This document shows, in pieces, positions 1 through 64,000 of a DNA stretch of 64,000 bases; positions within the stretch are counted from its first letter, which is position 1, and each line of letters starts with the position of its first letter. Under the pieces are notes generated by a model. That model was not told the DNA's origin and did not search any database. It worked only from the letters and a program-made list of their open reading frames with translations. A program made the translations under genes and the position numbers. The stretch is from Actinomyces sp. B33 (lineage in GTDB: Bacteria > Actinomycetota > Actinomycetes > Actinomycetales > Actinomycetaceae): NCBI RefSeq assembly GCF_028437565.1, contig NZ_JAMRYR010000003.1, positions 372,001 through 436,000 of the forward strand. The letters run 5' to 3'.

Positions 1-1878
1 GTGGAGCTTCCCATCGGTCCCGACGACCTGCGGGACCCGGGTCCCCGACGCCGTGCGCGCGACGACCGCGACGACCCCGTGGAGCTGACGGCGCCCCGAC
101 CGGTAGGCGACGACGTCCCCGGGGCGCACGCGGCTCAGCCGGTCGAGCGCCTCCTCCCGGGTCCTCCGGGCCCTCTCGCGGGCCCCCTCCTTCTGGGCCC
201 GCGAGATGCGGTCCCGCAAGTCGAAGTACTCGCGGGCGTCCCCCGCGTCGCACGACATCTCCTCGGCCAGCCGGGCCATGCGTTCGTCGAGACGGCGGGC
301 CCGGGTCGCCAACTGGACGACGGCCCCGTCGGCCTGGAACTGGGCGAAGGACGTCTCCAGGACGTCGCGGGTCGCCGCCCGAGACGAGTGCTCCAGGAGG
401 TTGACAACCATGTTGTACGTCGGATGGAAGGCGCTGATCAGCGGATACGTGCGCTTCGAGGCGAGGGCCGCGACCTCCTCGGGGGCCACCGACCCCCGGT
501 GCAGGACGACCGCGTGCCCCTCGACGTCGATCCCGCGCCGTCCGGCCCGGCCCGACAGCTGCGTGTACTCCCCCGGGGTCACCTGGACGTGCTCGGCGCC
601 GTTCCACTTGCGCAGCGCCTCGATGACGACCGTGCGGGCCGGCATGTTGATCCCCAGCGCCAGGGTCTCCGTCGCGAACACCTGCTTGACGAGGCCCTCG
701 GCGAAGAGGTGCTCGACGACCTCCTTCATCATCGGCAGCATCCCCGCGTGATGGGCCGCCACTCCCCGCTCCAGGCCCCGGGCCCACCGGTCCAGGCCCA
801 GGACCGCGACGTCGGCCGGGTCGACGACGGCCATCGCCGCGTCGACGTACTCGCGGATCCGAGCGGCCTCCTGCCGGCTCGTCAGGACGATCCCCGAGGC
901 GAGGACCTGGGCGACCGCGTCCTCGCACCCGGCGCGCGAGAAGATGAAGGTGATCGCCGGCAGGAGCCCCGCCCGGTCCAGGGCGATGAGGGTGGACGGG
1001 CGCGATTCGCGGCGCGCGGGCCGACGACGGCCCCCGTCCTGCCTGCCGCGCCCTCCCCCGCCCCGGCCCCCGAGCGCCCCGGGCGAGACGGCGGCGAGGA
1101 GCTCGGGATTGAGCCTGTCGGCCGGCGCCGCCCCCCGGCGCGTCGGCGCGTACAGGTCGAAGAGCTCGTCGCCGACGATCATGTGCTGGTACAGGGGGAC
1201 GGGGCGGGTCTCCGAGACGACGATCCGGCACGAGCCGCGCACCTCGTGGATCCACGCGCCAAACTCCTCCGCGTTCGACACCGTCGCCGACAGCGCGACG
1301 ATCTGGATGCGCTGGGGCAGGTGGATGATGACCTCCTCCCACACCGGGCCTCGGAAGCGGTCGGCGAGGTAGTGGACCTCGTCGAGGACCACGGAGTCGA
1401 GGTCGGCCAGATCAGCGCCCGCGTAGATCATGTTGCGCAGGACCTCGGTCGTCATGACGACGACGGGGGCCTGCGGATTGATCGACGTGTCCCCCGTCAG
1501 CAGCCCGACCCGGTCCTCGCCGAAGCGGGCGCGCAAGTCGAGGAACTTCTGATTCGACAGGGCCTTGATCGGCGTCGTGTAGAAGGAGCGTCGCCCGCGC
1601 ACGAGCGCCAGGTGGGTGGCGAACTCGCCGACGACGGTCTTGCCGGCTCCCGTCGGAGCGGCGACGAGCACGCAGTCGCCCTCCTCGACCGCGCGCATCG
1701 CGTCGACCTGGAAAGGATCGGGCGAGAACCCCAGGGACTCCGACCAGGATCGGCGCTCCGAGGCCTCCTCCGCCTGCTCGGCCCGGAACGCGGCGAAGCG
1801 CTCCGACGGGCTGGGGGCGGTGCGCTCCGGCTCGCCGGCCGGCATCGAGGCGCGGCGGCGCCGGCGCGACGGGGTCAT
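1..1878 (-). CDS. helY: Ski2/HelY-like DEAD/DEAH-box RNA helicase, C-terminal part cut by window edge
   Basis: An open minus-strand frame of 626 codons runs off the window at base 1. The protein has an ATP-binding motif APTGAGKT (about residues 74-81), KALSNQK, a DEVH box (about 166-169) and SATVSN, the set expected for Ski2/Mtr4-type superfamily 2 helicases. These are ATP-dependent RNA unwinding enzymes; actinobacterial members are called HelY. The ATG at 1878 overlaps the pafC stop as ATGA, so the genes are probably translationally coupled. In mycobacteria pafB-pafC-tatA-tatC-helY is a known order; tatA and tatC are not between them here. The C-terminal domains lie outside the window. Confidence 0.93.
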   Translation of the reverse strand, partial: MTPSRRRRRASMPAGEPERTAPSPSERFAAFRAEQAEEASERRSWSESLGFSPDPFQVDAMRAVEEGDCVLVAAPTGAGKTVVGEFATHLALVRGRRSFYTTPIKALSNQKFLDLRARFGEDRVGLLTGDTSINPQAPVVVMTTEVLRNMIYAGADLADLDSVVLDEVHYLADRFRGPVWEEVIIHLPQRIQIVALSATVSNAEEFGAWIHEVRGSCRIVVSETRPVPLYQHMIVGDELFDLYAPTRRGAAPADRLNPELLAAVSPGALGGRGGGGRGRQDGGRRRPARRESRPSTLIALDRAGLLPAITFIFSRAGCEDAVAQVLASGIVLTSRQEAARIREYVDAAMAVVDPADVAVLGLDRWARGLERGVAAHHAGMLPMMKEVVEHLFAEGLVKQVFATETLALGINMPARTVVIEALRKWNGAEHVQVTPGEYTQLSGRAGRRGIDVEGHAVVLHRGSVAPEEVAALASKRTYPLISAFHPTYNMVVNLLEHSSRAATRDVLETSFAQFQADGAVVQLATRARRLDERMARLAEEMSCDAGDAREYFDLRDRISRAQKEGARERARRTREEALDRLSRVRPGDVVAYRSGRRQLHGVVAVVARTASGTRVPQVVGTDGKLH

Positions 1879-2816
1879 CGTTCCCGCTCCTTCGTCCACT
1901 CGGGGTCCGTCCACACGGCCAGGGCGGCCCGTGCGCGGGCGCCGGCGCGGCGCAGCGCCGACTCGGGGGCGTCGAGGAGGATCGGCGCCAGATCGATGAG
2001 GAGGGAGTCGAACCAGTGCTCGTCCCACACCGCGATCTCCAGATCGAGGCCGCCGTCGGGCGACTCGGACAGGACGCGGGCGCCGAACTCGTCGACGAGC
2101 CACCTCCCGCCGCTCGACACGCGGATCCTGCGGACATCCGCCGGCTCCTCGGCCACCACCGGCCTGATCGGCGCGATCTCCCCGGTCCGCGTCAGGCCGC
2201 TGATCCTGTCGATGCGGAACCTGCGGGGCGCCTCCGCCGCGCGGCACCAGCCGTCGAGCAGCCACCCGGAGGCCCCCCGACGGACCTCGTGCGGCTCGAC
2301 GACCCGATGCGTCGTCCCCCGCGGCGAGGCGTAGTCGAACTCGACGACCGCTCGCGTCGCGACCGCGTCGAGGAGGGGATCGACGGCTGCGGTCCGGGAG
2401 CGCGGCCGGCTCGGCAGCAGAGCCCCCGGCGCGGAGGACGGCGCAAGGGCCGCGACCGTCAGGGCGATCCTCGGGATCCGCTCGCGCAGGGCGTCGTCGA
2501 GCCCGTCGGCGATGGCCTGGAGGCCGACGAGGATCGCCGTCGCCTCGGCCTCGGTGAGCCTGGGGGGCAGATCGGCACCCAGCGTCGTGCGCACCGACAG
2601 GCGCTGCTCGCGCTCGTACAGGTCCCAGTCCACTTCGAACGAGCGGCCCGGCAGGGAATCCCCCACCTCGCCGAGGTACTCGACGTCGCGGCGCAGCTGG
2701 CGCGTCGAACGGCCGAAATGACGGGCGGCCTCGTTGACGCCGGCCCCCGGGTTCTCGCCGATCCACGACAGGAGGGACAGGAGGCGGGCGATCGAGATCG
2801 GAGTCGATTCAGGCAT
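1875..2816 (-). CDS. pafC: WYL-domain transcriptional regulator PafC
   Basis: 313 aa with an N-terminal winged-helix region (about residues 5-50) and a central WYL-type domain around the GWLLDGW segment (about 185-215), followed by a WCX-like C-terminal part. It lies immediately after a second WYL protein with an 8-nt overlap, the arrangement of pafB-pafC. In mycobacteria PafB and PafC act together as a transcriptional activator of the RecA-independent DNA-damage response. Family and context are clear; that it controls DNA damage genes here is inferred. Unlike in mycobacteria, pafBC lies about 39 kb away from pafA. Confidence 0.9.
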   Translation of the reverse strand: MPESTPISIARLLSLLSWIGENPGAGVNEAARHFGRSTRQLRRDVEYLGEVGDSLPGRSFEVDWDLYEREQRLSVRTTLGADLPPRLTEAEATAILVGLQAIADGLDDALRERIPRIALTVAALAPSSAPGALLPSRPRSRTAAVDPLLDAVATRAVVEFDYASPRGTTHRVVEPHEVRRGASGWLLDGWCRAAEAPRRFRIDRISGLTRTGEIAPIRPVVAEEPADVRRIRVSSGGRWLVDEFGARVLSESPDGGLDLEIAVWDEHWFDSLLIDLAPILLDAPESALRRAGARARAALAVWTDPEWTKERER

Positions 2817-3759
2817 CGCAGTCCTCCCACCCGGCCGCCGCCGTCAGCCGCGAGAGGACCTCCTCGCGCAGCGACGCCGGCTCGACGACGACCACCCGGT
2901 CGGGGGCGGAAAGGACCAGCGAGATCCAGGCGCCGACCTCGTCCTCCTCGGCGAGGACGGCCTCCCATCCCCCGGGCGACGACCCGGCCGCGTCGGAGGG
3001 GGCGCGACCGACCATCCGGGAGGCGACGGCCCCCGGGGCGTCGGGGGCGAGGGCGAGGACGGGGGCGACGAACAGGTCGGCGAAGGGGTCGGCGGCATCG
3101 CCGGGAGGGCCCCCGGCGTCCCCCGGCTCGCCGAGGACCTCGACGGGAGCGGTGATCCGCGAGAGGCGGAAGACCCTCGGGGCCGTCCGATCCAGGTCCA
3201 TGCCCCACAGGTACAGGGCCCGGCCCCGGACGATCAGCCGCCACGGCTCGACGGCCCGCTCGGCGACCCCCGACCGTGAGGCGTAGGTGAAGGACACGGG
3301 GCGGGCATCGCGGATCGCCCCGACGAGGCGCGCCACGAGATCGGCTCCCGCCAGATCCAGACGGGGGGACGCCGCGGCCGCGGGGGCGGGGGCGTCCGCC
3401 AGGGCGAGGATCTTGGGGGCCACGGCCCCCGGGGCGACGTCGCCGCCCGACCACGCCCGGACCGCCATGTGGATCAGCGCGAGATCCGTCTCGTCGAGGG
3501 GGGCGTCCGCGGCCGGCGCGAAGGACTCGATCGACACCCGGTAGTGCTCGCCGAGGGGGCCGTGCTCGACCTCGACGACGATCCCGGACTCGCGCAGCGC
3601 GTCCTTATCGCGCTGGAACTGGGATTCGAAGGCGCTGTCGGACAGCCCCGCGTACCCGGGCAACTCCCGGACGCGCGCCTTCGTCCGTCCCCTCGCCGAG
3701 GCGAGGAGGTCGAAGAAGAGCCCGAGCACCCGGGCGTTGGTCGACGGCTCGCTGATCAC
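2809..3759 (-). CDS. pafB: WYL-domain transcriptional regulator PafB
   Basis: 316 aa with an N-terminal helix-turn-helix region (about residues 8-65) and a WYL domain around ALYLWGMDLD and the following arginine-rich stretch FRLSRI (about 195-220). It precedes pafC with overlapping reading frames, so the two products are probably made in equal amounts for a PafBC heterodimer. The GTG start at 3759 lies 6 nt after a TAGGCT box, which fits a leaderless transcript and supports this start. The central part is unusually rich in Ala, Gly and Pro. Confidence 0.9.
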   Translation of the reverse strand: MISEPSTNARVLGLFFDLLASARGRTKARVRELPGYAGLSDSAFESQFQRDKDALRESGIVVEVEHGPLGEHYRVSIESFAPAADAPLDETDLALIHMAVRAWSGGDVAPGAVAPKILALADAPAPAAAASPRLDLAGADLVARLVGAIRDARPVSFTYASRSGVAERAVEPWRLIVRGRALYLWGMDLDRTAPRVFRLSRITAPVEVLGEPGDAGGPPGDAADPFADLFVAPVLALAPDAPGAVASRMVGRAPSDAAGSSPGGWEAVLAEEDEVGAWISLVLSAPDRVVVVEPASLREEVLSRLTAAAGWEDCDA

Positions 3760-3771
3760 CGGCCCAGCCTA
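3760..3771 (-). promoter_or_regulatory. Putative leaderless promoter -10 box for pafBC-helY
   Basis: TAGGCT at 3771-3766 on the minus strand is followed by 6 nt and then the GTG of pafB. The spacing places the transcription start at or next to the start codon. No convincing -35 is seen. It belongs to a set of similar boxes in this window. Confidence 0.5.
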
Positions 3772-3796
3772 AGCCCTGCCGGTCCGTCGGACCGGA

Positions 3797-4642
3797 TCAC
3801 AGGCGCGAGGCGGTGAGCTCGGTGACGATGATGCCGCGGGCTCCCGCGCCGTGAAGGCGATCCATGACGAGGTTGACCCCGTGGGAGGGGACCATCGCCC
3901 GCACGGCCCGCCAGCGGGGGTCAACGAGGGGGCTGATCGTCGGCGAGTCGAAGCCCGGCGTGATGGCGATCGTCCGATCCAGGTCGTCCTCGTGGACGTT
4001 GTAGTCGATGAGCACGTAGGAGCGCGCCACCTGGACGCCCTCGAGACGCCGATCGAGGGTCGCCAACGCCGGATCGTCGCGCAATTCGGGCCGGGTGATG
4101 AGGATCGCCTCGGATTCGAGGATCGGCTCGCCGAAGACCTCGAGGCCGGCGGCCCTGAGCGTCGACCCCGTCTCGACGACGTCGGCGATGAGATCGGCGA
4201 CGCCCAGGCGCACGGAGGACTCGACGGCCCCGTCGAGGTGGACGACCTCCGCCTCGATGCCCTGACCGGCGAGGTAATCGCGGACGAGCAGGTCGTAGGA
4301 GGCGGCGACCCGCTTCCCGCCGACCTGCTCGAGGCAGGTGACGGCCCCCGCGGGCGCGGCGAAGCGGAAGGTCGATCGGGCGAAGCCCAGGGCCCGGTGC
4401 TCGACCGCTCCTGTCCCCGAGTCGAGGAGGAGGTCACGGCCGGTGATCCCCGCGTGGATCGAGCCGCGGCCGACGTAGACGGCGATGTCGCGGGGGCGCA
4501 GGAAGAACAGCTCGACGTCGTTCTCGTGGTCGGTGAGGACCAGTTCCCTGCCGCGGCGACGCGCCTGGTAGCCGGCCTCGGACAGGAGGGAGACGGCGGG
4601 GTCCGACAGGGAGCCCTTGTTGGGGACGGCGATGCGCAGCAT
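3797..4642 (-). CDS. hisG: ATP phosphoribosyltransferase (long form)
   Basis: 281 aa from the ATG at 4642. The start [12 protein letters not shown] is the typical HisG N-terminus; [19 protein letters not shown] and the PRPP-binding stretch [16 protein letters not shown] (about 165-180) follow. The C-terminal ACT-like regulatory part is present, as expected for the long, histidine-feedback-inhibited form. The enzyme joins ATP and PRPP in the first step of histidine synthesis. A GTG at 4654 overlaps the hisE stop as GTGA and would add four residues, but the ATG has a GAGG ribosome site 6 nt upstream and matches family starts. Co-transcribed with hisE. Confidence 0.96.
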
Positions 4643-4650
4643 ATCGGGCC

Positions 4651-4914
4651 TCACAGGTGCGTGTAGACGTCGTCGAGGGTCAGCCCCTTGGCGATCATCA
4701 TCACCTGCGCGTGGTAGAGAAGCTGGGAGATCTCCAACGCGCAGTCGTCGAGGCTCTCGTACTCGGCCGCCATCCAGACCTCGCCGGCCTCCTCGAGGAT
4801 CTTCTTGCCGATGAAGTGGACGCCCCGGTCCAGTTCGGCGACGGTCCCCGACCCCTCGGGCCGGGTCTGGGCTTTCTCGGACAGCTCGCTGAAGAGGTTC
4901 TCAAAGGTAGTCAC
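4651..4914 (-). CDS. hisE: Phosphoribosyl-ATP pyrophosphatase
   Basis: 87 aa, the normal size of a stand-alone HisE. The all-alpha NTP pyrophosphatase core shows [16 protein letters not shown] (about residues 37-52) with the acidic EExxE-like motif and a second acidic helix [14 protein letters not shown] (about 57-70). It hydrolyses phosphoribosyl-ATP to phosphoribosyl-AMP in step two of histidine synthesis. It directly precedes hisG. The GTG start follows a TAGGCT box by 7 nt. Confidence 0.96.
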
Positions 4915-4927
4915 GCGGACAAGCCTA
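4915..4927 (-). promoter_or_regulatory. Putative leaderless promoter -10 box for hisEG
   Basis: TAGGCT at 4927-4922 (minus strand), then 7 nt to the GTG of hisE. It lies just after the upstream terminator hairpin, so hisEG is probably an independent transcript. Confidence 0.5.
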
Positions 4928-4944
4928 ATGCCTGGGGGCCTGCG

Positions 4945-4989
4945 CCCGGGGACGCCGCCCGGCCTCCAAGACCGGACGGCGTCCCCGGG
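4945..4989 (-). terminator. Strong hairpin after the riboflavin importer genes
   Basis: A perfect 13-bp inverted repeat, CCCGGGGACGCCG at 4945-4957 and its complement at 4977-4989. It is extended inside by CCGG/CCGG (4959-4962 with 4972-4975) after one mismatch. It lies 3 nt after the ribY stop and upstream of hisE, so it most likely ends the ribXY transcript. There is no long T run, which is usual for high-GC actinobacteria. Confidence 0.75.
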
Positions 4990-4992
4990 GCG

Positions 4993-6051
4993 TCAGCGCG
5001 ACGGGACGAGGTTGACGGCCGCGGCCTCCGCGTCGGGCCTCGTCTGGACGAGCCCGGGAATCGAGGCGAGGAAGTCCGCCATCGCCTCCCACGCGGCGAG
5101 GTCCTGCTCCCCGAGGGCCTGGCCCTCGGGCGCGCGCATCAGGCGGATCGTCTCGTCGAGGACCGCGCGCGCCGTGTCGAGGCGCTCCTCATCGGTCAGG
5201 GTCTCGTCGCGCGTGCGCGTCGCGTCGATCGCGGACTGCGGGTCGGCGATGGTCGCGTCGATGCCGGCGGCCGTGGCGCGCACGACGGCGGCCGCCTCAT
5301 CCGGATGGGCGTCGAGCCACTGGCGGGTCGTGATGATCGACGCGCCGACGAGGGGCACGTCCCCGGGGGCCAGGTCGATGGCGCGCACGTCGAGTCCGGC
5401 GCGGCGCATCTGGACGAGGTCGTTGTTCGTGAATCCGAGGACGGCGTCGACCTGGCCCTGGGCGATCGCGGCCTGCTGCGTGTAGCCGATGGAGACGATG
5501 TCGACGTCCTCGGCGGTCAGGCCGCCGGCCTGGATGGCCGCGAGGGTCGCGTACCAGTTGGACCCGTACTCCCCGGGGATGCCGATGGAGCGGCCTTCGA
5601 GGTCGGCCAGGGAGCGGATCGGCGAGTCCGCGGGGACGATGACGGCTCCCGGGTAGGTCCGGTAGTAGGCGCCGATCGACACGAGGTCCATCCCCTGGTC
5701 GCGGGCGGTCATCGCCTCGTCCCCGGAGGCGATGACGACGTCCTCCTGACCGGAGACCAGGGCGGTGAACAGCCCCTCGTCGGAGCCGTGGTGGCGGATC
5801 GTGGCGTCGAGGCCCTCGGCGGCGTACAGGCCGTGGTCCTCGGCGACGTAGACGGGAGAGAACTGGACGTTGGGGATGTAGGTCAGCCCGATCGTCACGG
5901 CATCGGCGTCGGCTCCCGCGGCCGCCGTTCCCGGGGACTGCGCCGCCCCGGACTGGTCGGGGGCACCGGGATCTGCGGGCTGGGGAGCGCACCCGACGAG
6001 TACGGCCCAGCCGAGGGCGAGGAGGGCGACGAGGGGACGGAGACGGGTCAT
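4993..6051 (-). CDS. ribY: NMT1/THI5-like ABC substrate-binding lipoprotein, probable riboflavin binder RibY
   Basis: 352 aa. An N-terminal lipoprotein signal ends in the lipobox VLVGC (Cys about residue 21), so the protein should be anchored outside the membrane. From about residue 52 it has the NMT1/ThiY-type binding fold (VTIGLTYIPNVQFSPVYVA). Proteins of this fold bind thiamine pyrimidines, but also riboflavin (RibY of RibXY systems) and other aromatic compounds. The FMN riboswitch upstream of its partner permease makes riboflavin or a flavin precursor the best guess. No ATP-binding subunit is encoded next to it. The ligand assignment is inference from regulation and context. Confidence 0.8.
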   Translation of the reverse strand: MTRLRPLVALLALGWAVLVGCAPQPADPGAPDQSGAAQSPGTAAAGADADAVTIGLTYIPNVQFSPVYVAEDHGLYAAEGLDATIRHHGSDEGLFTALVSGQEDVVIASGDEAMTARDQGMDLVSIGAYYRTYPGAVIVPADSPIRSLADLEGRSIGIPGEYGSNWYATLAAIQAGGLTAEDVDIVSIGYTQQAAIAQGQVDAVLGFTNNDLVQMRRAGLDVRAIDLAPGDVPLVGASIITTRQWLDAHPDEAAAVVRATAAGIDATIADPQSAIDATRTRDETLTDEERLDTARAVLDETIRLMRAPEGQALGEQDLAAWEAMADFLASIPGLVQTRPDAEAAAVNLVPSR

Positions 6052-6067
6052 GCGGATGTGCCTTTCA

Positions 6068-6838
6068 CTAGTCGATGTCGTAGCGCCGCGAGCGTTCGAT
6101 CCGGTAGATCGCCAGGTAGACGATCGTCGCCATGAGGCACAGGACGATGATCGTCACGAACATGCCGGCGGTGTCGACGTTGGTTCGGGACTGCGTGAGC
6201 ACTTGACCGAGGCCGTCTCCCCCCATGACCATCTCCCCGACGACGGCGCCGGTCACCGACAGGGTGACGCCGTTGCGCAGCCCTCCGAGGATCGCGGGCG
6301 CCGCCAGGGGCAGTTCGATGGACATCGCCATCGTCGCCCCCGTCGCCCCGTCGAGCTCGGCGGCCTCGAGGACCTCCCGGTCGAGATGGCGCAGGCCGAC
6401 GACCGTGGAGACGAGGATCGGGAAGAAGACGAGGAGGGTGCACAGGGCCGCGATCGACCGCATCCCGTACCCGATCCACAGGACGAGGAGCGGGGCGAGG
6501 GCGATCGCGGGCAGCGCCTGAGTGGCGCCGAGGAAGGGCTCCACCGCGGCCTGGACCAGGCGGGAGCGGTAGATGACGTACGCCAGGGGCAGCGCGATGA
6601 CGGCGCCCATGGCCGAGCCGGCGACCGCTTCGACGGCGGTCGTGGCGATCCTCCTCCACATGGAGGCCTGCGCGAGCATGACGACCGCGCGGTCCCAGGT
6701 GGCCCCCGGCGAGGGGAGCCGCCAGGACTCGATGCCGGTGAACGCCGTCGTGGCCCACCATCCGCCCAGGCAGATGAGGAGGAAAACGATCGGCGCGACG
6801 ACGGTCATCAGACCGGTCGGCCTGGATCGACGAGCCAC
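6068..6838 (-). CDS. ribX: ABC transporter permease, probable riboflavin permease RibX
   Basis: About 256 aa from the GTG at 6838, which has GGAAGGG as ribosome site about 7 nt upstream. The frame stays open upstream to 6985, but that extension lies inside the FMN riboswitch and is not coding. About six hydrophobic segments and the EAA loop (EAAELDGATGATM, followed by ELPLAAPAI) are typical of the importer permeases that pair with an ATPase. It is followed by ribY 16 nt later. It fits RibX of RibXY riboflavin importers. The missing ATPase is probably shared or encoded elsewhere. Confidence 0.82.
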   Translation of the reverse strand: MARRSRPTGLMTVVAPIVFLLICLGGWWATTAFTGIESWRLPSPGATWDRAVVMLAQASMWRRIATTAVEAVAGSAMGAVIALPLAYVIYRSRLVQAAVEPFLGATQALPAIALAPLLVLWIGYGMRSIAALCTLLVFFPILVSTVVGLRHLDREVLEAAELDGATGATMAMSIELPLAAPAILGGLRNGVTLSVTGAVVGEMVMGGDGLGQVLTQSRTNVDTAGMFVTIIVLCLMATIVYLAIYRIERSRRYDID

Positions 6839-6902
6839 GGGGCACCCTTCCGGCATCCGGGTACGCGCGGCGAAGCGCGCACGGCAACGCGTGCACGCTG
6901 CG

Positions 6903-7015
6903 CTCCTCCCATCCGGACTCTCACCGTCGGTGCCGGAATCCCACCGGCTCAGCCGCCCGATAGCGGGCGGGTCGCGGACTATCACCGCCGGTTCGGACTT
7001 TCACCGACCCCGGAG
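6903..7015 (-). promoter_or_regulatory. FMN riboswitch (RFN element)
   Basis: On the minus strand the region reads through the hallmark RFN segments in order: GGGGTCGGTGAAAGTCCG, AACCGGCGGTGATAGTCCGC, GAGCCGGTGGGATTCCGGC, ACCGACGGTGAGAGTCCGGA, TGGGAGGAG. The P1 stem is CTCC/GGAG. The following 60 nt can fold TACCC with GGGTG around the GGAAGGG ribosome site of ribX, so translational control is likely: FMN binding should shut off the importer. The aptamer match is direct; the switching mechanism is inferred. Confidence 0.95.
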
Positions 7016-7027
7016 CACTCGCCGGCC

Positions 7028-7033
7028 ATTGTG
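7028..7033 (-). promoter_or_regulatory. Possible -10 box of the ribXY transcript
   Basis: CACAAT on the minus strand, about 13 nt before the 5' stem of the FMN aptamer and in the rpe-ribX gap. The same box precedes gmk. No clear -35 is visible. Confidence 0.35.
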
Positions 7034-7094
7034 CCACGGCCTGAGCCCCGCGCGCGAGACGGCGCTGCGGGTGTCCCCCACCGGCGGCCGGCAG

Positions 7095-7757
7095 TCAGTG
7101 GCAGTGACGGGCGGCGAGCTCGCGCAGCGTCGCGATCTCGGCGCACGCGTCATCGGCCGTGAAGACCGCCGACCCGGCGACGAAGTTGTCGGCGCCGGCC
7201 TCGGCGGCCCTCTCGATGGTCCGGCGCGAGACCCCGCCGTCGACCTGGACGGACACCTCCAGTCCGGCGGCGTTGATCGCCTCGCGGGTCCGGCGCACCT
7301 TGGGCAGCATCGAGTCGATGAAGGACTGCCCGCCGAAGCCCGGCTCGACGGTCATGACGAGGATCATGTCGAATTCGGAGAGGATGTCGACGAAGGGGGC
7401 GATGTCGGTGGCCGGGCGCAGTGCCAGCCCGACCCTCGACCCGATCCTGTGGAGCTCGCGGGCCAGCCGCAGGGGCGCGGCGGCGGCCTCGGCGTGGAAG
7501 GTCACGGACTGGCAGCCGATCTCCGCGTAGGACGGGGCCCAGCGGTCGGGGTCCTCGATCATCAGGTGGGCGTCGACCGGCAGGATCTTCGAGGCGACGA
7601 CGGCCTCGGCGACGGGCAGCCCCCACGACAGGTTGGGGACGAAGTGGTTGTCCATGACGTCGACGTGGGCGACGTCGGCGCTGGAGATCTTCGTCAGCTC
7701 GCCGCGCAGGTCGGCGATGTCGCAGTTGAGAATCGAGGGGGAGATGGTCGGTTTCAT
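7095..7757 (-). CDS. rpe: Ribulose-phosphate 3-epimerase
   Basis: 220 aa TIM-barrel epimerase. It interconverts ribulose 5-phosphate and xylulose 5-phosphate in the pentose phosphate pathway. Visible family motifs are [39 protein letters not shown] with the loop that closes over the phosphate, and VDGGV. The ATG at 7757 starts at the typical [10 protein letters not shown] and is 6 nt after a TACGAT box; the frame is open far upstream but that part is antisense to nothing known and lacks family similarity. In many actinobacteria riboflavin synthesis genes follow rpe; here ribXY follows. Confidence 0.96.
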
Positions 7758-7769
7758 GGGGCCATCGTA
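7758..7769 (-). promoter_or_regulatory. Putative leaderless promoter -10 box for rpe
   Basis: TACGAT at 7769-7764 (minus strand) followed by 6 nt and the rpe ATG. It gives rpe its own start site although it follows rsmB on the same strand. Confidence 0.45.
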
Positions 7770-7801
7770 TCGGCGCGGCGCGCTCCCGTTCCGGCTCTTC
7801 G

Positions 7802-9274
7802 TCAGATGCGGCGCATCACGGCGATGAACATGAGGTCCGTGCCGTGCCGGTGATCCCACAGCTGGAGGGTACGGCCCCCTCCCCCGCCGGCGACGCGACC
7901 GGCCCCGGCCGGCAGTTCGAGCGGCTCGGGGGTCAGGGCCCCTGCGATCGCCGGGGCGTCGAGGAGCTCGACGGTTCCGGAGGCGAGGAGGCGCTCGACC
8001 TGGGCGCGCGTTTCGCGGGCGTGGGGCGAGCAGGTGACGTAGACGAGGACGCCGCCCGGGCGGACGAGGTCGACGGCGCGATCGAGGAGCGCCTCCTGGA
8101 GGGCCGTGAGGTCGTCGAGATCGGACTCGGTCCGTCGCCACCGGGATTCGGGGCGCCGGCGCATCGACCCCATGCCCGAGCACGGCGCGTCGACGATCAC
8201 CCGGTCGAAGGACCCGAGGGGCCAGGCCGACCGCGGTCCGCCGAAGGACCTGCCGTCCCCCGAAACGACCTCGACGTTGTCCAGGCCTCGCACGGTCCGC
8301 TCGATGAGACGCGCCCGGTGGGGGTGGACCTCGTTGGCGACGAGGCGAGCCCCCCGCCCGGCGCCCAGCGCGGCCAGGAGCGCGGCCTTGCCGCCGGGAC
8401 CGGCGCACAGGTCGAGCCACTGACGGTCCTGCCCGTCGACGGGCGCGGACGCGGCGACGAGCGCGGCGAGCTGGGAGCCCTCGTCCTGGGCCCCCGCGAG
8501 CCCTTCGCGCACCGACGGCAGGAGGGCGGGGTCCCCGGACTCGATGAGGACCGCCAGATCGGAGACGAAGCCGCGGGCAACCCGGGTCCCGAGGACCTCC
8601 AGGGCCTCGTCGGCCAGGTCCTCGGGATCGATGAGGCCGGGGCGGGCGACGAGGGTGACGACGGGGGCGACGTTGTCGGCGTCGAGGAGGTCGTCGAGCT
8701 CGTCGGCGCCGTACCCGTGGGCGACGAGGGCCTCCTCGAAGGCGCGGACCATCCACTGCGGGTGGGAGGTGCGGACGGCGAGCCGCCCGACGCGGTCCTC
8801 GATGCCGTCGATCATCTCGTCGACGGCGCCGGGCTCGAGACGGGTCAGGGCGCGCAGGACGGCGTTGACCATCCGGGCCGGGCCGTCGGTCAGGTGGCGC
8901 CGGGCGAGGTCGACCGTGGTGGAGACGGCCGCGTGGTCGGGGACGCGCATATCGACGATCTGGTGCGCCCCCAGGCGCAGAAGGTCGACGACCGCGGGGT
9001 CGGTCTGGGCCAGCGGCCTGGTCAGGTGCCGTTCGATGAGCCAGTCGAGGCGCCCCTGGGCGCGCAGGGTCCCGTGGACGAGCTCGGAGGCGAAGGCGGC
9101 GTCACGGGCGTCGAAGCGCTTCTCGCGACGGATGCGCCGCAGGGCCTTGGGCAGGGCGATGTTCGCGAAGGCCCCGTCGGCGCTGACCTGACGGAGGACC
9201 TCGTAGGCGAGCGCGCGGGGGGCGTCGACGTCGCGCAGGGAGCGGTAGCCGTCGGAGTAGCGGCGGGTCGCCAT
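7802..9274 (-). CDS. rsmB: 16S rRNA (cytosine-967-C5) methyltransferase
   Basis: 490 aa. An N-terminal NusB-like RNA-binding domain (about residues 18-165) precedes a NOL1/NOP2/Sun methyltransferase domain with the SAM motif [14 protein letters not shown], the motif IV Cys in [14 protein letters not shown] and the catalytic Cys in [10 protein letters not shown]. These are the two cysteines expected for m5C RNA methyltransferases. It starts 1 nt after the fmt stop, so it belongs to an fmt-rsmB transcript, as in many actinobacteria. The length is typical of the actinobacterial form. Confidence 0.95.
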
Positions 9275-9275
9275 G

Positions 9276-10220
9276 TCAGCGCCCTCCCGTCGTGGAGCCG
9301 AGGACGGCGCCGGCGTCCAGCCGGGCGCCGCGCCCCCAGGCCGGGGCGTCCATCCACCCCTTGCCGGCGGGGGCGACGAGTCCGAGCCTGACCTCGCCCG
9401 AGGCGCAGCCGACCCTCACCTCGTTCTTCGTCACGGTGAGGACCCCGACCCCCGGGGAGTCGGAGTCGACGGCGTCGACGGCGCCGAGCTTGAGGCGGCG
9501 CCCGTCCGGCAGGAGCGTGTGGGCCCCGGGATTGGGGCTGACCGCCCGGATCCGCCGGTCGACGGCGTCGGCGGGGGCGGCGAAGTCGATGAAGCCGTCG
9601 TCGGCGTCGAGGCGCCGGGCGTGCGCGAGGCCCTCGGCGTCCTCCTGGGGGACGGCCCGGGCGGTCCCATCGGCGATGGCGTCGACGACGTCGAGGACCT
9701 GGTCGGCGCCCAGGCGGGCCATCCGTTCGAGGAGCTCGCCGGCGGTCTCGTGCCCGATGTCGACGCGCAGGCGGGAGAAGACGGGGCCGGTGTCCAAACC
9801 GGCCTCTAGTTGGAAGACGCAGGAGGCGGTCGCCTGATCGCCGGCGAGGATCGACCATTGGACGGGGGCGGCGCCGCGCCATCGGGGCAGGTCCGAGAAG
9901 TGGAGGTTGATCCAGCCGTGGCGGGGCATGTCGAGGACGCTCTGCGGGACGAGGGCGCCGTAGGCGACGACGACCGCCAGGTCGGCGTCCAGGGCCTCGA
10001 TCCGGCCGGCGATCTCGGGGCTCTTGAGGGACGAGGCCTCGATGACGTCGAGTCCGGCGGACCTGGCCCGTTCGGCGACGGGCGAGGGGGTCAGCCCCCT
10101 CCCCCGGCCGGACCGCGCGGGCGGGCGGGTGAGGACGGCGACGACCTCGTGATCGGAGGAGATCAGGGCATCGAGGGTGGGGACGGCGGCGCCCGGCGTC
10201 CCGGCGAAGATCAAGCGCAC
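9276..10220 (-). CDS. fmt: Methionyl-tRNA formyltransferase
   Basis: 314 aa. It transfers a formyl group from formyl-tetrahydrofolate to initiator Met-tRNA. The N-terminal Rossmann domain starts MRLIFAGTP, and the catalytic region shows WINLHFSDLPRWRGAAPVQW (about residues 107-126) with the conserved Asn and His, then the C-terminal tRNA-binding OB domain. The GTG start follows a TAGGCT box by 6 nt, supporting this start. The rsmB start is 1 nt after its stop. Confidence 0.95.
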   Translation of the reverse strand: MRLIFAGTPGAAVPTLDALISSDHEVVAVLTRPPARSGRGRGLTPSPVAERARSAGLDVIEASSLKSPEIAGRIEALDADLAVVVAYGALVPQSVLDMPRHGWINLHFSDLPRWRGAAPVQWSILAGDQATASCVFQLEAGLDTGPVFSRLRVDIGHETAGELLERMARLGADQVLDVVDAIADGTARAVPQEDAEGLAHARRLDADDGFIDFAAPADAVDRRIRAVSPNPGAHTLLPDGRRLKLGAVDAVDSDSPGVGVLTVTKNEVRVGCASGEVRLGLVAPAGKGWMDAPAWGRGARLDAGAVLGSTTGGR

Positions 10221-10232
10221 CCGGACAGCCTA
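10221..10232 (-). promoter_or_regulatory. Putative leaderless promoter -10 box for fmt-rsmB
   Basis: TAGGCT at 10232-10227 (minus strand), 6 nt, then the GTG of fmt. It lies in the short gap after the priA stop. Confidence 0.5.
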
Positions 10233-10248
10233 GTCGAGGGGCGCGCGG

Positions 10249-12207
10249 TCAGAACAGCTCGGGCGGGTTGACGGTGGCCTTGACGACGCCGAGGCGGCGC
10301 GAGGCCCGGGCGCTCTGGGCGTCGGCGAGCGCGGCGAGCACCCGGTCGGCCTCGTCGCGCCCGGCCCTCAGGAGGGCGCGCACCAGGGGCGTCCCGTCCG
10401 GGGCGGTCCCCGTGTCGACGGTACCGAGGATCTCGGCGCCGACGAGTCCACAGACCTGGGAGACATCGTCGGCGGCGCCGTCCAGGGCGATGATCGAGGC
10501 CGCGGGGAAGAAGCCGAGGGCCTCGCGCTCGTCGAGGAGGCGGTCGGCCGCGTCGACCGGGTCCCACCTGACGAGCGCCTGTCCCATCGCCGGCTCGACC
10601 GCGCCGACGAGGAGCCCGTGGGCGCCGGGGGCCAGCAGCGAGAAGGCGTTGAACCAGCGGCGCATCGCCTCCTGGGGGGCCCACAGCTCCGAGCGCCCCG
10701 CGATGGCGTGGGCATCGAGGACGACGACCCCCGCGTATCCGCCGTCCGCCTCGGGCTCGGCGCCGGCGGTCGCGACGACGACGACGGGCTCGGCGCCGAT
10801 CCGGCGGGTGATCTCGTGGGTGGAGGAGGATTCGAGGACGTCGTGGCCGGCGAGGGTGCGGGCGATCTCCTCGGCGGTTCGCGCCGATCCGACGCGGGCG
10901 GCGCGCATCCGTGTGCCGGAGCAGGCGGGGCATCGCCATTCCAGGGGCTCCCTGCCGCACCATCGGCACGAGTAGGACCCGTCGCCTCCCCCGCCCAGAG
11001 GACCGGAGCATTGGGGGCACCGGGCGAGCGCCCGGCATCTGTCGCACGAGACGATCGGCGCGTACCCGGAGGAGGCGACCTGGATCAGCACGGGGCCGCG
11101 CTCGAGGGAGGAGCGGATCAGGCGCAGCGCCCCCGAGGGGATCCGCATCCTCCCCCCGGCGCCCTCGCGCTCCGCCTCCGTCTGCCCGTGCAGGTGGATC
11201 TTCGGGGCCAGGGCCCTGCGGGCCCCGGGCGCCGGCTCGAGGGAGGCCGCCCATCCGGAGCGCACGAGGGCCTGGGCCTTGACCGAGCGCGCGTACGCCC
11301 CGCACACGAGGGACGCCCCCTCCAGGTGGGCGCGCTGGACGGCGACGTCGAGGGCGTCGCACCGGGGGCTGCGCTGTTCGAGAAGGCGGTCGTCGCCGTC
11401 GTCCCACACGAGGATCAGGCCGAGGCCGCGCACCGGCGTCCACACGGCCGACCGGGTACCGACGACGAGTCGCGCCCGCCCGAGCTGGGCGTCGAGGTGG
11501 AGCCGGTACCGGTCGGCGGCGGACTGGTCGGATCCGGCCAGGCGCGCATCCGGGTAGGCGGCGACGAGGCGGGCGTGGAGGTCCTCGGCCTGGCGGACGG
11601 TCGGGACGACGACGATCATCGAGCGCGACGAGGCGAGGCAGGCGGCGACGAGCTCGTCGATCTGCTCGAGGCGGTTCGGCGCCAGGGCCGACCAGACCGC
11701 TCTGGGCGACTCGCCGCTGGCGATCCTGCGGATCAGCGCGGGCCCGGCCCCGTGGGAGGCCCATGCGGCGCCCGCGGGCGGGTCGGGGGCCTCGGCGGGC
11801 GGCGGCGGGGCCTGGGCGAGAACGGCCCTCTCCGTGGCCGCGTGGCGGGCGGGGACCGCTAGGGACAGCACCTGGGGCATCGTCGACGCGTGACGGTCCG
11901 CGATGCGCCTGGCGAGGGCGGCGGTCGACGGGGCGAGGACCGGCAGCGAGGAGACGACGGCCTCCACCGGCTCGAGGCGACCGGCCGGGACGATCCGATC
12001 CCGCGACAGGATCCACCCGGTCCTGCGGCGCCCGGCCAGGCGGATCCTGACGAGGCGGCCCGGTTGAGCGGAATCGTCGAGCTCGTCGGGGACGCGGTAG
12101 TCGAGGGGCCGATCGAGGTGAGGCAGATCCGTGTCGACGAGGACGCGGGCGACGTCGACGGGCCGAGCATCTGGGCTCAGTCCGTCGAGGGTCTCCTGCA
12201 CGTCCAT
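10249..12207 (-). CDS. priA: PriA-like primosomal protein N', helicase motifs degenerate
   Basis: 652 aa protein aligned by its N-terminal DNA-binding domain (RPLDYRVPDEL) and its zinc-binding region, where all four Cys pairs are kept (SCDRC, RCPQC, SCRWC, RCPAC; about residues 395-440). The helicase motor is eroded: the Walker A position has no GxGKT, and the DEEH box position reads WDDGDD. Actinobacterial PriA proteins are known to have lost these residues, so it may load replication-restart proteins without unwinding DNA. It sits between the VKOR gene and fmt, as in other actinobacteria. Family identity is good; helicase activity is doubtful. Confidence 0.88.
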   Translation of the reverse strand: MDVQETLDGLSPDARPVDVARVLVDTDLPHLDRPLDYRVPDELDDSAQPGRLVRIRLAGRRRTGWILSRDRIVPAGRLEPVEAVVSSLPVLAPSTAALARRIADRHASTMPQVLSLAVPARHAATERAVLAQAPPPPAEAPDPPAGAAWASHGAGPALIRRIASGESPRAVWSALAPNRLEQIDELVAACLASSRSMIVVVPTVRQAEDLHARLVAAYPDARLAGSDQSAADRYRLHLDAQLGRARLVVGTRSAVWTPVRGLGLILVWDDGDDRLLEQRSPRCDALDVAVQRAHLEGASLVCGAYARSVKAQALVRSGWAASLEPAPGARRALAPKIHLHGQTEAEREGAGGRMRIPSGALRLIRSSLERGPVLIQVASSGYAPIVSCDRCRALARCPQCSGPLGGGGDGSYSCRWCGREPLEWRCPACSGTRMRAARVGSARTAEEIARTLAGHDVLESSSTHEITRRIGAEPVVVVATAGAEPEADGGYAGVVVLDAHAIAGRSELWAPQEAMRRWFNAFSLLAPGAHGLLVGAVEPAMGQALVRWDPVDAADRLLDEREALGFFPAASIIALDGAADDVSQVCGLVGAEILGTVDTGTAPDGTPLVRALLRAGRDEADRVLAALADAQSARASRRLGVVKATVNPPELF

Positions 12208-12246
12208 GCCCCCATTGGACCACGAGGCGCGGGCATCTGCGTCGCC

Positions 12247-12855
12247 TCAGCTCAGGAGATCGACCCCGTAGCCGGCGACGAGCATCGCGGCGATGACGAA
12301 CAGGACGAGGCCGGTGATCGCCCAGTCCAGGCCCTGCCCGACGAAGCGACGGACGGCCGGAGCCGCCGGGATCACGCCCTCGCGGACGTTGATCCGGGTC
12401 AGGCCGGCGAACACGAGGGTCGTCGTCGCGGTGATGAGGAGGCACCACGGGCACAGCGCGTGGATGACGAAGTACGACTGGCTGAAGAGCCAGTAGGCGA
12501 AGACCAGGGCGACCGTGTACAGGAGATTCGCCCCGAGCATGTACCACCGGGGGAATCGCACTCCCGCGAAGAGCGCCACCGAGATCGCCAGGACCACCGA
12601 CTCGAAGAGGATCCCGAGGAAGGCGTTGGGGAACCCGAAGACCTGCGCCTGGGGGGTCAGGGCGACCGTCGAGCACGACAGCACCGACGAGACGTCGCAG
12701 GCGAAGGTCGCCGACGAGTCCTGGGCCAGGCGCCACGCCTCGATCGACAGGACGAGGGACGCGATCAGCCCGAGAACCCCGGAGACGGCCATCTCCACGG
12801 CGGTGCGCCGGCGCCAGCGCAGCTCTCGGTCATCCCACCCGCCGGGCGCGCTCAT
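12247..12855 (-). CDS. Vitamin K epoxide reductase (VKOR) family membrane oxidoreductase
   Basis: 202 aa from the ATG at 12855, which overlaps the metK stop as ATGA. It has four to five hydrophobic helices. The loop Cys pair lies in [12 protein letters not shown] (about residues 43-54) and the active-site CxxC in ALCPWCLL (about 132-139), as in bacterial VKOR proteins that re-oxidise DsbA-type thiol oxidases using quinone. It therefore probably supports disulfide formation outside the membrane. No secreted DsbA is next to it. The length fits stand-alone actinobacterial VKORs. Confidence 0.93.
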
Positions 12856-14039
12856 CGCATCGCCCCGATCAGGGCGTCGACGCGCGAGACGTCCTCCCAC
12901 GGCAGGCCCTCGCGCCCGAAGTGCCCGTAGGCGGCGGTGCGCCGGTAGATCGGCCGCTTGAGGTCGAGGTCCTCGATCATACCGAGGGGCCGCCAGTCGA
13001 AGACCTCCTCGACTGCCCGGGAGATCGCCGCGTCGTCGGCGGCTCCGGTGCCGAACGTGTCGATGTACAGGCCGACAGGTCGGGCCCGTCCGATGGCGTA
13101 GGCGAGTTGGATCTCGCAGCGCGAGGCGAGTCCGGCGGCGACGACGGTCTTGGCCGCCCAGCGGGCCGCGTAGGCGGCGGAGCGATCGACTTTCGACGGG
13201 TCTTTGCCGGAGAAGGCGCCGCCCCCGTGGCGGGCCATGCCGCCGTAGGTGTCGACGATGATCTTGCGCCCGGTCAGGCCCGCATCGCCCGTGGGCCCCC
13301 CGACGACGAAGCGCCCCGAGGGGTTGACGAGGACGTCCATGCCCGACGTCGCCAGATCGAGGCCGCACCCGTCGACGACGGGGCGGACCACGTGGTCGCG
13401 GATCGCCGCGTCGAGCGCGGCCCGGGAGAGGTCCTCGTCGTGCTGGGTCGACACGACGACGGTGTCGATCCCAATCGGTCGGCCGTCGGCGTAGGCGAGG
13501 GTCACCTGCGTCTTCCCGTCGGGGCGCAGGCCCTCGACCTCACCGGATTTGCGCACGGCGGCGAGGCGCTCGGCGAGACGGTGGGCGAGCCAGATCGGCG
13601 CGGGCATGAGGTCGGGGGTGTCGTCGCAGGCGTAGCCGAACATCAGCCCCTGGTCGCCGGCCCCCTGGGCGTCGCGCGGGTCGTGGGAGGTCCCGTCGCG
13701 GACCTCGAGGGAGCGCGACACCCCCCCGTCGATGTCGGGGCTCTGCTGGCCGATGGAGATGGACACGCCGCAGGAGGCGCCGTCGAAACCGACGCGCGAG
13801 GACGTGTACCCGATGTCGAGGATCTCCCGCCGGACGATCTCGGGGATCTCGACGTACTCCGAGCAGGTGACCTCGCCGGCCACATGGACGAGGCCCGTCG
13901 TGACCATCGTCTCGACGGCGACCCTCGACTCGGGGTCCGCGGCGAGGAGGGCGTCGAGGATCGCATCCGAGATGCGATCGCACACCTTATCCGGGTGCCC
14001 CTCGGTGACTGACTCTGACGTGAAAAGCTGGCGACTCAC
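12852..14039 (-). CDS. metK: S-adenosylmethionine synthetase
   Basis: 395 aa. It makes SAM from methionine and ATP. Family motifs are [20 protein letters not shown] at the N-terminus, [13 protein letters not shown], and [19 protein letters not shown] near residue 265. The GTG at 14039 overlaps the coaBC stop as GTGA and lies 6 nt after a TACGAT box, so it may be both coupled to coaBC and independently transcribed. The upstream open frame is not part of the protein, since the family starts at this point. Confidence 0.97.
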
Positions 14040-15262
14040 CGTGCCATCGTAGCGAGTCGATCGGCGATGAGCGCCATCAACCCCTCGGCGACCTCGTCCT
14101 TGCTCCCCGTCAGGCGGGCGGCCCGTCGCCCGTCCGCGTCGACGACGACGACCTCCGTGGGCACGTCCCCGAACCCCACCCCCGGGCCGACCCGGTTGAT
14201 CGCGAGGAGGTCGGCGCCCTTGCGCCGCGCCTTGGCGATCCCGCGGTCGAGGACCTGCTCGTCGGTGCCGGTCTCCGCGGCGAAGCCCATGACGACTGCG
14301 GGCCGGTCCTCGCCGTTCGTGATCGCGGCGAGGACGTCGACGGTCCGTTCGAGGACGATCGTCGGCGCGTCGGTCGAGGACGGGTCCTTCTTGATCTTCT
14401 CGGGGGCAACGCTCGCCGGCCGGAAGTCGGCGACGGCCGCCGCCATGACGACGGCGTCGCACGAGGCCAGGCGGCTGAGGACCTCCCTCTCGACGTCCGC
14501 GGCGCGGGGCGCCGCCACGACCTCCACGCCCGGCGGGAGGGCGGACAGGACGTCGGCGCCGACATTCGACTCGATGAGGACCACGTGGGCGCCCCGAGAG
14601 CTCGCGGCCGCGGCGAGGGCGACGCCCTGGCGGCCCGACGAGGAGTTGCCGATGAAGCGAACCGGATCGATCGGCTCGTGAGTGCCGCCGGCGCTGATGA
14701 GGACCGTGCGTCCGGCGAGGTCGGCGGCCGGGGCGTCGTCGAGGAGGCGGATCGCCCGATCCGCGATCCGCTCGGGATCGGGCAGGCGCCCGACTCCGGA
14801 GTCCCCCGAGCCGAGGGGCCCCGAATCGGGATCGAGGACGGTCATCCCGCGGGCCCGCAGGACGGCGACGTTGTCCCGGGTCGCGGGGCTCAGCCACATC
14901 TGCGTGTGCATCGCGGGGGCCAGGAGCACCGGGCAGCGGCTCGCGAGGATCGTCGTCGTCAGGAGATCGTCGGCCATTCCGGCGCGCAGACGGGCCATGA
15001 AGTCGGCGGTCGCCGGGGCGACGACGACGAGGTCGGCGATCCGGGCGAGTTCGACGTGGTCGGCTCCCGTCGCGTCGAAGACCCCGGTGGGCGCCGGCCG
15101 ACCGGTCAGCCCCTCCCAGGTGGCCGAGCCGACGAACTGGAGGGACGCCGGGGTCGGGACGACCCTGACGTCGTAGCCGGCGCGCTGGAAGCGCCGAACG
15201 AGGAAGGCGCCCTTGTAGGCCGCGATGCCGGCGGTGATGCCGACGACGACCGTGGGCGCCAC
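14036..15262 (-). CDS. coaBC: Bifunctional phosphopantothenoylcysteine decarboxylase / phosphopantothenate-cysteine ligase
   Basis: 408 aa. The N-terminal FMN-binding CoaC half has [30 protein letters not shown] and [10 protein letters not shown] with the catalytic His region. The C-terminal CoaB half has [29 protein letters not shown] and the CTP-site lysines in KIKK. The fusion makes 4'-phosphopantetheine for coenzyme A. The GTG at 15262 gives the standard start [12 protein letters not shown] and is just after the rpoZ stop. It depends on FMN, which links it to the riboflavin import seen at 4993-7015. Confidence 0.95.
14040..14051 (-). promoter_or_regulatory. Possible internal leaderless promoter for metK
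   Basis: TACGAT at 14051-14046 (minus strand) inside the end of coaBC, 6 nt before the metK GTG. The sequence also codes for the coaBC C-terminus, so the match may be chance. Confidence 0.35.
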
Positions 15263-15267
15263 GGGGA

Positions 15268-15531
15268 TCAGGCCTCGGACGCCTCGAGGGTGAGCATCCC
15301 CTCGTTGATCTCGCGCAGGGCGACGGCCAGGGGCTTCTCGTCCGGCTCGACGTCGACGACGGGGCCGACGAACTGGATCATGTTCTGCTCGAGTTGGAGG
15401 TTGTAGGAGTTGATCTGCCGGGCGCGGCGGGCCGCGAAGATCACGAGCGCGTACTTCGAGTCGACGTGCTCGAGCAGGTCGTCGATCGGCGGCGACGTGA
15501 TGCCTTCGGGCTGGGCAACGATTCCGGACAT
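15268..15531 (-). CDS. rpoZ: RNA polymerase omega subunit
   Basis: 87 aa from the ATG at 15531, with AGGAGGAG as ribosome site 4 nt upstream. A GTG five codons earlier overlaps that site and is unlikely. The conserved core [19 protein letters not shown] (about residues 27-45) is the omega/Rpb6 signature. Omega helps assemble the beta' subunit. It lies in the usual gmk-rpoZ-coaBC order. Confidence 0.95.
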
Positions 15532-15576
15532 GCGGCTCCTCCTCACACGGTGGCCACTCGGCCACGAGCTGGAAGT

Positions 15577-16134
15577 CTACTCCAGGCCCATGAGGCGGGC
15601 CAGTTCCGCCACGGCCTCGTCCACGTCGTCGTTGATCACAATCGCGTCGAACTCCCCGCTCGCGTCCATCTCGATCCGGGCGGTCTCCAGGCGACGGGCC
15701 CGCTCCTCCTCGTCCTCGGTCCCCCGCCCGACGAGGCGCTCGACGAGGGCCTCCCACGAAGGAGGCGCGAGGAAGACGAACTGGGAGTGCGGCCGGGAGG
15801 CCCGGACCTGGCGGGCCCCGTCCAGATCGATCTCGAGGAGCACGGGACTGCCCGCCTCCAGGGCCTCCTCGACGGGGCGCCGGGGCGTCCCGTACCGGTG
15901 GGCACCGTGGACGAGCGCCCACTCGAGCATCCCCCCGGAGGCGACGAGGGCGTCGAACTCGTCGTCGTCGACGAACCTGTAGTGGACCCCGTCGACCTCG
16001 CCGGGCCGGGGCCTGCGGGTGGTCGCCGACACCGACACGACAACCTCGGGGTGGCGGCGGCGCAACTGCGCGACCACTGTCCCCTTGCCCACGGCGGTCG
16101 GGCCCACGAGCACGGTCAGCTGAGGATTCTCCAT
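15577..16134 (-). CDS. gmk: Guanylate kinase
   Basis: 185 aa. It phosphorylates GMP and dGMP. The P-loop reads [10 protein letters not shown] (about residues 11-20), followed by the GMP-binding segment [20 protein letters not shown] (about 37-56) and [12 protein letters not shown]. The C-terminus is slightly shorter than in proteobacterial enzymes. It follows mihF, the conserved actinobacterial order. The ATG is 6 nt after a CACAAT box that might act as a -10. Confidence 0.96.
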
Positions 16135-16161
16135 GGGCCGATTGTGCCACCGGCTCGGATG

Positions 16162-16473
16162 TCAGCCGAATCGCGAGACGAGCCCCCGCCGCTGGATGTG
16201 CCCGAGCCCGCGGATCCTGCGTGAGGGGGCGATCCGGTACTCCTCCATCAGCGCCGCTGCGGTCGTCACGCCGACGCGGGGCAGGGACTCGAGGAGGTCG
16301 ACGACGCGCATCTTGGCGATCGCCTCGTCCTCGTCCGCCAGGTCGAGGACCTCCGAGAGCGCGAGTTCGCGCCCCTTGAGGCGGCTCTTGATCTCGGCGC
16401 GGCGGCGACGGGCGCGTGTCGCCTTCTCATTGGCCAGGGCACGTTGTTCTGCGGTCAGATCGGGAAGCGCCAT
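16162..16473 (-). CDS. mihF: Actinobacterial integration host factor (mIHF)
   Basis: 103 aa, the size of the essential actinobacterial mIHF. The C-terminal DNA-binding region LPRVGVTTAAALMEEYRIAP followed by RRIRGLG (about residues 64-92) is the helix-two-turn-helix-like signature. The N-terminal helix is basic (RARRRRAEIKSRLKGRE). It bends and compacts DNA and takes part in nucleoid structure and phage integration. It precedes gmk by 27 nt and is preceded by an AT-rich promoter-like region. Confidence 0.95.
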   Translation of the reverse strand: MALPDLTAEQRALANEKATRARRRRAEIKSRLKGRELALSEVLDLADEDEAIAKMRVVDLLESLPRVGVTTAAALMEEYRIAPSRRIRGLGHIQRRGLVSRFG

Positions 16474-16484
16474 CGTCTTCTCCT

Positions 16485-16496
16485 CTCACGTGTGAG
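16485..16496. repeat. Inverted repeat CTCAC-GT-GTGAG in the mihF leader
   Basis: Perfect 5-2-5 palindrome about 12 nt before the mihF ATG, next to its AGGAG ribosome site. It could be a small hairpin or an operator. Confidence 0.35.
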
Positions 16497-16510
16497 TCGT
16501 GTCCACACCT

Positions 16511-16525
16511 AATTATGGCATAATT
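16511..16525 (-). promoter_or_regulatory. AT-rich palindrome overlapping an extended -10 box of mihF
   Basis: AATTATG-G-CATAATT is a perfect 7-1-7 palindrome in an otherwise very GC-rich region. On the minus strand it contains TGCCATAAT, an extended -10 type box, about 38 nt upstream of the mihF start. It is probably the promoter of mihF-gmk-rpoZ-coaBC-metK, with a possible operator on top. Confidence 0.5.
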
Positions 16526-16568
16526 CACAGTTCGTGGAGAGGGGAACGAAACGCCGGCTCCGCTCGTC

Positions 16569-17411
16569 TCACAGCCCGGATCGAGCCGCCTCGTAAGCCG
16601 CCCGCAGCCCCTCGACCGACGGCCCCGCCCGCAGGACCGCCCGCGACGACGACGCGAGGACCGCGTGCCCCGCGCCGGCGAAGACCCGCCGCACCTCCTC
16701 GGGGCCCGCCCCCTGCGCGCCGACGCCGGGCGCCAGCAGAGCCCCGTGCAGGCCCGCGAGATCCACCCCCAGGTCCGCCACCGCAGACCCCACCGTCGCC
16801 CCGACGACGACCCCCGCCGGCCCCAGGGACTCGTAGCCGCATTCGGCGTTGAAGGACGCGAGCTCGTCGACGACCGCGGCCGCCACCGACCGGCCGTCCG
16901 CCCCCCGCGCGTGCTGGACGGACGCACCCTCCGGATTCGACGTCAAGGCGAGGACGAACACCCCCCTGCCCGTACCGGCAGCCGCCTCGAGCGCCGGGCG
17001 CAACGACCCCACCCCCAAGTACGGAGACAGCGTCACGGCGTCGCCCGCTAACGGCGACGAATCCGACAAGAACGCCTGCGCGTAGCCGTCCATCGTCGAA
17101 CCGATGTCCCCCCGCTTCGCGTCGACGATGCACAGGGTCCCGGCCTCGCGGCACGCCGCGACGACCTCCTCGAGTACCGCGACGCCGCGCGAGCCGAACC
17201 GCTCGAAGAACGCCGCCTGCGGCTTGAACGCCGCGACCCGTCCGCCCAGGGCCTCGACGACCCGCAGGGAAAACTCCCGCGCGCCGCCGGCGTCGTCCGC
17301 CAGCCCCCACCCGCCCAGGAGGGAGGCGTGTGGGTCGATGCCGACGCACACCCGGCCGTGGGCGCGCATCGCCGCGGCGAGACGATCGCCGAACCCGAGC
17401 CCGCCGCTCAT
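16569..17411 (-). CDS. pyrF: Orotidine 5'-phosphate decarboxylase (actinobacterial type)
   Basis: 280 aa. Last step of UMP synthesis. The catalytic motif [16 protein letters not shown] (about residues 90-105) has the Asp-Lys-Asp array, and VCVGIDPH and the phosphate-binding end LAPGVGAQG are visible. The longer length fits the type 2 family of actinobacteria and fungi. The ATG at 17411 overlaps the carB stop as ATGA; it is the last gene of the pyr operon. Confidence 0.95.
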
Positions 17412-20400
17412 CGCTCCTCCTGCCGGCGCAGGGCGTCCCACTCCTGGAGGGACCGCACCCGGTAGTCGCCGCGCAGACGGACCTCGATCGCCTGGACCGC
17501 GGCGTTGAACGCCTGGAGCGTCGAGATCAGCGTCCGGTCGTTCGACGTCGCCGCCGCCCGGATCCGATAGCCGTCGCGACGATTCGACGCCCGCTGAGGC
17601 GTGTTGACCACCAGATCGACGAGGCCGTCGCGGATGAGGTCGACGACGGTGGGCTCCCCGTCGGGCCCGCGCCCGTCCGACGACTTGCGGACGACCTGCG
17701 CCTCGATCCCGTTGCGCCGCAGCACCGACGCCGTCCCCTGGGTCGCGAGGATGTGGAAGCCGAGCTCGGCCATCCGAGCCGCGGGGAACACGATCGCCCT
17801 CTTGTCCGTGTCCGCGATCGAGATGAACACCGTCCCCTCGGTCGGCAGCTCGCCGAACGCCGCCGACTGCGACTTCGCGAAAGCCGTCGGGAAATCGCGA
17901 TCGATCCCCATGACCTCCCCCGTCGAGCGCATCTCCGGACCGAGGATCGTGTCGACCATCTCCCCGTCCGCCCGGCGGAACCTGCGGAACGGCAGGACCG
18001 CCTCCTTGACCGCGATCGACCCCGAATCCGGGATCAGCCGCGCGTCGACGCGCGGGAGCGCCCCCGACGCGCGCAAGGAGGCGATGGACTCCCCCACCTG
18101 GATCAGGGCCGCGGCCTTCGCGAGCTGGACGCCGGTCGCCTTCGACGCGAAGGGAACGGTGCGCGACGCCCGCGGGTTCGCCTCGATGACGTAGAGCGTG
18201 TCCGACAGGAGCGCGAACTGGATGTTGATGAGGCCCCGGACCCCGACGCCGCGGGCGATCGCCTCCGTCGACGCCGTGATCCGCTCGACCTCCCGCCCCG
18301 ACAGCGTCATCGGCGGCAGGACGCACGACGAGTCTCCCGAATGGATCCCCGCCTCCTCGATGTGCTCCATGATCGCCCCCATGAACAGCTCCTCGCCGTC
18401 GTACAGGGCGTCGACGTCGATCTCGATGGCCGCGTCGAGGAAACGGTCGATGAGCAGCGGGCCGCGGGCGAACAACCGGTCGATATCGGGACGATCGAGG
18501 TAGTCGACGATCCCCGCCTCGTCGTTGACGATCTCCATCCCCCGCCCGCCCAGGACGAAGGAGGGCCGGACGAGGACCGGGTAACCGACGCGCTCGGCCA
18601 CCTGAACGACCTGCGCCGGCGAATGGGCGACGTCGTGGGCCGGGGACGGGCAGCCGGCGGCCTCGAGGACCTTGCCGAACTCCTCGCGATCCTCCGCCAA
18701 CTCGATCGACGACGGGGTCGTCCCCAGGATCGGGACCCCCGCCGCCTCCAGATCGGCCGCCAGGGAGAGCGGGGTCTGCCCGCCGAGCTGGACGATCATG
18801 CCCCGCACCGGTCCGGCCTGGCACTCGGCGCGGTAGACCTCCAAGACGTCCTCGAGCGTCAACGGCTCGAAGTACAGGCGGTCCGACACGTCGTAGTCGG
18901 TCGAGACCGTCTCGGGGTTGCAATTGACCATGACCGTCTCGAAGCGCTCGCGCAGGGCCATCGCCGCGTGGACGCACGAGTAGTCGAACTCGATGCCCTG
19001 ACCGATGCGATTCGGCCCGGCGCCGAGGATCACCACGGCCTCGCGCTCGCGCGGGCGGACCTCGGACTCCTGGTCGTACGTCGAGTAGTGGTACGGGGTG
19101 AGGGCCTCGAACTCGGCCGAGCAGGTGTCGACCGTCTTGAAGACCGGGTGGATCCCAAACGCGCCTCGCACCTCCCGAACCGTCGTCTCCGACAGGCCCC
19201 TCATGGCCGCGATCTGGCGATCGGAGAACCCGTGGCGCTTGGCCTCCTCGACGACCTCGCGGCTCAGGGCCGGGGCGGCGAGGACGCGCCCGGCGACCTC
19301 GTCCAGGAGGAACATCTGGTCGAGGAACCACGGGTCGATCGCCGTCGCCTCGACGAGCTCCTCGAGCGACGCCCCGCCGCGGATCGCCTGCTGGACCTGG
19401 ACGAGGCGCGCCTCGGTGGGGACCCGGGCCGCCTCGACGAGGGCCGCCGTCTCCTCGGCCGTGGGCTCGGGGCCCGTCCAATGGAGCTGGACCCCTCCCT
19501 TGTCGATCGACCGCAGGGCCTTCTGGAGGGCCTCGGTGTACGAGCGGCCGATCGCCATCGCCTCACCGACTGCCTTCATCGAGGTCGTCAGGGTCGGATC
19601 CGCCGAGGGGAACTTCTCGAAGGTGAAGCGCGGGACCTTGACGACCACGTAGTCCAGGGTCGGCTCGAAGGAGGCGGGCGTCGACCCGGTGATGTCGTTG
19701 GGGATCTCGTCGAGGGTGTAGCCGGTGGCCAGGCGGGCCGCGATCTTCGCGATCGGGAAGCCCGTCGCCTTCGAGGCCAGCGCGGAGGAGCGGGACACGC
19801 GCGGATTCATCTCGATGACGATGACCCGGCCCGTCCCCGGGTGCACCGCGAACTGGATGTTGCAGCCGCCGGTATCGACGCCGACCTCGCGGATCACCGC
19901 GATCCCGATGTCGCGCAGGCGCTGGAGCTCGCGATCGGTCAGGGTCAGCGCGGGGGCGACGGTGATCGAATCGCCCGTGTGGACGCCCACAGGATCGACG
20001 TTCTCGATCGAGCACACGACGACGACGTTGTCCGCCTTATCGCGCATGAGCTCGAGCTCGTACTCCTTCCACCCGAGGATCGACTCCTCGAGGAGGACCT
20101 CGCTGGTGATCGACGCGGCGAGCCCCTGGCCGGCGATCCGGTCGAGGTCCTCGGGGGTGCGGGCCACTCCCGAGCCCAGGCCGCCCATCGTGAAGGAGGG
20201 GCGCACGACGAGGGGGTAGCCGAGCTCCGCCGCGGCCTCGTGGCACTCCTGGAGGGTGTGGGCGATGAAGGACCGGGCCACCTCCGCCCCGCACCTCTCG
20301 ACGATCTTCTTGAACTCCTCGCGGTCCTCGCCGGCGCGGATCGCGTCGATGGAGGCCCCGATGAGCTCGACGCCGTAGCGCTCGAGGACCCCGGACTCGG

Positions 20401-20707
20401 CCAGGGCGACCGCCATGTTGAGCGCCGTCTGGCCGCCGAGGGTCGGCAGGAGCGCGTCGGGCCGCTCCTTGGCGATGATCGAGGCGACGACCTCGGGCGT
20501 GATCGGCTCGACGTAGGTGGCGTCGGCCATCTGCGGATCGGTCATGATCGTCGCCGGGTTGGAGTTGACGAGGACGACCCGCAGGCCCTCCTCCTTGAGG
20601 ACCCGGCAGGCCTGGGTCCCGGAGTAGTCGAACTCGCAGGCCTGACCGATGACGATCGGGCCGGAGCCGATGACGAGGACGGATGTCAGGTCGGTGCGGC
20701 GGGGCAT
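17408..20707 (-). CDS. carB: Carbamoyl-phosphate synthase large chain
   Basis: 1099 aa, full length. It makes carbamoyl phosphate for pyrimidines and arginine from ammonia delivered by CarA. Two ATP-grasp halves are seen: [20 protein letters not shown] at the start, [13 protein letters not shown] in the first half, and [16 protein letters not shown] plus [12 protein letters not shown] in the second. A C-terminal MGS-like allosteric domain follows (about 950-1099). Its ATG overlaps the carA stop as TGATG. A long open frame on the opposite strand is a codon-bias shadow. Confidence 0.97.
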
Positions 20708-21903
20708 CAGCGGGTCTCCTCGGCGGTGCGGGTGCGCGCGTGCTCGCGCATGAGGTCGACGAAGCGGTCGAAGAGGCGCTCCCCGTCGTGGGGCCCTGCT
20801 GCGGCCTCGGGATGGTATTGGACGGAGAACGCGGGGATGTCGAGGGCGCGCAGCCCCTCGACGACGCCGTCGTTGAGGCCGACGTGGCTGACCTCGACGC
20901 GGCCGTAGCGGCCCGAGTCGAAGGGAGCGATCGACGCCCGCCCGATGGGGGCGTCGACGGCGAACCCGTGGTTGTGCGCGGTGATCTCCACCCGGCCAGT
21001 CTCAACGTCCTTGACGGGCTGGTTGATCCCGCGGTGGCCGAAGTCGAGCTTGTACGTGCCGTACCCCAGGGCCCGCCCGAACAGCTGGTGCCCGAAGCAG
21101 ATCCCGAAGTACGGGATGCCGGAGTCCAGGACCGCCCGCAGCAGGTCGATCTCGTGCTCGGCGGAAGCCGGGTCCCCGGGTCCGTTGGAGAAGAACACCC
21201 CGTCCGGGTCGATCGCCTGGATGTCGGCGAAGCTCGCCGTGTGGGGGACGACGTGGACCTCGACGCCGCGGGCGGCCAACTGCTTGGGCGTACGGGATTT
21301 GATGCCCAGGTCGACGGCGACGACGCGGGCGACGGGCGCGCCGGCGAAGGGCCCGGTCGGCTCGATGACGTAGGCGCTGGGGGTCGAGACCTCCGAGGCC
21401 AGGGCCGCCCCGCTCATCCGGGGCTGGTCGACGACGATGCGCACGAGGGCGTCGCGCACCTGATCGCCGAGGTGCTCCGCCCCCGCGGGAAGGGCGTCGC
21501 CGGAGAAGATCCCGGCCCGCATGGCGCCGTGCGAGCGGATATGGCGGGTGACGGCCCGGGTGTCGACGCCGCTGATGCCGACGATCCCCTGGTCGACGAG
21601 CTCGTCGACGAGCTCGCGGCGAGCACGCCAATTCGACGCGCGGCGGGCGGGCTCGCGCACGACGAACCCGGCGACCCAGATGCGCCCCGACTCGGGGTCT
21701 TCGTCGTTGACGCCCGTGTTGCCGATGTGGGGGGCGGTCATGACGACGATCTGGCGGTGGTAGGAGGGGTCTGTGAGGGTCTCCTGGTACCCGGTCATGC
21801 CGGTGGAGAAGACGATCTCCCCGAGGGTCCTGCCCGTGGCCCCCCACGCGCGTCCGGGGAACACGGTCCCATCTTCGAGGACGAGGAGCGCGATGCCGGT
21901 CAT
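20707..21903 (-). CDS. carA: Carbamoyl-phosphate synthase small chain (glutamine amidotransferase)
   Basis: 398 aa. It releases ammonia from glutamine for CarB. The class I amidotransferase triad is visible: Cys in [19 protein letters not shown] and the His-Glu pair in [13 protein letters not shown] near the C-terminus. The N-terminal domain has [13 protein letters not shown] and [16 protein letters not shown]. The ATG at 21903 shares one base with the pyrC stop (TGATG). Confidence 0.97.
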
Positions 21904-23219
21904 CAGCGGTCCTCCTTCGCGATGGGCGTGGCGTCGACGACGGTCAGCTCTCCGCGGTGCATCGTGTGCACGACGACTCCGGGGAGCTCCATGCCCCGGT
22001 ACGGGGAGTTCGACGAGCGCGTCCACTGGGAGCCGGGGTCGACGACGCGGCGGGCCCGCGGGTCGACGAGCGCGATGTTCGCGGGAGCCCCGATACCCAG
22101 CCCCCGGCCCTGCCCGGCGACGCGACCGATGCGAGCCGGTCCCGTCGACATCACGCGTGCGATGTCCTCCCACGTCATCCGGCCGGTCTCGACCATGGTC
22201 TTGATGAGGATCGGCAGGGCGGTCTCCAGGCCGGTCATGCCGAAGGCGCCGGCCTGCCACTCGCAGTCCTTCGCCTCGAGGGGGTGGGGCGCGTGGTCGG
22301 TGCCGATGACGTCGATCGTCCCGTCGGCCAATCCCTCGCGGACCGCCTCGACGTCCTCGGAGGTGCGCAGCGGTGGGTTGACCTTGTACAGCGGGTCGTA
22401 GGTCGCCGCGAGGTCCTCGGTGAGGAGCAGGTGGTGCGGGGTGGCCTCGGCGGTGACGTCGACACCCATGCGCTTGCCCCACCGGATGAGGTCGACCGAC
22501 CCCGCGGTGGACAGGTGGCACACGTGCAGGCGCGAGCCGACGTGCTTGGCCAGGAGGATGTCGCGGGCGATGATCGCCTCCTCGGCGACCGCCGGCCACC
22601 CGGCCAGGCCGAGCTCGCCCGACAGCGGGGATTCGTTCATCTGCGCCCCCTCGGTCAGAGCGGGGTCCTGGGAGTGCTGGGCGACGACGCCGTCGAAGGC
22701 CTTGACGTATTCGAGGGCGCGCCGCATGAGCACGGGGTCGGCGACGCATGTGCCGTCGTCGGAGAACACCCTGACGCGCGAGCGCGAGTTCGCCATCGCC
22801 CCCATGGAGGACAGGTGGGCGCCGTCGAGCCCCTGAGTGACGGCTCCGACGGGGCGGACCTCGACCCATCCGGCCTCCTCCCCCAGTCTGAGGACCTGGT
22901 CGACGACGGAGGCGGTGTCGGCGACGGGCGTCGTGTTGGCCATCGCGTGGACGGCGGTGTAGCCGCCGACGGCGGCGGCGCGGGTGCCGGTGTAGACGGT
23001 CTCGGCGTCCTCCTGGCCGGGTTCGCGCAGGTGGGTGTGCATGTCGACGAGGCCGGGCAGGGCGATGAGCCCCTCGGCGTCGATGATGCGCGGGTCGACG
23101 GCCTGGGCGTCGGCGTCGGCGCCGCGGGCGATGATGCGCCCGTCGCGCACGAGGATCGATTCGACGCCGGTGCCGACGAGGTCGGCGCCGAGGATGAGGA
23201 TGTCGCGGGTGTCAGTCAC
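21903..23219 (-). CDS. pyrC: Dihydroorotase
   Basis: 438 aa amidohydrolase. It cyclises carbamoyl aspartate to dihydroorotate. Metal ligands are in [16 protein letters not shown] (about residues 60-75), in [10 protein letters not shown] and in GTDHAPHP, with ANTTP and FSDDGT typical of class I bacterial enzymes. The GTG start at 23219 overlaps the end of pyrB by 8 nt. Confidence 0.96.
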
Positions 23220-24204
23220 GGGTAGAGCCTTCCGGTGCGAGGAGGAGGTAGAGGGCGGCCATGCGCACGGAGACGCCGTTGGCGACCTGTTCGACGATGA
23301 CGGACTTGCCGGAGTCGGCGGCGTCGGCGCTGATCTCCAGGCCGCGGTTCATCGGTCCGGGGTGCATGACGATCGCGTCGTCGCGCAGGCGCGAGAACCG
23401 CTGGGAGTCGAGGCCGTAGGCCGTGTGGTACTCGCCCGGCGAGGGGAAGAACCCTCCGCCGGCGGCGCTCATGCGCTCGCGCTGGACGCGCAGCATCATC
23501 ACGGCGTCCGGCTCCTCGCCCAGGGCCCGGTCGAGGTCGTAGTCGACGTCGCAGTGCCACCCGTCGACGCCCACGGGCAGGAGCGTGGGCGGGGCGACGA
23601 GGGTGACGTGGGCGCCGAGGAGGGTGAGGAGGTCGACATTGGACCGGGCGACCCGGGAGTGGAGGACGTCCCCGACGATGACGACGCGCGCCCCCGCCAG
23701 GTCGGTTCCGGGAGCGAGGGGCTCGGCGTCGGGGGCCGACGGATCGCGTCTGAAGTGGCGGCGCAGGGTCATCGCGTCGAGGAGCGCCTGGGTGGGGTGC
23801 TGGTGGGTACCGTCGCCGGCGTTGAGGACGGGCAGGTCCATCCATCCGGCGTGGGCGAGGCGGTGGGCGGCCCCGGAGGAGGAGTGGCGGACGATCACCG
23901 CGTCGGCGCCCATCGCTTCGAGGGTCAGCGCGGTGTCCTTGAGGGATTCCCCCTTCGACAGGGAGGACCCCTTCGCGGAGAAGTTGATGACGTCGGCGCT
24001 CAGGCGCTTGGCGGCGGCCTCGAAGGAGAGGCGGGTGCGCGTGGAGTCCTCGAAGAAGAGGTTGACGACGGTGCGGCCGTGGAGCGTCGGGAGCTTCTTG
24101 ACGCGGCGGGACTGGGTGGCCGCCATCTGCTCGGCGGTATCGAGGAGCAGGACGGCCTCGCGGTAGTCGAGGTCGCGGATGGAGATCAGGTGGTCGAGGC
24201 TCAT
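23212..24204 (-). CDS. pyrB: Aspartate carbamoyltransferase catalytic chain
   Basis: 330 aa. It joins carbamoyl phosphate and aspartate. The carbamoyl-phosphate motif [13 protein letters not shown] (about residues 50-62) and the second motif [14 protein letters not shown] are intact. No pyrI regulatory chain is present; in this operon type control comes from PyrR. The start is 1 nt after the pyrR stop, so the two are co-transcribed. Confidence 0.97.
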
Positions 24205-24205
24205 C

Positions 24206-24775
24206 TCAGGCGCCCCTCCCCAGGAGGACGGCGTCGCGCCCGTCGGTCTCGGTCAGGAGGATCGTCACCGTCTCCTGGCGGGAGGTCGGCAGGTTCTTGC
24301 CGACGTAGTCGGGGCGGATCGGCAGTTCGCGGTGCCCCCGGTCGACGAGGACCGCCAGCTGCACCGAGGCGGGCCGCCCGATGCGGGTGAGCGCGTCGAG
24401 GGCGGCCTTGATGGTCCGCCCGGTGTAGAGGACGTCGTCGACGAGGACGACCGTGCGCCCCTCGATTCCCCGGTCGGGGACGATCGTCTCCCGCGGAGCC
24501 CTCAGGGGGCGCGAGGCGAGGTCGTCGCGGTCCATCGTCGTGTCGATGATCGCCAGGTCGGGGGTGGGGCCGCCGACCTCGGTGATCCTCGTGACGAGGC
24601 GGCGGGCGAGGACCGCGCCTCCGGTCGGGATGCCGGCGATGACGAGATCGTCGCCCCCGCCGTTGCGCTCGATGATCTCGAAAGAAATGCGGGTCAGGGA
24701 GCGGGCGACGTCGTCGGCCCCCAGGACTTCCTTGCCGCGGTTCGCTCGTTCGTCGGATGGGTGCACGGATCTCAT
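24206..24775 (-). CDS. pyrR: Pyrimidine operon regulator PyrR / uracil phosphoribosyltransferase
   Basis: 189 aa phosphoribosyltransferase-fold protein with the PRPP loop [20 protein letters not shown] (about residues 109-128) and [13 protein letters not shown]. PyrR binds pyr mRNA when UMP is high and lowers expression of the operon. It is the first gene of the pyr operon. A PyrR-type RNA hairpin lies right at its own ribosome site, pointing to translational autoregulation as described for mycobacteria. Confidence 0.96.
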
Positions 24776-24780
24776 GCGGA

Positions 24781-24806
24781 TCTCCTTCCCCGCCTCACGG
24801 GACGGT
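24781..24806 (-). promoter_or_regulatory. PyrR RNA-binding hairpin next to the pyrR ribosome site
   Basis: On the minus strand GTCCCGTGAGGCGGGGAAGG carries the GNGAGGC loop core typical of PyrR-binding loops, with CCC/GGG forming the stem. The ribosome site AAGGAG (24787-24782) follows at once, 6 nt before the ATG. A PyrR-stabilised hairpin here would hide the ribosome site. Confidence 0.7.
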
Positions 24807-24831
24807 GGTTAAAGGACTGCTTCCGCTGCTC

Positions 24832-24861
24832 AGCCTACACAGACGGCGGTCGCGGGTCCGA
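24832..24861 (-). promoter_or_regulatory. Putative promoter of the pyr operon
   Basis: Minus strand: TCGGAC (24861-24856), an 18-nt gap and TAGGCT (24837-24832), about 57 nt before the pyrR ATG. This leaves room for the PyrR hairpin in the leader. The -35 match is weak. Confidence 0.4.
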
Positions 24862-24974
24862 GGGGCGGACAGTGGAACACGCCACCGCCTCGGGGATCGT
24901 CGGGGAAAGCACCGGAGCCCACGCTCGTCGGGCTGGAGGTCGACGGGCGCGGGCCCCGGGGGCTCAACTAGCGA

Positions 24975-25922
24975 TCAGGCGAGCAGCTCCTTGGCGGCTG
25001 CGACGATGCCGTCGACGGTGATGCCGTTCATCTCGAGGAGCTCCTCGTAGGTGGCCGACTGGCCGAACTGGTCCTGGATGCCGATCTGGCGGACTCGGGC
25101 GCCGCCGACCTCGGCGACGACCTGCGACACGGCCGCTCCCAGTCCGTGCATGATCGTGTGGTCCTCGGTCGTGACGATCCTGCCGGTCTCGATGCAGCGG
25201 AGCACCTCCTCGCGGTCGAGGGGCTTGATCGTGTGCATGTCGACGAGGCGCACGGACACGCCCTCGGCCTCGAGCCGCTCGGCGGCCTCGATCGCCAGGC
25301 GGACGGTGTCACCATTGGCGATGATCGCCACGTCGTCGCCCTCCCCCAGCACCTTCGCCTTGCCGATCTCGAAGACCTCGTCCTCGCCGTAGATCGCGGG
25401 GACGGCGTCGCGGGTGAAGCGCAGGAACATCGGCCCCTCCCAGTCGGCGGCCTCGCGCACGAGCTTGCGGGTCGAGTGGTAGTCGGCGGGCATGACGACG
25501 GTCATCCCCGGCAAGCCGCGCATCGTCCCCATGTCCTCGATGGCCTGGTGCGAGCCGCCGTCGTTGCCGGGGGTCAGCCCGCCGTGGGAGCAGGCGATCT
25601 TGACGTTGAGGTTCGGGTAGCAGATCGACTGGCGGATCTGCTCGGCCATGCGCAGGGAGCCGAAGACCGCGTAGGTGACGACGAAGGGGATCTTCCCCGT
25701 CGTCGCCAGGCCCGCGGCGACGCCCGCCCCGTTCTGCTCGGCGATGCCGACGTTGACGTGCTGGTCGGGCAGCGCCTTGGAGAACGCGGTCGTCTGGCAG
25801 GACTTCGCGATGTCGCAGTCGACGACGTAGACCTCGGGCCGCTCTTTACCCAGTTCGACGATCTCGTCGCCGAAGGCGTTGCGGGTGGGGAGCTTGTCGT
25901 CGTAGTTCACCTGGTACTTCAC
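24975..25922 (-). CDS. Transketolase, C-terminal (pyrimidine-binding and C-domain) subunit of a split enzyme
   Basis: 315 aa. It carries the pyrimidine-binding half of a thiamine-diphosphate transketolase, with the catalytic Glu in VNVGIAEQNGAGVAAGLA (about residues 58-75), CSHGGLTPGNDGGSHQ, and the transketolase C-domain. The GTG at 25922 overlaps the upstream subunit stop as GTGA, so the two halves are coupled and should form a heteromer. Split transketolases occur in substrate-specific pathways, such as apulose 4-phosphate or sulfofructose catabolism, as well as in general pentose metabolism. Here it closes an operon with TRAP and SDR genes, which suggests a dedicated catabolic role. The exact substrate is unknown. 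Confidence 0.92.
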   Translation of the reverse strand: MKYQVNYDDKLPTRNAFGDEIVELGKERPEVYVVDCDIAKSCQTTAFSKALPDQHVNVGIAEQNGAGVAAGLATTGKIPFVVTYAVFGSLRMAEQIRQSICYPNLNVKIACSHGGLTPGNDGGSHQAIEDMGTMRGLPGMTVVMPADYHSTRKLVREAADWEGPMFLRFTRDAVPAIYGEDEVFEIGKAKVLGEGDDVAIIANGDTVRLAIEAAERLEAEGVSVRLVDMHTIKPLDREEVLRCIETGRIVTTEDHTIMHGLGAAVSQVVAEVGGARVRQIGIQDQFGQSATYEELLEMNGITVDGIVAAAKELLA

Positions 25923-26758
25923 CGGTCGAGTCCCTTCTCGAGTTCTTCCATGGCCTGCTCCCACTGCTCCTGGTTCGGGGCGGCGCCGTGCCACGCGGCT
26001 TGGTCTTCCATGTAGGACACGCCCTTGCCCTTGATCGTCTTGAGGATCACGCCCTTGGGCTTGCCGTTCTTCAGCTCGCGGAGGCGGTCGAAGGCGTCGG
26101 AGATCGCCTGCATGTCGTGCCCGTCGATCTCGACGGCGTCGTAGCCGAAGGCCTCGAGCTTCTTGACGAAGTCGAGGTTGGGGCTGATCTCGTCGCAGTA
26201 GCCGTCAATCTGGAGGTTGTTGTCGTCGATGATGACGGTGAAGTTGTCGAGCTCGTAGGAGTTCGCGCACTGGATGGCCTCCCAGACCTGCCCCTCCTGC
26301 GTCTCCCCGTCGCCCAGGAGCGTGTAGACGCGGGAGTCGCGCCCGTCGCGCTTGAGGCCGAGGGCCATGCCGACGGCCGCGGAGATCCCCTGGCCGAGGG
26401 ACCCGGTGGAGATCTCGATGCCGGGGCATTTCTTCGAGTCCGGGTGGCCCTGGAATGGCGAGCCCTTCTTGCGCAGCGTGTGGATCGTGTCCATGGGGAC
26501 GAACCCCGTCAGGGCGAGGGCCGAGTAGACGATCGGCGCGACGTGCCCCTTCGACAGGACGAAGCGGTCGCGGTCCTCCCACGCGGGGTTCTTCGGGTCG
26601 AATCGCATCTCCCGGTAGTAGAGGTTCGCGATGACGTCCGCGGCGGACAGGGAACCTCCGGGGTGGCCGGACTTGGCCTCGTACACCATGGTCACTGCGG
26701 TTTTGCGCAGTTCCTTGGCACGCTCCTTCAGTTCGTCGGTCGAAATATTGTGCACCAT
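25919..26758 (-). CDS. Transketolase, N-terminal (thiamine-diphosphate-binding) subunit of a split enzyme
   Basis: 279 aa from the ATG at 26758. It binds the diphosphate end of ThDP: GDGETQEGQVWEAIQCANSY followed by the N of DDNNLQIDG is the GDG-N motif (about residues 150-180). HPGGSLSAADVIANLYY and SKGHVAPIVYSALA are also transketolase hallmarks. It lies 80 nt after dctM1, separated by a hairpin, and is coupled to the C-terminal subunit. No kinase or aldolase is in the same operon. Confidence 0.92.
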   Translation of the reverse strand: MVHNISTDELKERAKELRKTAVTMVYEAKSGHPGGSLSAADVIANLYYREMRFDPKNPAWEDRDRFVLSKGHVAPIVYSALALTGFVPMDTIHTLRKKGSPFQGHPDSKKCPGIEISTGSLGQGISAAVGMALGLKRDGRDSRVYTLLGDGETQEGQVWEAIQCANSYELDNFTVIIDDNNLQIDGYCDEISPNLDFVKKLEAFGYDAVEIDGHDMQAISDAFDRLRELKNGKPKGVILKTIKGKGVSYMEDQAAWHGAAPNQEQWEQAMEELEKGLDR

Positions 26759-26805
26759 GTGCGTGCTCTCATTTCTTCGGTGTCGGGGATTGGGCGGAGG
26801 TGGAG

Positions 26806-26831
26806 GCCCCCGGGGCGAGCGCCCCGGGGGC
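26806..26831 (-). terminator. Intercistronic hairpin between dctM1 and the transketolase genes
   Basis: Perfect 11-bp inverted repeat GCCCCCGGGGC / GCCCCGGGGGC with a 4-nt loop, 7 nt after the dctM1 stop. There is no T run, so it may be a partial terminator or mRNA-stabilising element that sets different levels for the transporter and the enzyme. Confidence 0.6.
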
Positions 26832-26838
26832 GCCTGGA

Positions 26839-28116
26839 TCACTGGGTCGGGATCAGCATGATGCCGGGCAGGTAGGCCACGGCCAGGACGAAGACCGCGA
26901 TGAGGAGGTAGAAGAGGGTGAGCTCTTTGGTGACCCTGTTGATCCCGACCCGGCCGATGCCGGCCGAGATGTACAGGGTCGTGCCCACCGGCGGCGTGTA
27001 CAGGCCCATGGCGAGGGTGCACACCATGAGGATGCCCAGGTGGATGGTCCCCATGCCGATCTCCTTGGCCAGCGGCATGAGCACGGGGGTCAGGAGGAGG
27101 ATCGCGGGGGCCATGTCGAGGAACATGCCGGTGACGACGAGGATGATGATGATGAAGAGGACGAGGACGAAGTAGTTCTCGGTCGTCGACAGCATCCACG
27201 TCGCGAGCTTCTGCGGGGCCTCCTGGATGGTCAGCAGCCAGGACAGCGCGGCGGAGAACATGATGAGGATCATGACGACCGCAGTAGAGGCCGCCGACTC
27301 GGCCATCGAGCGCATGAAGGACTTCCACGTCAGGTCCCGGTACATGGTCACGCGGATGAGGATCGCGTAGACCGCGGCCAGGACGGAGACCTCGGTGACC
27401 GTCGCCGTCCCGGTGAATAGGAAGACCCGGATGAGGACGACGGGGATGAGGATCGCGGGGGTGGCGATGAGCAGGTCCATGAGGAGCTTCTTCATCGTCA
27501 GCTTGGCGCGCACGCGCGGGTAGTTGTGCTTCCACGCGATGAACCAGCAGGCGAACATCAGGACGACGGCCATGACGAGCCCGGGGATCAGGCCGGCGTT
27601 GAAGATCGCCGCGACGGAGGCGCCGGATGCCGCCGAGAAGAGGATCATCGGAATGGACGGCGGGATGATGACGCCGAGGACGGAACTGGAGGCGTTGACG
27701 GCGGCCGCGTACTGGGCCGGATAGCCGATCCTCTTGGTCCACGGGATCATCACCTTGCCCAGGCCGGTCGCGTCGGCGACGGCCGAGCCCGAGACGCCGG
27801 CGAAGACGGCGTTGGTCAGGACCGAGGTCATCCCGACACCCCCGCGGAAGCGTCCGACGAGGCGGGTGGCCAGACCGATGACCTGGGCGCCGAGCCGCCC
27901 GGAGAAGAGCAGGTCGGCGGTGAGGATGAAGAAGGGAATGGCGAGCATCGAGTAATCGGTGGCGCCTCCGAAGGACTGTTGGGCGAGGGCCTCCATCGGC
28001 AGGGAGCCGATCGCGAAGAGGCCGACGATGGTTCCCGCGATGACCGAGAAGGCGACGGGGACGCCGATGAGCAGCAGGGCGATGAAGACGAAGATCGCGA
28101 GTCCGACCTCAAGCAT
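26839..28116 (-). CDS. dctM: TRAP transporter large permease DctM (system 1)
   Basis: 425 aa, about 11-12 hydrophobic helices, normal length for DctM. Family segments are FGGATDYSMLAIPFFI, AVFAGVSGSAVADATGLGKVMIP, VIIPPSIPMILF and MGLYTPPVGTTLYISAGI. It forms the sodium-coupled transport channel with DctQ and takes substrate, usually a carboxylate or sugar acid, from DctP. It overlaps dctQ by 8 nt. Base composition is GC-rich like the host, unlike the second TRAP operon. Confidence 0.95.
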   Translation of the reverse strand: MLEVGLAIFVFIALLLIGVPVAFSVIAGTIVGLFAIGSLPMEALAQQSFGGATDYSMLAIPFFILTADLLFSGRLGAQVIGLATRLVGRFRGGVGMTSVLTNAVFAGVSGSAVADATGLGKVMIPWTKRIGYPAQYAAAVNASSSVLGVIIPPSIPMILFSAASGASVAAIFNAGLIPGLVMAVVLMFACWFIAWKHNYPRVRAKLTMKKLLMDLLIATPAILIPVVLIRVFLFTGTATVTEVSVLAAVYAILIRVTMYRDLTWKSFMRSMAESAASTAVVMILIMFSAALSWLLTIQEAPQKLATWMLSTTENYFVLVLFIIIILVVTGMFLDMAPAILLLTPVLMPLAKEIGMGTIHLGILMVCTLAMGLYTPPVGTTLYISAGIGRVGINRVTKELTLFYLLIAVFVLAVAYLPGIMLIPTQ

Positions 28117-28735
28117 CGTGGGCCTCCTTGATGTTCTCCGCTGCCGCCTGGTCGTAGGTGACCTCGATCGAGCGGATCGCGCCGTCCTTGTGGAAGTACC
28201 AGGCGCGGACGATGGACTGAATGCACAGGCACGTCGTCATGACGATGAAGGCCGCGAAGGATCCGAGCTGGGGCCATCCCATGATGGGGGTCTCCTGCTG
28301 CGACATCGGGCCGGCCATGTAGATGCCGAGGTAGGTCATGTACGCCATGAGGACGGCGACGAAGACCCAGATCCCGGTGGCGATCCTCTGATACGCCTTG
28401 CCCTGGAACTTCTCGAGGAAGAAGTTGACGCCGACGTGGGCCATCTGGGCCTGGGCGACGACGGCTCCCGCGGCGATGAGCCACGGCAGGAGGTACGAGG
28501 GGGCCTCGGAGGCCAGATCGATCGACGAGTTGAAGATGTAGCGCATGGCGACCGCGACCGTGACCAGGAGGATCATGACGATGGTCAGCGCGCAGGCGAA
28601 CCAGGATCCGACCCGCAGGAACCACTGGTTGATCGGGTCGGTGGCCTCGAGCGGCTCGTCGAGGACGGACTGCGTGTCGAGTGCGGCAATGTCGTCTTCG
28701 GTGATGACGGCGCCATGGGGTGTCGTATCGCTCAT
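28109..28735 (-). CDS. dctQ: TRAP transporter small permease DctQ (system 1)
   Basis: 208 aa with four hydrophobic helices (about residues 45-67, 82-100, 123-145, 160-180) and the typical HVGVNFFLEKF segment after helix two. An N-terminal acidic tail of about 35 residues makes it longer than many DctQ proteins. Placed between dctP and dctM in the usual P-Q-M order. The ATG has an AGGGAAGGAGT ribosome site. Confidence 0.9.
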   Translation of the reverse strand: MSDTTPHGAVITEDDIAALDTQSVLDEPLEATDPINQWFLRVGSWFACALTIVMILLVTVAVAMRYIFNSSIDLASEAPSYLLPWLIAAGAVVAQAQMAHVGVNFFLEKFQGKAYQRIATGIWVFVAVLMAYMTYLGIYMAGPMSQQETPIMGWPQLGSFAAFIVMTTCLCIQSIVRAWYFHKDGAIRSIEVTYDQAAAENIKEAHDA

Positions 28736-28738
28736 CGG

Positions 28739-29773
28739 TCACTCCTTCCCTGCGAAATCGGCGCGGTTGGCCTGCGCGGCCTCGGTGATCTTCTGGAAGA
28801 ACTCGGGGTACTTGGCCTGCCACTGGTCGTAGACGGGTTTTGTCGCCTCGCGGAACGCGTCCTTGTCGGGATGGGTCACGGTCAGCGACTGCTCGAATTC
28901 GTCGTAGATCGCCTCGGTCTGCTCGGCCATGAGATCGCGCTGATAGTCGCGGGCCTCATCGGCGGCCTCCTGGATGATCTTCTGCTGGTCGGGGGTCAGC
29001 CGGGCCCACCGCATCGTCGAGATGACGAAGGGGTTGGTCTCGTACTTGTGCCCGGTGGAGGCCAGGTGGGGCTGGACCTCGTTGAGCTTGGAGCTCTTGA
29101 TGTTGACGACGGGGTTCTCCTGCCCGTCGACGGCGCCGGTGCGCAGGGCGAGGTAGAGCTCGCCGAAGGCCATGGGCGTCGGGTTGGCCCCGAGCTGGTT
29201 GAAGATCGAGATCGTCATCGTGTCGTCGGGGGTGCGGATCTTCAGGCCCTTGAGGTCGTCGGGCGTGTTGATCTCGCGCTTGGAGTTGGTGATGTCGCGC
29301 AGGCCGTTGTCCCAGAACCCGAGGACGTGGAAGCCCGCGGGCTCGGCCTCCTCGGCGAGGTAGTTGTGGATCTCGTCGTCGTCAACGATCGAGTAGGCGT
29401 GCTCGGAGTTCTCGAAGAGGAAGGGAAGGCCGATGAGGGCGGCCTCGGGGACGTAGGTGGCGAACGGTCCCTGCGAGTTGATCGACATGTCGAGAGTGCC
29501 GGAGGACACCGAGACCATCATCTCCGAGTCGGATCCGACGGCCTCCTGACCGAGGATCTGGACGTCGATCGTGTGGTTGGATTTGGCCTCCACGAGCTCC
29601 TCGAACTTCAGGGCGGCTTCCGATCGGGGGTTCCCGGGGGCGGCGCCGTGGCCGAGGATGATGCGGATGGAGTCCGTGGCGCGGGGGCCCGCCCCGCCGG
29701 CGCAGCCGGCGAGGAGGGTCGTGGCGGCGATGACAGCGGCAAGGCCGCTGACGACGGATGTGCGTCGCAGCAT
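28739..29773 (-). CDS. dctP: TRAP transporter substrate-binding lipoprotein DctP (system 1)
   Basis: 344 aa from the ATG at 29773 (AAGGAG 8 nt upstream). A lipobox LLAGC (Cys about residue 24) predicts a membrane-anchored extracellular binder. DctP hallmarks include DLKGLKIRTPDD with the Arg that usually grips the substrate carboxylate, AFGELYLALRTGAVDGQENP, and the C-terminal long helix. It probably binds a sugar acid or other carboxylate; the ligand cannot be read from sequence. It directly follows the SDR gene. Confidence 0.94.
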   Translation of the reverse strand: MLRRTSVVSGLAAVIAATTLLAGCAGGAGPRATDSIRIILGHGAAPGNPRSEAALKFEELVEAKSNHTIDVQILGQEAVGSDSEMMVSVSSGTLDMSINSQGPFATYVPEAALIGLPFLFENSEHAYSIVDDDEIHNYLAEEAEPAGFHVLGFWDNGLRDITNSKREINTPDDLKGLKIRTPDDTMTISIFNQLGANPTPMAFGELYLALRTGAVDGQENPVVNIKSSKLNEVQPHLASTGHKYETNPFVISTMRWARLTPDQQKIIQEAADEARDYQRDLMAEQTEAIYDEFEQSLTVTHPDKDAFREATKPVYDQWQAKYPEFFQKITEAAQANRADFAGKE

Positions 29774-29820
29774 GGCATCGTCTCCTTTGACGGTGGTGAT
29801 GGGAAGGGGGCGCTCGAGGC

Positions 29821-30597
29821 TCAGGAGATGTAGGTGCCGCCGTTGATGGAGTGGGTGCAGCCGGTGATGTAGGCGGCGTCCTCGGAGGACAGCCAGCAGA
29901 TCAGGGCGGCGATCTCCCACGGCTCGGCCTGGCGCCCGAGCGGAACGGCCTCGGCGAGCTTCTTCTCGGTCTCGTCGTCGCTGCCGACGCGGATCTCGGT
30001 GTTGACGACGCCGGGGGCGACCGCATTGACGGTGATCCCGTATTCGGCGAGTTCACGGGCCATTCCGCGGGTCAGGCCCAGGACGCCGGCCTTGGCTGCC
30101 GCGTAGGAGGTCTTGGAGAAGACGCCGCCACCGTGCTGGGCGGTGACCGAGGAGGTGTTGACGACGCGACCGTACCCGTTCTCGATCATCAGGGGCACGA
30201 GGGCCTGGGCGAGGAGGAAGGAGCCGGTGAGGTTGACGGCGAGGACCTTGTTCCAGGTGGCCAGATCGAGCTCGAGGAAGCCCATCGGCGAGGGGATGCC
30301 GGCGATGTTCGCCAGGGCTCCGACCGGGGGGAGGTCGGAGGCCGTAATGGCCTCGACGACGGCGGTCACGGACTCGGGGTCGGCGACGTTGACGGCGAAG
30401 GCCTGGACCGGGGCCTCGGGGACTTCGGCGCGAACGGCCTCGGCGGCGGCTGTGGCGCCTTCCTCGTTGATGTCCAGCATCGCGACGCCCCAGCCTTCGC
30501 GGGCGAAGCGCAGAGCGGTCTGGTATCCGATGCCCTTCAAGGACGATGTTCCGGTGACGACAGCGGTGCGCTGTCCGACTCCTGTGCCGTAGCTCAT
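29821..30597 (-). CDS. Short-chain dehydrogenase/reductase
   Basis: 258 aa from the ATG at 30597 (GAGAGA ribosome site). Classical SDR layout: the nucleotide motif reads TGTSSLKGIG, two residues longer than the usual TGxxxGIG, then NIAG (about 97-100), the catalytic Ser in NTSS (about 147-150), and YAAAK (Tyr about 165, Lys about 169). The C-terminus GCTHSINGGTYIS is typical. It should oxidise or reduce a hydroxyl group of the substrate taken up by the adjacent TRAP system. First gene of the operon behind shared operator-like repeats. Confidence 0.93.
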   Translation of the reverse strand: MSYGTGVGQRTAVVTGTSSLKGIGYQTALRFAREGWGVAMLDINEEGATAAAEAVRAEVPEAPVQAFAVNVADPESVTAVVEAITASDLPPVGALANIAGIPSPMGFLELDLATWNKVLAVNLTGSFLLAQALVPLMIENGYGRVVNTSSVTAQHGGGVFSKTSYAAAKAGVLGLTRGMARELAEYGITVNAVAPGVVNTEIRVGSDDETEKKLAEAVPLGRQAEPWEIAALICWLSSEDAAYITGCTHSINGGTYIS

Positions 30598-30642
30598 TGA
30601 TTCTCTCCACATCAGTGTGACGGCGAGCACCATCGCCCACCG

Positions 30643-30682
30643 CTGTTAACAGTAAACAATATGAGGAAACATTGTCAACAAT
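30643..30682 (-). promoter_or_regulatory. Promoter with overlapping palindromic operators for the SDR-TRAP1-transketolase operon
   Basis: Minus strand: TTGACA (30678-30673), 18-nt spacer, TACTGT (30654-30649). Palindrome ATTGT-CA-ACAAT (30671-30682) covers the -35, and CTGTTAACAG (30643-30652) overlaps the -10. The same element types recur upstream of the divergent TRAP2 operon, so the GntR protein between them is the likely binder. Confidence 0.7.
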
Positions 30683-30774
30683 AGATGTGGAGGATAGTGC
30701 AGAAGCCCTTCTTCACCCGGAAGGCGAGCGGATCTCCTGCGCTCCACACCCCGGCCAGGGGCGTCAGAACCGAC

Positions 30775-31467
30775 TCATTCGATGCCGACGATGTCCCGGG
30801 GATCCTGTGCGCGCTTCTGCCATACGCCGCCGGAGTTGCGCATATGCTCGACGATCGCATGACGGGCCCGCTCCGAATCCCCAGAGCGCAGCGCCGCGAT
30901 GATCGGACGATGATAATCGGTGTCCATCAGCCGCGGCCGCTCGTCGGACTCGTCGGCGAGGACGGCGACGCGCATCCGATCCTGGAGTTGGCGCCACATG
31001 TCGAGCAGCACCGTGTTCCCCGAAGCCGCGCACAGCGCCTCATGGAAGCCCAGATCGATGTCGAGCCTCTCGTTAAGGGTCATCCCCGGTTCGAAGGCCG
31101 GCAGCTTCGCCTCGATCTCGTCGACCAGCTCGTCGCACCGAGGCGACTGGACGATGTGGACGGCGGCCAACGCCTCGAGCGCGCCGCGGACTTCGTACAG
31201 CTCGACGACCTCCTCGGCGCTCTGCTGCGTCACCCGCAGGCCCATCCTGTCCTCTCCAACGACGAGGCCGGACTGCTGAAGGCGGCGCAATGCCTCGCGG
31301 ACCGTTCCCCTGCTGACCCCCAGCTGCTCGGCGAGATCGACTTCACCGAGTCGTTGCCCAGCACTCAACCGCCCCTCGAGAATCGCAGACCTCAAGGACT
31401 CCCAGACCTGCTCGCGCAGCGTCTGACCGCTCACACTTGGAATGCTCAACTCAACCGCCTTCTTCAT
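30775..31467 (-). CDS. GntR-family transcriptional regulator with FCD domain
   Basis: 230 aa. N-terminal winged helix-turn-helix with the GntR signature SAGQRLGEVDLAEQLGVSRG followed by TVREALRRL (about residues 36-65). The C-terminal all-alpha FCD domain (about 85-215) has the metal-binding pattern: Asp in DIDLGFHEAL, and later histidines in DTDYHRPII and ARHAIVEHM. FCD proteins sense carboxylates and sugar acids. It sits between two TRAP operons whose promoters share palindromes, so it probably represses both until the substrate is present. GC-rich like the host. Confidence 0.93.
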   Translation of the reverse strand: MKKAVELSIPSVSGQTLREQVWESLRSAILEGRLSAGQRLGEVDLAEQLGVSRGTVREALRRLQQSGLVVGEDRMGLRVTQQSAEEVVELYEVRGALEALAAVHIVQSPRCDELVDEIEAKLPAFEPGMTLNERLDIDLGFHEALCAASGNTVLLDMWRQLQDRMRVAVLADESDERPRLMDTDYHRPIIAALRSGDSERARHAIVEHMRNSGGVWQKRAQDPRDIVGIE

Positions 31468-31609
31468 TACGCCCTGCCCTGCGCATGTGCTGGACCGCTA
31501 GACGTAGTTAAACACTCGCGGAGTTCATCCTGACGCAACACGATCACGCAGGCGAGTGCGCCGCGGCATGCAGCCCTCTTTATCTGCGGGAGGAAGCATA
31601 GCCGCAAAA

Positions 31610-31653
31610 CAGTTAAAACTGACCAATAAGTCAGTTTTTTGACCATGAGGTCA
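31610..31653. repeat. Cluster of inverted repeats upstream of the TRAP2 promoter
   Basis: Three overlapping or adjacent palindromes: CAGTT-AA-AACTG (31610-31621), AACTGAC-CAATAA-GTCAGTT (31617-31636, followed by TTTT) and TGACC-ATGA-GGTCA (31640-31653). The middle one resembles a small rho-independent terminator; together they look like a multi-site operator. Confidence 0.55.
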
Positions 31654-31677
31654 GTCCTCTGATGACGCGGAACACCT

Positions 31678-31706
31678 TTGACATTGTGTTACAGCGCACA
31701 TATTGT
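31678..31706 (+). promoter_or_regulatory. Sigma-70-type promoter of the TRAP2 operon
   Basis: TTGACA (31678-31683), exactly 17 nt, then TATTGT (31701-31706): a near-consensus promoter. Transcription should begin near 31713, giving a leader of about 165 nt before the ATG at 31880. Confidence 0.8.
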
Positions 31707-31730
31707 CAACAGTAAGCAGTTAACCAACTG
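31702..31730 (+). promoter_or_regulatory. Operator-like repeats overlapping the TRAP2 -10 box
   Basis: ATTGTCAACAGT (31702-31713) differs little from ATTGTCAACAAT at 30671-30682, and CAGTT-AACC-AACTG (31717-31730) is a palindrome of the same family as CAGTTAAAACTG at 31610. A protein bound here would cover the -10 and the start site, so repression is likely. Confidence 0.6.
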
Positions 31731-31879
31731 TTTCAAGTCATGAGTTTCTTCCGGGCACACTGTCGTAACCGGTAGCCCTCCTAAAGGTTGTCATCAGTCG
31801 CGCCAGGAAACAGTCAAATAAATCTGCCTCATGACAGCAGCAATGGCGCTGCCACCATCAACAGTGGAAGGACCACCCC

Positions 31880-33034
31880 ATGTCGACACGTCGTGTCTAC
31901 TCAGCCACGCTGACCCTCATGGCTGCCACAGCCCTTGGAATCTCAGCTTGCGGCGGCGGTATCTCTGAGACCGCAACCCAAAGCTCAACAGGCTCAACTC
32001 CATCAACGAAGATCCAGGCCGCGGCTGATGGCGTAGTGCTGAGCTATACGACACAGCACACGGAGAGCACTCCCTTGAGTCGCGCCATTCAAAAGTACGG
32101 CGAACAGGTAGCGGAAGCCACAGAAGGTCGGGTCACATTCGAAAACTACTACTCTGCGCAGCTCCTTCCCGCGGCAGAGGTCGTCAACGGCATCGGTGAT
32201 GGCCGCGCCGACACCGGCTACGTCGTTGACGTGATGTTCGCCGATCAACTCCCGCTCACGAACTCTTCCTCCATTCCCTTCGATCGAACGAATGGGGTCG
32301 CCCAGGCTCAGGCGTACCAGAAAATGTATGAAGAGAATGAAGCTTTCAAAGCAGAGTATGAGAAGCTCGGGCTTCACGTCCTTAGCTTTTTGCCCATGGG
32401 GGAAACCATCCTGGGAAGTACTTTTAAAGTCGATACCCTCGAAGACCTTAAAGGGCATTCGGTTCGCTGCCTAGGATTCATCTGCGAAGCATATGAAAAA
32501 ATCGGTGGGCATCCTGCGGCAATCGCTTCGAACGAGATATATGAAGCCATGGATCGGAAAACCATCGACGGTTGGGCAGGATATCCTTTCATGGATGTTC
32601 CCGCTACACAGCTCCAGGAAGTCAGCCCAAATATGACACTTATCGGTCTTGGGCAATACTCCCAGGGAGTTTTCCCAATCAGCGAAAGTGTCTGGGAGAA
32701 GATCTCTCCGGAAGATCAGAAAGTGATGACCGAACTCGCTTCCAAGCTCCCCGAAATGATCGCCGAAGAGAACCTCAAAGCCGAAGGAGAAGCATGCGAG
32801 GTGACCACTGAGGCGAATGTGACCCTCTCGTCAATGGCTGACGAGGAAGTCAACAAGTGGAAAGAGGTCGTCTACGGCCCCATCTACGACAAATGGGTAG
32901 AAGCAGCGAGTCAGAAGAGCGGAACAGACGCCGACGCCTTTTACAAGGACCTGATGAGCGCATATGAGGAAATCTTGAAGGAAACGAACTTCAAATCCTC
33001 CTTCGTCGAGTGCTCTGAAAAATCTCAGCGATGA
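31880..33034 (+). CDS. dctP: TRAP transporter substrate-binding lipoprotein DctP (system 2)
   Basis: 384 aa, with ribosome site GGAAGGA about 7 nt before the ATG. Lipobox GISAC (Cys about residue 24). The DctP fold is seen in LLPAAEVVNGIGDGRADTGY, DTLEDLKGHSVRCLG (with the conserved Arg) and NEIYEAMDRKTIDGW. It is only distantly like the first DctP, so its ligand may differ. Codons ending in A or T are frequent, unlike the flanking genes, a sign of recent acquisition. The C-terminus has extra Cys residues (GEACEV, FVECSEK). Confidence 0.93.
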   Translation: MSTRRVYSATLTLMAATALGISACGGGISETATQSSTGSTPSTKIQAAADGVVLSYTTQHTESTPLSRAIQKYGEQVAEATEGRVTFENYYSAQLLPAAEVVNGIGDGRADTGYVVDVMFADQLPLTNSSSIPFDRTNGVAQAQAYQKMYEENEAFKAEYEKLGLHVLSFLPMGETILGSTFKVDTLEDLKGHSVRCLGFICEAYEKIGGHPAAIASNEIYEAMDRKTIDGWAGYPFMDVPATQLQEVSPNMTLIGLGQYSQGVFPISESVWEKISPEDQKVMTELASKLPEMIAEENLKAEGEACEVTTEANVTLSSMADEEVNKWKEVVYGPIYDKWVEAASQKSGTDADAFYKDLMSAYEEILKETNFKSSFVECSEKSQR

Positions 33035-33040
33035 GGTTGC

Positions 33041-33082
33041 ATGAGGGTTCGGGGCCCTTTAATAAGGGCCCCGAACCCTCAT
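33041..33082 (+). terminator. 17-bp perfect hairpin between dctP2 and dctQ2
   Basis: ATGAGGGTTCGGGGCCC (33041-33057), an 8-nt AT loop, and the exact complement (33066-33082). It begins 7 nt after the dctP2 stop and there is no T run. Likely an attenuator or stability element that gives more binding protein than permease mRNA, a common layout in transport operons. Confidence 0.65.
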
Positions 33083-33101
33083 CGATGGAAAGCAGGCCAA
33101 C

Positions 33102-33629
33102 TTGATTATTAAATCACTTGTCCAACGCGCATCCCAAGCCTTGGGACTCATTAGCGCAATTGCGACTCTATTCCTAATGCTCTTGACTGTTACTGACGTC
33201 ATTAGTCGATTGATCACTGGAGGATCAGTTCCAGGTCTCCTGGAGTTTACTGAAGTAGCTCTCGTTTTTCTCGTATTTTGCGGTATTGCGTACGGTCAGC
33301 AACAGAAAACGCATGTTGCCGTTACCCTCGTCACCTCTCGCCTACCCGAGAGGATCGGCCGAACGGTTGTAGTCCTGGGTCTTTTGATCATTCTTGCTCT
33401 ATTCGCCTGGGCCACTTTTGCGACCGGAAGTCAAGCACTCGATTCCGTCATGCGACAGGAAGCACGTTTCGGTCTCGCCGCTGTTCCTATTTGGCCTGCT
33501 CGAGTTGTCCTCCCGATTGGATTCTTCTTGCTTTTTGGTGAAACCCTAATACAATTACTCAATGTCATCGGCGGCCGCGAAAAAATTCGAGAGGAATCTC
33601 TTCCCGTAGAAAGTGAGATCCTCTCATGA
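33102..33629 (+). CDS. dctQ: TRAP transporter small permease DctQ (system 2)
   Basis: 175 aa with four hydrophobic helices (about residues 15-35, 47-65, 85-108, 125-150) and the segment YGQQQKTHVAVTLVTSRLP typical after helix two. The start is TTG with only a weak AGCAGG site 5 nt upstream; no better in-frame start exists before the first helix. Low-GC codon use. It overlaps dctM2 as ATGA. Confidence 0.88.
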   Translation: MIIKSLVQRASQALGLISAIATLFLMLLTVTDVISRLITGGSVPGLLEFTEVALVFLVFCGIAYGQQQKTHVAVTLVTSRLPERIGRTVVVLGLLIILALFAWATFATGSQALDSVMRQEARFGLAAVPIWPARVVLPIGFFLLFGETLIQLLNVIGGREKIREESLPVESEILS

Positions 33630-34963
33630 GCGGTGAACTTATTGCCATCATTGCTATAGCAATTCTTCTTGTCCTCCTCGCAGCTCGCGTTCCCGTTGGT
33701 TTCAGTCTGCTAACCGCTGGCATTGCCGGCCTTTTCATGCTCAACGGATTCAGTATTGCCAATACCGCACTTGCAACAGAAACCTATACAGCAGTCGCCA
33801 AATCGACGATGGTCGTTATTCCAATGTTCATCCTCATGGGGATGTTCGCCATGGAATCCGGAGTTGCCGTCGGAGCTTTCCGTCTAGCAAACAAGGTCGT
33901 TGGAAAACTTCCCGGTGGTCTCGGAATCGCGACGGTTCTCGTCTGCGCAGTATTTGCTGCGGTATCCGGTTCCAGTCCGGCCACGGTCGCGACGGTGGGA
34001 CGAATTACCATCCCAGAAATGCGCAAGGCCGGATACTCTAGGGAGTTCACTGCTGGAATCATCGGAACTGCGGGGACTCTGGGCGTCCTCATCCCTCCGA
34101 GTATTGTCGCCGTAGTCTTCGGGGTGACCACCGAAGTCTCGATCGGAAAGTTGCTCATCGGAGGAATCCTTCCGGGTGTCGTTTCAGTGCTGGTGATGTC
34201 GACGTACATCGTTGCGACTGCGATCCGGCATCCCGAGAAGGTCAATGACCGTTCCTATGTGTCTTCCAGAAATGAAGACCTCTCAGAAAAGAGTTCTCGA
34301 GAGGATCTTTACGCTCTGATCGGCGTTGGAATAATGTTCGTCGTTGTTATCGGAGGAATTTATACCGGTCTGACGACGGCAACCGAATCTGCAGCTTTTG
34401 GCGCACTCGCCGGACTTTCGGTTCTCATTGTCGCGCAGATCAAAAAAGGATGGCGAGCCCTGTACAGCGCCTTTGTGAAATCTCTGAAGGAGGCCGCTGC
34501 CACAACAACAATGATCTTCGTAATCATGATCGGCGCTAGTGTTTTCACAAACTTCCTCGTCCGCTCCGGAGCTACGAAGACCGTTGCCGATGCCATTCTC
34601 GGTCTGGGCCTCTCTCCATATCTCCTCGTTTTGGGAACTCTGATCATTCTCATCCCGCTGGGCATGTTCCTCGAGACTGTTTCAATTATTCTCATCACGA
34701 TGCCAATTCTCTGGCCGATGCTCGAATCCGTCGGCGTCAATGGCGTTTGGCTCGGAATCATGACCATCATCATGATTGAAATCGGACTCATGACTCCCCC
34801 AGTAGGAATCAACGCCTTTGTTCTGACCGGAATCGCAGAAGATATCACTCTCGGACAAACATTCAAGGGCTTGACTCCTTTTGTCCTCGTTCAGCTTGTC
34901 ATCGTTGGATTAATTTTCTCCTTCCCTGGAATCGTGACATTGCTTCCAAGCTTGATGCGATAG
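33626..34963 (+). CDS. dctM: TRAP transporter large permease DctM (system 2)
   Basis: 445 aa, slightly longer than system 1, about 12 hydrophobic helices. DctM motifs: AVFAAVSGSSPATVATVGRI, LGVLIPPSIVAVVFG, and GLMTPPVGINAFVLTGIA. Translation is coupled to dctQ2 through an ATGA overlap. Low-GC composition like the rest of this operon. Confidence 0.95.
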   Translation: MSGELIAIIAIAILLVLLAARVPVGFSLLTAGIAGLFMLNGFSIANTALATETYTAVAKSTMVVIPMFILMGMFAMESGVAVGAFRLANKVVGKLPGGLGIATVLVCAVFAAVSGSSPATVATVGRITIPEMRKAGYSREFTAGIIGTAGTLGVLIPPSIVAVVFGVTTEVSIGKLLIGGILPGVVSVLVMSTYIVATAIRHPEKVNDRSYVSSRNEDLSEKSSREDLYALIGVGIMFVVVIGGIYTGLTTATESAAFGALAGLSVLIVAQIKKGWRALYSAFVKSLKEAAATTTMIFVIMIGASVFTNFLVRSGATKTVADAILGLGLSPYLLVLGTLIILIPLGMFLETVSIILITMPILWPMLESVGVNGVWLGIMTIIMIEIGLMTPPVGINAFVLTGIAEDITLGQTFKGLTPFVLVQLVIVGLIFSFPGIVTLLPSLMR

Positions 34964-35023
34964 AGACTGAGAAGAGATCTCTGCCTTCCAATGAAGGGAA
35001 TCTAAAGACAAGGATCGTTAATC

Positions 35024-35890
35024 ATGGTTGAAAAAGTTACATTCGTAGGCATCGGAGCCATCGGACTCCCAATGGCCGTAAGAATTGCAGAAGCGGGCTT
35101 CTCAGTTATTGGAGTGGATCCCTTCGAGGCACAGCGAGAGCTCGCATCGTCTCATGGTCTCGTTGCAGAAATGGACTCACGATCGGCTGCAGATGCTGAT
35201 ACGGTCGTCTGCATGGTGGCCACGCCAGCACAACTTGTCAGTGCCACCCTAGGGTCCAAGGGCCTTTTGGAAAGAATGCGGGCTGGATCTACATTGATCG
35301 TGATGAGCACTGTCGGCCCTGATGCTATTACTCAGTTGATTCCTGCAGCAGAACAAAATGGGGTTCATTTATTAGATGTCCCGGTCACAGGCGGAGTGGC
35401 CGGAGCCAAAAAAGGTTCCCTCACTCTCTTCGCATCTGGATCCCCTGAAATCATTGAGCAAAACGCTCCTCTTTTGACTTCGATGGGAAGAATACTCGAC
35501 TGCGGTGCAACTCCAGGTCGAGGGCAATCATATAAGATCGTCAATCAGCTTCTCTGCTCTGTTCATATCGTTGCAGCCGCGGAAGCACTTGCCTTTGCGG
35601 AAAAACTCGGTCTGGAACCAGCAAATGCATTGGCTGCTGTTGAAAAAGGAGCCGGAGGCTCCTGGATGCTGTCGGATCGCGGTCCCAGAATGCTCGAAGG
35701 ACTTGACGCGGAAGTGACAAGCGCCATTGATATCTTCGTCAAGGATTCGACTCTTGTATCCGATACGGCTGATCGCATTGGTTTTGACGCACCGCTCGTC
35801 AAATTGGCGCAACAGAAGTATCAGCAGATGCATGATCTTGGGCACGGAAGAAAAGACGATTCTCAGGTCATCCAGACATATCGGAACTAG
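35024..35890 (+). CDS. Beta-hydroxyacid dehydrogenase (3-hydroxyisobutyrate/threonate dehydrogenase family)
   Basis: 288 aa NAD(P)-dependent enzyme. Rossmann motif GIGAIG (residues 9-14), substrate-binding motif DVPVTGGVAGAKKGSLTL (about 118-134), catalytic Lys about residue 171 with N174 in KIVNQLLCSVHIVAAAEALA. From memory the last stretch is closest to the L-threonate dehydrogenase branch (LtnD), not to 6-phosphogluconate dehydrogenase. It would oxidise a 2-hydroxy acid taken up by TRAP system 2. The partner genes of the known threonate pathway (kinase OtnK, aldolase OtnC) are absent. Low-GC; last gene before a strong terminator. Confidence 0.9.
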   Translation: MVEKVTFVGIGAIGLPMAVRIAEAGFSVIGVDPFEAQRELASSHGLVAEMDSRSAADADTVVCMVATPAQLVSATLGSKGLLERMRAGSTLIVMSTVGPDAITQLIPAAEQNGVHLLDVPVTGGVAGAKKGSLTLFASGSPEIIEQNAPLLTSMGRILDCGATPGRGQSYKIVNQLLCSVHIVAAAEALAFAEKLGLEPANALAAVEKGAGGSWMLSDRGPRMLEGLDAEVTSAIDIFVKDSTLVSDTADRIGFDAPLVKLAQQKYQQMHDLGHGRKDDSQVIQTYRN

Positions 35891-35895
35891 GGCCG

Positions 35896-35933
35896 AAAAG
35901 TGGGGGGCCTCCGTCGGACGCCCCCCACTTTTT
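35896..35933. terminator. Bidirectional rho-independent terminator
   Basis: Perfect 13-bp stem AAAAGTGGGGGGC / GCCCCCCACTTTT with an 11-nt loop; it ends in TTTTT on the plus strand and starts with AAAA, giving a T run on the minus strand too. It separates the plus-strand TRAP2 operon from the convergent nusB and marks the edge of the accessory island. Confidence 0.93.
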
Positions 35934-35955
35934 GGATGAATAGATTGAAGACGAT

Positions 35956-36642
35956 TCAGTACTCGTCGAGCAATTCATCGAGCTCGTCGAGGTCCTCGAC
36001 GGACAACCCCTCATCGGACGAAACGCCTTCCGGCTCGACGGCAATAGGATCGGCGCCTCCGCCGACCCGCGGGTCCTCGTCGACGCGCTCCGCGATGAAA
36101 AGATCCCCCGTCTCGTCGGCATCCAGGACCGTGTCGGCCCGATCCCCCTCGACGTCCTCCGCCGAATCCTCGGCGCCGGCCGATCGGCGCGACCACGCCG
36201 GGGACTCGATGTCCCGCCGCACCGCGTCGAGAACCGCGTTGACGAACGCCGGCGACGTGTCCGTCGAGATCGACTTGACGATCGCGATGGCCTCATCGAT
36301 GGCGATCACCGGCGAGACGTCCTCGGAATTCTCCAGCATCTCCCACACGGCCACGCGCATGACCGCCAAGTCGACGGCCGCGATCCGATCGAGCCCCGAG
36401 ACCCGGGCGTGCGCCGCCAGCAGATCGTCGATCGACCGCAGACGGTCGGCGACCCCCTCGATCAGACGGATCGAGTACTCCGGCAGCGGGGTCAGCGCGG
36501 CCGTGACGACCTTTCGCTCGCGCAACAGATCCCGCAGGACCTGCGGATTGCGGCCCATGCCGCGCTGATCCGCCTCGAAGACCACATCGGCAGCGCGCTT
36601 GCGCGCCTTCGTCCGAGAGGTGAAGCGGTGCTGCTTCGACAT
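35956..36642 (-). CDS. nusB: Transcription antitermination factor NusB with long acidic tail
   Basis: 228 aa. The NusB fold spans about residues 1-145 (ARKRAADVVFEADQRG, DLAVMRVAVWEML, VIAIDEAIAIVKSISTD, SPAFVNAVLDAVRRD). A strongly acidic tail of about 75 residues follows, ending in DELDELLDEY; ordinary NusB proteins are about 140-150 aa. NusB with NusE promotes antitermination on rRNA operons. Its ATG overlaps the efp stop as TGATG. In relatives pyrR usually follows, but here the accessory island intervenes. Confidence 0.94.
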   Translation of the reverse strand: MSKQHRFTSRTKARKRAADVVFEADQRGMGRNPQVLRDLLRERKVVTAALTPLPEYSIRLIEGVADRLRSIDDLLAAHARVSGLDRIAAVDLAVMRVAVWEMLENSEDVSPVIAIDEAIAIVKSISTDTSPAFVNAVLDAVRRDIESPAWSRRSAGAEDSAEDVEGDRADTVLDADETGDLFIAERVDEDPRVGGGADPIAVEPEGVSSDEGLSVEDLDELDELLDEY

Positions 36643-37205
36643 CAGTCGGTCACACGACCCGAGTAGGAGCCATCACGGGTATCCACCTTGACCCGCACGC
36701 CCTCCTCCATGAAGAGCGGGACCTGGATCTCGTACCCGGTCTCGAGGACCGCCGGCTTGGTGCCCGCCGACGAGCGGTCCCCCTGCAGGCCCGGCTGGGT
36801 CTCAGTGATCGTCAGGACCACCGTCGCCGGGAGCTCGATGAACAGGACCGTGCCGTCGTGCTGGGAGACGATGACGTCCTGGTTCTCGACCATGAAGTTC
36901 TTCGCGTCGCCGACGACCTCGGCGGAGACCGTGATCTGATCGTAGGTCGACTGATCCATGAAGACGTAGTCCGCGCCGTCCTGGTACAGGTACGTCATAT
37001 CGCGACGATCGACGGTGGCCGTCTCGATCTTGATGCCGGCGTTGAACGTGCGGTCGACGGTCTTGCCCGACATGATGTTCTTGATCTTCGTGCGCACGAA
37101 GGCCGGCCCCTTGCCGGGCTTGACGTGCTGGAACTCGACGACCTGCCAGAGCTGGCCATCGATGACCATGACCATGCCGTTCTTCAGATCATTCGTCGTT
37201 GCCAC
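36642..37205 (-). CDS. efp: Elongation factor P
   Basis: 187 aa, full length with three beta-barrel domains. EF-P relieves ribosomes stalled at proline runs. The loop that reaches the peptidyl-transferase centre reads KPGKGPAF (about residues 29-36); the PGKGP palindrome with an unmodified Lys is typical of actinobacterial EF-P. The C-terminal EF-P signature around [20 protein letters not shown] is intact. GTG start with a GAGG ribosome site. Co-transcribed with nusB. Confidence 0.97.
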
Positions 37206-37210
37206 AGGAA

Positions 37211-37765
37211 TTACCTCGCTTCGGGGGGATGTGAATCGCCCGCCAGTCTACACGCCGCGATCACCTCATCGGCGACCCGCTCCGGGGTCACGCCGTCCGT
37301 CCCCACTGAGTGATCCGCCACGGCAGTCGCGGCCCCGTGGACCTCGGCGATCATGCCCGCGAGCACCGCGCGCGGAGCCCCCAGGGCCGCCGAGCGCGGG
37401 GCGTTGAGCCCCATCCGGCGGGCCACGTCCGCGATGGACACGGACAGCTCGACGACCAGCGCCCCCGCCGACCTCGCCCTGCCCAGCGACTCGACGACCA
37501 CCGGGTCGAGGACCTGCGACGCGCCGATCGACACCACCGCGCCCGAACGCGACAGGGCCTCGAGGGCCGCCCCGCGGCGCGCCTCGTCGAAGCCCTCCGC
37601 CCCATGGATGATGAGCTCGGCCACCGGCGCGCCCATCCGCTCGGCCACCAGTGCGTCGGCCTCGACGAACCCGACCCCCAGGCGCTCGGCGACGAGGGCC
37701 CCGACAACGGTCTTGCCCGCCCCCGACGCCCCCACGAGGACGATCAACGGCGCCTCACTGCCCAC
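37211..37765 (-). CDS. Shikimate kinase-like P-loop protein, probably inactive as shikimate kinase
   Basis: 184 aa from the second of two adjacent GTG codons (37765, with AGGGGG 6 nt upstream). It has a good P-loop [19 protein letters not shown], but the shikimate-binding residues are lost: the DxD site reads VEADALV, the FR motif reads FDEAR, and the GGG motif of shikimate kinase reads IGAS. It lies directly after aroKB, which already carries a complete shikimate kinase domain, and overlaps its end by 11 nt. It may be a regulatory or repurposed paralogue. Confidence 0.75.
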
Positions 37766-39347
37766 CACGAGCCCCCTGCTCGAGGACGGCGGACACCTCA
37801 TCGGCGGCCACGGGCTCGACGACGGGCCGTTGGAGCCCGTCGAGCAGGACGAAGCGCAGAACGCCACCGCGGACCTTCTTATCGGAGGCCATCGCGTCGA
37901 GCAGGCCCTCCGGATCCCCCTCGTACGACGTCGGCAGACCCACCCGGGAGAAGAGCCCGACGTGCCGATCGACCTCAGCCTGCGAGAGCATCCCGCGTGA
38001 GGCGGCCAGACGGGCCGCGAAGACGCAGCCGACGGCGACCGCGTCGCCGTGCCGCCACGAGTAGTCCTCGCAGCGCTCGATCGCATGAGCGAGGGTGTGA
38101 CCGTAGTTGAGGATCTCCCGCAGCCCCGCCTCGGTAAGATCGGCACCCACGACCCGCGCCTTGACGAGCGCCGACCGGTGGATCAGCTCGCGCAGCACCG
38201 AGGAGCCGGGATCGATGAGCTCCGAATCCCCGGCGCCCTCGACGAGATCGAGGATCCTCGGGTCGTCGATGAACCCGCACTTGACGACCTCGCCCAGTCC
38301 GGCCCGCAGATCGGCCGCAGGAAGCGTCTCGAGCATCGTCAGATCGCACACGACCCGGCGGGGCGAGTGGAACGAGCCGACGAGGTTCTTCCCCGTCGCC
38401 GTGTTGATCCCCGTCTTGCCGCCGATCGCCGCATCGACCATCGCCAGCAGCGTCGTCGGGATGTTAACGAGGTCGACGCCGCGCAGCCACGTCGCCGCAA
38501 CGAACCCCGCCATGTCCGTCGTCGCCCCGCCGCCCAGCGCCACGACCGCGTCGGCCCGGCCCAGGCGGAAGCGCCCGGCCTCGTCCCACAGGCGGGCGAC
38601 CGCCTCCAGGGTCTTGCCCGCCTCGGCGTCCGGGTGGTCGGCGAGACTGACCGCCAGCCCCCTGTCCTCGAGGCCGCGCGCGAGTCGGCGCGCGGGCCCC
38701 TCCAGGGCTCGGGCGTGGACGACGAGGACGCGCGTCGCCTCGGGCCTGAGGACCTCGGTGACGAGGCCCGCCTGGTCCCCGCGCCCGATGAGGACGTCGT
38801 AGGGAGCGGCCCCGCCCACGCGCACCCGGCCCCACGCCGGGTCGACGGCCTCCAGGATCCGATCGGCGACGTCGCGCGCGGGCCCGGAATCGGAGCGCAG
38901 GCGCAGCGTCTCGACCTGCTCGTACAGCGGCGAGCGCTCGGCCCTCAGGCGGCGCAGGGCGCCGGCCGGGTCGTCGCGCAGCAGCGGTCGGTGCGACGCG
39001 CGGGAGGTCCGGCGCACCAGCTCGTCGTGCTCGACGTCGAGGTGGACGACGTCGTGGCCGGCGAGGAGCTCGCGCACCCGGGGGGTGACGACGGCGCCCC
39101 CGCCCAGGGAGACGACGGCCCGCATCCCCAGGGCGCGTTCGACGGCGCGGGCCTCGCGGGCGCGGAAGCCCTCCTCGCCCTCGGAGGCGAACACCTCGGC
39201 GACGCTCATCCCGGCCTCGGCCTCGACGAGCGCATCGGTATCGACGTGGGGCGCCCCCAGGTCGGCGGCGACGAGGCGGCCGACCTTCGATTTGCCGGCG
39301 CCGGGCAGTCCGACGAGGACGACGGGCAGGCGGAGGCGGGCCGTCAT
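37755..39347 (-). CDS. aroKB: Bifunctional shikimate kinase / 3-dehydroquinate synthase (AroKB fusion)
   Basis: 530 aa fusion. Residues about 1-165 are shikimate kinase: P-loop [31 protein letters not shown], and the GGG motif in VSLGGGAVV. Residues about 175-530 are 3-dehydroquinate synthase: [47 protein letters not shown] and the metal His in [11 protein letters not shown]. It thus catalyses steps two and five of the shikimate pathway. Similar fusions occur in bifidobacteria and Actinomyces. Its ATG overlaps the aroC stop as ATGA. Confidence 0.96.
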
Positions 39348-40558
39348 GCCCGCTCCCCCACCCTCGCCAGGTAGGCCTCGAGGTTGCGGCGCATCTCGGC
39401 AACCGAGTTCCCGCCCGCGTGATCGGAGAGGGCGTCGGCCAGGACGAGGGCGGTCTGGGCCTCGGCGATGACGGCCCCCGGGACGACCTGGCAGGTGTCG
39501 GAGCGCTGATGGAGGGCCGTCGCCTCCTCGCCGGTCGCCAGATCCACCGACCTCAGGGCCCGTGGAACCGTCGAGATCGGCTTGAACGCGGCCCGCACGA
39601 CGATCGGCTGTCCGTTCGACGTGCCGCCCTCGATGCCGCCGGCCCGGTTCGACGCCCGGGTCAGGCGCCCGTCGGGTCCGCGAACGATCTCGTCATGGGC
39701 GCGCGAGCCGGGCAGCGCCGCCTGGGCGAAGCCCTCGCCGATCTCGACCCCCTTGACTGATTGGATCGACATCAGGGCCGCCGCCAGCCGCGCGTCGAGT
39801 CGCCGGTCCGCCTGGACGTGGGTCCCCAGGCCCACGGGCACGCCCCAGGCGACGACCTCGACGACTCCGCCGATGGTGTCGCCCGCGGCCTTGGCGGCAT
39901 CGACGGCGGCGACGAAGCGGTTCTGCGCGGACGGGTCGAGGGTCCTCATCGGCGAGGCGTCGAGGGCCTCCTCGTCGGTGGGAACCGGGAGGGGGAGGCC
40001 CGGCTCGGCATGCTCGCCGCCGACGGACACGACGTGGCTGACGAGCTCGACGCCGGCGACCTGACGCAGCAGCTCGGAGGCGATCGCCCCGAGGACGACC
40101 CGGGCAGCCGTCTCGCGGGCGCTGGCCCTCTCGAGGACCGGACGGGCCTCGTCGAGGTCGTAGGAGAGCATCCCCGGCAGGTCCGCGTGGCCGGGGCGCG
40201 GCCGGGTCAGCGGCCGGTTGCGGGCGATCTCCCTGCCGTCCCCGGTCCCCGCGTCGACGAGGAGATCGGCGGGGTCGACGGGGTCGGCGGACATGACGAC
40301 GCGCCACTTGGGCCACTCCGAGTTCGCGATCTGGACGGCGATGGGAGCGCCGGTCGTCGTCCCGTGGCGCACCCCTCCGAGGATCGTCACCTCGTCGCGC
40401 TCGAAGGACTGACGGGCCCCCCTGCCGTAGCCGAGGCGCCGTCGCGCGAGGGCCGAGCGCAGGACGCCGGTCGTCAGGTCGAGGCCCGCGGGCATCCCGT
40501 CGATCGTGGCGACGAGGGCGGGGCCGTGCGATTCTCCAGCGGTGAGCCATCTGAGCAT
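39344..40558 (-). CDS. aroC: Chorismate synthase
   Basis: 404 aa, usual length. It converts EPSP to chorismate using reduced FMN. The N-terminal signature [39 protein letters not shown] (about residues 39-57), GTTTGAPIA, and the [11 protein letters not shown] segment near 120-130 are all present. First gene of aroC-aroKB. FMN dependence again links to flavin supply. Confidence 0.97.
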
Positions 40559-40600
40559 GGGCCCAGTGTCCCACAGGCCCGGAGGGGCCGGAGGAGCTGC

Positions 40601-41374
40601 TCAGATGCGAACGGGTAGGCCCGCGCTCTCCATTTCCGCCTTGACCTGGCCGATCGTCAGCGTCCCGAAGTGGAACACGGAGGCGGCCAGGACGGCATCG
40701 GCCCCCGTGCGGGCGGCCTCGACGAAGTGGGCGGCCGCGCCCGCCCCGCCCGAGGCGATCAGGGGGATCCTCACGCGCTCGCGGACGTCCGCGAGCATCT
40801 GCAGGTCGAAGCCCGAGCGCACCCCATCGGCGTCCATCGAGTTCAGGAGGATCTCCCCGGCGCCGAGTTCCTGGGCCCGAACCGCCCATTCGACGGCGTC
40901 GACGCCGGTCGACCGTCGTCCCCCGTGGGTCGTCACCTCGTAGCCCGAAGGGGTCTCGACGCCGTCGCGGACGCGTCGGGCGTCGACCGACAGGACGATC
41001 ACCTGGTCGCCGAAGAGGTCGGCGACTCGCGAGATCAGCGATGGATCGGCAATGGCCGCCGTGTTGATCCCCACCTTGTCCGCGCCGTGTCCCAGGAGGC
41101 GCGCGACGTCGTCGACGCTGCGGACTCCTCCGCCGACCGTCAGGGGGACGAACACCTGCTCCGCGGTCGCGGCGACGACGTCGAGCATCGTCGCGCGGGC
41201 CTCGACGGATGCCGAGACGTCGAGGAAGGTGATCTCGTCGGCGCCCTCGGCCCCGTACCGGGCGGCGAGCTCGACGGGGTCGCCCGCGTCGCGCAGGTTC
41301 TCGAAGTTGACGCCCTTGACGACGCGACCGGCGTCGACGTCGAGGCAGGGGATGATGCGCAGTGCTACCGACAT
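40601..41374 (-). CDS. hisF: Imidazole glycerol phosphate synthase cyclase subunit
   Basis: 257 aa TIM barrel. Catalytic Asp residues are in [15 protein letters not shown] (first strand) and [15 protein letters not shown] (about 175-190); phosphate sites in VGGGVRS and ASGGAGA are present. With HisH it makes IGP and AICAR in histidine synthesis. hisH is not nearby; hisG-hisE lie elsewhere in the window. The ATG follows a TAGGAT box by 6 nt. Confidence 0.97.
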
Positions 41375-41386
41375 GGGGCGATCCTA
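41375..41386 (-). promoter_or_regulatory. Putative leaderless promoter -10 box for hisF
   Basis: TAGGAT at 41386-41381 (minus strand), 6 nt, then the hisF ATG. Located just after the FKBP gene ends. Confidence 0.5.
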
Positions 41387-41417
41387 CGCGGACCGGGGCG
41401 CCGGATGCGGATCCGGG

Positions 41418-42416
41418 TCACGGCCCAGACGCCGCCCCCGCCCCCCCGGTCGACTGGGGCGCCGCCCCCTGCGACTGCGGGGAGTCGTCGTCCGCGGGCC
41501 CGCCGTGCGCCGGCTCGACGCCGAGGAGGTCGATGACGACGCACAGCGTGTCGTCCCCGTCGGCCATGTCCGGGGGGATGGTGATGGCCAGGCGCGACCC
41601 GATCCGCTGGTCGACGAGGGCCTGGCGCAGCCCCGGCATCGCCCGCTCCAAGACGATGAGCTCGGGGACTCCCGTCGTCCACGTCGACGAGCGCACCATA
41701 CCGTCGGCCCATCCGACGACCGCGAACTGGGCGACGAGGGCGTCGTCCTCGCGCACCTGCCCGCCCCCGCCGGCGACGAGAGTCTGGATGGTGATCCCCC
41801 CGGGGGGCTCCTCCCCATGCCGGATGACCGGACCCTCGGGACTCATCGTCACCTGGAGGGCCCCGATCTGCTCGCCGATGACCTCGTCGCCGTAGGCGAT
41901 GGTCGCGAGGACGTCGACGACGTCGACCTCCACCGCCGGGGCGTCCGGGCCGTCCCCGCCGCCGATCGGGCGGACGACGAGGAGCCGGGTGCCCTCCGGC
42001 TGCCCGATGACCAGCCCCGCCAGGTCCTCGCCGAGGTCGGCCTCGCCCGCCGCGCCGACGACGAGCTGCGGCCTGCCCTGGGGCGAGAGGTTCTCCCCGG
42101 TGGCGCCGTCGAAGGCGGTGACGGCCAGGAGCACCGGGGAGTCCGGCGTGATCTGCCGCCCCGCCCCGGTGGCGATGACGCGGGATTTCAGGGCGGTGAC
42201 GCGCGCGGGGGATTCGAGGGCGACGACCGGGGTCGCCCCGACCCGGCCCGACACGGCGACGACGTCGAAGACGGATGCGGCGGACTGGGGATCGACGCCC
42301 GGCGAGTCGCCGCGCCCGCGGTGGATCGCCCACATCGCCGCGGCGATGCCGACGGCCAGGAGGAGCGTCGCGGCGATGACGACGATCGCGGCGCGCGCCC
42401 GGCCCGGCCGGCTCAT
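41418..42416 (-). CDS. Membrane-anchored FKBP-type peptidyl-prolyl isomerase-like protein
   Basis: 332 aa. A single N-terminal hydrophobic helix (about residues 9-32) after a basic stretch suggests a membrane anchor with the rest outside. Two FKBP-like halves follow (about 50-175 and 195-310); the second has VREDDALVAQFAVVGWADG, VPELIVLERAMPGLRQALVDQ and RLAITIPPDMADGDDTL, an FKBP C-terminal pattern. The ATG at 42416 overlaps the pafA stop as ATGA. FKBP genes next to pafA are common in actinobacteria. The tail is low-complexity and rich in Gly, Ala and Ser. Confidence 0.85.
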   Translation of the reverse strand: MSRPGRARAAIVVIAATLLLAVGIAAAMWAIHRGRGDSPGVDPQSAASVFDVVAVSGRVGATPVVALESPARVTALKSRVIATGAGRQITPDSPVLLAVTAFDGATGENLSPQGRPQLVVGAAGEADLGEDLAGLVIGQPEGTRLLVVRPIGGGDGPDAPAVEVDVVDVLATIAYGDEVIGEQIGALQVTMSPEGPVIRHGEEPPGGITIQTLVAGGGGQVREDDALVAQFAVVGWADGMVRSSTWTTGVPELIVLERAMPGLRQALVDQRIGSRLAITIPPDMADGDDTLCVVIDLLGVEPAHGGPADDDSPQSQGAAPQSTGGAGAASGP

Positions 42417-43801
42417 GCAGGGAGCTCCGTCGTCGACCGGCCGATCGCCGCGATGAGGGCGTCGACGCGGGGGTCCTCGCAGGCCAACGGGTCCTGGAGC
42501 GACAGGGGGACGGCGGAGCGGTCGTCGAGACGGACGTGGACCCAGTCGGCCGTCAGGTCGACGCGCGCGTCCTCGGCGGCGGCGATGATCCGCCCCCGCA
42601 GGGCGGCCCTCGTCGTGGCCGGGGGCTCCCCCGTCGCCTGTGCGACGCGCTGGGGGCTCGTCAGCCTCTTGACGAGGCCGGCCCTCTCCATCCTCTCGAG
42701 GAGGCCGTCGCCGGTGATGTCGTGGTACGACAGGTCGAGCCGGGCGACCCGGGGGTCGGCCAGGCCCACGCCCTGGCGGGCCGCGTAGGACTCGAGGAGG
42801 CGGCGCTTGATGGCGATGTCGAGCTCGGTCTCCACGCCCGTCCAGTCGCCGGACTCCAGGGCGTCCAGGCCCCGCTCCCACAGGTCGAGGACGTACGCGT
42901 GCAGGTCGTCGAGGCCGTCGGCGCCGACGGTCCGCACGACCCGGTCGCGCACCTCCCGCTGGACCGCGACGGGCGTCATGGTCCTGCCGTCGGCGAGGTC
43001 CAGGCGGGTGCCGGCGCTCAGATCGGCGTTGATCTCGCGGATCGCCCGCATCGGGTCGGCCAGCGCGAGGTCCTCGATCCTCAAGCCGTCCTCGAGGGCG
43101 GTCAGGAGCATCTCGGTCATCCCGATCTTCAGGGCGGTCGTCGCCTCGCAGACGTTCGTGTCGCCGACGATGACGTGCATCCTGCGGTACGATCCGGAGT
43201 CGGCGAGGGGCTCGTCGCGGGTGTTGATGATCGGGCGGGACCGGGTCGTTGCCGAGGAGACCGCGTCCCACATCTGGTCGCCGCGCTGGGAGAAGCACAG
43301 GGACGCGCCTGCCGGCCCGTGCTTGATCCACCCGTTGCCGACGAGGATCTGACGGGTGATGAAGAAGGCCACGAGGGCGTCGGCCACCTGCCGGAAATCC
43401 CTGCGTCGATGGAGCAGGTAGTTCTCGTGGCAGCCGTAGGAGTGCCCGTGGGAGTCGAGGTTGTTGCGGAAGAGGTGGAGGCGCTCGTCCCTCCCCTCGG
43501 CCTCGAGGGTCTCGTCGGCCCGCGCGGCCAGGTCGGCGAGCATCAGGGAGCCCGCGCGGTCCTGGGCGAGGAGGTCGTCGAGACGATCGCATTCGGCGGT
43601 CGCGTACTCGGGGTGCGACCCGACGTCGAGGTAGAGGCGGCCGCCGTTGCGCAGGAAGAGGTTCGACGACCTGCCCCGGCTCAGGAGGGGGTCGAAGAGC
43701 CTGCGGGCCGCCTGGTCGGCGTCCATCGTCGAGGCGGCACCCGTCGTCGGGGCGGCCGTCAGCCCGTACTCCGTCTCGATCCCGACGACTCGGCGCCTCA
43801 C
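42413..43801 (-). CDS. pafA: Pup-protein ligase PafA
   Basis: 462 aa carboxylate-amine ligase of the glutamine-synthetase fold. It attaches the C-terminal Glu of Pup to lysines of target proteins. The start RRRVVGIETEYGLT carries the metal-binding Glu residues, and GGRLYLDVGSHPEYAT (about residues 53-68) contains the catalytic Asp. RNNLDSHGHSYGCHENYL and RPIINTRDEPLAD are nucleotide and Pup-site segments. The GTG at 43801 lies 1 nt after the pup stop. No proteasome genes lie between pup and pafA. Confidence 0.97.
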   Translation of the reverse strand: MRRRVVGIETEYGLTAAPTTGAASTMDADQAARRLFDPLLSRGRSSNLFLRNGGRLYLDVGSHPEYATAECDRLDDLLAQDRAGSLMLADLAARADETLEAEGRDERLHLFRNNLDSHGHSYGCHENYLLHRRRDFRQVADALVAFFITRQILVGNGWIKHGPAGASLCFSQRGDQMWDAVSSATTRSRPIINTRDEPLADSGSYRRMHVIVGDTNVCEATTALKIGMTEMLLTALEDGLRIEDLALADPMRAIREINADLSAGTRLDLADGRTMTPVAVQREVRDRVVRTVGADGLDDLHAYVLDLWERGLDALESGDWTGVETELDIAIKRRLLESYAARQGVGLADPRVARLDLSYHDITGDGLLERMERAGLVKRLTSPQRVAQATGEPPATTRAALRGRIIAAAEDARVDLTADWVHVRLDDRSAVPLSLQDPLACEDPRVDALIAAIGRSTTELPA

Positions 43802-43802
43802 G

Positions 43803-43982
43803 TCACTGGCCGCCCTTCTGGACGAAGCCCTGAACGAAGGCCTGGGCGTTCGTCTCCAGGACGGAGTCGATTTCGTCGAGGAGGGAGTCGATGGACTGGC
43901 TGCGGGCCTGGACGAGGCCGGCGGCGTCGTCCTCGTGGTCGTCGGCCGGTCCCGAGCCGGCGAAGATCTGGGTGTTCGGCAT
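43803..43982 (-). CDS. pup: Prokaryotic ubiquitin-like protein Pup (ends in Gly-Gly-Gln)
   Basis: 59 aa. It starts MPNTQIFAGSGPADDHEDDA and its C-terminal helix reads SQSIDSLLDEIDSVLETNAQ before ending AFVQGFVQKGGQ. The GGQ end means it must be deamidated to GGE by Dop before PafA can use it. The helical part (about 22-52) is the segment that binds the ARC coiled coil. Ribosome site AAGGAG lies 7 nt before the ATG. Located between dop and pafA, as expected. Confidence 0.97.
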   Translation of the reverse strand: MPNTQIFAGSGPADDHEDDAAGLVQARSQSIDSLLDEIDSVLETNAQAFVQGFVQKGGQ

Positions 43983-44015
43983 GCGTGTGCTCCTTCGGTG
44001 GGCTTTCTCGCCCGG

Positions 44016-45539
44016 TCAGAGGGCGCCCGCGTCGCGGGCGTCGGGCAGGGGGCGTCGGATGAGGTCGCCGTCCCCGGGGTCGATGACGAGGCTGGTCCAC
44101 GAGGCGCGGACCAGCTGCGGGTCCTCGGCGACGGCGCGGCCGCGGACGGCGGCGCGCGTATTCGTCGGGGGTTCGTCGGCGGCGCGCTCGACCTGCTCGG
44201 GGGTGAACAGGCGCCGGACGAGTCCGGCGGCGTCGAGGCGCGCGACGAGGCCGTGGTCGGGGCGCAGGTCCGCCCACTGCAAGTCGATGGCCGCCAGGCG
44301 CGGATCCGACCAGCCGAGCCCGGCGCGCTCCTTCTGACGGGTCAGGAGCTGGTACTTCCCGACCCATTCGACGTCGGCGGCCACGGAGAACAGATCGGAG
44401 CGCATCCGGTCGAGGACCGACTGCCACAGGTCGAGAACCCGCCGGTCCTGGGGGTCCGGTTCGATCCCGGCGCGGTCGAACGCGGCCAGGACGAGGTCGA
44501 GGTAGACCTGTTGGAGCTCGGCCGCGGTGTACGAGCGCCCTCCCGCGGTGGCGGCCCGGTAGTCGAGGTCGGGATGGCGGGAGTAGTTCCACGTCTCCTG
44601 AACCGGGTCGTCGAGGGCCAGGGCGTCCCATTCGAGGCCGATGCCCTGCTCGATCGCCCACAGGACGAGCGAGGTCGTCCCCAGGCGCAGGAGGGTCGAG
44701 ATGTCGAACATGTTGCCGTCCCCGCCGATGACGTGGAGGCGCCGGAATCTCGACGGGTCGGCGTGGGGTTCGTCGCGGGTGTTGATGATCGGCCGGTTGA
44801 AGGTCGTCTCCAGACCGACCTCGTTCTCGACGAAGTCGGCGCGCTGGGACATCTGGAAGCCGGCGGCCTGCGACTTCTGCCCGATGCCGACCCGGCCGGA
44901 TCCGCAGATCACGGGGCGCGACACCATGAAGGGGGTCAGCCCGCGCACGATGTCGTCGAAGTCGACGTCGCGGCGGATCTGGTAGTTCTCGTGGGTGCCG
45001 TAGGCGGCGCCCTTGCCGTCCGTGTTGTTCTTGACGAGGACGACCTCTCCCTCACCGGAGCGGCGGACGAGGTCCATGATGCGCGCGGCGACGACCTCCC
45101 CCGCCCGGTCCCACAGGACCGCGTCCTCGGGGCCGAGCGTTTCGGGGGCGGAGTACTCCGGGTGGGCGTGGTCGACGTACAGCCGCGCCCCGTTCGTCAG
45201 AACGGCCGCCGAGGCCGCCGGCAGGGCGAGCTCCTCGGGGGTCGGCCTGGCGACCCGTTCGACGCCGCCGGAGGGGGCCAGGTGGTAGGGGTCGTCGGTG
45301 AGCAGCGACGGGTCGGCGGCCGCCCGCGACATCCTCATGCCGCGCAGGTCGTTGAGGGGGTCCTCCGCCGTGTAGTCCCAGCGCACCGGAGGCGCCGAGG
45401 CGGCAGGGCCCGAGCCGCGGGAGGTGCGCGCGTAGGCCCTGACCGCCTGGGTCGACAGGGCGACGGGGTTCGCCCACGGGTCGCCGGGCCGGTAGACGCC
45501 GTACTCGGTCTCGGTCGAGATGATCCTCTGCCCGCTCAT
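44016..45539 (-). CDS. dop: Pup deamidase/depupylase Dop
   Basis: 507 aa, PafA homologue. The start QRIISTETEYGVYRPGDP has the metal Glu, and ARLYVDHAHPEYSAPET (about residues 124-140) the catalytic Asp. The stretch between about 40 and 105 holds the Dop-specific loop, absent from PafA. KNNTDGKGAAYGTHENYQI and FNRPIINTRDEPHAD follow. Dop converts Pup-Gln to Pup-Glu and removes Pup from proteins. ATG at 45539 overlaps the arc stop as ATGA. Confidence 0.96.
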   Translation of the reverse strand: MSGQRIISTETEYGVYRPGDPWANPVALSTQAVRAYARTSRGSGPAASAPPVRWDYTAEDPLNDLRGMRMSRAAADPSLLTDDPYHLAPSGGVERVARPTPEELALPAASAAVLTNGARLYVDHAHPEYSAPETLGPEDAVLWDRAGEVVAARIMDLVRRSGEGEVVLVKNNTDGKGAAYGTHENYQIRRDVDFDDIVRGLTPFMVSRPVICGSGRVGIGQKSQAAGFQMSQRADFVENEVGLETTFNRPIINTRDEPHADPSRFRRLHVIGGDGNMFDISTLLRLGTTSLVLWAIEQGIGLEWDALALDDPVQETWNYSRHPDLDYRAATAGGRSYTAAELQQVYLDLVLAAFDRAGIEPDPQDRRVLDLWQSVLDRMRSDLFSVAADVEWVGKYQLLTRQKERAGLGWSDPRLAAIDLQWADLRPDHGLVARLDAAGLVRRLFTPEQVERAADEPPTNTRAAVRGRAVAEDPQLVRASWTSLVIDPGDGDLIRRPLPDARDAGAL

Positions 45540-47095
45540 CGGCCTACCCCCTCGACCGGGCGGATGGCGACGACGTCCTCGCGCAGGCCGATGGTACGCG
45601 CCCAGTCGTCCGGCGAGGAAGTCGCGGCCAGTTCGATGGACTCGCGCGTCTCCTCGTCGACGCCGCGCATGAGGTGCTCGAGGGACAGGCCCGGGGCGCC
45701 TCCCTCGAGGGCCTCCTTGATCGCGTGCTTCTTCGCCCGTTCGACGATGCCCGCGATGAGCGCGCCGGAGACGATGTCGGCCAGGTGGATCGGCCGGACG
45801 GTCCCCGAGGCGAGCGTCGCCTCGAAAAGGGTCGTCGACTCGTCGACGGCGTAGAGGCGGTCGACCGCTGCCGTGATCATCGCGGCGGTGGCCCGATCGG
45901 CGCCCCCGGCCGCGGCCGCCTCGTCCGCGCGGATCGGCAGGTCCCCGGTCAGGTACTTGGAGAAGATGTCGACGGCCCCGTCGCGGTCGGGCCGCTCGAC
46001 GCGGATCCTCACGTCGAGGCGCCCGGGCCGCAGGACCGCCGGGTCGATCATGTCGGCGCGGTTGGAGGCGCCGATGATGACGACGTTGTCGAGGGCCTCG
46101 ACCCCGTCCATCTCGGCGAGGAGCTGGGGGACGATCATCGTCTCGACGTCGCTGGACACGCCGGTCCCGCGCGTGCGGAACAGGGCCTCCATCTCGTCGA
46201 AGAAGATGACGACGGGGACGTCCCCGGCGGCCAGCGATCTGGCGCGCGAGAAGATCGCGCGGATCTGCCGCTCGGTCTCCCCGACGAACTTGTTGAGCAG
46301 CTCGGGGCCCTTGATCGACAGGAAGTAGGTCCGGGCCTGGGATCCCTGTCGGGTCAGGGAGTTCGCGACGGCCTTGGCGATGAGGGTCTTCCCCGATCCG
46401 GGGGGGCCGTACAGGAGGATCCCCTTGGGGGGCCGCAGCCCGTAGGCGCGGTAGAGGTCGGGGTGGCGCAGGGGCAGTTCGATGGCGTCGCGGACCTGCT
46501 GGATCTGCGCGTCGAGGCCGCCGATGTCGGCGTAGGTGGTCTCGGGGGTCTCGGGAGTCAGGAGCTGCTCGACGTCGGAGCGGACGATCCGCTCGAAGGC
46601 GATGCCCGAGCGCAGGTCGACCATGAGGGAGTCCCCGGGGCGCAGGTTCCCGTGGCGCAGGGGCCCGGCGAGGTGGAGCAGGTGCTCCTGCCCGGCGTCG
46701 CCGGCGACGAGGACCCGATCGGGGCCGACGAGCTCGAGGACGGAGGCCATCGAGCCGGTGCGGGTGAAGGAGTCGGGGGCGACGGCGATCATCTTGTCGT
46801 CGACGCGGACCCACTGGCCGTAGGACAGGGCGGCGAGGTCGAGGGCGGGGGCCACGGCCAGCCTCATGCGCCGCCCGTTGACGACGGCGTCGATCTGACG
46901 CGAGGACTGGTCGGCGCCGAGGAACATCGCGAGGGTCTGCGGGGGCCGGTTGACCTCGTGGAGCTGGGCCTGGAGGCGGACCAGCTCGCCGCGGACCTGG
47001 GTCAGCGCCCCGGACAGCCGTCCGTTCTTCTCCTCCAGGGAGACGACGAGGCGCTGGAGCTCGTCGATCCGGTCGGCGCGGGCGTCACTGCTCAT
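45536..47095 (-). CDS. arc: AAA ATPase ARC/Mpa, Pup-recognising unfoldase
   Basis: 519 aa. N-terminal coiled coil (about residues 6-48) that binds Pup, double OB region (about 60-175), AAA domain with Walker A GPPGSGKT (230-237), Walker B VIFFDE (about 296-301) and the arginine finger region in RPGRLDVRIRVERPDR. The C-terminus ends VRPVEGVGR-like (RPVEGVGR) without the GQYL tail used by Mpa to dock onto the 20S proteasome. With no prcBA in the locus it probably acts as a proteasome-independent unfoldase, as in corynebacteria. Overlaps trmI by 11 nt. Confidence 0.95.
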   Translation of the reverse strand: MSSDARADRIDELQRLVVSLEEKNGRLSGALTQVRGELVRLQAQLHEVNRPPQTLAMFLGADQSSRQIDAVVNGRRMRLAVAPALDLAALSYGQWVRVDDKMIAVAPDSFTRTGSMASVLELVGPDRVLVAGDAGQEHLLHLAGPLRHGNLRPGDSLMVDLRSGIAFERIVRSDVEQLLTPETPETTYADIGGLDAQIQQVRDAIELPLRHPDLYRAYGLRPPKGILLYGPPGSGKTLIAKAVANSLTRQGSQARTYFLSIKGPELLNKFVGETERQIRAIFSRARSLAAGDVPVVIFFDEMEALFRTRGTGVSSDVETMIVPQLLAEMDGVEALDNVVIIGASNRADMIDPAVLRPGRLDVRIRVERPDRDGAVDIFSKYLTGDLPIRADEAAAAGGADRATAAMITAAVDRLYAVDESTTLFEATLASGTVRPIHLADIVSGALIAGIVERAKKHAIKEALEGGAPGLSLEHLMRGVDEETRESIELAATSSPDDWARTIGLREDVVAIRPVEGVGR

Positions 47096-48131
47096 CGTCG
47101 CGTCCCTCCTCGCCGCGGCCGGCGACCCAGGTGTCGGCCTGGGCGACGGTGTCGCGCCTCACCTTGCGGATCTTCTTCTCCGAGGAGATCCGCTGCCCGA
47201 CGGCGTCGAGGGACCAGCCCTCCTCGGCGTCCCACTGCCCGCCCAGGCCCTCGGAGGCCTTCGACGGGCGAGTCGAGCGCTCCTGGGGGACGACCCCGGG
47301 GGCGAGGCGGCGGGCGATGAGGAGGAAGCCCGTGTGAGCGACCATCCGGTGCTCGGGGCGCACGGCCAGTCCGTCGAGGTGCCATTGGCGGCGCATGTCC
47401 TCCCAGGCGACGGGGTCCGTGAAGTCGCCGGTGGCGCGCAGGTCCTCGACGAGGCGGGACATCTGAGTGACGGTGGCGACGTAGCAGACGAGGACGCCGC
47501 CGGGGACGAGCGCCCGGGCGACGGCGCGCAGGTTCTCCCAGGGGGCGAGCATGTCGAGGACGATCCGGTCGACCCCTCCCTCGTCGAGGGAGTCGAGGAC
47601 GGCCTCGACGTCGCCGACGCGCAGGTCCCACGCGGGGTGCTCGGCGCCGAACCACAGGTCGACGTTCGCCTTGGCAATGTCGGCGAAGTCCTGGCGGCGC
47701 TCGACGGAGATCAGATGGCCGCAGGGGCCGACGGCGTCGAGGAGCGCCAGGGAGAGGGCGCCGGAGCCGGCACCCGCCTCGACGACGGTCGCCCCCGGGT
47801 AGATGTCCCCCATGTGGGTGATGACGCCGGCGTCCTTGGGGTAGACGACGGCGGCGCCGCGCGGCATCGACATCACGTAGTCGACCTGGAGGGGGCGCAT
47901 GACCTGGAACTGGCGGCCCTCGTCGGTCGTGATCACCTGGCCGTCGGGGCGCCCGATGACGTCGTCGTGGTCGAATCCTCCGCGGGTGGACTGGAAGCGC
48001 CCGCCGGCGACGAGGATCAGCTGGTGGAATCGGCCCTTGGGGTCGCGCACCTGGACGCGGTCCCCCTCGCGCAGGGGGCCCCGCCTCGTCTGCTGGCCGA
48101 TCGGGGCGGTGGTGGTCTTCTCGTCTTTCAT
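47085..48131 (-). CDS. trmI: tRNA (adenine-58-N1)-methyltransferase TrmI
   Basis: 348 aa from the ATG at 48131. Rossmann SAM motif VVEAGAGSGALSLALLDAVG (about residues 115-135), the N-terminal beta-barrel part (RRGPLREGDRVQVRDPKGR) and DRIVLDMLAPWENL, typical for the bacterial enzyme that makes m1A58 in the tRNA T-loop. A hydrophilic C-terminal extension of about 75 residues follows. trmI beside arc is a conserved actinobacterial arrangement. Confidence 0.95.
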   Translation of the reverse strand: MKDEKTTTAPIGQQTRRGPLREGDRVQVRDPKGRFHQLILVAGGRFQSTRGGFDHDDVIGRPDGQVITTDEGRQFQVMRPLQVDYVMSMPRGAAVVYPKDAGVITHMGDIYPGATVVEAGAGSGALSLALLDAVGPCGHLISVERRQDFADIAKANVDLWFGAEHPAWDLRVGDVEAVLDSLDEGGVDRIVLDMLAPWENLRAVARALVPGGVLVCYVATVTQMSRLVEDLRATGDFTDPVAWEDMRRQWHLDGLAVRPEHRMVAHTGFLLIARRLAPGVVPQERSTRPSKASEGLGGQWDAEEGWSLDAVGQRISSEKKIRKVRRDTVAQADTWVAGRGEEGRDDEQ

Positions 48132-48144
48132 CGGTGGAATCCTA
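48132..48144 (-). promoter_or_regulatory. Putative leaderless promoter -10 box for trmI-arc-dop-pup-pafA
   Basis: TAGGAT at 48144-48139 (minus strand), 7 nt, then the trmI ATG. It may drive the whole pupylation operon, whose genes overlap or are closely spaced. Confidence 0.5.
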
Positions 48145-48196
48145 TCGCGCCTGGGCCCAAGGGCCCGGGGAGGACGCAGATGCGGACGGCGGACGA

Positions 48197-48209
48197 TAGC
48201 GTTGACCCC
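48197..48209 (+). promoter_or_regulatory. Putative leaderless promoter -10 box for the RecB-like gene
   Basis: TAGCGT (48197-48202), 7 nt, then ATG at 48210. It is divergent from the trmI box in a 78-bp gap. Confidence 0.4.
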
Positions 48210-49049
48210 ATGACCGCCCCCTCCCCCGCCCCTTCGCGCCTGCCGGCCCTGTCGGCCTCGCGCGCCAAGGAGTACCAGCGCTGCCCCCTCCAGTACCGCC
48301 TCCACGTCGTCGACCGGATCGTCGAGCCCGCGACCCGGGCGACGGCCATGGGCACCCTGATCCACTCCGTCCTCGAGGACCTCTTCGACTTCCCCGCCGT
48401 CGAGCGCACGGACGAGCGCGCCCAGGAGATCCTCGGCTCGCGGTGGGAGCAGATGTCGCAGGACCCCGGGGTCGCCTCCCTCTTCGAGGACGACTCCGAT
48501 CGCGCCTCGTGGCTGGCCTCGACGCGGGAGGTCCTCGCCGGCTACTTCCGCGTGGAGGACCCGACGCGCCTCGAACCGGCGGCCCGCGAAGAGCGCATCG
48601 AGGCAGTGACCCCCGAGGGGGTGCGACTGCGCGGGTTCGTCGATCGGATCGACGCGGCCCCGACCGGGGCGCTGCGCGTCGTCGACTACAAGACCGGCAA
48701 GGCGCCGAGCCCGCGCTTCCAGGACGAGGCCCTCTTCCAGATGCGCTTCTACGCGCTCCTCCTCCAGCTCACCCGCGCGCTCCCGGCGCGCACCCAGCTC
48801 CTCTACCTCAAAGCCGGGCAGGTCCTGACGATGGACCCGCGCGCCGACGACATCGACCGGTTCCGCCAGCGGATCGTCGACCTGTGGGGGAGCATCGAGG
48901 CCGATGCCCGTCGGGGGGAGTTCCCCCCTCGGCGCAACCCCCTGTGCAACTGGTGCGGGGTACGGGCCCTGTGCCCGCTCTTCGAGGGGACCCCTCCCCC
49001 GCTCGACGAGCGCAGGATCGAGTGGCTCCTGTCCACCCGCGTCGCGTAG
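48210..49049 (+). CDS. RecB-like PD-(D/E)XK nuclease with probable Fe-S cluster
   Basis: 279 aa. The nuclease core has His in ATAMGTLIHSVLEDLF (about residues 47-62), Asp in GFVDRIDAA and the DYKTGK motif (about 161-166). Four cysteines, one in YQRCPLQYR and three in LCNWCGVRALCPLF, match the AddB/Cas4-type iron-sulfur staple. Stand-alone proteins of this type are conserved in actinobacteria next to the proteasome/pup locus. Probably acts in DNA repair. The start at 48210 is where the family begins; the frame is open further upstream in trmI antisense. Confidence 0.92.
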   Translation: MTAPSPAPSRLPALSASRAKEYQRCPLQYRLHVVDRIVEPATRATAMGTLIHSVLEDLFDFPAVERTDERAQEILGSRWEQMSQDPGVASLFEDDSDRASWLASTREVLAGYFRVEDPTRLEPAAREERIEAVTPEGVRLRGFVDRIDAAPTGALRVVDYKTGKAPSPRFQDEALFQMRFYALLLQLTRALPARTQLLYLKAGQVLTMDPRADDIDRFRQRIVDLWGSIEADARRGEFPPRRNPLCNWCGVRALCPLFEGTPPPLDERRIEWLLSTRVA

Positions 49050-49059
49050 GCCCGCAGCC

Positions 49060-49740
49060 TCAATCCTCGAACTCGTCGATGCGCTCGCCCGCGGCGAGGC
49101 GTTCGAGGACCGTGGCCGTCAACGACTCCAACGACGTCAGGCGCGAGTAGTCGGCGCTCGGCCCGATCGGCAGCACCCCGGGGATGACGACGACGCGGGC
49201 CCCGGAGGCCAGGCCCGCCCGGATCCCCGTCGGGGAGTCCTCGACGACGAGGCAGTCGCCGATGGGGGCTCCCAGCCGACGGGCGGCCTCGAGATAGGCG
49301 TCCGGCGCGGGCTTGGGCCGATCGACCTCGTCGCCGGCGACGACCAGGTCGAAGCCCCCCGCGGGTGCGCCGTCGGCGACGGTTCGGGCGATCCGCGCCC
49401 ACGCGGAGGTCACCAGGGCCAGGGGGATCCCCAGGGAGCGGGTCCTCGCGATGAAGTCCGGGGCCGCGGGCATCCACGGCGGTCCCGAGGCCTCGATCTT
49501 CGCGGCGACCCGCTCGACGAGGTCGATCTCCATCTGCTCGGGGTCGCGGGTTCGGGCGGCCGCGGCGAGCATGACGTCGATCGTGCGGCGCAGGGGGCCT
49601 CCGATCATCTGCTCGCGCATCCGGGGCGTCAGCGTCCCCCCGAGCTCGGCCAGGAGCGCGGCCTCGGACTCCTCCCAATAGGGCTCGGTATCGACCATGG
49701 TGCCGTCCTGGTCGACGAGCAGGGCCGCGGGCAGGCTCAT
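49060..49740 (-). CDS. HAD-family hydrolase (beta-phosphoglucomutase-like)
   Basis: 226 aa. Motif [15 protein letters not shown] (about residues 6-19) has the two Asp residues, motif II is VTSAW, motif III Lys is in [18 protein letters not shown] and motif IV in [12 protein letters not shown], the subfamily I signature of small phosphatases. The cap helices lie at about 20-85. Its ATG at 49740 overlaps the uppP stop as ATGA. Substrate unknown. It converges on the RecB-like gene with only 10 nt between. Confidence 0.92.
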
Positions 49741-50621
49741 GCGAGGGCCCCCGCGGCCTGCGCAAGCGCGACGGGCGAGGCCCCCCCGGCGTCCAGGACC
49801 CCCGTCAGGAGGAGCACCGCGACGACGAGCGCCAAAACGATGCGGTACCACACGAACGGCATGTACGACTTCGTCGAGATCAGCTTGAGGAACCAGATGA
49901 TGCACGCCCACCCGACGCCGAAGGCGATGACGGTCGCGACGGCCGTCGGACCGGCGTCGACGCTCTCCCCACCGGCGACGACCTTGACGACCTTGTACAG
50001 CCCCGACGCGAAGACCGCGGGCATGGCCAAGAGGAACGAGTAGCGGGCGGCGGCCTCGCGCGTGTAGCCCAGGAGGCGCCCCATGGTGATCGTCCCCCCC
50101 GAGCGGGACACCCCGGGGATCAGCGCCATCGCCTGCGCCAAGCCGAAGAGCACCGCGTCGCGCCACGTCATCGCGTCGAGGGTCTGAGTCTGCCGGCACA
50201 GTCGGTCGGCCGCCCCCAGGAGGATGCCGAAGAGGGCGAGCATGCCGACGGTGATCCACAGGTTGCGGAACGACGAGTCGATCCAGTCCTCCAGGAGGAG
50301 CCCGAGGACGGCGATGGGGATCGACCCGACGATGATCATCCACCCCATGCGCGCATCCGGGTCCGACGAGGGCAGCCGCCTGTCGGTCGGCACGACCGGC
50401 AGCGCCCGGGCCCAGCGCCCGATGATCCGCACGATGTCCTTCCAGAAGACGATGAGGACGGCCGTCTCCGTTCCCAGCTGCGTGATCGCGGTGAACGCGG
50501 CCCCGGGGTCGGCCGATCCGACCAGGTCGCCGAAGATCCGCAGGTGCGCCGACGAGGAGACCGGGAGGAACTCGGTCAGGCCCTGGAGGAGGCCGAGGAG
50601 GATCGCATCGAGCCAGTTCAT
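49737..50621 (-). CDS. uppP: Undecaprenyl-diphosphatase
   Basis: 294 aa integral membrane protein with about eight helices. Recycles the lipid carrier of peptidoglycan synthesis; also called BacA for bacitracin resistance. Motifs [17 protein letters not shown] near the start and [18 protein letters not shown] (about residues 165-182) contain the catalytic residues. The ATG at 50621 gives the usual start [14 protein letters not shown] and lies 7 nt after TAGAGT; a GTG three codons upstream would overlap that box. Confidence 0.96.
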
Positions 50622-50634
50622 GCGACACACTCTA
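50622..50634 (-). promoter_or_regulatory. Putative leaderless promoter -10 box for uppP
   Basis: TAGAGT at 50634-50629 (minus strand) with 7 nt to the uppP ATG. Confidence 0.45.
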
Positions 50635-50698
50635 CGGGCCGACCCATCGCCCGGTGCCCCGCCGATGGCGGCGCGGGACTGTGGGAACCCCCACGACG

Positions 50699-50710
50699 TA
50701 GGCTGGGCGC
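50699..50710 (+). promoter_or_regulatory. Putative leaderless promoter -10 box for the AKR-like gene
   Basis: TAGGCT (50699-50704), 6 nt, then ATG at 50711. Confidence 0.5.
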
Positions 50711-51661
50711 ATGCGGATCAGACACTGCGGATCGACGGGCCTGCGCCTGTCCGAACTGGGCCTGGGGGCGGCGACGTGGGGGCGCGACACCGACGCACTC
50801 GAGGCCATCGACATGCTCAAGCTGTTCCTCGACGCGGGGGGCAGCTTCATCGAGGCCTCCGGTCTCGCCGGCAACGGCATGGCCGTCGACGTCGTCGCCC
50901 AGGGACTGGCCGCCTGCGGGCGCCACCGGGTGTCCCTCGTGTGGCGCGGGGGCGTCCGGCCCGACGGCCCCGGGGCGTGGGCGGCCTCGGGAGGGCGAGG
51001 CGACATGCTGCGCTCCCTCGACGACTCGCTGGCCCGTCTGGGGACCGACTACGTCGACGTGTGGCTCGGCGAGCCCGATCCGCGCGTCCCCCTGCACGAG
51101 ACCCTCGAGGCCCTCGAAACGGCCCGCCGCTCGGGGCGCGCCCACTACGTCGGCCTCTCCCATGCGCCGACGTGGCCCCTCGTCGAGGCCCTGGTCCGCG
51201 CCGAGCTCACCGCAGAGGCGCCCCTGGCCCTCGTGGAGGACGAGTTCTCCCTCCTGTCGACCGGGGCCGCCCCGACCGTCGGCGCGCTCGCCGCCAGGGG
51301 CGTCGGCTTCCTCGTCCACTCCCCCCTCGCCGCTGGAGTCCTCACCGGCAAGTACCGGCACACCACACCACCGGATTCCCGCGCGGCCTCGTCCCACCTG
51401 CGCGCGAGCGTCGACCCCTACTTGGGAGAGGCCAGCCGGGGCGTCGTCGAGGCCGTCGTCCGGGCCGCCGAGGGGCTGGACCGCGCGCCCCTGGACGTGG
51501 CCCTCGCGTGGGCCAGGGACTTCCCGGGGGTGTCCTGCGTGGTCGTCGGGCCCCGAACGGTGCGCCAGCTCGACCAGATCCTTGAGGCCGACGGGCCGCT
51601 GCCCGCGCCGATCCGCCAGGTCCTCGACGAGGTCGCCGGCGTGGGGGCCGCCGTCGTCTGA
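50711..51661 (+). CDS. Aldo/keto reductase-fold protein lacking the catalytic tetrad
   Basis: 316 aa, clearly AKR-shaped: start [36 protein letters not shown], and the C-terminal cofactor segment [14 protein letters not shown]. By alignment with ordinary AKRs the catalytic Asp and Tyr site (usually FIDTADxYG) reads FIEASGLAG, the Lys site reads LVWRGG and the His site (LHRPDP) reads LGEPDP. All four tetrad residues seem lost, so it may be non-enzymatic, such as a regulator or NADP sensor. GC-rich host composition, so not obviously foreign. Confidence 0.82.
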
Positions 51662-51682
51662 GAGGACGGAGCCCTCATAATG

Positions 51683-51724
51683 CCGCGGGGCGCCGTCCCG
51701 GGGTCCCGGGTCGGCGCCCCGCGG
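51683..51724. terminator. Bidirectional terminator hairpin
   Basis: Perfect 13-bp repeat CCGCGGGGCGCCG (51683-51695) with its complement (51712-51724) and a loop that can itself pair CCCGGGG with CCCGGG. It lies between two convergent genes. Confidence 0.75.
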
Positions 51725-51738
51725 GCGTTCGCCTGCGG

Positions 51739-52029
51739 TCAGTCGTCGATGTCGACGAACTCGTCGTCGTCATCGGGGTCGAGGTCGTCCCCGTCCTCGT
51801 CCTCCTCGTCGTCAAGATCATCGTCGAGGTCGTCGTCGAGCAGGTCGAAGGGCAGCTCGGCCCCGAACCTGGTGAAGAGCTCGTCGTCGTAGGTGAAGAA
51901 AGCATCGCGCAGGGCCTCCTCGGCGGCATCGAGGGCCTCCGGATCGGCGTCGGCCTGCGACGAGATCTCGTAATGGCGCTCGAAGGCATCGATGAGCCGG
52001 GTCAGGGCGCGGCGGGGATCAACAGTCAT
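51739..52029 (-). CDS. Small acidic protein of unknown function
   Basis: 96 aa. The N-terminal 60 residues are predicted helical (RRALTRLIDAFERHYEISSQ, ALDAAEEALRDAFFTYDDEL) and the last 33 are almost only Asp, Glu and Leu, ending in FVDIDD. I recognise it only as a conserved actinobacterial hypothetical type, sometimes labelled primosomal or DNA primase-like without proof. The ATG follows TAGGAT by 6 nt, which supports it as a real gene. Confidence 0.8.
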   Translation of the reverse strand: MTVDPRRALTRLIDAFERHYEISSQADADPEALDAAEEALRDAFFTYDDELFTRFGAELPFDLLDDDLDDDLDDEEDEDGDDLDPDDDDEFVDIDD

Positions 52030-52041
52030 ATGACGATCCTA
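52030..52041 (-). promoter_or_regulatory. Putative leaderless promoter -10 box for the small acidic protein gene
   Basis: TAGGAT at 52041-52036 (minus strand), 6 nt, then ATG at 52029. Confidence 0.5.
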
Positions 52042-52061
52042 TCGTCGTGCGGCGAGCCGAA

Positions 52062-53159
52062 TCACGGCAGATTGAGTTGCGAGCGGATAACGGACACCAT
52101 GAGGTCGGCGCCCTTGATCTCGGCGGTCTGGTCCGCGCCGAGGATCCGCGTGGACCCGTCGGCGTCGAGGAGCTGGGAGGCCCCCATGTTCGGGCCGAGG
52201 GGCAGAATCACCCATTCCTTCGTCGGCTGGTAGACGGCGTCCGGCTCCTCCCCCTCGATCTGGGAGGAGATGTTCGCGATGACGATCCGGGCCTGCTGGC
52301 GGGCCGCGTCCGCGCGCTTGGACTCGCGCACGTCGGTCAGGTCGCCGACGGCGTAGGCGTTCGAATGCCCCGTGATCTGCAGGGTCGGCTCCATCCGGAT
52401 GGCCCCGGAGGGCAGCAGCGCGTCCTCGTACCCGGTCCCGGCCAGGAACCCCGAGTTCGGCCGCGACCCGTAGCACTGGAACCAGATGTCCCCCTCGACC
52501 TCGTCGCCGTTCTTCGTGGAGACCTGGAAGTGGCCGAGCTGGCCGACGTTGTGGGGAGGCAGGAACGCCAGTTCGGAGCCGGTGATGACGCGGACGCCGA
52601 GCTCGTCGAGCTGCTCGACGATCTGGGCGCGCAGCTCGTCGGTGTACCCGGGGGTCGACAGGATCTCGTCGGCCTTCTCGACGATGGTGATCTCAAGATC
52701 GGGGTAGGCGTTGGCGAGCTCCCCGGTCAGCTCGATGCCGACGGTCCCCCCGCCGACGATCATCACCGACCGGGCGCCGGCGAGGTTCTCGTGGAGCTGC
52801 TCGAGGCGGGCCTTGGCGACCTGGGTCTTCGACGACGAGTACTTCGCGGGGAACGGGTAGGTCGATCCCGTGGCGAGGACCACGTAGTCGGCCTCGATGG
52901 GGTCGCGTCCGAAGACGTGGACGGTCGTCCCGTCGACGCGGGAGACGGTGCCCTGGATGAACTCCCCGCGGGCGAGCAGGTTCGTGTAGGGCATGAAGAT
53001 CGCGTGCTCCCACACCTGGTCGACCGCGGCGCGCAGGGCGCCGGCGTGGTGGACGAATTGGTCCTTCTGCTCGATGAGAACGACGTCCGCGATCGGGTCG
53101 AGTCCCTTGGCGACGGTGATCCCGCCGTAGCCCCCGCCGATGACGACAACGCGCGCCAT
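52062..53159 (-). CDS. NDH-2/FSP1-like FAD-dependent pyridine nucleotide-disulfide oxidoreductase
   Basis: 365 aa from the ATG at 53159 (ribosome site AAGGAG). FAD-binding start MARVVVIGGGYGGITVAKGL, second dinucleotide motif VMIVGGGTVGIELTGELA (about residues 131-148) for NAD(P)H, and the FAD-end motif NAYAVGDLTDV (about 272-282). No redox-active CxxC and no clear membrane helix, so it is closer to the AIF2/FSP1-type quinone reductases than to a disulfide reductase. It probably moves electrons from NAD(P)H to a quinone at the membrane. Confidence 0.88.
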   Translation of the reverse strand: MARVVVIGGGYGGITVAKGLDPIADVVLIEQKDQFVHHAGALRAAVDQVWEHAIFMPYTNLLARGEFIQGTVSRVDGTTVHVFGRDPIEADYVVLATGSTYPFPAKYSSSKTQVAKARLEQLHENLAGARSVMIVGGGTVGIELTGELANAYPDLEITIVEKADEILSTPGYTDELRAQIVEQLDELGVRVITGSELAFLPPHNVGQLGHFQVSTKNGDEVEGDIWFQCYGSRPNSGFLAGTGYEDALLPSGAIRMEPTLQITGHSNAYAVGDLTDVRESKRADAARQQARIVIANISSQIEGEEPDAVYQPTKEWVILPLGPNMGASQLLDADGSTRILGADQTAEIKGADLMVSVIRSQLNLP

Positions 53160-53230
53160 ATCAGTCTCCTTCACGTAGGTTGGGCCATATCTTCTCACCC
53201 CGGGCCAGAATGCGCTCGGGACGGAGGGCC

Positions 53231-54283
53231 TCAGATGCTCCGGCCGATCCCCAGCGCGCGGGCGACGTCCGGGGCGAAGAAGTCCGGGCCCTTGAGGACC
53301 TTGCCGTCCTCGCGCAGTTTGACCGACCCGTCGGGCATGAGCTTGGACAGGTTCGAGGCCTGGACCTCGGCGAGCACGGCGTCCAGGTCGATCCCCGATT
53401 CGAGGGCCATCCCGTAGATGACGTAGACGAGGTCGGCGAGGGCGTCGGCGGTCTCGACGAGATCGCGGGTGGCGTCGTCGGCGTCGACGGCCCGTTCGAC
53501 GGCCTCCTCGACGAGGTCGCGGGCGCTGTCCCCGTAGACGGCGCCCATGAGCTCGGCGAATTCCTCGCAGATGAGGGACATGCGCATCCCGAGGCGCTCG
53601 TAGTCGAGCGTCGGCGCCTCTGCGGACCCCAGGCGCACGGGCATCGAATAGGTCCGGTGGAACTGCTCGACGAGCGCCATCGGGCGGGAGGGGTCGAGGG
53701 CGGGGCCGCTGGCGGCCGCGGGGCCGGGGCCGTCCCAGGGGGCCGCCGGCTCCATGGGCTCGCCCGCGAGGATCGCCGCCTGCCACAGGTCGGGCTTGTC
53801 CCGGCGGCGGCGCACCCCCTCGCGCGCGAGACCGGCGCGCCACGCGGGCTTCCACGAGGCCCAGTTGCCGACGTGGGCGTACCACTCGACGCGGTCGGCC
53901 CCCATCGTCTCGAAGGCCGCGACGACCGCCAGGCGGACGGCCTCGGTCATCACCCCGCGGCCGCGGTGCCGGGCATCGACGAAATAGGCGAGTTCGAGGC
54001 TGGAGCGATCCCGCACTCCCCGGATCAGTTCGAGGCGGCCGATGAGGGTCCCGTCCGCGCGGTCGCGGATCGCCCAGTCGGCGCTCCCGCCCTCCCATTT
54101 GGCGGCCGAGCCGGCGAGATTCTCGCGGGCCATGTCGAGCCGGTAGGGCGTGGGGATCTGCGTCGTGTCAGAGATCCGGGGGTCGGACAGGATGGCGGCG
54201 GTCAGGTCCTGGGCGTCGTCCATGCCGATGGGCACGAGGCGGATCGTCTCTCCGTCGACGCTGAAGGGGGGGATGGCGCTCAC
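53231..54283 (-). CDS. Fusion of GNAT acetyltransferase and MazG-like NTP pyrophosphohydrolase
   Basis: 350 aa from the GTG at 54283, which overlaps the next gene as GTGA. Residues about 5-165 are a GNAT N-acetyltransferase of the RimJ type (IRLVPIGMDDAQDL, the acetyl-CoA loop in DARHRGRGVMTEAVRLAVVAAF). Residues about 205-350 are an all-alpha MazG-like domain with EExxE in ICEEFAELMGAVYG and ExxD in LVETADALADLVYVIYGMA. The link is a Pro/Ala/Gly-rich region (about 180-205). The combination is unusual; a house-cleaning role for modified nucleotides plus acetylation is only a guess. Confidence 0.85.
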   Translation of the reverse strand: MSAIPPFSVDGETIRLVPIGMDDAQDLTAAILSDPRISDTTQIPTPYRLDMARENLAGSAAKWEGGSADWAIRDRADGTLIGRLELIRGVRDRSSLELAYFVDARHRGRGVMTEAVRLAVVAAFETMGADRVEWYAHVGNWASWKPAWRAGLAREGVRRRRDKPDLWQAAILAGEPMEPAAPWDGPGPAAASGPALDPSRPMALVEQFHRTYSMPVRLGSAEAPTLDYERLGMRMSLICEEFAELMGAVYGDSARDLVEEAVERAVDADDATRDLVETADALADLVYVIYGMALESGIDLDAVLAEVQASNLSKLMPDGSVKLREDGKVLKGPDFFAPDVARALGIGRSI

Positions 54284-54963
54284 GGGCGCTCCTCTCGGCT
54301 CTGGTCCCACGCGGTGGCGAGGATGTTGCCCATCGCGGTGACGGTCTGGTGGTCCTGGACGACGTAGGCCCGATCGATGAGGTACGTGGGCACGAGGTCG
54401 ATGCCCATCTGCACGCCGATCTGGTAGTCGGAGAAGACCTGGGAGGCCCACTGCTCGTCGACGAGGGCGTCCATCACCCGATGGGGGTCGACGCCCAGGT
54501 CGTGGCCGACGCCGATGAGGACGTCGGGGTCGGAGACGTCGAGCCCCATTTCGAAGTGGCTGCGACCCATGGCCTCGGCCATGCGCAACTGGAGGGTGTC
54601 GGGCCCCGTCGTCCGGCCCGCCTCGACGTCGAGGTCGTGGGCGGCCGCGATGACGCGGTGCGCGCTCGCAGTCGGGGCGACGACGACGCTGTCGAAGTCG
54701 AAGACGACGCCCTCGGCGCGCCCGAGGTCGTGGATGCGCCGATGATTCTCGTCGATCTCGTCAGCGGTCAGTCGCGAGACGGAGGCGAGGAATTCGCCGC
54801 GCGTTCCCTCGAAGCGGGCGTCGAGCTGGGGGTCGAGGAAGTAGGCGTGCCACGCGACCTCGACCTCGTCGCGGTGGGCGAAGGAGGCCAGGGCCGTGCG
54901 CAGGTGCCGGATCCCCAGGTAGCACCAGGGGCAGGCGATGTCGGCCCAGACGTCGATGTGCAT
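54280..54963 (-). CDS. DsbA-family oxidoreductase, FrnE-like
   Basis: 227 aa from the ATG at 54963 with ribosome site GGAGGAG. Thioredoxin-fold motif CPWC in DVWADIACPWCYLGIRHL (about residues 4-21), an inserted helical domain and the cis-Pro region in GIDLVPTYLIDRAYVVQDHQ. FrnE-type proteins are cytoplasmic and linked to polyketide or oxidative-stress redox steps; no signal peptide is seen. The frame is open upstream to 55095, but that part runs into the tRNA-Leu gene and cannot be coding. Confidence 0.93.
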   Translation of the reverse strand: MHIDVWADIACPWCYLGIRHLRTALASFAHRDEVEVAWHAYFLDPQLDARFEGTRGEFLASVSRLTADEIDENHRRIHDLGRAEGVVFDFDSVVVAPTASAHRVIAAAHDLDVEAGRTTGPDTLQLRMAEAMGRSHFEMGLDVSDPDVLIGVGHDLGVDPHRVMDALVDEQWASQVFSDYQIGVQMGIDLVPTYLIDRAYVVQDHQTVTAMGNILATAWDQSREERP

Positions 54964-55010
54964 CGTGCGGCTCCTCCCTGTCGGCGCGCGGCTCGCCGCG
55001 GTCCATGAGA

Positions 55011-55039
55011 AAAACCCCGGAATCTGACGATTCCGGGGT
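55011..55039 (-). terminator. Rho-independent terminator of tRNA-Leu
   Basis: Minus strand: ACCCCGGAATC paired with GATTCCGGGGT around a 4-nt loop, followed by TTTT. It starts 8 nt after the 3' end of the tRNA. Confidence 0.9.
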
Positions 55040-55046
55040 CCGTCTG

Positions 55047-55132
55047 TGCGCGGAGGGGGACTTGAACCCCCACCCTCTAATACGAGGACTAGCACCTCAA
55101 GCTAGCGCGTCTGCCTATTCCGCCACCCGCGC
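55047..55132 (-). tRNA. tRNA-Leu (anticodon GAG)
   Basis: 86 nt on the minus strand. Acceptor arm GCGCGGG pairs with TCCGCGC (one G-T). The anticodon stem CTAGC/GCTAG encloses loop TTGAGGT with anticodon GAG, reading CUC/CUU. A long variable arm and T-arm GGGGGTTCAAGTCCCCC follow, as in class II tRNAs. The discriminator is A. CCA is not encoded. Confidence 0.97.
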
Positions 55133-55220
55133 AGGTGACCACGACGATCATCCGGGGACGTTCTCCGTGAGCAGGCATGAGCTTAGCACGGCGTTATTCC
55201 TCGACGCCAATCGGCCCCGG

Positions 55221-55748
55221 TCAGGCCCGGTTCCCCTTCTGCTCGGAGTGGCCACGGGATCCGGAATACGTCTGCTGGGCGCGCAGGCGGGTGTCGAGCA
55301 GGGAGAAGACCCGGACGATCTCCTCGATCTGCTCGTCGCTCATCAGGTCGAGGAGGAATTCGCGGACCGCGTCCTGGTGCAGGCGCGTCGCCGAGAGCAC
55401 CGTCGTCACCCCCTGCGGGGTCAGCACCGCGTCGAAACCGCGCCCGTCATCGGCCGACGGGATGCGGACGACCCATCCATCGCGGGTGAGGTTCGAGACG
55501 AGGTAGGTCACGCGCGACGGGGAGTAGACGACCCGTTCGGCCAGCTCCCCCATGCGCAGCCGGCGCTCAGGGGCCTCCCACAGGGCCAGGAGGATGTTGT
55601 AATCGGGCATCGACAGCCCGCACACGCGTTTGAGCCGGGTTTCCAGGACCCCTTGAAGACGACCCGAGGCCTCGAAGAAGACGCGCCATGCGCGGGCCCG
55701 CTGATTGTCCTCCTCGGTGATCGGGTTGAGCCCCGGTCGTTGATCCAC
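55221..55748 (-). CDS. MarR-family transcriptional regulator
   Basis: 175 aa winged-helix protein. The recognition region reads LRMGELAERVVYSPSRVTYL followed by VSNLTRDGWVVR (about residues 64-95) and the dimerisation helices flank it (about 15-45 and 120-160). MarR proteins usually repress a nearby gene and respond to phenolic compounds or oxidants. Here the divergent gene is a HAD phosphatase and the 96-bp gap holds a palindrome. GTG start with GGGGAG about 8 nt upstream. Confidence 0.9.
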   Translation of the reverse strand: MDQRPGLNPITEEDNQRARAWRVFFEASGRLQGVLETRLKRVCGLSMPDYNILLALWEAPERRLRMGELAERVVYSPSRVTYLVSNLTRDGWVVRIPSADDGRGFDAVLTPQGVTTVLSATRLHQDAVREFLLDLMSDEQIEEIVRVFSLLDTRLRAQQTYSGSRGHSEQKGNRA

Positions 55749-55807
55749 TCGTCGTCTCCCCTCGCATGACCGGGACTGCCCGGACCCTGCCGCGATGATA
55801 TGGCATA

Positions 55808-55818
55808 GTGACGGTCAC
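55808..55818. promoter_or_regulatory. Palindrome GTGAC-G-GTCAC between marR and the phosphatase gene
   Basis: Perfect 5-1-5 palindrome in the divergent gap, next to GATATGGCATAGT, which may hold a -10 box for the rightward gene. A possible MarR operator. Confidence 0.35.
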
Positions 55819-55844
55819 ATTCTCGAAAAAAGAAAGGCACAGCC

Positions 55845-56504
55845 GTGGCTTTGACCGACGCGTGGACGTGCATCCTCTTCGACATCGACGGCACCCTCGT
55901 CGATTCCGCGCCGATGGTGATCCGCGCCTTCGAGGAGTCCCTGGGCGCCGCCGGGCTGCCGGTGCCCGACCGGGACCATCTGCGCCGCTACGTCGGACCG
56001 CCGCTGCACTGGTCCTTCTGCGACCTCGGGTACGCCGACGACCGGGCGTCCGCGCTCATCGAGTCCTACCGCTCCCTCTATGACTCCTCGTTCCTCGACC
56101 CGCTCCCCTTCCCCGGGATCCTCGATCTCGTCGCCGAGCTGGACGAAGCGGGCTATCCGCTCGGCACGGCCTCGTCGAAGCAGCACTACATGGCGGTCGA
56201 GCAGATGCGCCACCTCGGCCTCGACGCGCGTCTCGACGTCGTCGTCGGCGCCACCGAGGACCCGGGATGCACGAAGGCGACCGTCATCGCCGACGCCCTC
56301 GGGCGCCTGGCGGCCCTCGGGCACGACGTGTCCCGCCCGGTCCTCGTCGGCGACTCGATCTGGGATGTCGAGGGCGCCCACGAGGCCGGGATCCCCGTCA
56401 TCGGGGTCGGCTGGGGGTACTCCCACGACGGGGGCCTGGACAACGCGGACGCCTACGCCGCCGACGTCGATGCGCTGCGGACGATGCTCCTGCCCCGGGG
56501 ATGA
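55845..56504 (+). CDS. HAD-family phosphatase, phosphoglycolate phosphatase-like
   Basis: 219 aa from a GTG start (AAAGAAAGG upstream). Motif I ILFDIDGTLVDSAP (about residues 10-23), cap domain at about 24-85, motif II TASSKQ, motif III Lys in DPGCTKATVIADALG (about 140-155), motif IV VLVGDSIWDVEGAHEAGI. The pattern fits Gph/PPX-type HAD subfamily I enzymes; substrate not determined. Converges on the SNF2 gene across a hairpin. Confidence 0.92.
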   Translation: MALTDAWTCILFDIDGTLVDSAPMVIRAFEESLGAAGLPVPDRDHLRRYVGPPLHWSFCDLGYADDRASALIESYRSLYDSSFLDPLPFPGILDLVAELDEAGYPLGTASSKQHYMAVEQMRHLGLDARLDVVVGATEDPGCTKATVIADALGRLAALGHDVSRPVLVGDSIWDVEGAHEAGIPVIGVGWGYSHDGGLDNADAYAADVDALRTMLLPRG

Positions 56505-56536
56505 CCCGTCGGGGTCTCGGGCCGGGGCCGGCGCCC

Positions 56537-56554
56537 GGAGGGCCAGGGCCCTCC
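56537..56554. terminator. Short hairpin between convergent genes
   Basis: GGAGGGCC-AG-GGCCCTCC, a perfect 8-bp repeat between the phosphatase stop and the SNF2 stop. No T run. Confidence 0.45.
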
Positions 56555-56561
56555 CGCGGGG

Positions 56562-59696
<3,135 letters not shown>

Positions 59697-59708
59697 CTGC
59701 CCAGTCTA
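59697..59708 (-). promoter_or_regulatory. Putative leaderless promoter -10 box for the SNF2 helicase gene
   Basis: TAGACT at 59708-59703 (minus strand), 6 nt, then ATG at 59696. Confidence 0.5.
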
Positions 59709-59802
59709 TTCCACGTGCGCCCGGGGCGCTTCGCCGCTCTCCTGGGGCTCCCCGCCCTCGCCCTCCCCGGGAGAGCCGTTCGCCTCCGCGATCCCGCGGT
59801 GC

Positions 59803-59814
59803 CAGGATGGCCCC
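59803..59814 (+). promoter_or_regulatory. Possible leaderless promoter -10 box for trmL
   Basis: CAGGAT (59803-59808), 6 nt, then ATG at 59815. It differs from TANNNT at position one. Confidence 0.35.
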
Positions 59815-60276
59815 ATGCTCCACATGATCTTCCTCGAGCCCGAGATCCCCGGGAACTCCGGGGCCGCGATCCGCCTGTCGGCGTGCACCGGATCGATGCT
59901 CCACCTCGTCGAGCCCCTCGGGTTCGACATGGACGACGCGAAACTGCGCCGCGCCGGACTCGACTACCACGATCTCGCGCACGTGAAGGTGCACCCCGAC
60001 CTGGATTCGGCGCTCGCCGAGGTCCCCGGCCGTGTCTGGGCCTTCACCGGGCGGGCGTCGACGCCGTACACGGAGGTCTCGTACGCCGATTCCGACGGCC
60101 TCCTCTTCGGCCGGGAGTCGGTGGGACTCCCCGCGTGGGCGATGGACCATCCCCGCATCGAGGGCCTCGTGAGGATCCACATGGTCGGCTCCGCGCGGTC
60201 GCTCAACCTCGCGAACTCGGCGTCCATCGCCGTGTACGAGGCGTGGCGCCAGATCGGCTTCCCCTCCGGGGTCTGA
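59815..60276 (+). CDS. trmL: tRNA (cytidine/uridine-34-2'-O)-methyltransferase TrmL
   Basis: 153 aa SPOUT methyltransferase, the size of TrmL/YibK. It starts MLHMIFLEPEIPGNSGAAIR with the conserved Asn in PGNSG, and the C-terminal knot shows LLFGRESVGLP and MVGSARSLNLANSASIAVYE, the SAM-binding deep trefoil knot. It methylates the wobble ribose of tRNA-Leu isoacceptors. The start at 59815 agrees with the family; the open frame upstream is antisense to the SNF2 gene. Confidence 0.95.
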   Translation: MLHMIFLEPEIPGNSGAAIRLSACTGSMLHLVEPLGFDMDDAKLRRAGLDYHDLAHVKVHPDLDSALAEVPGRVWAFTGRASTPYTEVSYADSDGLLFGRESVGLPAWAMDHPRIEGLVRIHMVGSARSLNLANSASIAVYEAWRQIGFPSGV

Positions 60277-60290
60277 TCCCCCGTCGCCGG

Positions 60291-60779
60291 TCAGCGCCTG
60301 CGCATGCGCGCGGGGCGGTCGACCTGCTCGGCGAGCTCGACGATCCGGCGTGGATTCGACCACCACATCCACACGAGCCCGATCGCCGACACCGCCAGCG
60401 GGAGGAAGTAGTAGTCCTCCCCCAGACCGGTCCACGCCGATCGAGCCGCACGGACCTCGGGCAGGCCCAGGCCGAGGATCCACAGGATCACGGGGGCGAC
60501 GAGTGTCGTCCCGATGGCCGACCATCCGACGAGGCGCATCCGCCGTCCGTTGTGCGTCAGGGCCGCTGCGGCGACGAGGTAGACGCATCCGGCGACCAGG
60601 GCGAGGATCGAGGGCCCCCAGGGCTCGGACTCGTGGTCGAGGATGTCGACGACGGCGGTGGCCGCCGTCCACGCGCCGAAGAGCCAGTACACGGCCATGA
60701 CGAGACGCCCCAGGCCCAGTGCGCGGGGCCTGTCGTCGACGACCCCACCGATGGGGGTCGGATCCAGTGGCTCGCTCAC
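60291..60779 (-). CDS. Conserved membrane protein of unknown function
   Basis: 162 aa with four hydrophobic helices (about residues 25-47, 57-75, 82-103, 122-142) and charged tails, the last one strongly basic (ARMRRR). I do not recognise a functional family. GTG start with AAGGAGG 4 nt upstream. It converges on trmL with a 14-nt gap. Confidence 0.8.
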   Translation of the reverse strand: MSEPLDPTPIGGVVDDRPRALGLGRLVMAVYWLFGAWTAATAVVDILDHESEPWGPSILALVAGCVYLVAAAALTHNGRRMRLVGWSAIGTTLVAPVILWILGLGLPEVRAARSAWTGLGEDYYFLPLAVSAIGLVWMWWSNPRRIVELAEQVDRPARMRRR

Positions 60780-60996
60780 TCGTCCTCCTTCAGGTCAGGG
60801 CTCGATCCTAGCCGTCCGGCAGCGCGTCCGTTTCCGGCTCCCGGGGGCCGGGGAGGTCCGCGGGGCGGCGCCGATGTGGGCCGTTGCACCGCGAACAGGG
60901 GCTCACCCCCACGACACGACCGGGTTCGAGTGGGACAATAGGCCCAGATGGCCACCGAGGGCCACCGTCTTGTCTCGACACCAAGGAGTGGAACAC

Positions 60997-62370
60997 GTGA
61001 ACGAGCCCGAATACGACATCGTCGTCTTGGGAGCAGGCTCCGGCGGGTACGCCACCGCCCTGCGCGCCGCCCAGCTCGGATTGTCAGTCGCCCTCATCGA
61101 GGGCGACAAGGTCGGCGGCACCTGCCTGCACCGCGGGTGCATCCCGACGAAGGCCTACCTGCACGCCGCGGAGACGGCCGACGCGGTCCGCGAATCGGAG
61201 GCATTCGGGGTGCGCTCCTCCTTCGAGGGCGTCGACATGGCCGCTGTCGGGGCCTATCGGGATTCGGTCGTCAACAAGATGTTCAAGGGGCTCCAGGGGC
61301 TGATCTCCTCCCGCGGCATCGACGTGATCCGCGGATGGGGGCGCCTGGCCTCGAAGGACTCCGTCGTCGTCGACGGGCGGACGATCACCGGCCGCCACAT
61401 CGTCCTGGCGACCGGCTCCTACTCCCGTTCGCTTCCGGGCCTGGAGATCGGCGGCAGGATCATCACCTCCGATCAGGCCCTTCAGATGGAGTGGGTGCCC
61501 TCCTCCGCGGTGATCCTCGGCGGGGGCGTCATCGGCTTGGAGTTCGCCTCCGTGTGGCGCTCCTTCGGCGCCGAGGTGACGATCATCGAGGCCCTGCCCC
61601 ACTTGGCGAACAACGAGGACGAGGCGATCTCCAAGCAGCTCGAGCGGGCGTTCCGCAAGCGGGGTATCGCCTTCCACACGAACACCCGTTTCTCGGGAGC
61701 GTCGCAGGACGACTCGGGCGTCCACGTCTCGACCGAGGGGGGCAAGTCCTTCGACGCCGATGTGCTCCTCGTGGCCGTGGGCCGGGGCCCGGTCACCGCG
61801 AACCTCGGGTACGAGGAGGCGGGGATCCGCATGGAGCGGGGCTTCGTCCTCACCGATGAGCGGCTCCACACGGGAGTCGGCTCGATTTACGCCGTCGGCG
61901 ACATCGTCCCGGGCCTGCAGCTCGCCCATCGCGGTTTCCTCCAGGGGATCTTCGTCGCCGAGCAGATCGCCGGCCTGTCCCCCGTGATGATGGAGGAGTC
62001 GGGGATCCCGCGCGTGACGTTCTGCGAGCCCGAGATCGCGTCGGTCGGTTTGACTGAGAAGCAGGCGCGAGAGCGCTACGGTGATGCCGTGCGCACCGTC
62101 GAGTACAACCTGGCCGGCAACGGCAAATCGACGATCCTGGGCACTGCGGGGCTCATCAAGCTCGTCAGCGTCGAGAACGGCCCGATCGTCGGCTTCCACG
62201 GCATCGGATCGCGGATCGGCGAGCAGATCGGCGAGGGGGAGCTCATGGTCAACTGGGAGGCCCATCCGGAGGACCTCGCCGCGCTGATCCACGCTCATCC
62301 GAGCCAGAACGAATCCATCGGGGAAGCGGCCCTCGCCCTGGCGGGCAAGCCCCTCCACGTCCACAACTGA
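60997..62370 (+). CDS. lpdA: Dihydrolipoamide dehydrogenase
   Basis: 457 aa from the GTG at 60997 (AAGGAG 8 nt upstream). FAD motif DIVVLGAGSGGYATALRAAQ, redox-active disulfide GGTCLHRGCIPTKAYLH (about residues 37-53), NAD motif VILGGGVIGLEFASVW, YAVGDI and the C-terminal His-Glu active site HAHPSQNESIGEA. It re-oxidises the lipoyl groups of 2-oxoacid dehydrogenase E2 proteins, and the next gene is such an E2. Confidence 0.97.
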   Translation: MNEPEYDIVVLGAGSGGYATALRAAQLGLSVALIEGDKVGGTCLHRGCIPTKAYLHAAETADAVRESEAFGVRSSFEGVDMAAVGAYRDSVVNKMFKGLQGLISSRGIDVIRGWGRLASKDSVVVDGRTITGRHIVLATGSYSRSLPGLEIGGRIITSDQALQMEWVPSSAVILGGGVIGLEFASVWRSFGAEVTIIEALPHLANNEDEAISKQLERAFRKRGIAFHTNTRFSGASQDDSGVHVSTEGGKSFDADVLLVAVGRGPVTANLGYEEAGIRMERGFVLTDERLHTGVGSIYAVGDIVPGLQLAHRGFLQGIFVAEQIAGLSPVMMEESGIPRVTFCEPEIASVGLTEKQARERYGDAVRTVEYNLAGNGKSTILGTAGLIKLVSVENGPIVGFHGIGSRIGEQIGEGELMVNWEAHPEDLAALIHAHPSQNESIGEAALALAGKPLHVHN

Positions 62371-62396
62371 CCCTCCGGAACAGCTAGGAGAACATC

Positions 62397-64000
62397 ATGG
62401 CAACCGCAGTGACGATGCCCGCCCTGGGCGAGTCCGTGACGGAGGGAACCGTCACCACCTGGCTCAAGGCCGTCGGCGACACAGTCGAGGCCGACGAGCC
62501 CATCGTCGAGGTGTCGACGGACAAGGTCGACTCCGAGGTCCCCTCGCCCGTCGCGGGCGTGCTCCTCGAGATCCTCGTGCCCGAGGACGAGACGGTCGAG
62601 GTCGGCACCGAGATCGCCCGGATCGGCGACCCCTCGGAGGCGCCCGCCGATTCCCCCGCGGACGCGGGCGCCCAGGACGTCGCGACGACCGACGCCGGCC
62701 CGGAGGCCGCGGCCCCCGATGAGCCCGCCCCCGCGCAGGAGCCCCCCGCCGATCGCGGCTCGCAGGGGTCCGCCGAGGGCGTCGAGGTGACGATGCCCGC
62801 CCTGGGCGAGTCCGTGACGGAGGGGACCGTCACCACCTGGCTCAAGGCCGTCGGCGACGCGGTCGAGGCCGACGAGCCGCTCCTCGAGGTGTCGACGGAC
62901 AAAGTCGACTCCGAGGTCCCCTCGCCCGCCTCCGGCTATCTCGCCGAGATCCGCGTCGACGAGGACGAGACCGTCGCGGTCGGCACGGTCGTCGCCGTGA
63001 TCTCGCAGGACGTCCCGTCCTCGGGCTCGGCCGAGGAGGAATCCCCCGAATCGGGTGCTCCCGAGGCCGACGAGCGGCCCGCCGAGCGGGCTGCCTCCCC
63101 CGCTCCCGCGGCCCCCCCGGCTCCCCCCGCTCCTCCGGTCGCCCCTCCGGCGCCCGCCCGAGAGTTCCCGACTCCCGAGTCCCTGGCCCCGGTGGCCGCG
63201 GCCGGGGCCCCGGCCGCGCCGGCGCCCGCGCCGGCAGTCGCCACCGGCTATGTGACGCCGATCGTCCGCAAGCTGGCCCGGGAGGCGGGCGTCGATCTAT
63301 CGACGGTCTCCGGCACCGGCGTCGGCGGGCGGATCCGGCGTGAGGACGTCGAGGCCGCGGCGAAGGCCGCCGCTCAGGCTCCGGCCGCGTCTTCTCAGGA
63401 CGCGCCGGCCGCCCCCGCCCCCTCGCGCGAGCCCTCGCCCCTGCGCGGGACGACCGAGAAGATGACGCGTCTGCGCCAGACGATCGCCCGCCGCATGGTC
63501 GAGTCCCTCCAGACCGCGGCGCAGCTCACCACCGTCGTCGAGGTCGACGTGACGAGGGTGGCGGCCCTGCGCGCGAGGTCGAAGGACGCGTTCCAGGAGA
63601 AGAACGGCACGAAGCTCACCTTCCTGCCCTTCTTCGTCAAGGCGGCGACCGAGGCCCTGAAGTACCACCCGAAGGTCAACGCGACCATCGTCGACGACAA
63701 GCAGGTGACGTACCACGATCACGAGCACATCGGCATCGCGGTCGATACCGAGCGGGGCCTGCTCGTCCCGGTGATCAAGGACGCCGGATCGAAGACGATG
63801 GCCGAGATCGCCTCCGCGATCAACGACCTGGCCGCCCGCACCCGCGAGTCGGCAATCGGTCCGGAGGAGCTCTCCGGGTCGACCTTCACCATCACGAACA
63901 CCGGCTCGGGCGGGGCGCTCTTCGACACCCCCGTTCTCAACATGCCCGAGTCCGCGATCCTCGGCGTCGGCACGATCGTCAAGCGCCCGATGGTCGTGCG
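62397..64000 (+). CDS. sucB: Dihydrolipoyl acyltransferase (E2 of a 2-oxoacid dehydrogenase), 3' end cut by window edge
   Basis: 534 codons are in the window; the catalytic HxxxD end lies beyond. Two lipoyl domains with [12 protein letters not shown] sites (lipoyl Lys about residues 43 and 169), Ala/Pro-rich linkers, an E1/E3-binding domain (about 286-321, [20 protein letters not shown]) and the start of the acyltransferase domain from about residue 355. Actinobacteria often share one E2 between pyruvate and 2-oxoglutarate complexes, so the symbol sucB is provisional. Ribosome site TAGGAG 6 nt before the ATG. The lipoyl domains are nearly identical at DNA level. Confidence 0.93.
62409..62550 (+). 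repeat. Direct repeat copy 1 (first lipoyl domain of the E2)
   Basis: 142-bp block that recurs at 62787-62928 with 7 mismatches by my count. It encodes the first lipoyl domain. Confidence 0.9.
62787..62928 (+). repeat. Direct repeat copy 2 (second lipoyl domain of the E2)
   Basis: Second copy of the 142-bp block at 62409-62550, offset 378 bp (126 codons) and in the same frame. Confidence 0.9.

Follow-up and report, generated by a model that had tools for sequence, protein, structure and literature searches.

In the D-apiose pathway the split transketolase (TK) AptAB is encoded in an operon with an importer, and its donor substrate is phosphorylated by a kinase. There is also a precedent for a donor that carries no phosphate; the split enzyme SqwGH is reported to transfer a C2 unit from an unphosphorylated sulfo-ketose to glyceraldehyde-3-phosphate (G3P) (PMC11659671). 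Here we describe a locus of Actinomyces sp. B33, lying in a stretch of 64,000 nucleotides that was analysed as a whole (the window), in which a split TK accompanies two importers and two dehydrogenases.

Eleven genes are enclosed by pyrR (24206-24775, minus strand) and nusB (35956-36642, minus strand). Beyond pyrR lie pyrB and pyrC; beyond nusB lie efp, a fused aroK-aroB ORF and aroC. From pyrR towards nusB the order is TK C-half, TK N-half, DctM1, DctQ1, DctP1, SDR and GntR/FCD regulator, all on the minus strand, followed on the plus strand by DctP2, DctQ2, DctM2 and a HIBADH-family dehydrogenase (HIB). The features are as follows.

24975..25922, minus: split TK C-half (pyrimidine-binding and C-terminal domains); GTG start; PF02779 and PF02780; match to the C-chain of the Carboxydothermus split TK, E 5.8e-93
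25919..26758, minus: split TK N-half (ThDP domain); PF00456; match to 6yak N-chain, E 4.2e-93
26839..28116, minus: DctM1, large permease of TRAP system 1; PF06808; TIGR00786 over cut-off
28109..28735, minus: DctQ1, small permease of TRAP system 1; PF04290
28739..29773, minus: DctP1, binding protein of TRAP system 1; TIGR00787 over cut-off
29821..30597, minus: FabG-like SDR dehydrogenase; PF13561; best NCBIfam models FabG-type, below cut-off; clade alignment
30644..30658, plus: operator-like site TGTTAACAGTAAACA upstream of the SDR; motif search
30775..31467, minus: GntR/FCD regulator; PF00392 and PF07729
31678..31706, plus: sigma70-like promoter TTGACA-17-TATTGT facing TRAP2; 10/12 matches
31704..31718, plus: operator-like site TGTCAACAGTAAGCA upstream of TRAP2; motif search
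31880..33034, plus: DctP2, divergent binding protein of TRAP system 2; PF03480
33102..33629, plus: DctQ2, small permease of TRAP system 2; PF04290
33626..34963, plus: DctM2, large permease of TRAP system 2; TIGR00786 over cut-off
35024..35890, plus: HIB, beta-hydroxyacid dehydrogenase of the HIBADH family; nearest model L-threonate dehydrogenase, 236 of 350 bits
35893..35938 (about), both strands: terminator-like two-way hairpin between HIB and nusB; folding energy

The initial annotation had named the right set of genes between nusB and pyrR, although it counted ten where there are eleven. Its two complete TRAP importers, two dehydrogenases and heteromeric TK are all recognised by their Pfam/NCBIfam domains (DctQ1 and DctQ2 by Pfam only, DctM2 by NCBIfam only), and each TRAP set has DctP, DctQ and DctM in one operon. 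The two TK halves are adjacent ORFs that overlap by 4 bases, a ThDP half and a pyrimidine/C-terminal half, both homologous to the Carboxydothermus split TK (6yak/6yaj), which is the closest solved relative of each. Pfam and NCBIfam profile scans of the 11 genes found no kinase, aldolase or isomerase, as had been claimed. The proposed bidirectional terminator is also consistent with a hairpin that folds stably on the plus (-35.2 kcal/mol, z -7.8) and minus (-33.3 kcal/mol, z -4.9) strands; a simple terminator scan did not have it among its calls.

The nusB-pyrR site and its two units

The island had been described as a single insertion of about 11 kb, but it was assembled in two steps. Operon 1 (6.5 kb, GntR/FCD-SDR-DctPQM-split TK) has a GC3 of 0.82-0.97, which is host-like when set beside the 0.87-0.95 of the flanking genes, and this part (TKC to GntR) is present alone, in the same gene order, at the nusB-pyrR site of five of 34 congeners, where the gaps measure 7.0-7.7 kb. 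The TRAP2-HIB segment, of about 4.5 kb, has a GC3 of only 0.44-0.61. Operon 1 is the older, resident unit. Because of its low GC3, and because DctP2 has no match in any of the 34 congeners, TRAP2-HIB looks like a recent arrival. An insertion in one piece is ruled out by the congeners with the 6.5 kb part alone and by the GC3 split; recent import of operon 1, judged by composition, is ruled out by its GC3.

Within the genus the content of the site varies. The gap is under 1.9 kb in 14 of the 34 congeners, so that the island-free junctions which a gene-order comparison was expected to reveal do exist, and in 10 of the 34 it is filled by other DNA. No donor of DctP2 was found among class genomes and plasmids, where the best matches reach 31-32% identity (32% for the best other match in the 394 class genomes searched), and no homology informative for mapping the breakpoints of the insert was found in the nusB-GntR gap.

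The same operator-like sequence precedes both units, and within one mismatch it occurs in those two places only in the genome. The GntR/FCD regulator, present in all five congener operons at 55-73% identity, would be the protein that binds there. The second hexamer of the promoter facing TRAP2 overlaps the operator-like site; promoter-like sites in the region number 4 against 2.1 +/- 1.5 in shuffles, and their count is therefore not clearly above chance. The window holds a horizontally gained importer-enzyme unit bearing the operator-like site of the resident operon.

Recurrent gene pairing and the enzymes

A split TK lies no more than 6.5 kb away in 45 of the 51 loci whose SDR is at least 50% identical, a raw count in which many loci are from Arthrobacter or Pseudarthrobacter and hence not independent. 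All eight plasmid SDR matches that were opened (Rhizobium 2, Bradyrhizobium 2, Agrobacterium, Pantoea, Klebsiella and Arthrobacter) have the split TK in the same gene run, the Rhizobium and Agrobacterium operons reading SDR-TKN-TKC-TRAP with a DctP 45-46% identical to DctP1. Of ten close homologues of HIB (51-60%), collected without recourse to the SDR, eight by raw count stand beside a split TK (5/5 in class genomes and 3/3 on plasmids), and the remaining two, of Brevibacterium type, adjoin the SDR. In loci L181-L183, L190 and L191 HIB and TK occur with no SDR match nearby; in L185 an SDR-like ORF adjoins the TK. The pairing was seen in Actinomycetota, Pseudomonadota, Bacillota, Spirochaetota and Planctomycetota. 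These loci support the SDR or HIB with a split TK and an importer as a recurring minimal operon in distant bacteria and, because it recurs, the absence of a kinase may be what defines the pathway. Neither DAK nor RpiB lies within 6.5 kb in 23 of the 45 SDR-TK loci. Against this, we count the DAK found in 24, the RpiB in 23 and the TIM barrel in 39 of the 51 close SDR loci.

Most linked TKs have altered substrate-site residues in common, and 59 SDR- or HIB-linked TK C-halves carry one altered signature, the same in both groups. The window TK belongs to another lineage and is near-canonical, keeping the phosphate residues R, S, H, D and R, with only F434 changed to Y; an unphosphorylated donor is therefore not demanded by its active site. 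The TK was exchanged for one of another lineage while the pairing with the SDR was retained. The lineage of the operon 1 TK groups with Lachnospiraceae and a planctomycete.

Of 15 models listed for HIB, the nearest is that of L-threonate dehydrogenase, although the score (236 bits) is below the curated cut-off of 350. A paralogue elsewhere in the genome reaches 246.5 bits on the same model, also below the cut-off, and adjoins a four-carbon acid sugar kinase (PF07005) on another contig, outside the island.

A proposed kinase-free pathway and its rivals

In FabG-like SDRs and HIBADH enzymes the beta carbon is a common site of action. The reading that we favour, tentatively and with somewhat less than even confidence, is that the two operons form one regulon through which a small hydroxy-carboxylate is imported, oxidised and cut by the split TK without a kinase. 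The acid would be taken up by TRAP1, and NAD-linked oxidation of one of its hydroxyls by the SDR would leave a keto acid with a terminal HOCH2-CO- group. The split TK would then move the C2 ketol unit from this unphosphorylated keto acid to G3P, yielding xylulose-5-phosphate and a short aldehyde acid and making kinase, aldolase and isomerase unnecessary. The recently gained TRAP2 and HIB would be a second importer and a second dehydrogenase supplying the same TK, perhaps with another isomer, and GntR/FCD would sit on TGTYAACAGTARRYA before both operons until released by the substrate or an intermediate. We infer the cofactor, the order of reactions, the substrate and the product. Tetronic acids (threonate/erythronate) would be the most likely substrate, because the enzymes would act on the beta carbon and this is also the terminal ketol carbon only in C4 straight-chain aldonates; the TK would then split 3-oxo-tetronate into the C2 unit and glyoxylate.

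The suggestion that the island serves a sugar acid or related carboxylate fits the transporter types of the relatives and the conserved residues of DctP1. For PRK09821, which corresponds to YgbN from the tetronate operon of E. coli, the GntP permeases of L181-L183 reach 500-514 of 524, and they pass the general gluconate symporter cut-off too. R159, R180 and N220 of DctP1 align with R152, R173 and N213 of 4P47, the two Arg and one Asn reported as the TRAP carboxylate site (PMC11668362). DctP2 is unlike DctP1 in alignment and two of the three residues are missing, only R196 being found, in weak alignments. The second-best solved relative of DctP1 is 7BBR, reported to have held the C6 acid 2-keto-3-deoxy-gluconate (PMC11668362) and, because of this and of the gluconate symporter scores, transport by itself does not speak for C4.

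It is possible, though doubtful, that this is an undescribed and widespread kinase-free route in which dehydrogenases of SDR or HIBADH type, interchangeable with each other, convert tetronic acids to 3-oxo-tetronate and a dedicated two-subunit TK yields glyoxylate and xylulose-5-phosphate from it, the window organism having newly extended its range with a captured importer-dehydrogenase unit; that unit would either have brought the operator of the resident repressor along or have evolved it. No glyoxylate carboligase scored over the cut-off, so no sink for glyoxylate is known. Further, L-threonate dehydrogenase is reported to yield the 2-oxo acid (PMC12540250), from which an isomerase would be needed that is absent from the island. 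As the initial annotation had supposed, the gene set matches no known pathway among those tested, and searches of one open-access library, which covers few subscription papers, showed no account of an operon that pairs SDR or HIB with TK, which is weak evidence of absence. If the route is real, TK, a central enzyme usually associated with sugar phosphates, would also catalyse the committed step in the breakdown of a sugar acid, and many "transketolase" and "SDR" genes beside TRAP/MFS importers in plant- and host-associated bacteria would be explained. L-threonate is reported to be among the main products of vitamin C breakdown in plants (PMC12540250), so that an unrecognised route for it would matter for the flow of carbon in plants and in the gut.

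Rather unlikely, but with evidence of its own, is a longer acid, from which the SDR would make a penultimate ketone (4-keto-pentonate or 5-keto-hexonate) and the TK would free tartronate or tartaric semialdehyde, HIB acting last as an aldehyde-acid reductase. An engineered TK is reported to convert 5-keto-gluconate to tartaric semialdehyde (PMC12016104, PMC11066805), the genome has a tartronate semialdehyde reductase (357.6 bits, cut-off 340.75) and a glycerate kinase at C1:446.9-452.7k, and the C6 ligand of 7BBR and the gluconate symporter scores point the same way. However, HIB would lack a ketone-making partner in the five HIB-TK loci with no SDR match, SDR-linked and HIB-linked TKs have a single signature, and no gluconate 5-dehydrogenase is among the 25 best models shown for the window SDR.

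It is improbable that the SDR product decarboxylates or is erythrulose, to be carried by a kinase and isomerases, presumably of the LerK/DerI type, to erythrose-4-phosphate, with the TK merely handling a sugar phosphate. The DAK-type kinase and RpiB counts given above, a TpiA-like gene in the Brevibacterium-type locus L061 and the phosphate residues retained in the window TK would all suit such a route, but the window operon has neither kinase nor RpiB, and the five congener operons, with the same gene order in their short gaps, leave little extra room. Nor is a kinase or RpiB annotated in the opened Rhizobium, Bradyrhizobium, Agrobacterium and Pantoea plasmid operons, or matched beside the Propionibacterium operons. 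On the model for ribose-5-P isomerase the RpiB of L067 is over the cut-off (190 of 168), on that for DerI under it (138 of 240), and DAK may instead salvage dihydroxyacetone after spontaneous decarboxylation.

Alternatively, TRAP2-HIB may be unrelated to SDR-TK, the two being separate cargo at one variable site, as the other DNA filling this gap in congeners, the sharp contrast in composition and the dissimilarity of DctP2 to DctP1 would allow; the operator-like site restricted to these two units, and the pairing of all ten close HIB homologues with a split TK or the SDR, leave this little probability. A glycerate/hydroxypyruvate route, in which oxidation gives tartronate semialdehyde or hydroxypyruvate and the latter is an irreversible TK donor releasing CO2, is very improbable, since despite the TIM barrels, weakly similar to hydroxypyruvate isomerase or IolE, and a D-2-hydroxyacid dehydrogenase adjoining the SDR in two Lachnospiraceae loci, this genome has a shorter route through glycerate kinase and the isomerase is missing from minimal operons, that of the window included.

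Comparison with known systems

The favoured reading, import and oxidation followed by TK cleavage, can be set beside each described system. AptAB is likewise a catabolic two-subunit TK in an importer operon, whereas no sugar kinase is among the window's 11 genes. The Carboxydothermus split TK, for which we saw no catabolic role named, has F where the window C-half has Y at the F434 position. The LtnD-OtnI-OtnK-OtnC tetronate pathway resembles the locus in that HIB is nearest to L-threonate dehydrogenase and the L181-L183 GntP permeases are nearest to PRK09821; where that pathway has a kinase, an isomerase and a decarboxylating aldolase, the island has a split TK instead, profile scans of the 11 genes finding no OtnK, OtnI or OtnC. 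A cluster with two transketolases (PMC3333776) differs from the window operon in having a CUT2 ABC importer.

The sulfo-TK pathway differs in its headgroup motif, RAFDR in SqwGH against R, S, Y, H, R in the window TK, and in its SQ isomerase and SqwI, which the window lacks (there is no isomerase among the 11 genes); the window route would start with carboxylate uptake by a TRAP system and oxidation by a dehydrogenase. The reaction proposed here would nevertheless be alike in its two-subunit TK, its unphosphorylated anionic ketose donor, G3P as acceptor and xylulose-5-phosphate as product, and in the short aldehyde that remains for a reductase (PMC11659671).

Variable gene content between nusB and pyrR

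The window, part of a 466 kb contig in a genome of 2.28 Mb, carries 11 genes between pyrR and nusB:

Minus strand: GntR/FCD regulator, SDR (FabG-like dehydrogenase), DctP1, DctQ1, DctM1, transketolase (TK) N-half (TKN), TK C-half (TKC)
Plus strand: DctP2, DctQ2, DctM2, HIB (HIBADH-family dehydrogenase)
Flanks: pyrC-pyrB-pyrR on one side; nusB-efp-aroKB (fused)-aroC on the other

HIB and nusB are parted by a strong two-way hairpin. An unassigned ORF, as called, shares ~390 bases with the end of the fused aroK-aroB gene (window 37211-38146 and 37755-39347) and probably starts further in.

The initial annotation held that a ~11 kb catabolic island had been inserted here. Gaps were measured from NusB and PyrR matches in 34 same-genus genomes (congeners), and junctions without the island are indeed present: the gap was below 1.9 kb in 14, carried the minus-strand genes (operon 1) in 5 and spanned 105 kb in one, and 4 had no PyrR match. 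Two of the short gaps (L079, L080) each contain one ORF of ~395 aa, and thus not all are empty. The site is variable across the genus and a hotspot, with other DNA of 3.5-10.6 kb in 10 congeners; this cargo, labelled by eye from sequence, included glycosidases and an MFS permease (L069), MMPL and TetR (L077) and, in L070-L076, MFS and/or small proteins. Similar small proteins lie side by side in some congeners with cargo-bearing gaps (L069-L078).

Two units are present rather than a single island. GC3 is 0.82-0.97 from TKC through GntR and 0.87-0.95 in seven flanking genes, as against 0.61, 0.44, 0.56 and 0.46 in DctP2, DctQ2, DctM2 and HIB (TRAP2-HIB; genes spanning 4.0 kb, GntR-to-nusB distance 4.5 kb). 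SDR (77-88% identical) and TKN (78-92%) recur in five of the 34 congeners (G004, G005, G007, G015, G020), all in the order nusB-GntR-SDR-DctP-DctQ-DctM-TKN-TKC-pyrR. The genus-wide searches for TRAP2-HIB covered DctP2 and HIB: DctP2 had no match at E<=1e-20 in the 34 congeners and HIB a best match of 43%. The best relative of DctP2 was 32% identical in 394 class genomes and 31% in 72,556 plasmids. Because of the GC3 split, and because operon 1 occurs in five congeners and DctP2 in none, operon 1 is a resident of the site, and the simplest account of TRAP2-HIB is a recent arrival.

An operator-like site

A 15-base site, TGTYAACAGTARRYA, precedes SDR in all five congeners with operon 1, with one copy per 19-kb locus, and occurs twice in the window, before SDR (30644) and before DctP2 (31704). 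For its 12-base core the best mismatches summed over seven regions were 4, compared with at least 17 in 20 block-shuffled sets. Across the whole genome TGTYAACAGTAARCA, a scan pattern widened so as to include both window sites, matched exactly at those two places only, with one further match at two mismatches; its reversed control gave one match at <=2 mismatches. A consensus from the five congener sites alone also fits both window sites exactly. The site before DctP2 shares bases with the second hexamer of the promoter-like sequence that scores best towards that gene; such sequences are not clearly commoner here than in shuffles. We infer that GntR binds at these sites. A 10-pair palindrome, AAAACTGACTTATTGGTCAGTTTT (window 31615-31638), with another TGACC/GGTCA half close by, lies upstream of GntR and is a possible candidate for a second operator.

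Pairing of the dehydrogenases with a split transketolase

An SDR-alignment scan of 84,980 species genomes gave 577 confirmed candidates, of which the best 80 were examined: 51 with an SDR at least 50% identical and 29 lower. Among these 51 close loci, the genes within 6.5 kb of SDR were split TK in 45, GntR in 47, an MHS-type MFS permease in 43, a TIM barrel in 39, DAK kinase in 24, RpiB in 23, a TRAP binding protein in 4 and HIB in 3; these counts are raw, some loci stop at contig ends and many are from Arthrobacter or Pseudarthrobacter. The best model for the MHS-type permease is a metabolite/H+ symporter and the nearest named one a shikimate transporter, both below cut-off. DAK and RpiB were both absent in 23 of the 45 loci with split TK; six close loci lacked TK (L089, L100, L122, L129, L132, L138), and it was present in 4 of the 29 lower loci. 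On plasmids, 94 records carried SDR, and in all eight examined, picked to span genera, TKN was present, adjoining SDR in six and one MFS gene away in two. SDR-TKN-TKC-DctP-DctQ-DctM was found in two Rhizobium and one Agrobacterium plasmid records (DctP 45-46% identical to DctP1; 31% in two Bradyrhizobium records). More distantly related loci that combine SDR, split TK and TRAP genes come from Lachnospiraceae (L154), Treponema (L144), Spirochaetales (L149) and, with TK lying 6-7 kb away, a planctomycete (L163). L154 also encodes a D-2-hydroxyacid dehydrogenase akin to glyoxylate reductase, scoring under the cut-off for that model, and so does L161, a short contig that has no TK.

HIB pairs similarly. 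At E<=1e-70 it was found in 5 of 394 class genomes besides the window (52-60% identical), always beside split TK. The order GntR-HIB-GntP permease-TKN-TKC, without SDR, is seen in L181-L183; L184 is SDR-GntP-HIB-TK, and L185 is HIB-MFS-TK with a FabG-like ORF adjoining. In L181-L183 the GntP permeases exceed the cut-off for gluconate symporters in general; for PRK09821, which we take to be the YgbN encoded in the tetronate operon of E. coli, they score 500, 514 and 510 bits where 524 are needed. The L129 and L184 permeases stay below both cut-offs. Four plasmid HIB matches reached at least 50%, and the three examined (Paraburkholderia, Pantoea, Klebsiella) all read TKN-TKC-HIB-MFS. In Klebsiella aerogenes plasmid pYD-K10_1 (L191, 5120-9191) this operon lies on a plasmid typed conjugative, so that the module is able to travel in its HIB form. 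A further plasmid match, 42% identical, lies next to a different oxidoreductase; its locus instead carries a four-carbon acid sugar kinase. In a 118-genome set, G094 (53%) and G110 (51%) have close HIB homologues without a TK match, beside SDR, a TIM barrel, DAK kinase and RpiB. Of ten close HIB homologues found independently of SDR, split TK was beside eight and SDR beside two.

The arrival of TRAP2-HIB brought a known partner of the SDR-TK module. The finding of the initial annotation is real; it gains from a module that recurs, is apparently co-regulated and is kinase-free, and loses in that this is no single island.

Substrate and transketolase

In the proposed route an imported carboxylate would undergo NAD-linked oxidation to a terminal ketol acid, from which TK would move C2 to glyceraldehyde-3-P, giving xylulose-5-P (Xu5P) and glyoxylate. 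Since SDR and HIB families commonly act on a beta hydroxyl and, to our knowledge, a straight-chain aldonate so oxidised yields a terminal ketol in C4 only, the product may be 3-oxo-tetronate. If this product decarboxylates spontaneously, the resulting dihydroxyacetone could be salvaged by DAK, which about half of the close relatives have. RpiB, which in L067 scores above the cut-off for ribose-5-phosphate isomerase, would help in recycling Xu5P.

Aligned to 4P47, DctP1 retains the two arginines and the asparagine of carboxylate binding, residues named in PMC11668362; DctP2 retains one arginine. The same paper reports pantoate, erythronate or sugar acids bound in solved relatives of the isethionate-binding protein; among these is 7BBR, with a C6 keto acid, which ranks second among the solved relatives of DctP1. 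The nearest NCBIfam model to HIB is L-threonate dehydrogenase (236 bits, cut-off 350); known threonate routes, as described in PMC12540250, use LtnD, OtnI, OtnK and OtnC, with a 2-oxo first product. Other points count against 3-oxo-tetronate. An HIB paralogue (42% identical to the window HIB; 246.5 of 350 bits for the same model) adjoins a four-carbon acid sugar kinase (PF07005, 169.6 bits) at G000 C7:97900-100330 (L204 7904-10328), so that a kinase-type tetronate route seems to exist elsewhere in this genome, and no Gcl over cut-off or glyoxylate sink was identified there.

The trees are quick ones whose support values are SH-aLRT only. For SDR (68 of 95 collected rows, near-duplicates removed) the genus of the window falls within actinobacterial sequences, in a set of 15 rows (support 99) that includes L089, a contig titled Gammaproteobacteria MAG. 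For TK the tree used 48 of 73 paired rows, proteobacterial plasmid TKs left out; there the genus joins L154 and L163 (8 rows, 100) within an 18-row set (99), separate from the 29-row actinobacterial clade (99). The genus thus sits differently in the two trees: TK itself was replaced while SDR stayed paired with a split TK.

TKC was aligned in 84 rows and checked with two MAFFT modes; residue numbering is mixed. In 59 rows, all from loci found via SDR or HIB, Y stands at S386 and at F434, L at H461, D469 is lost, R359 is mostly changed and R520 kept. This altered set argues for a non-standard donor common to SDR- and HIB-type operons. The window TK and nine relatives keep R, S, H, D and R, differing from the Carboxydothermus enzyme at the compared positions solely by Y at F434; this near-canonical set does not argue either way on donor.

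The genome has a second split transketolase (L059, C1:476000-495900), with, by eye, ABC sugar transporter, FGGY kinase, DhaK/DhaL and RpiB-like genes as neighbours; it resembles loci of the apiose or erythritol type. In another member of the family, L060 (G062:C64, ~6150-13940) holds a split TK with Y at the F434 position and N and E at two neighbours, by eye inside an allantoin and glyoxylate carboligase cluster, and is possibly another TK tied to glyoxylate.

The module, whose substrate is putative, is classed here as a variant among transketolase-dependent catabolic operons. The residues of the window TK do not fit the RAFDR motif reported for the sulfo-sugar TK in PMC11659671.
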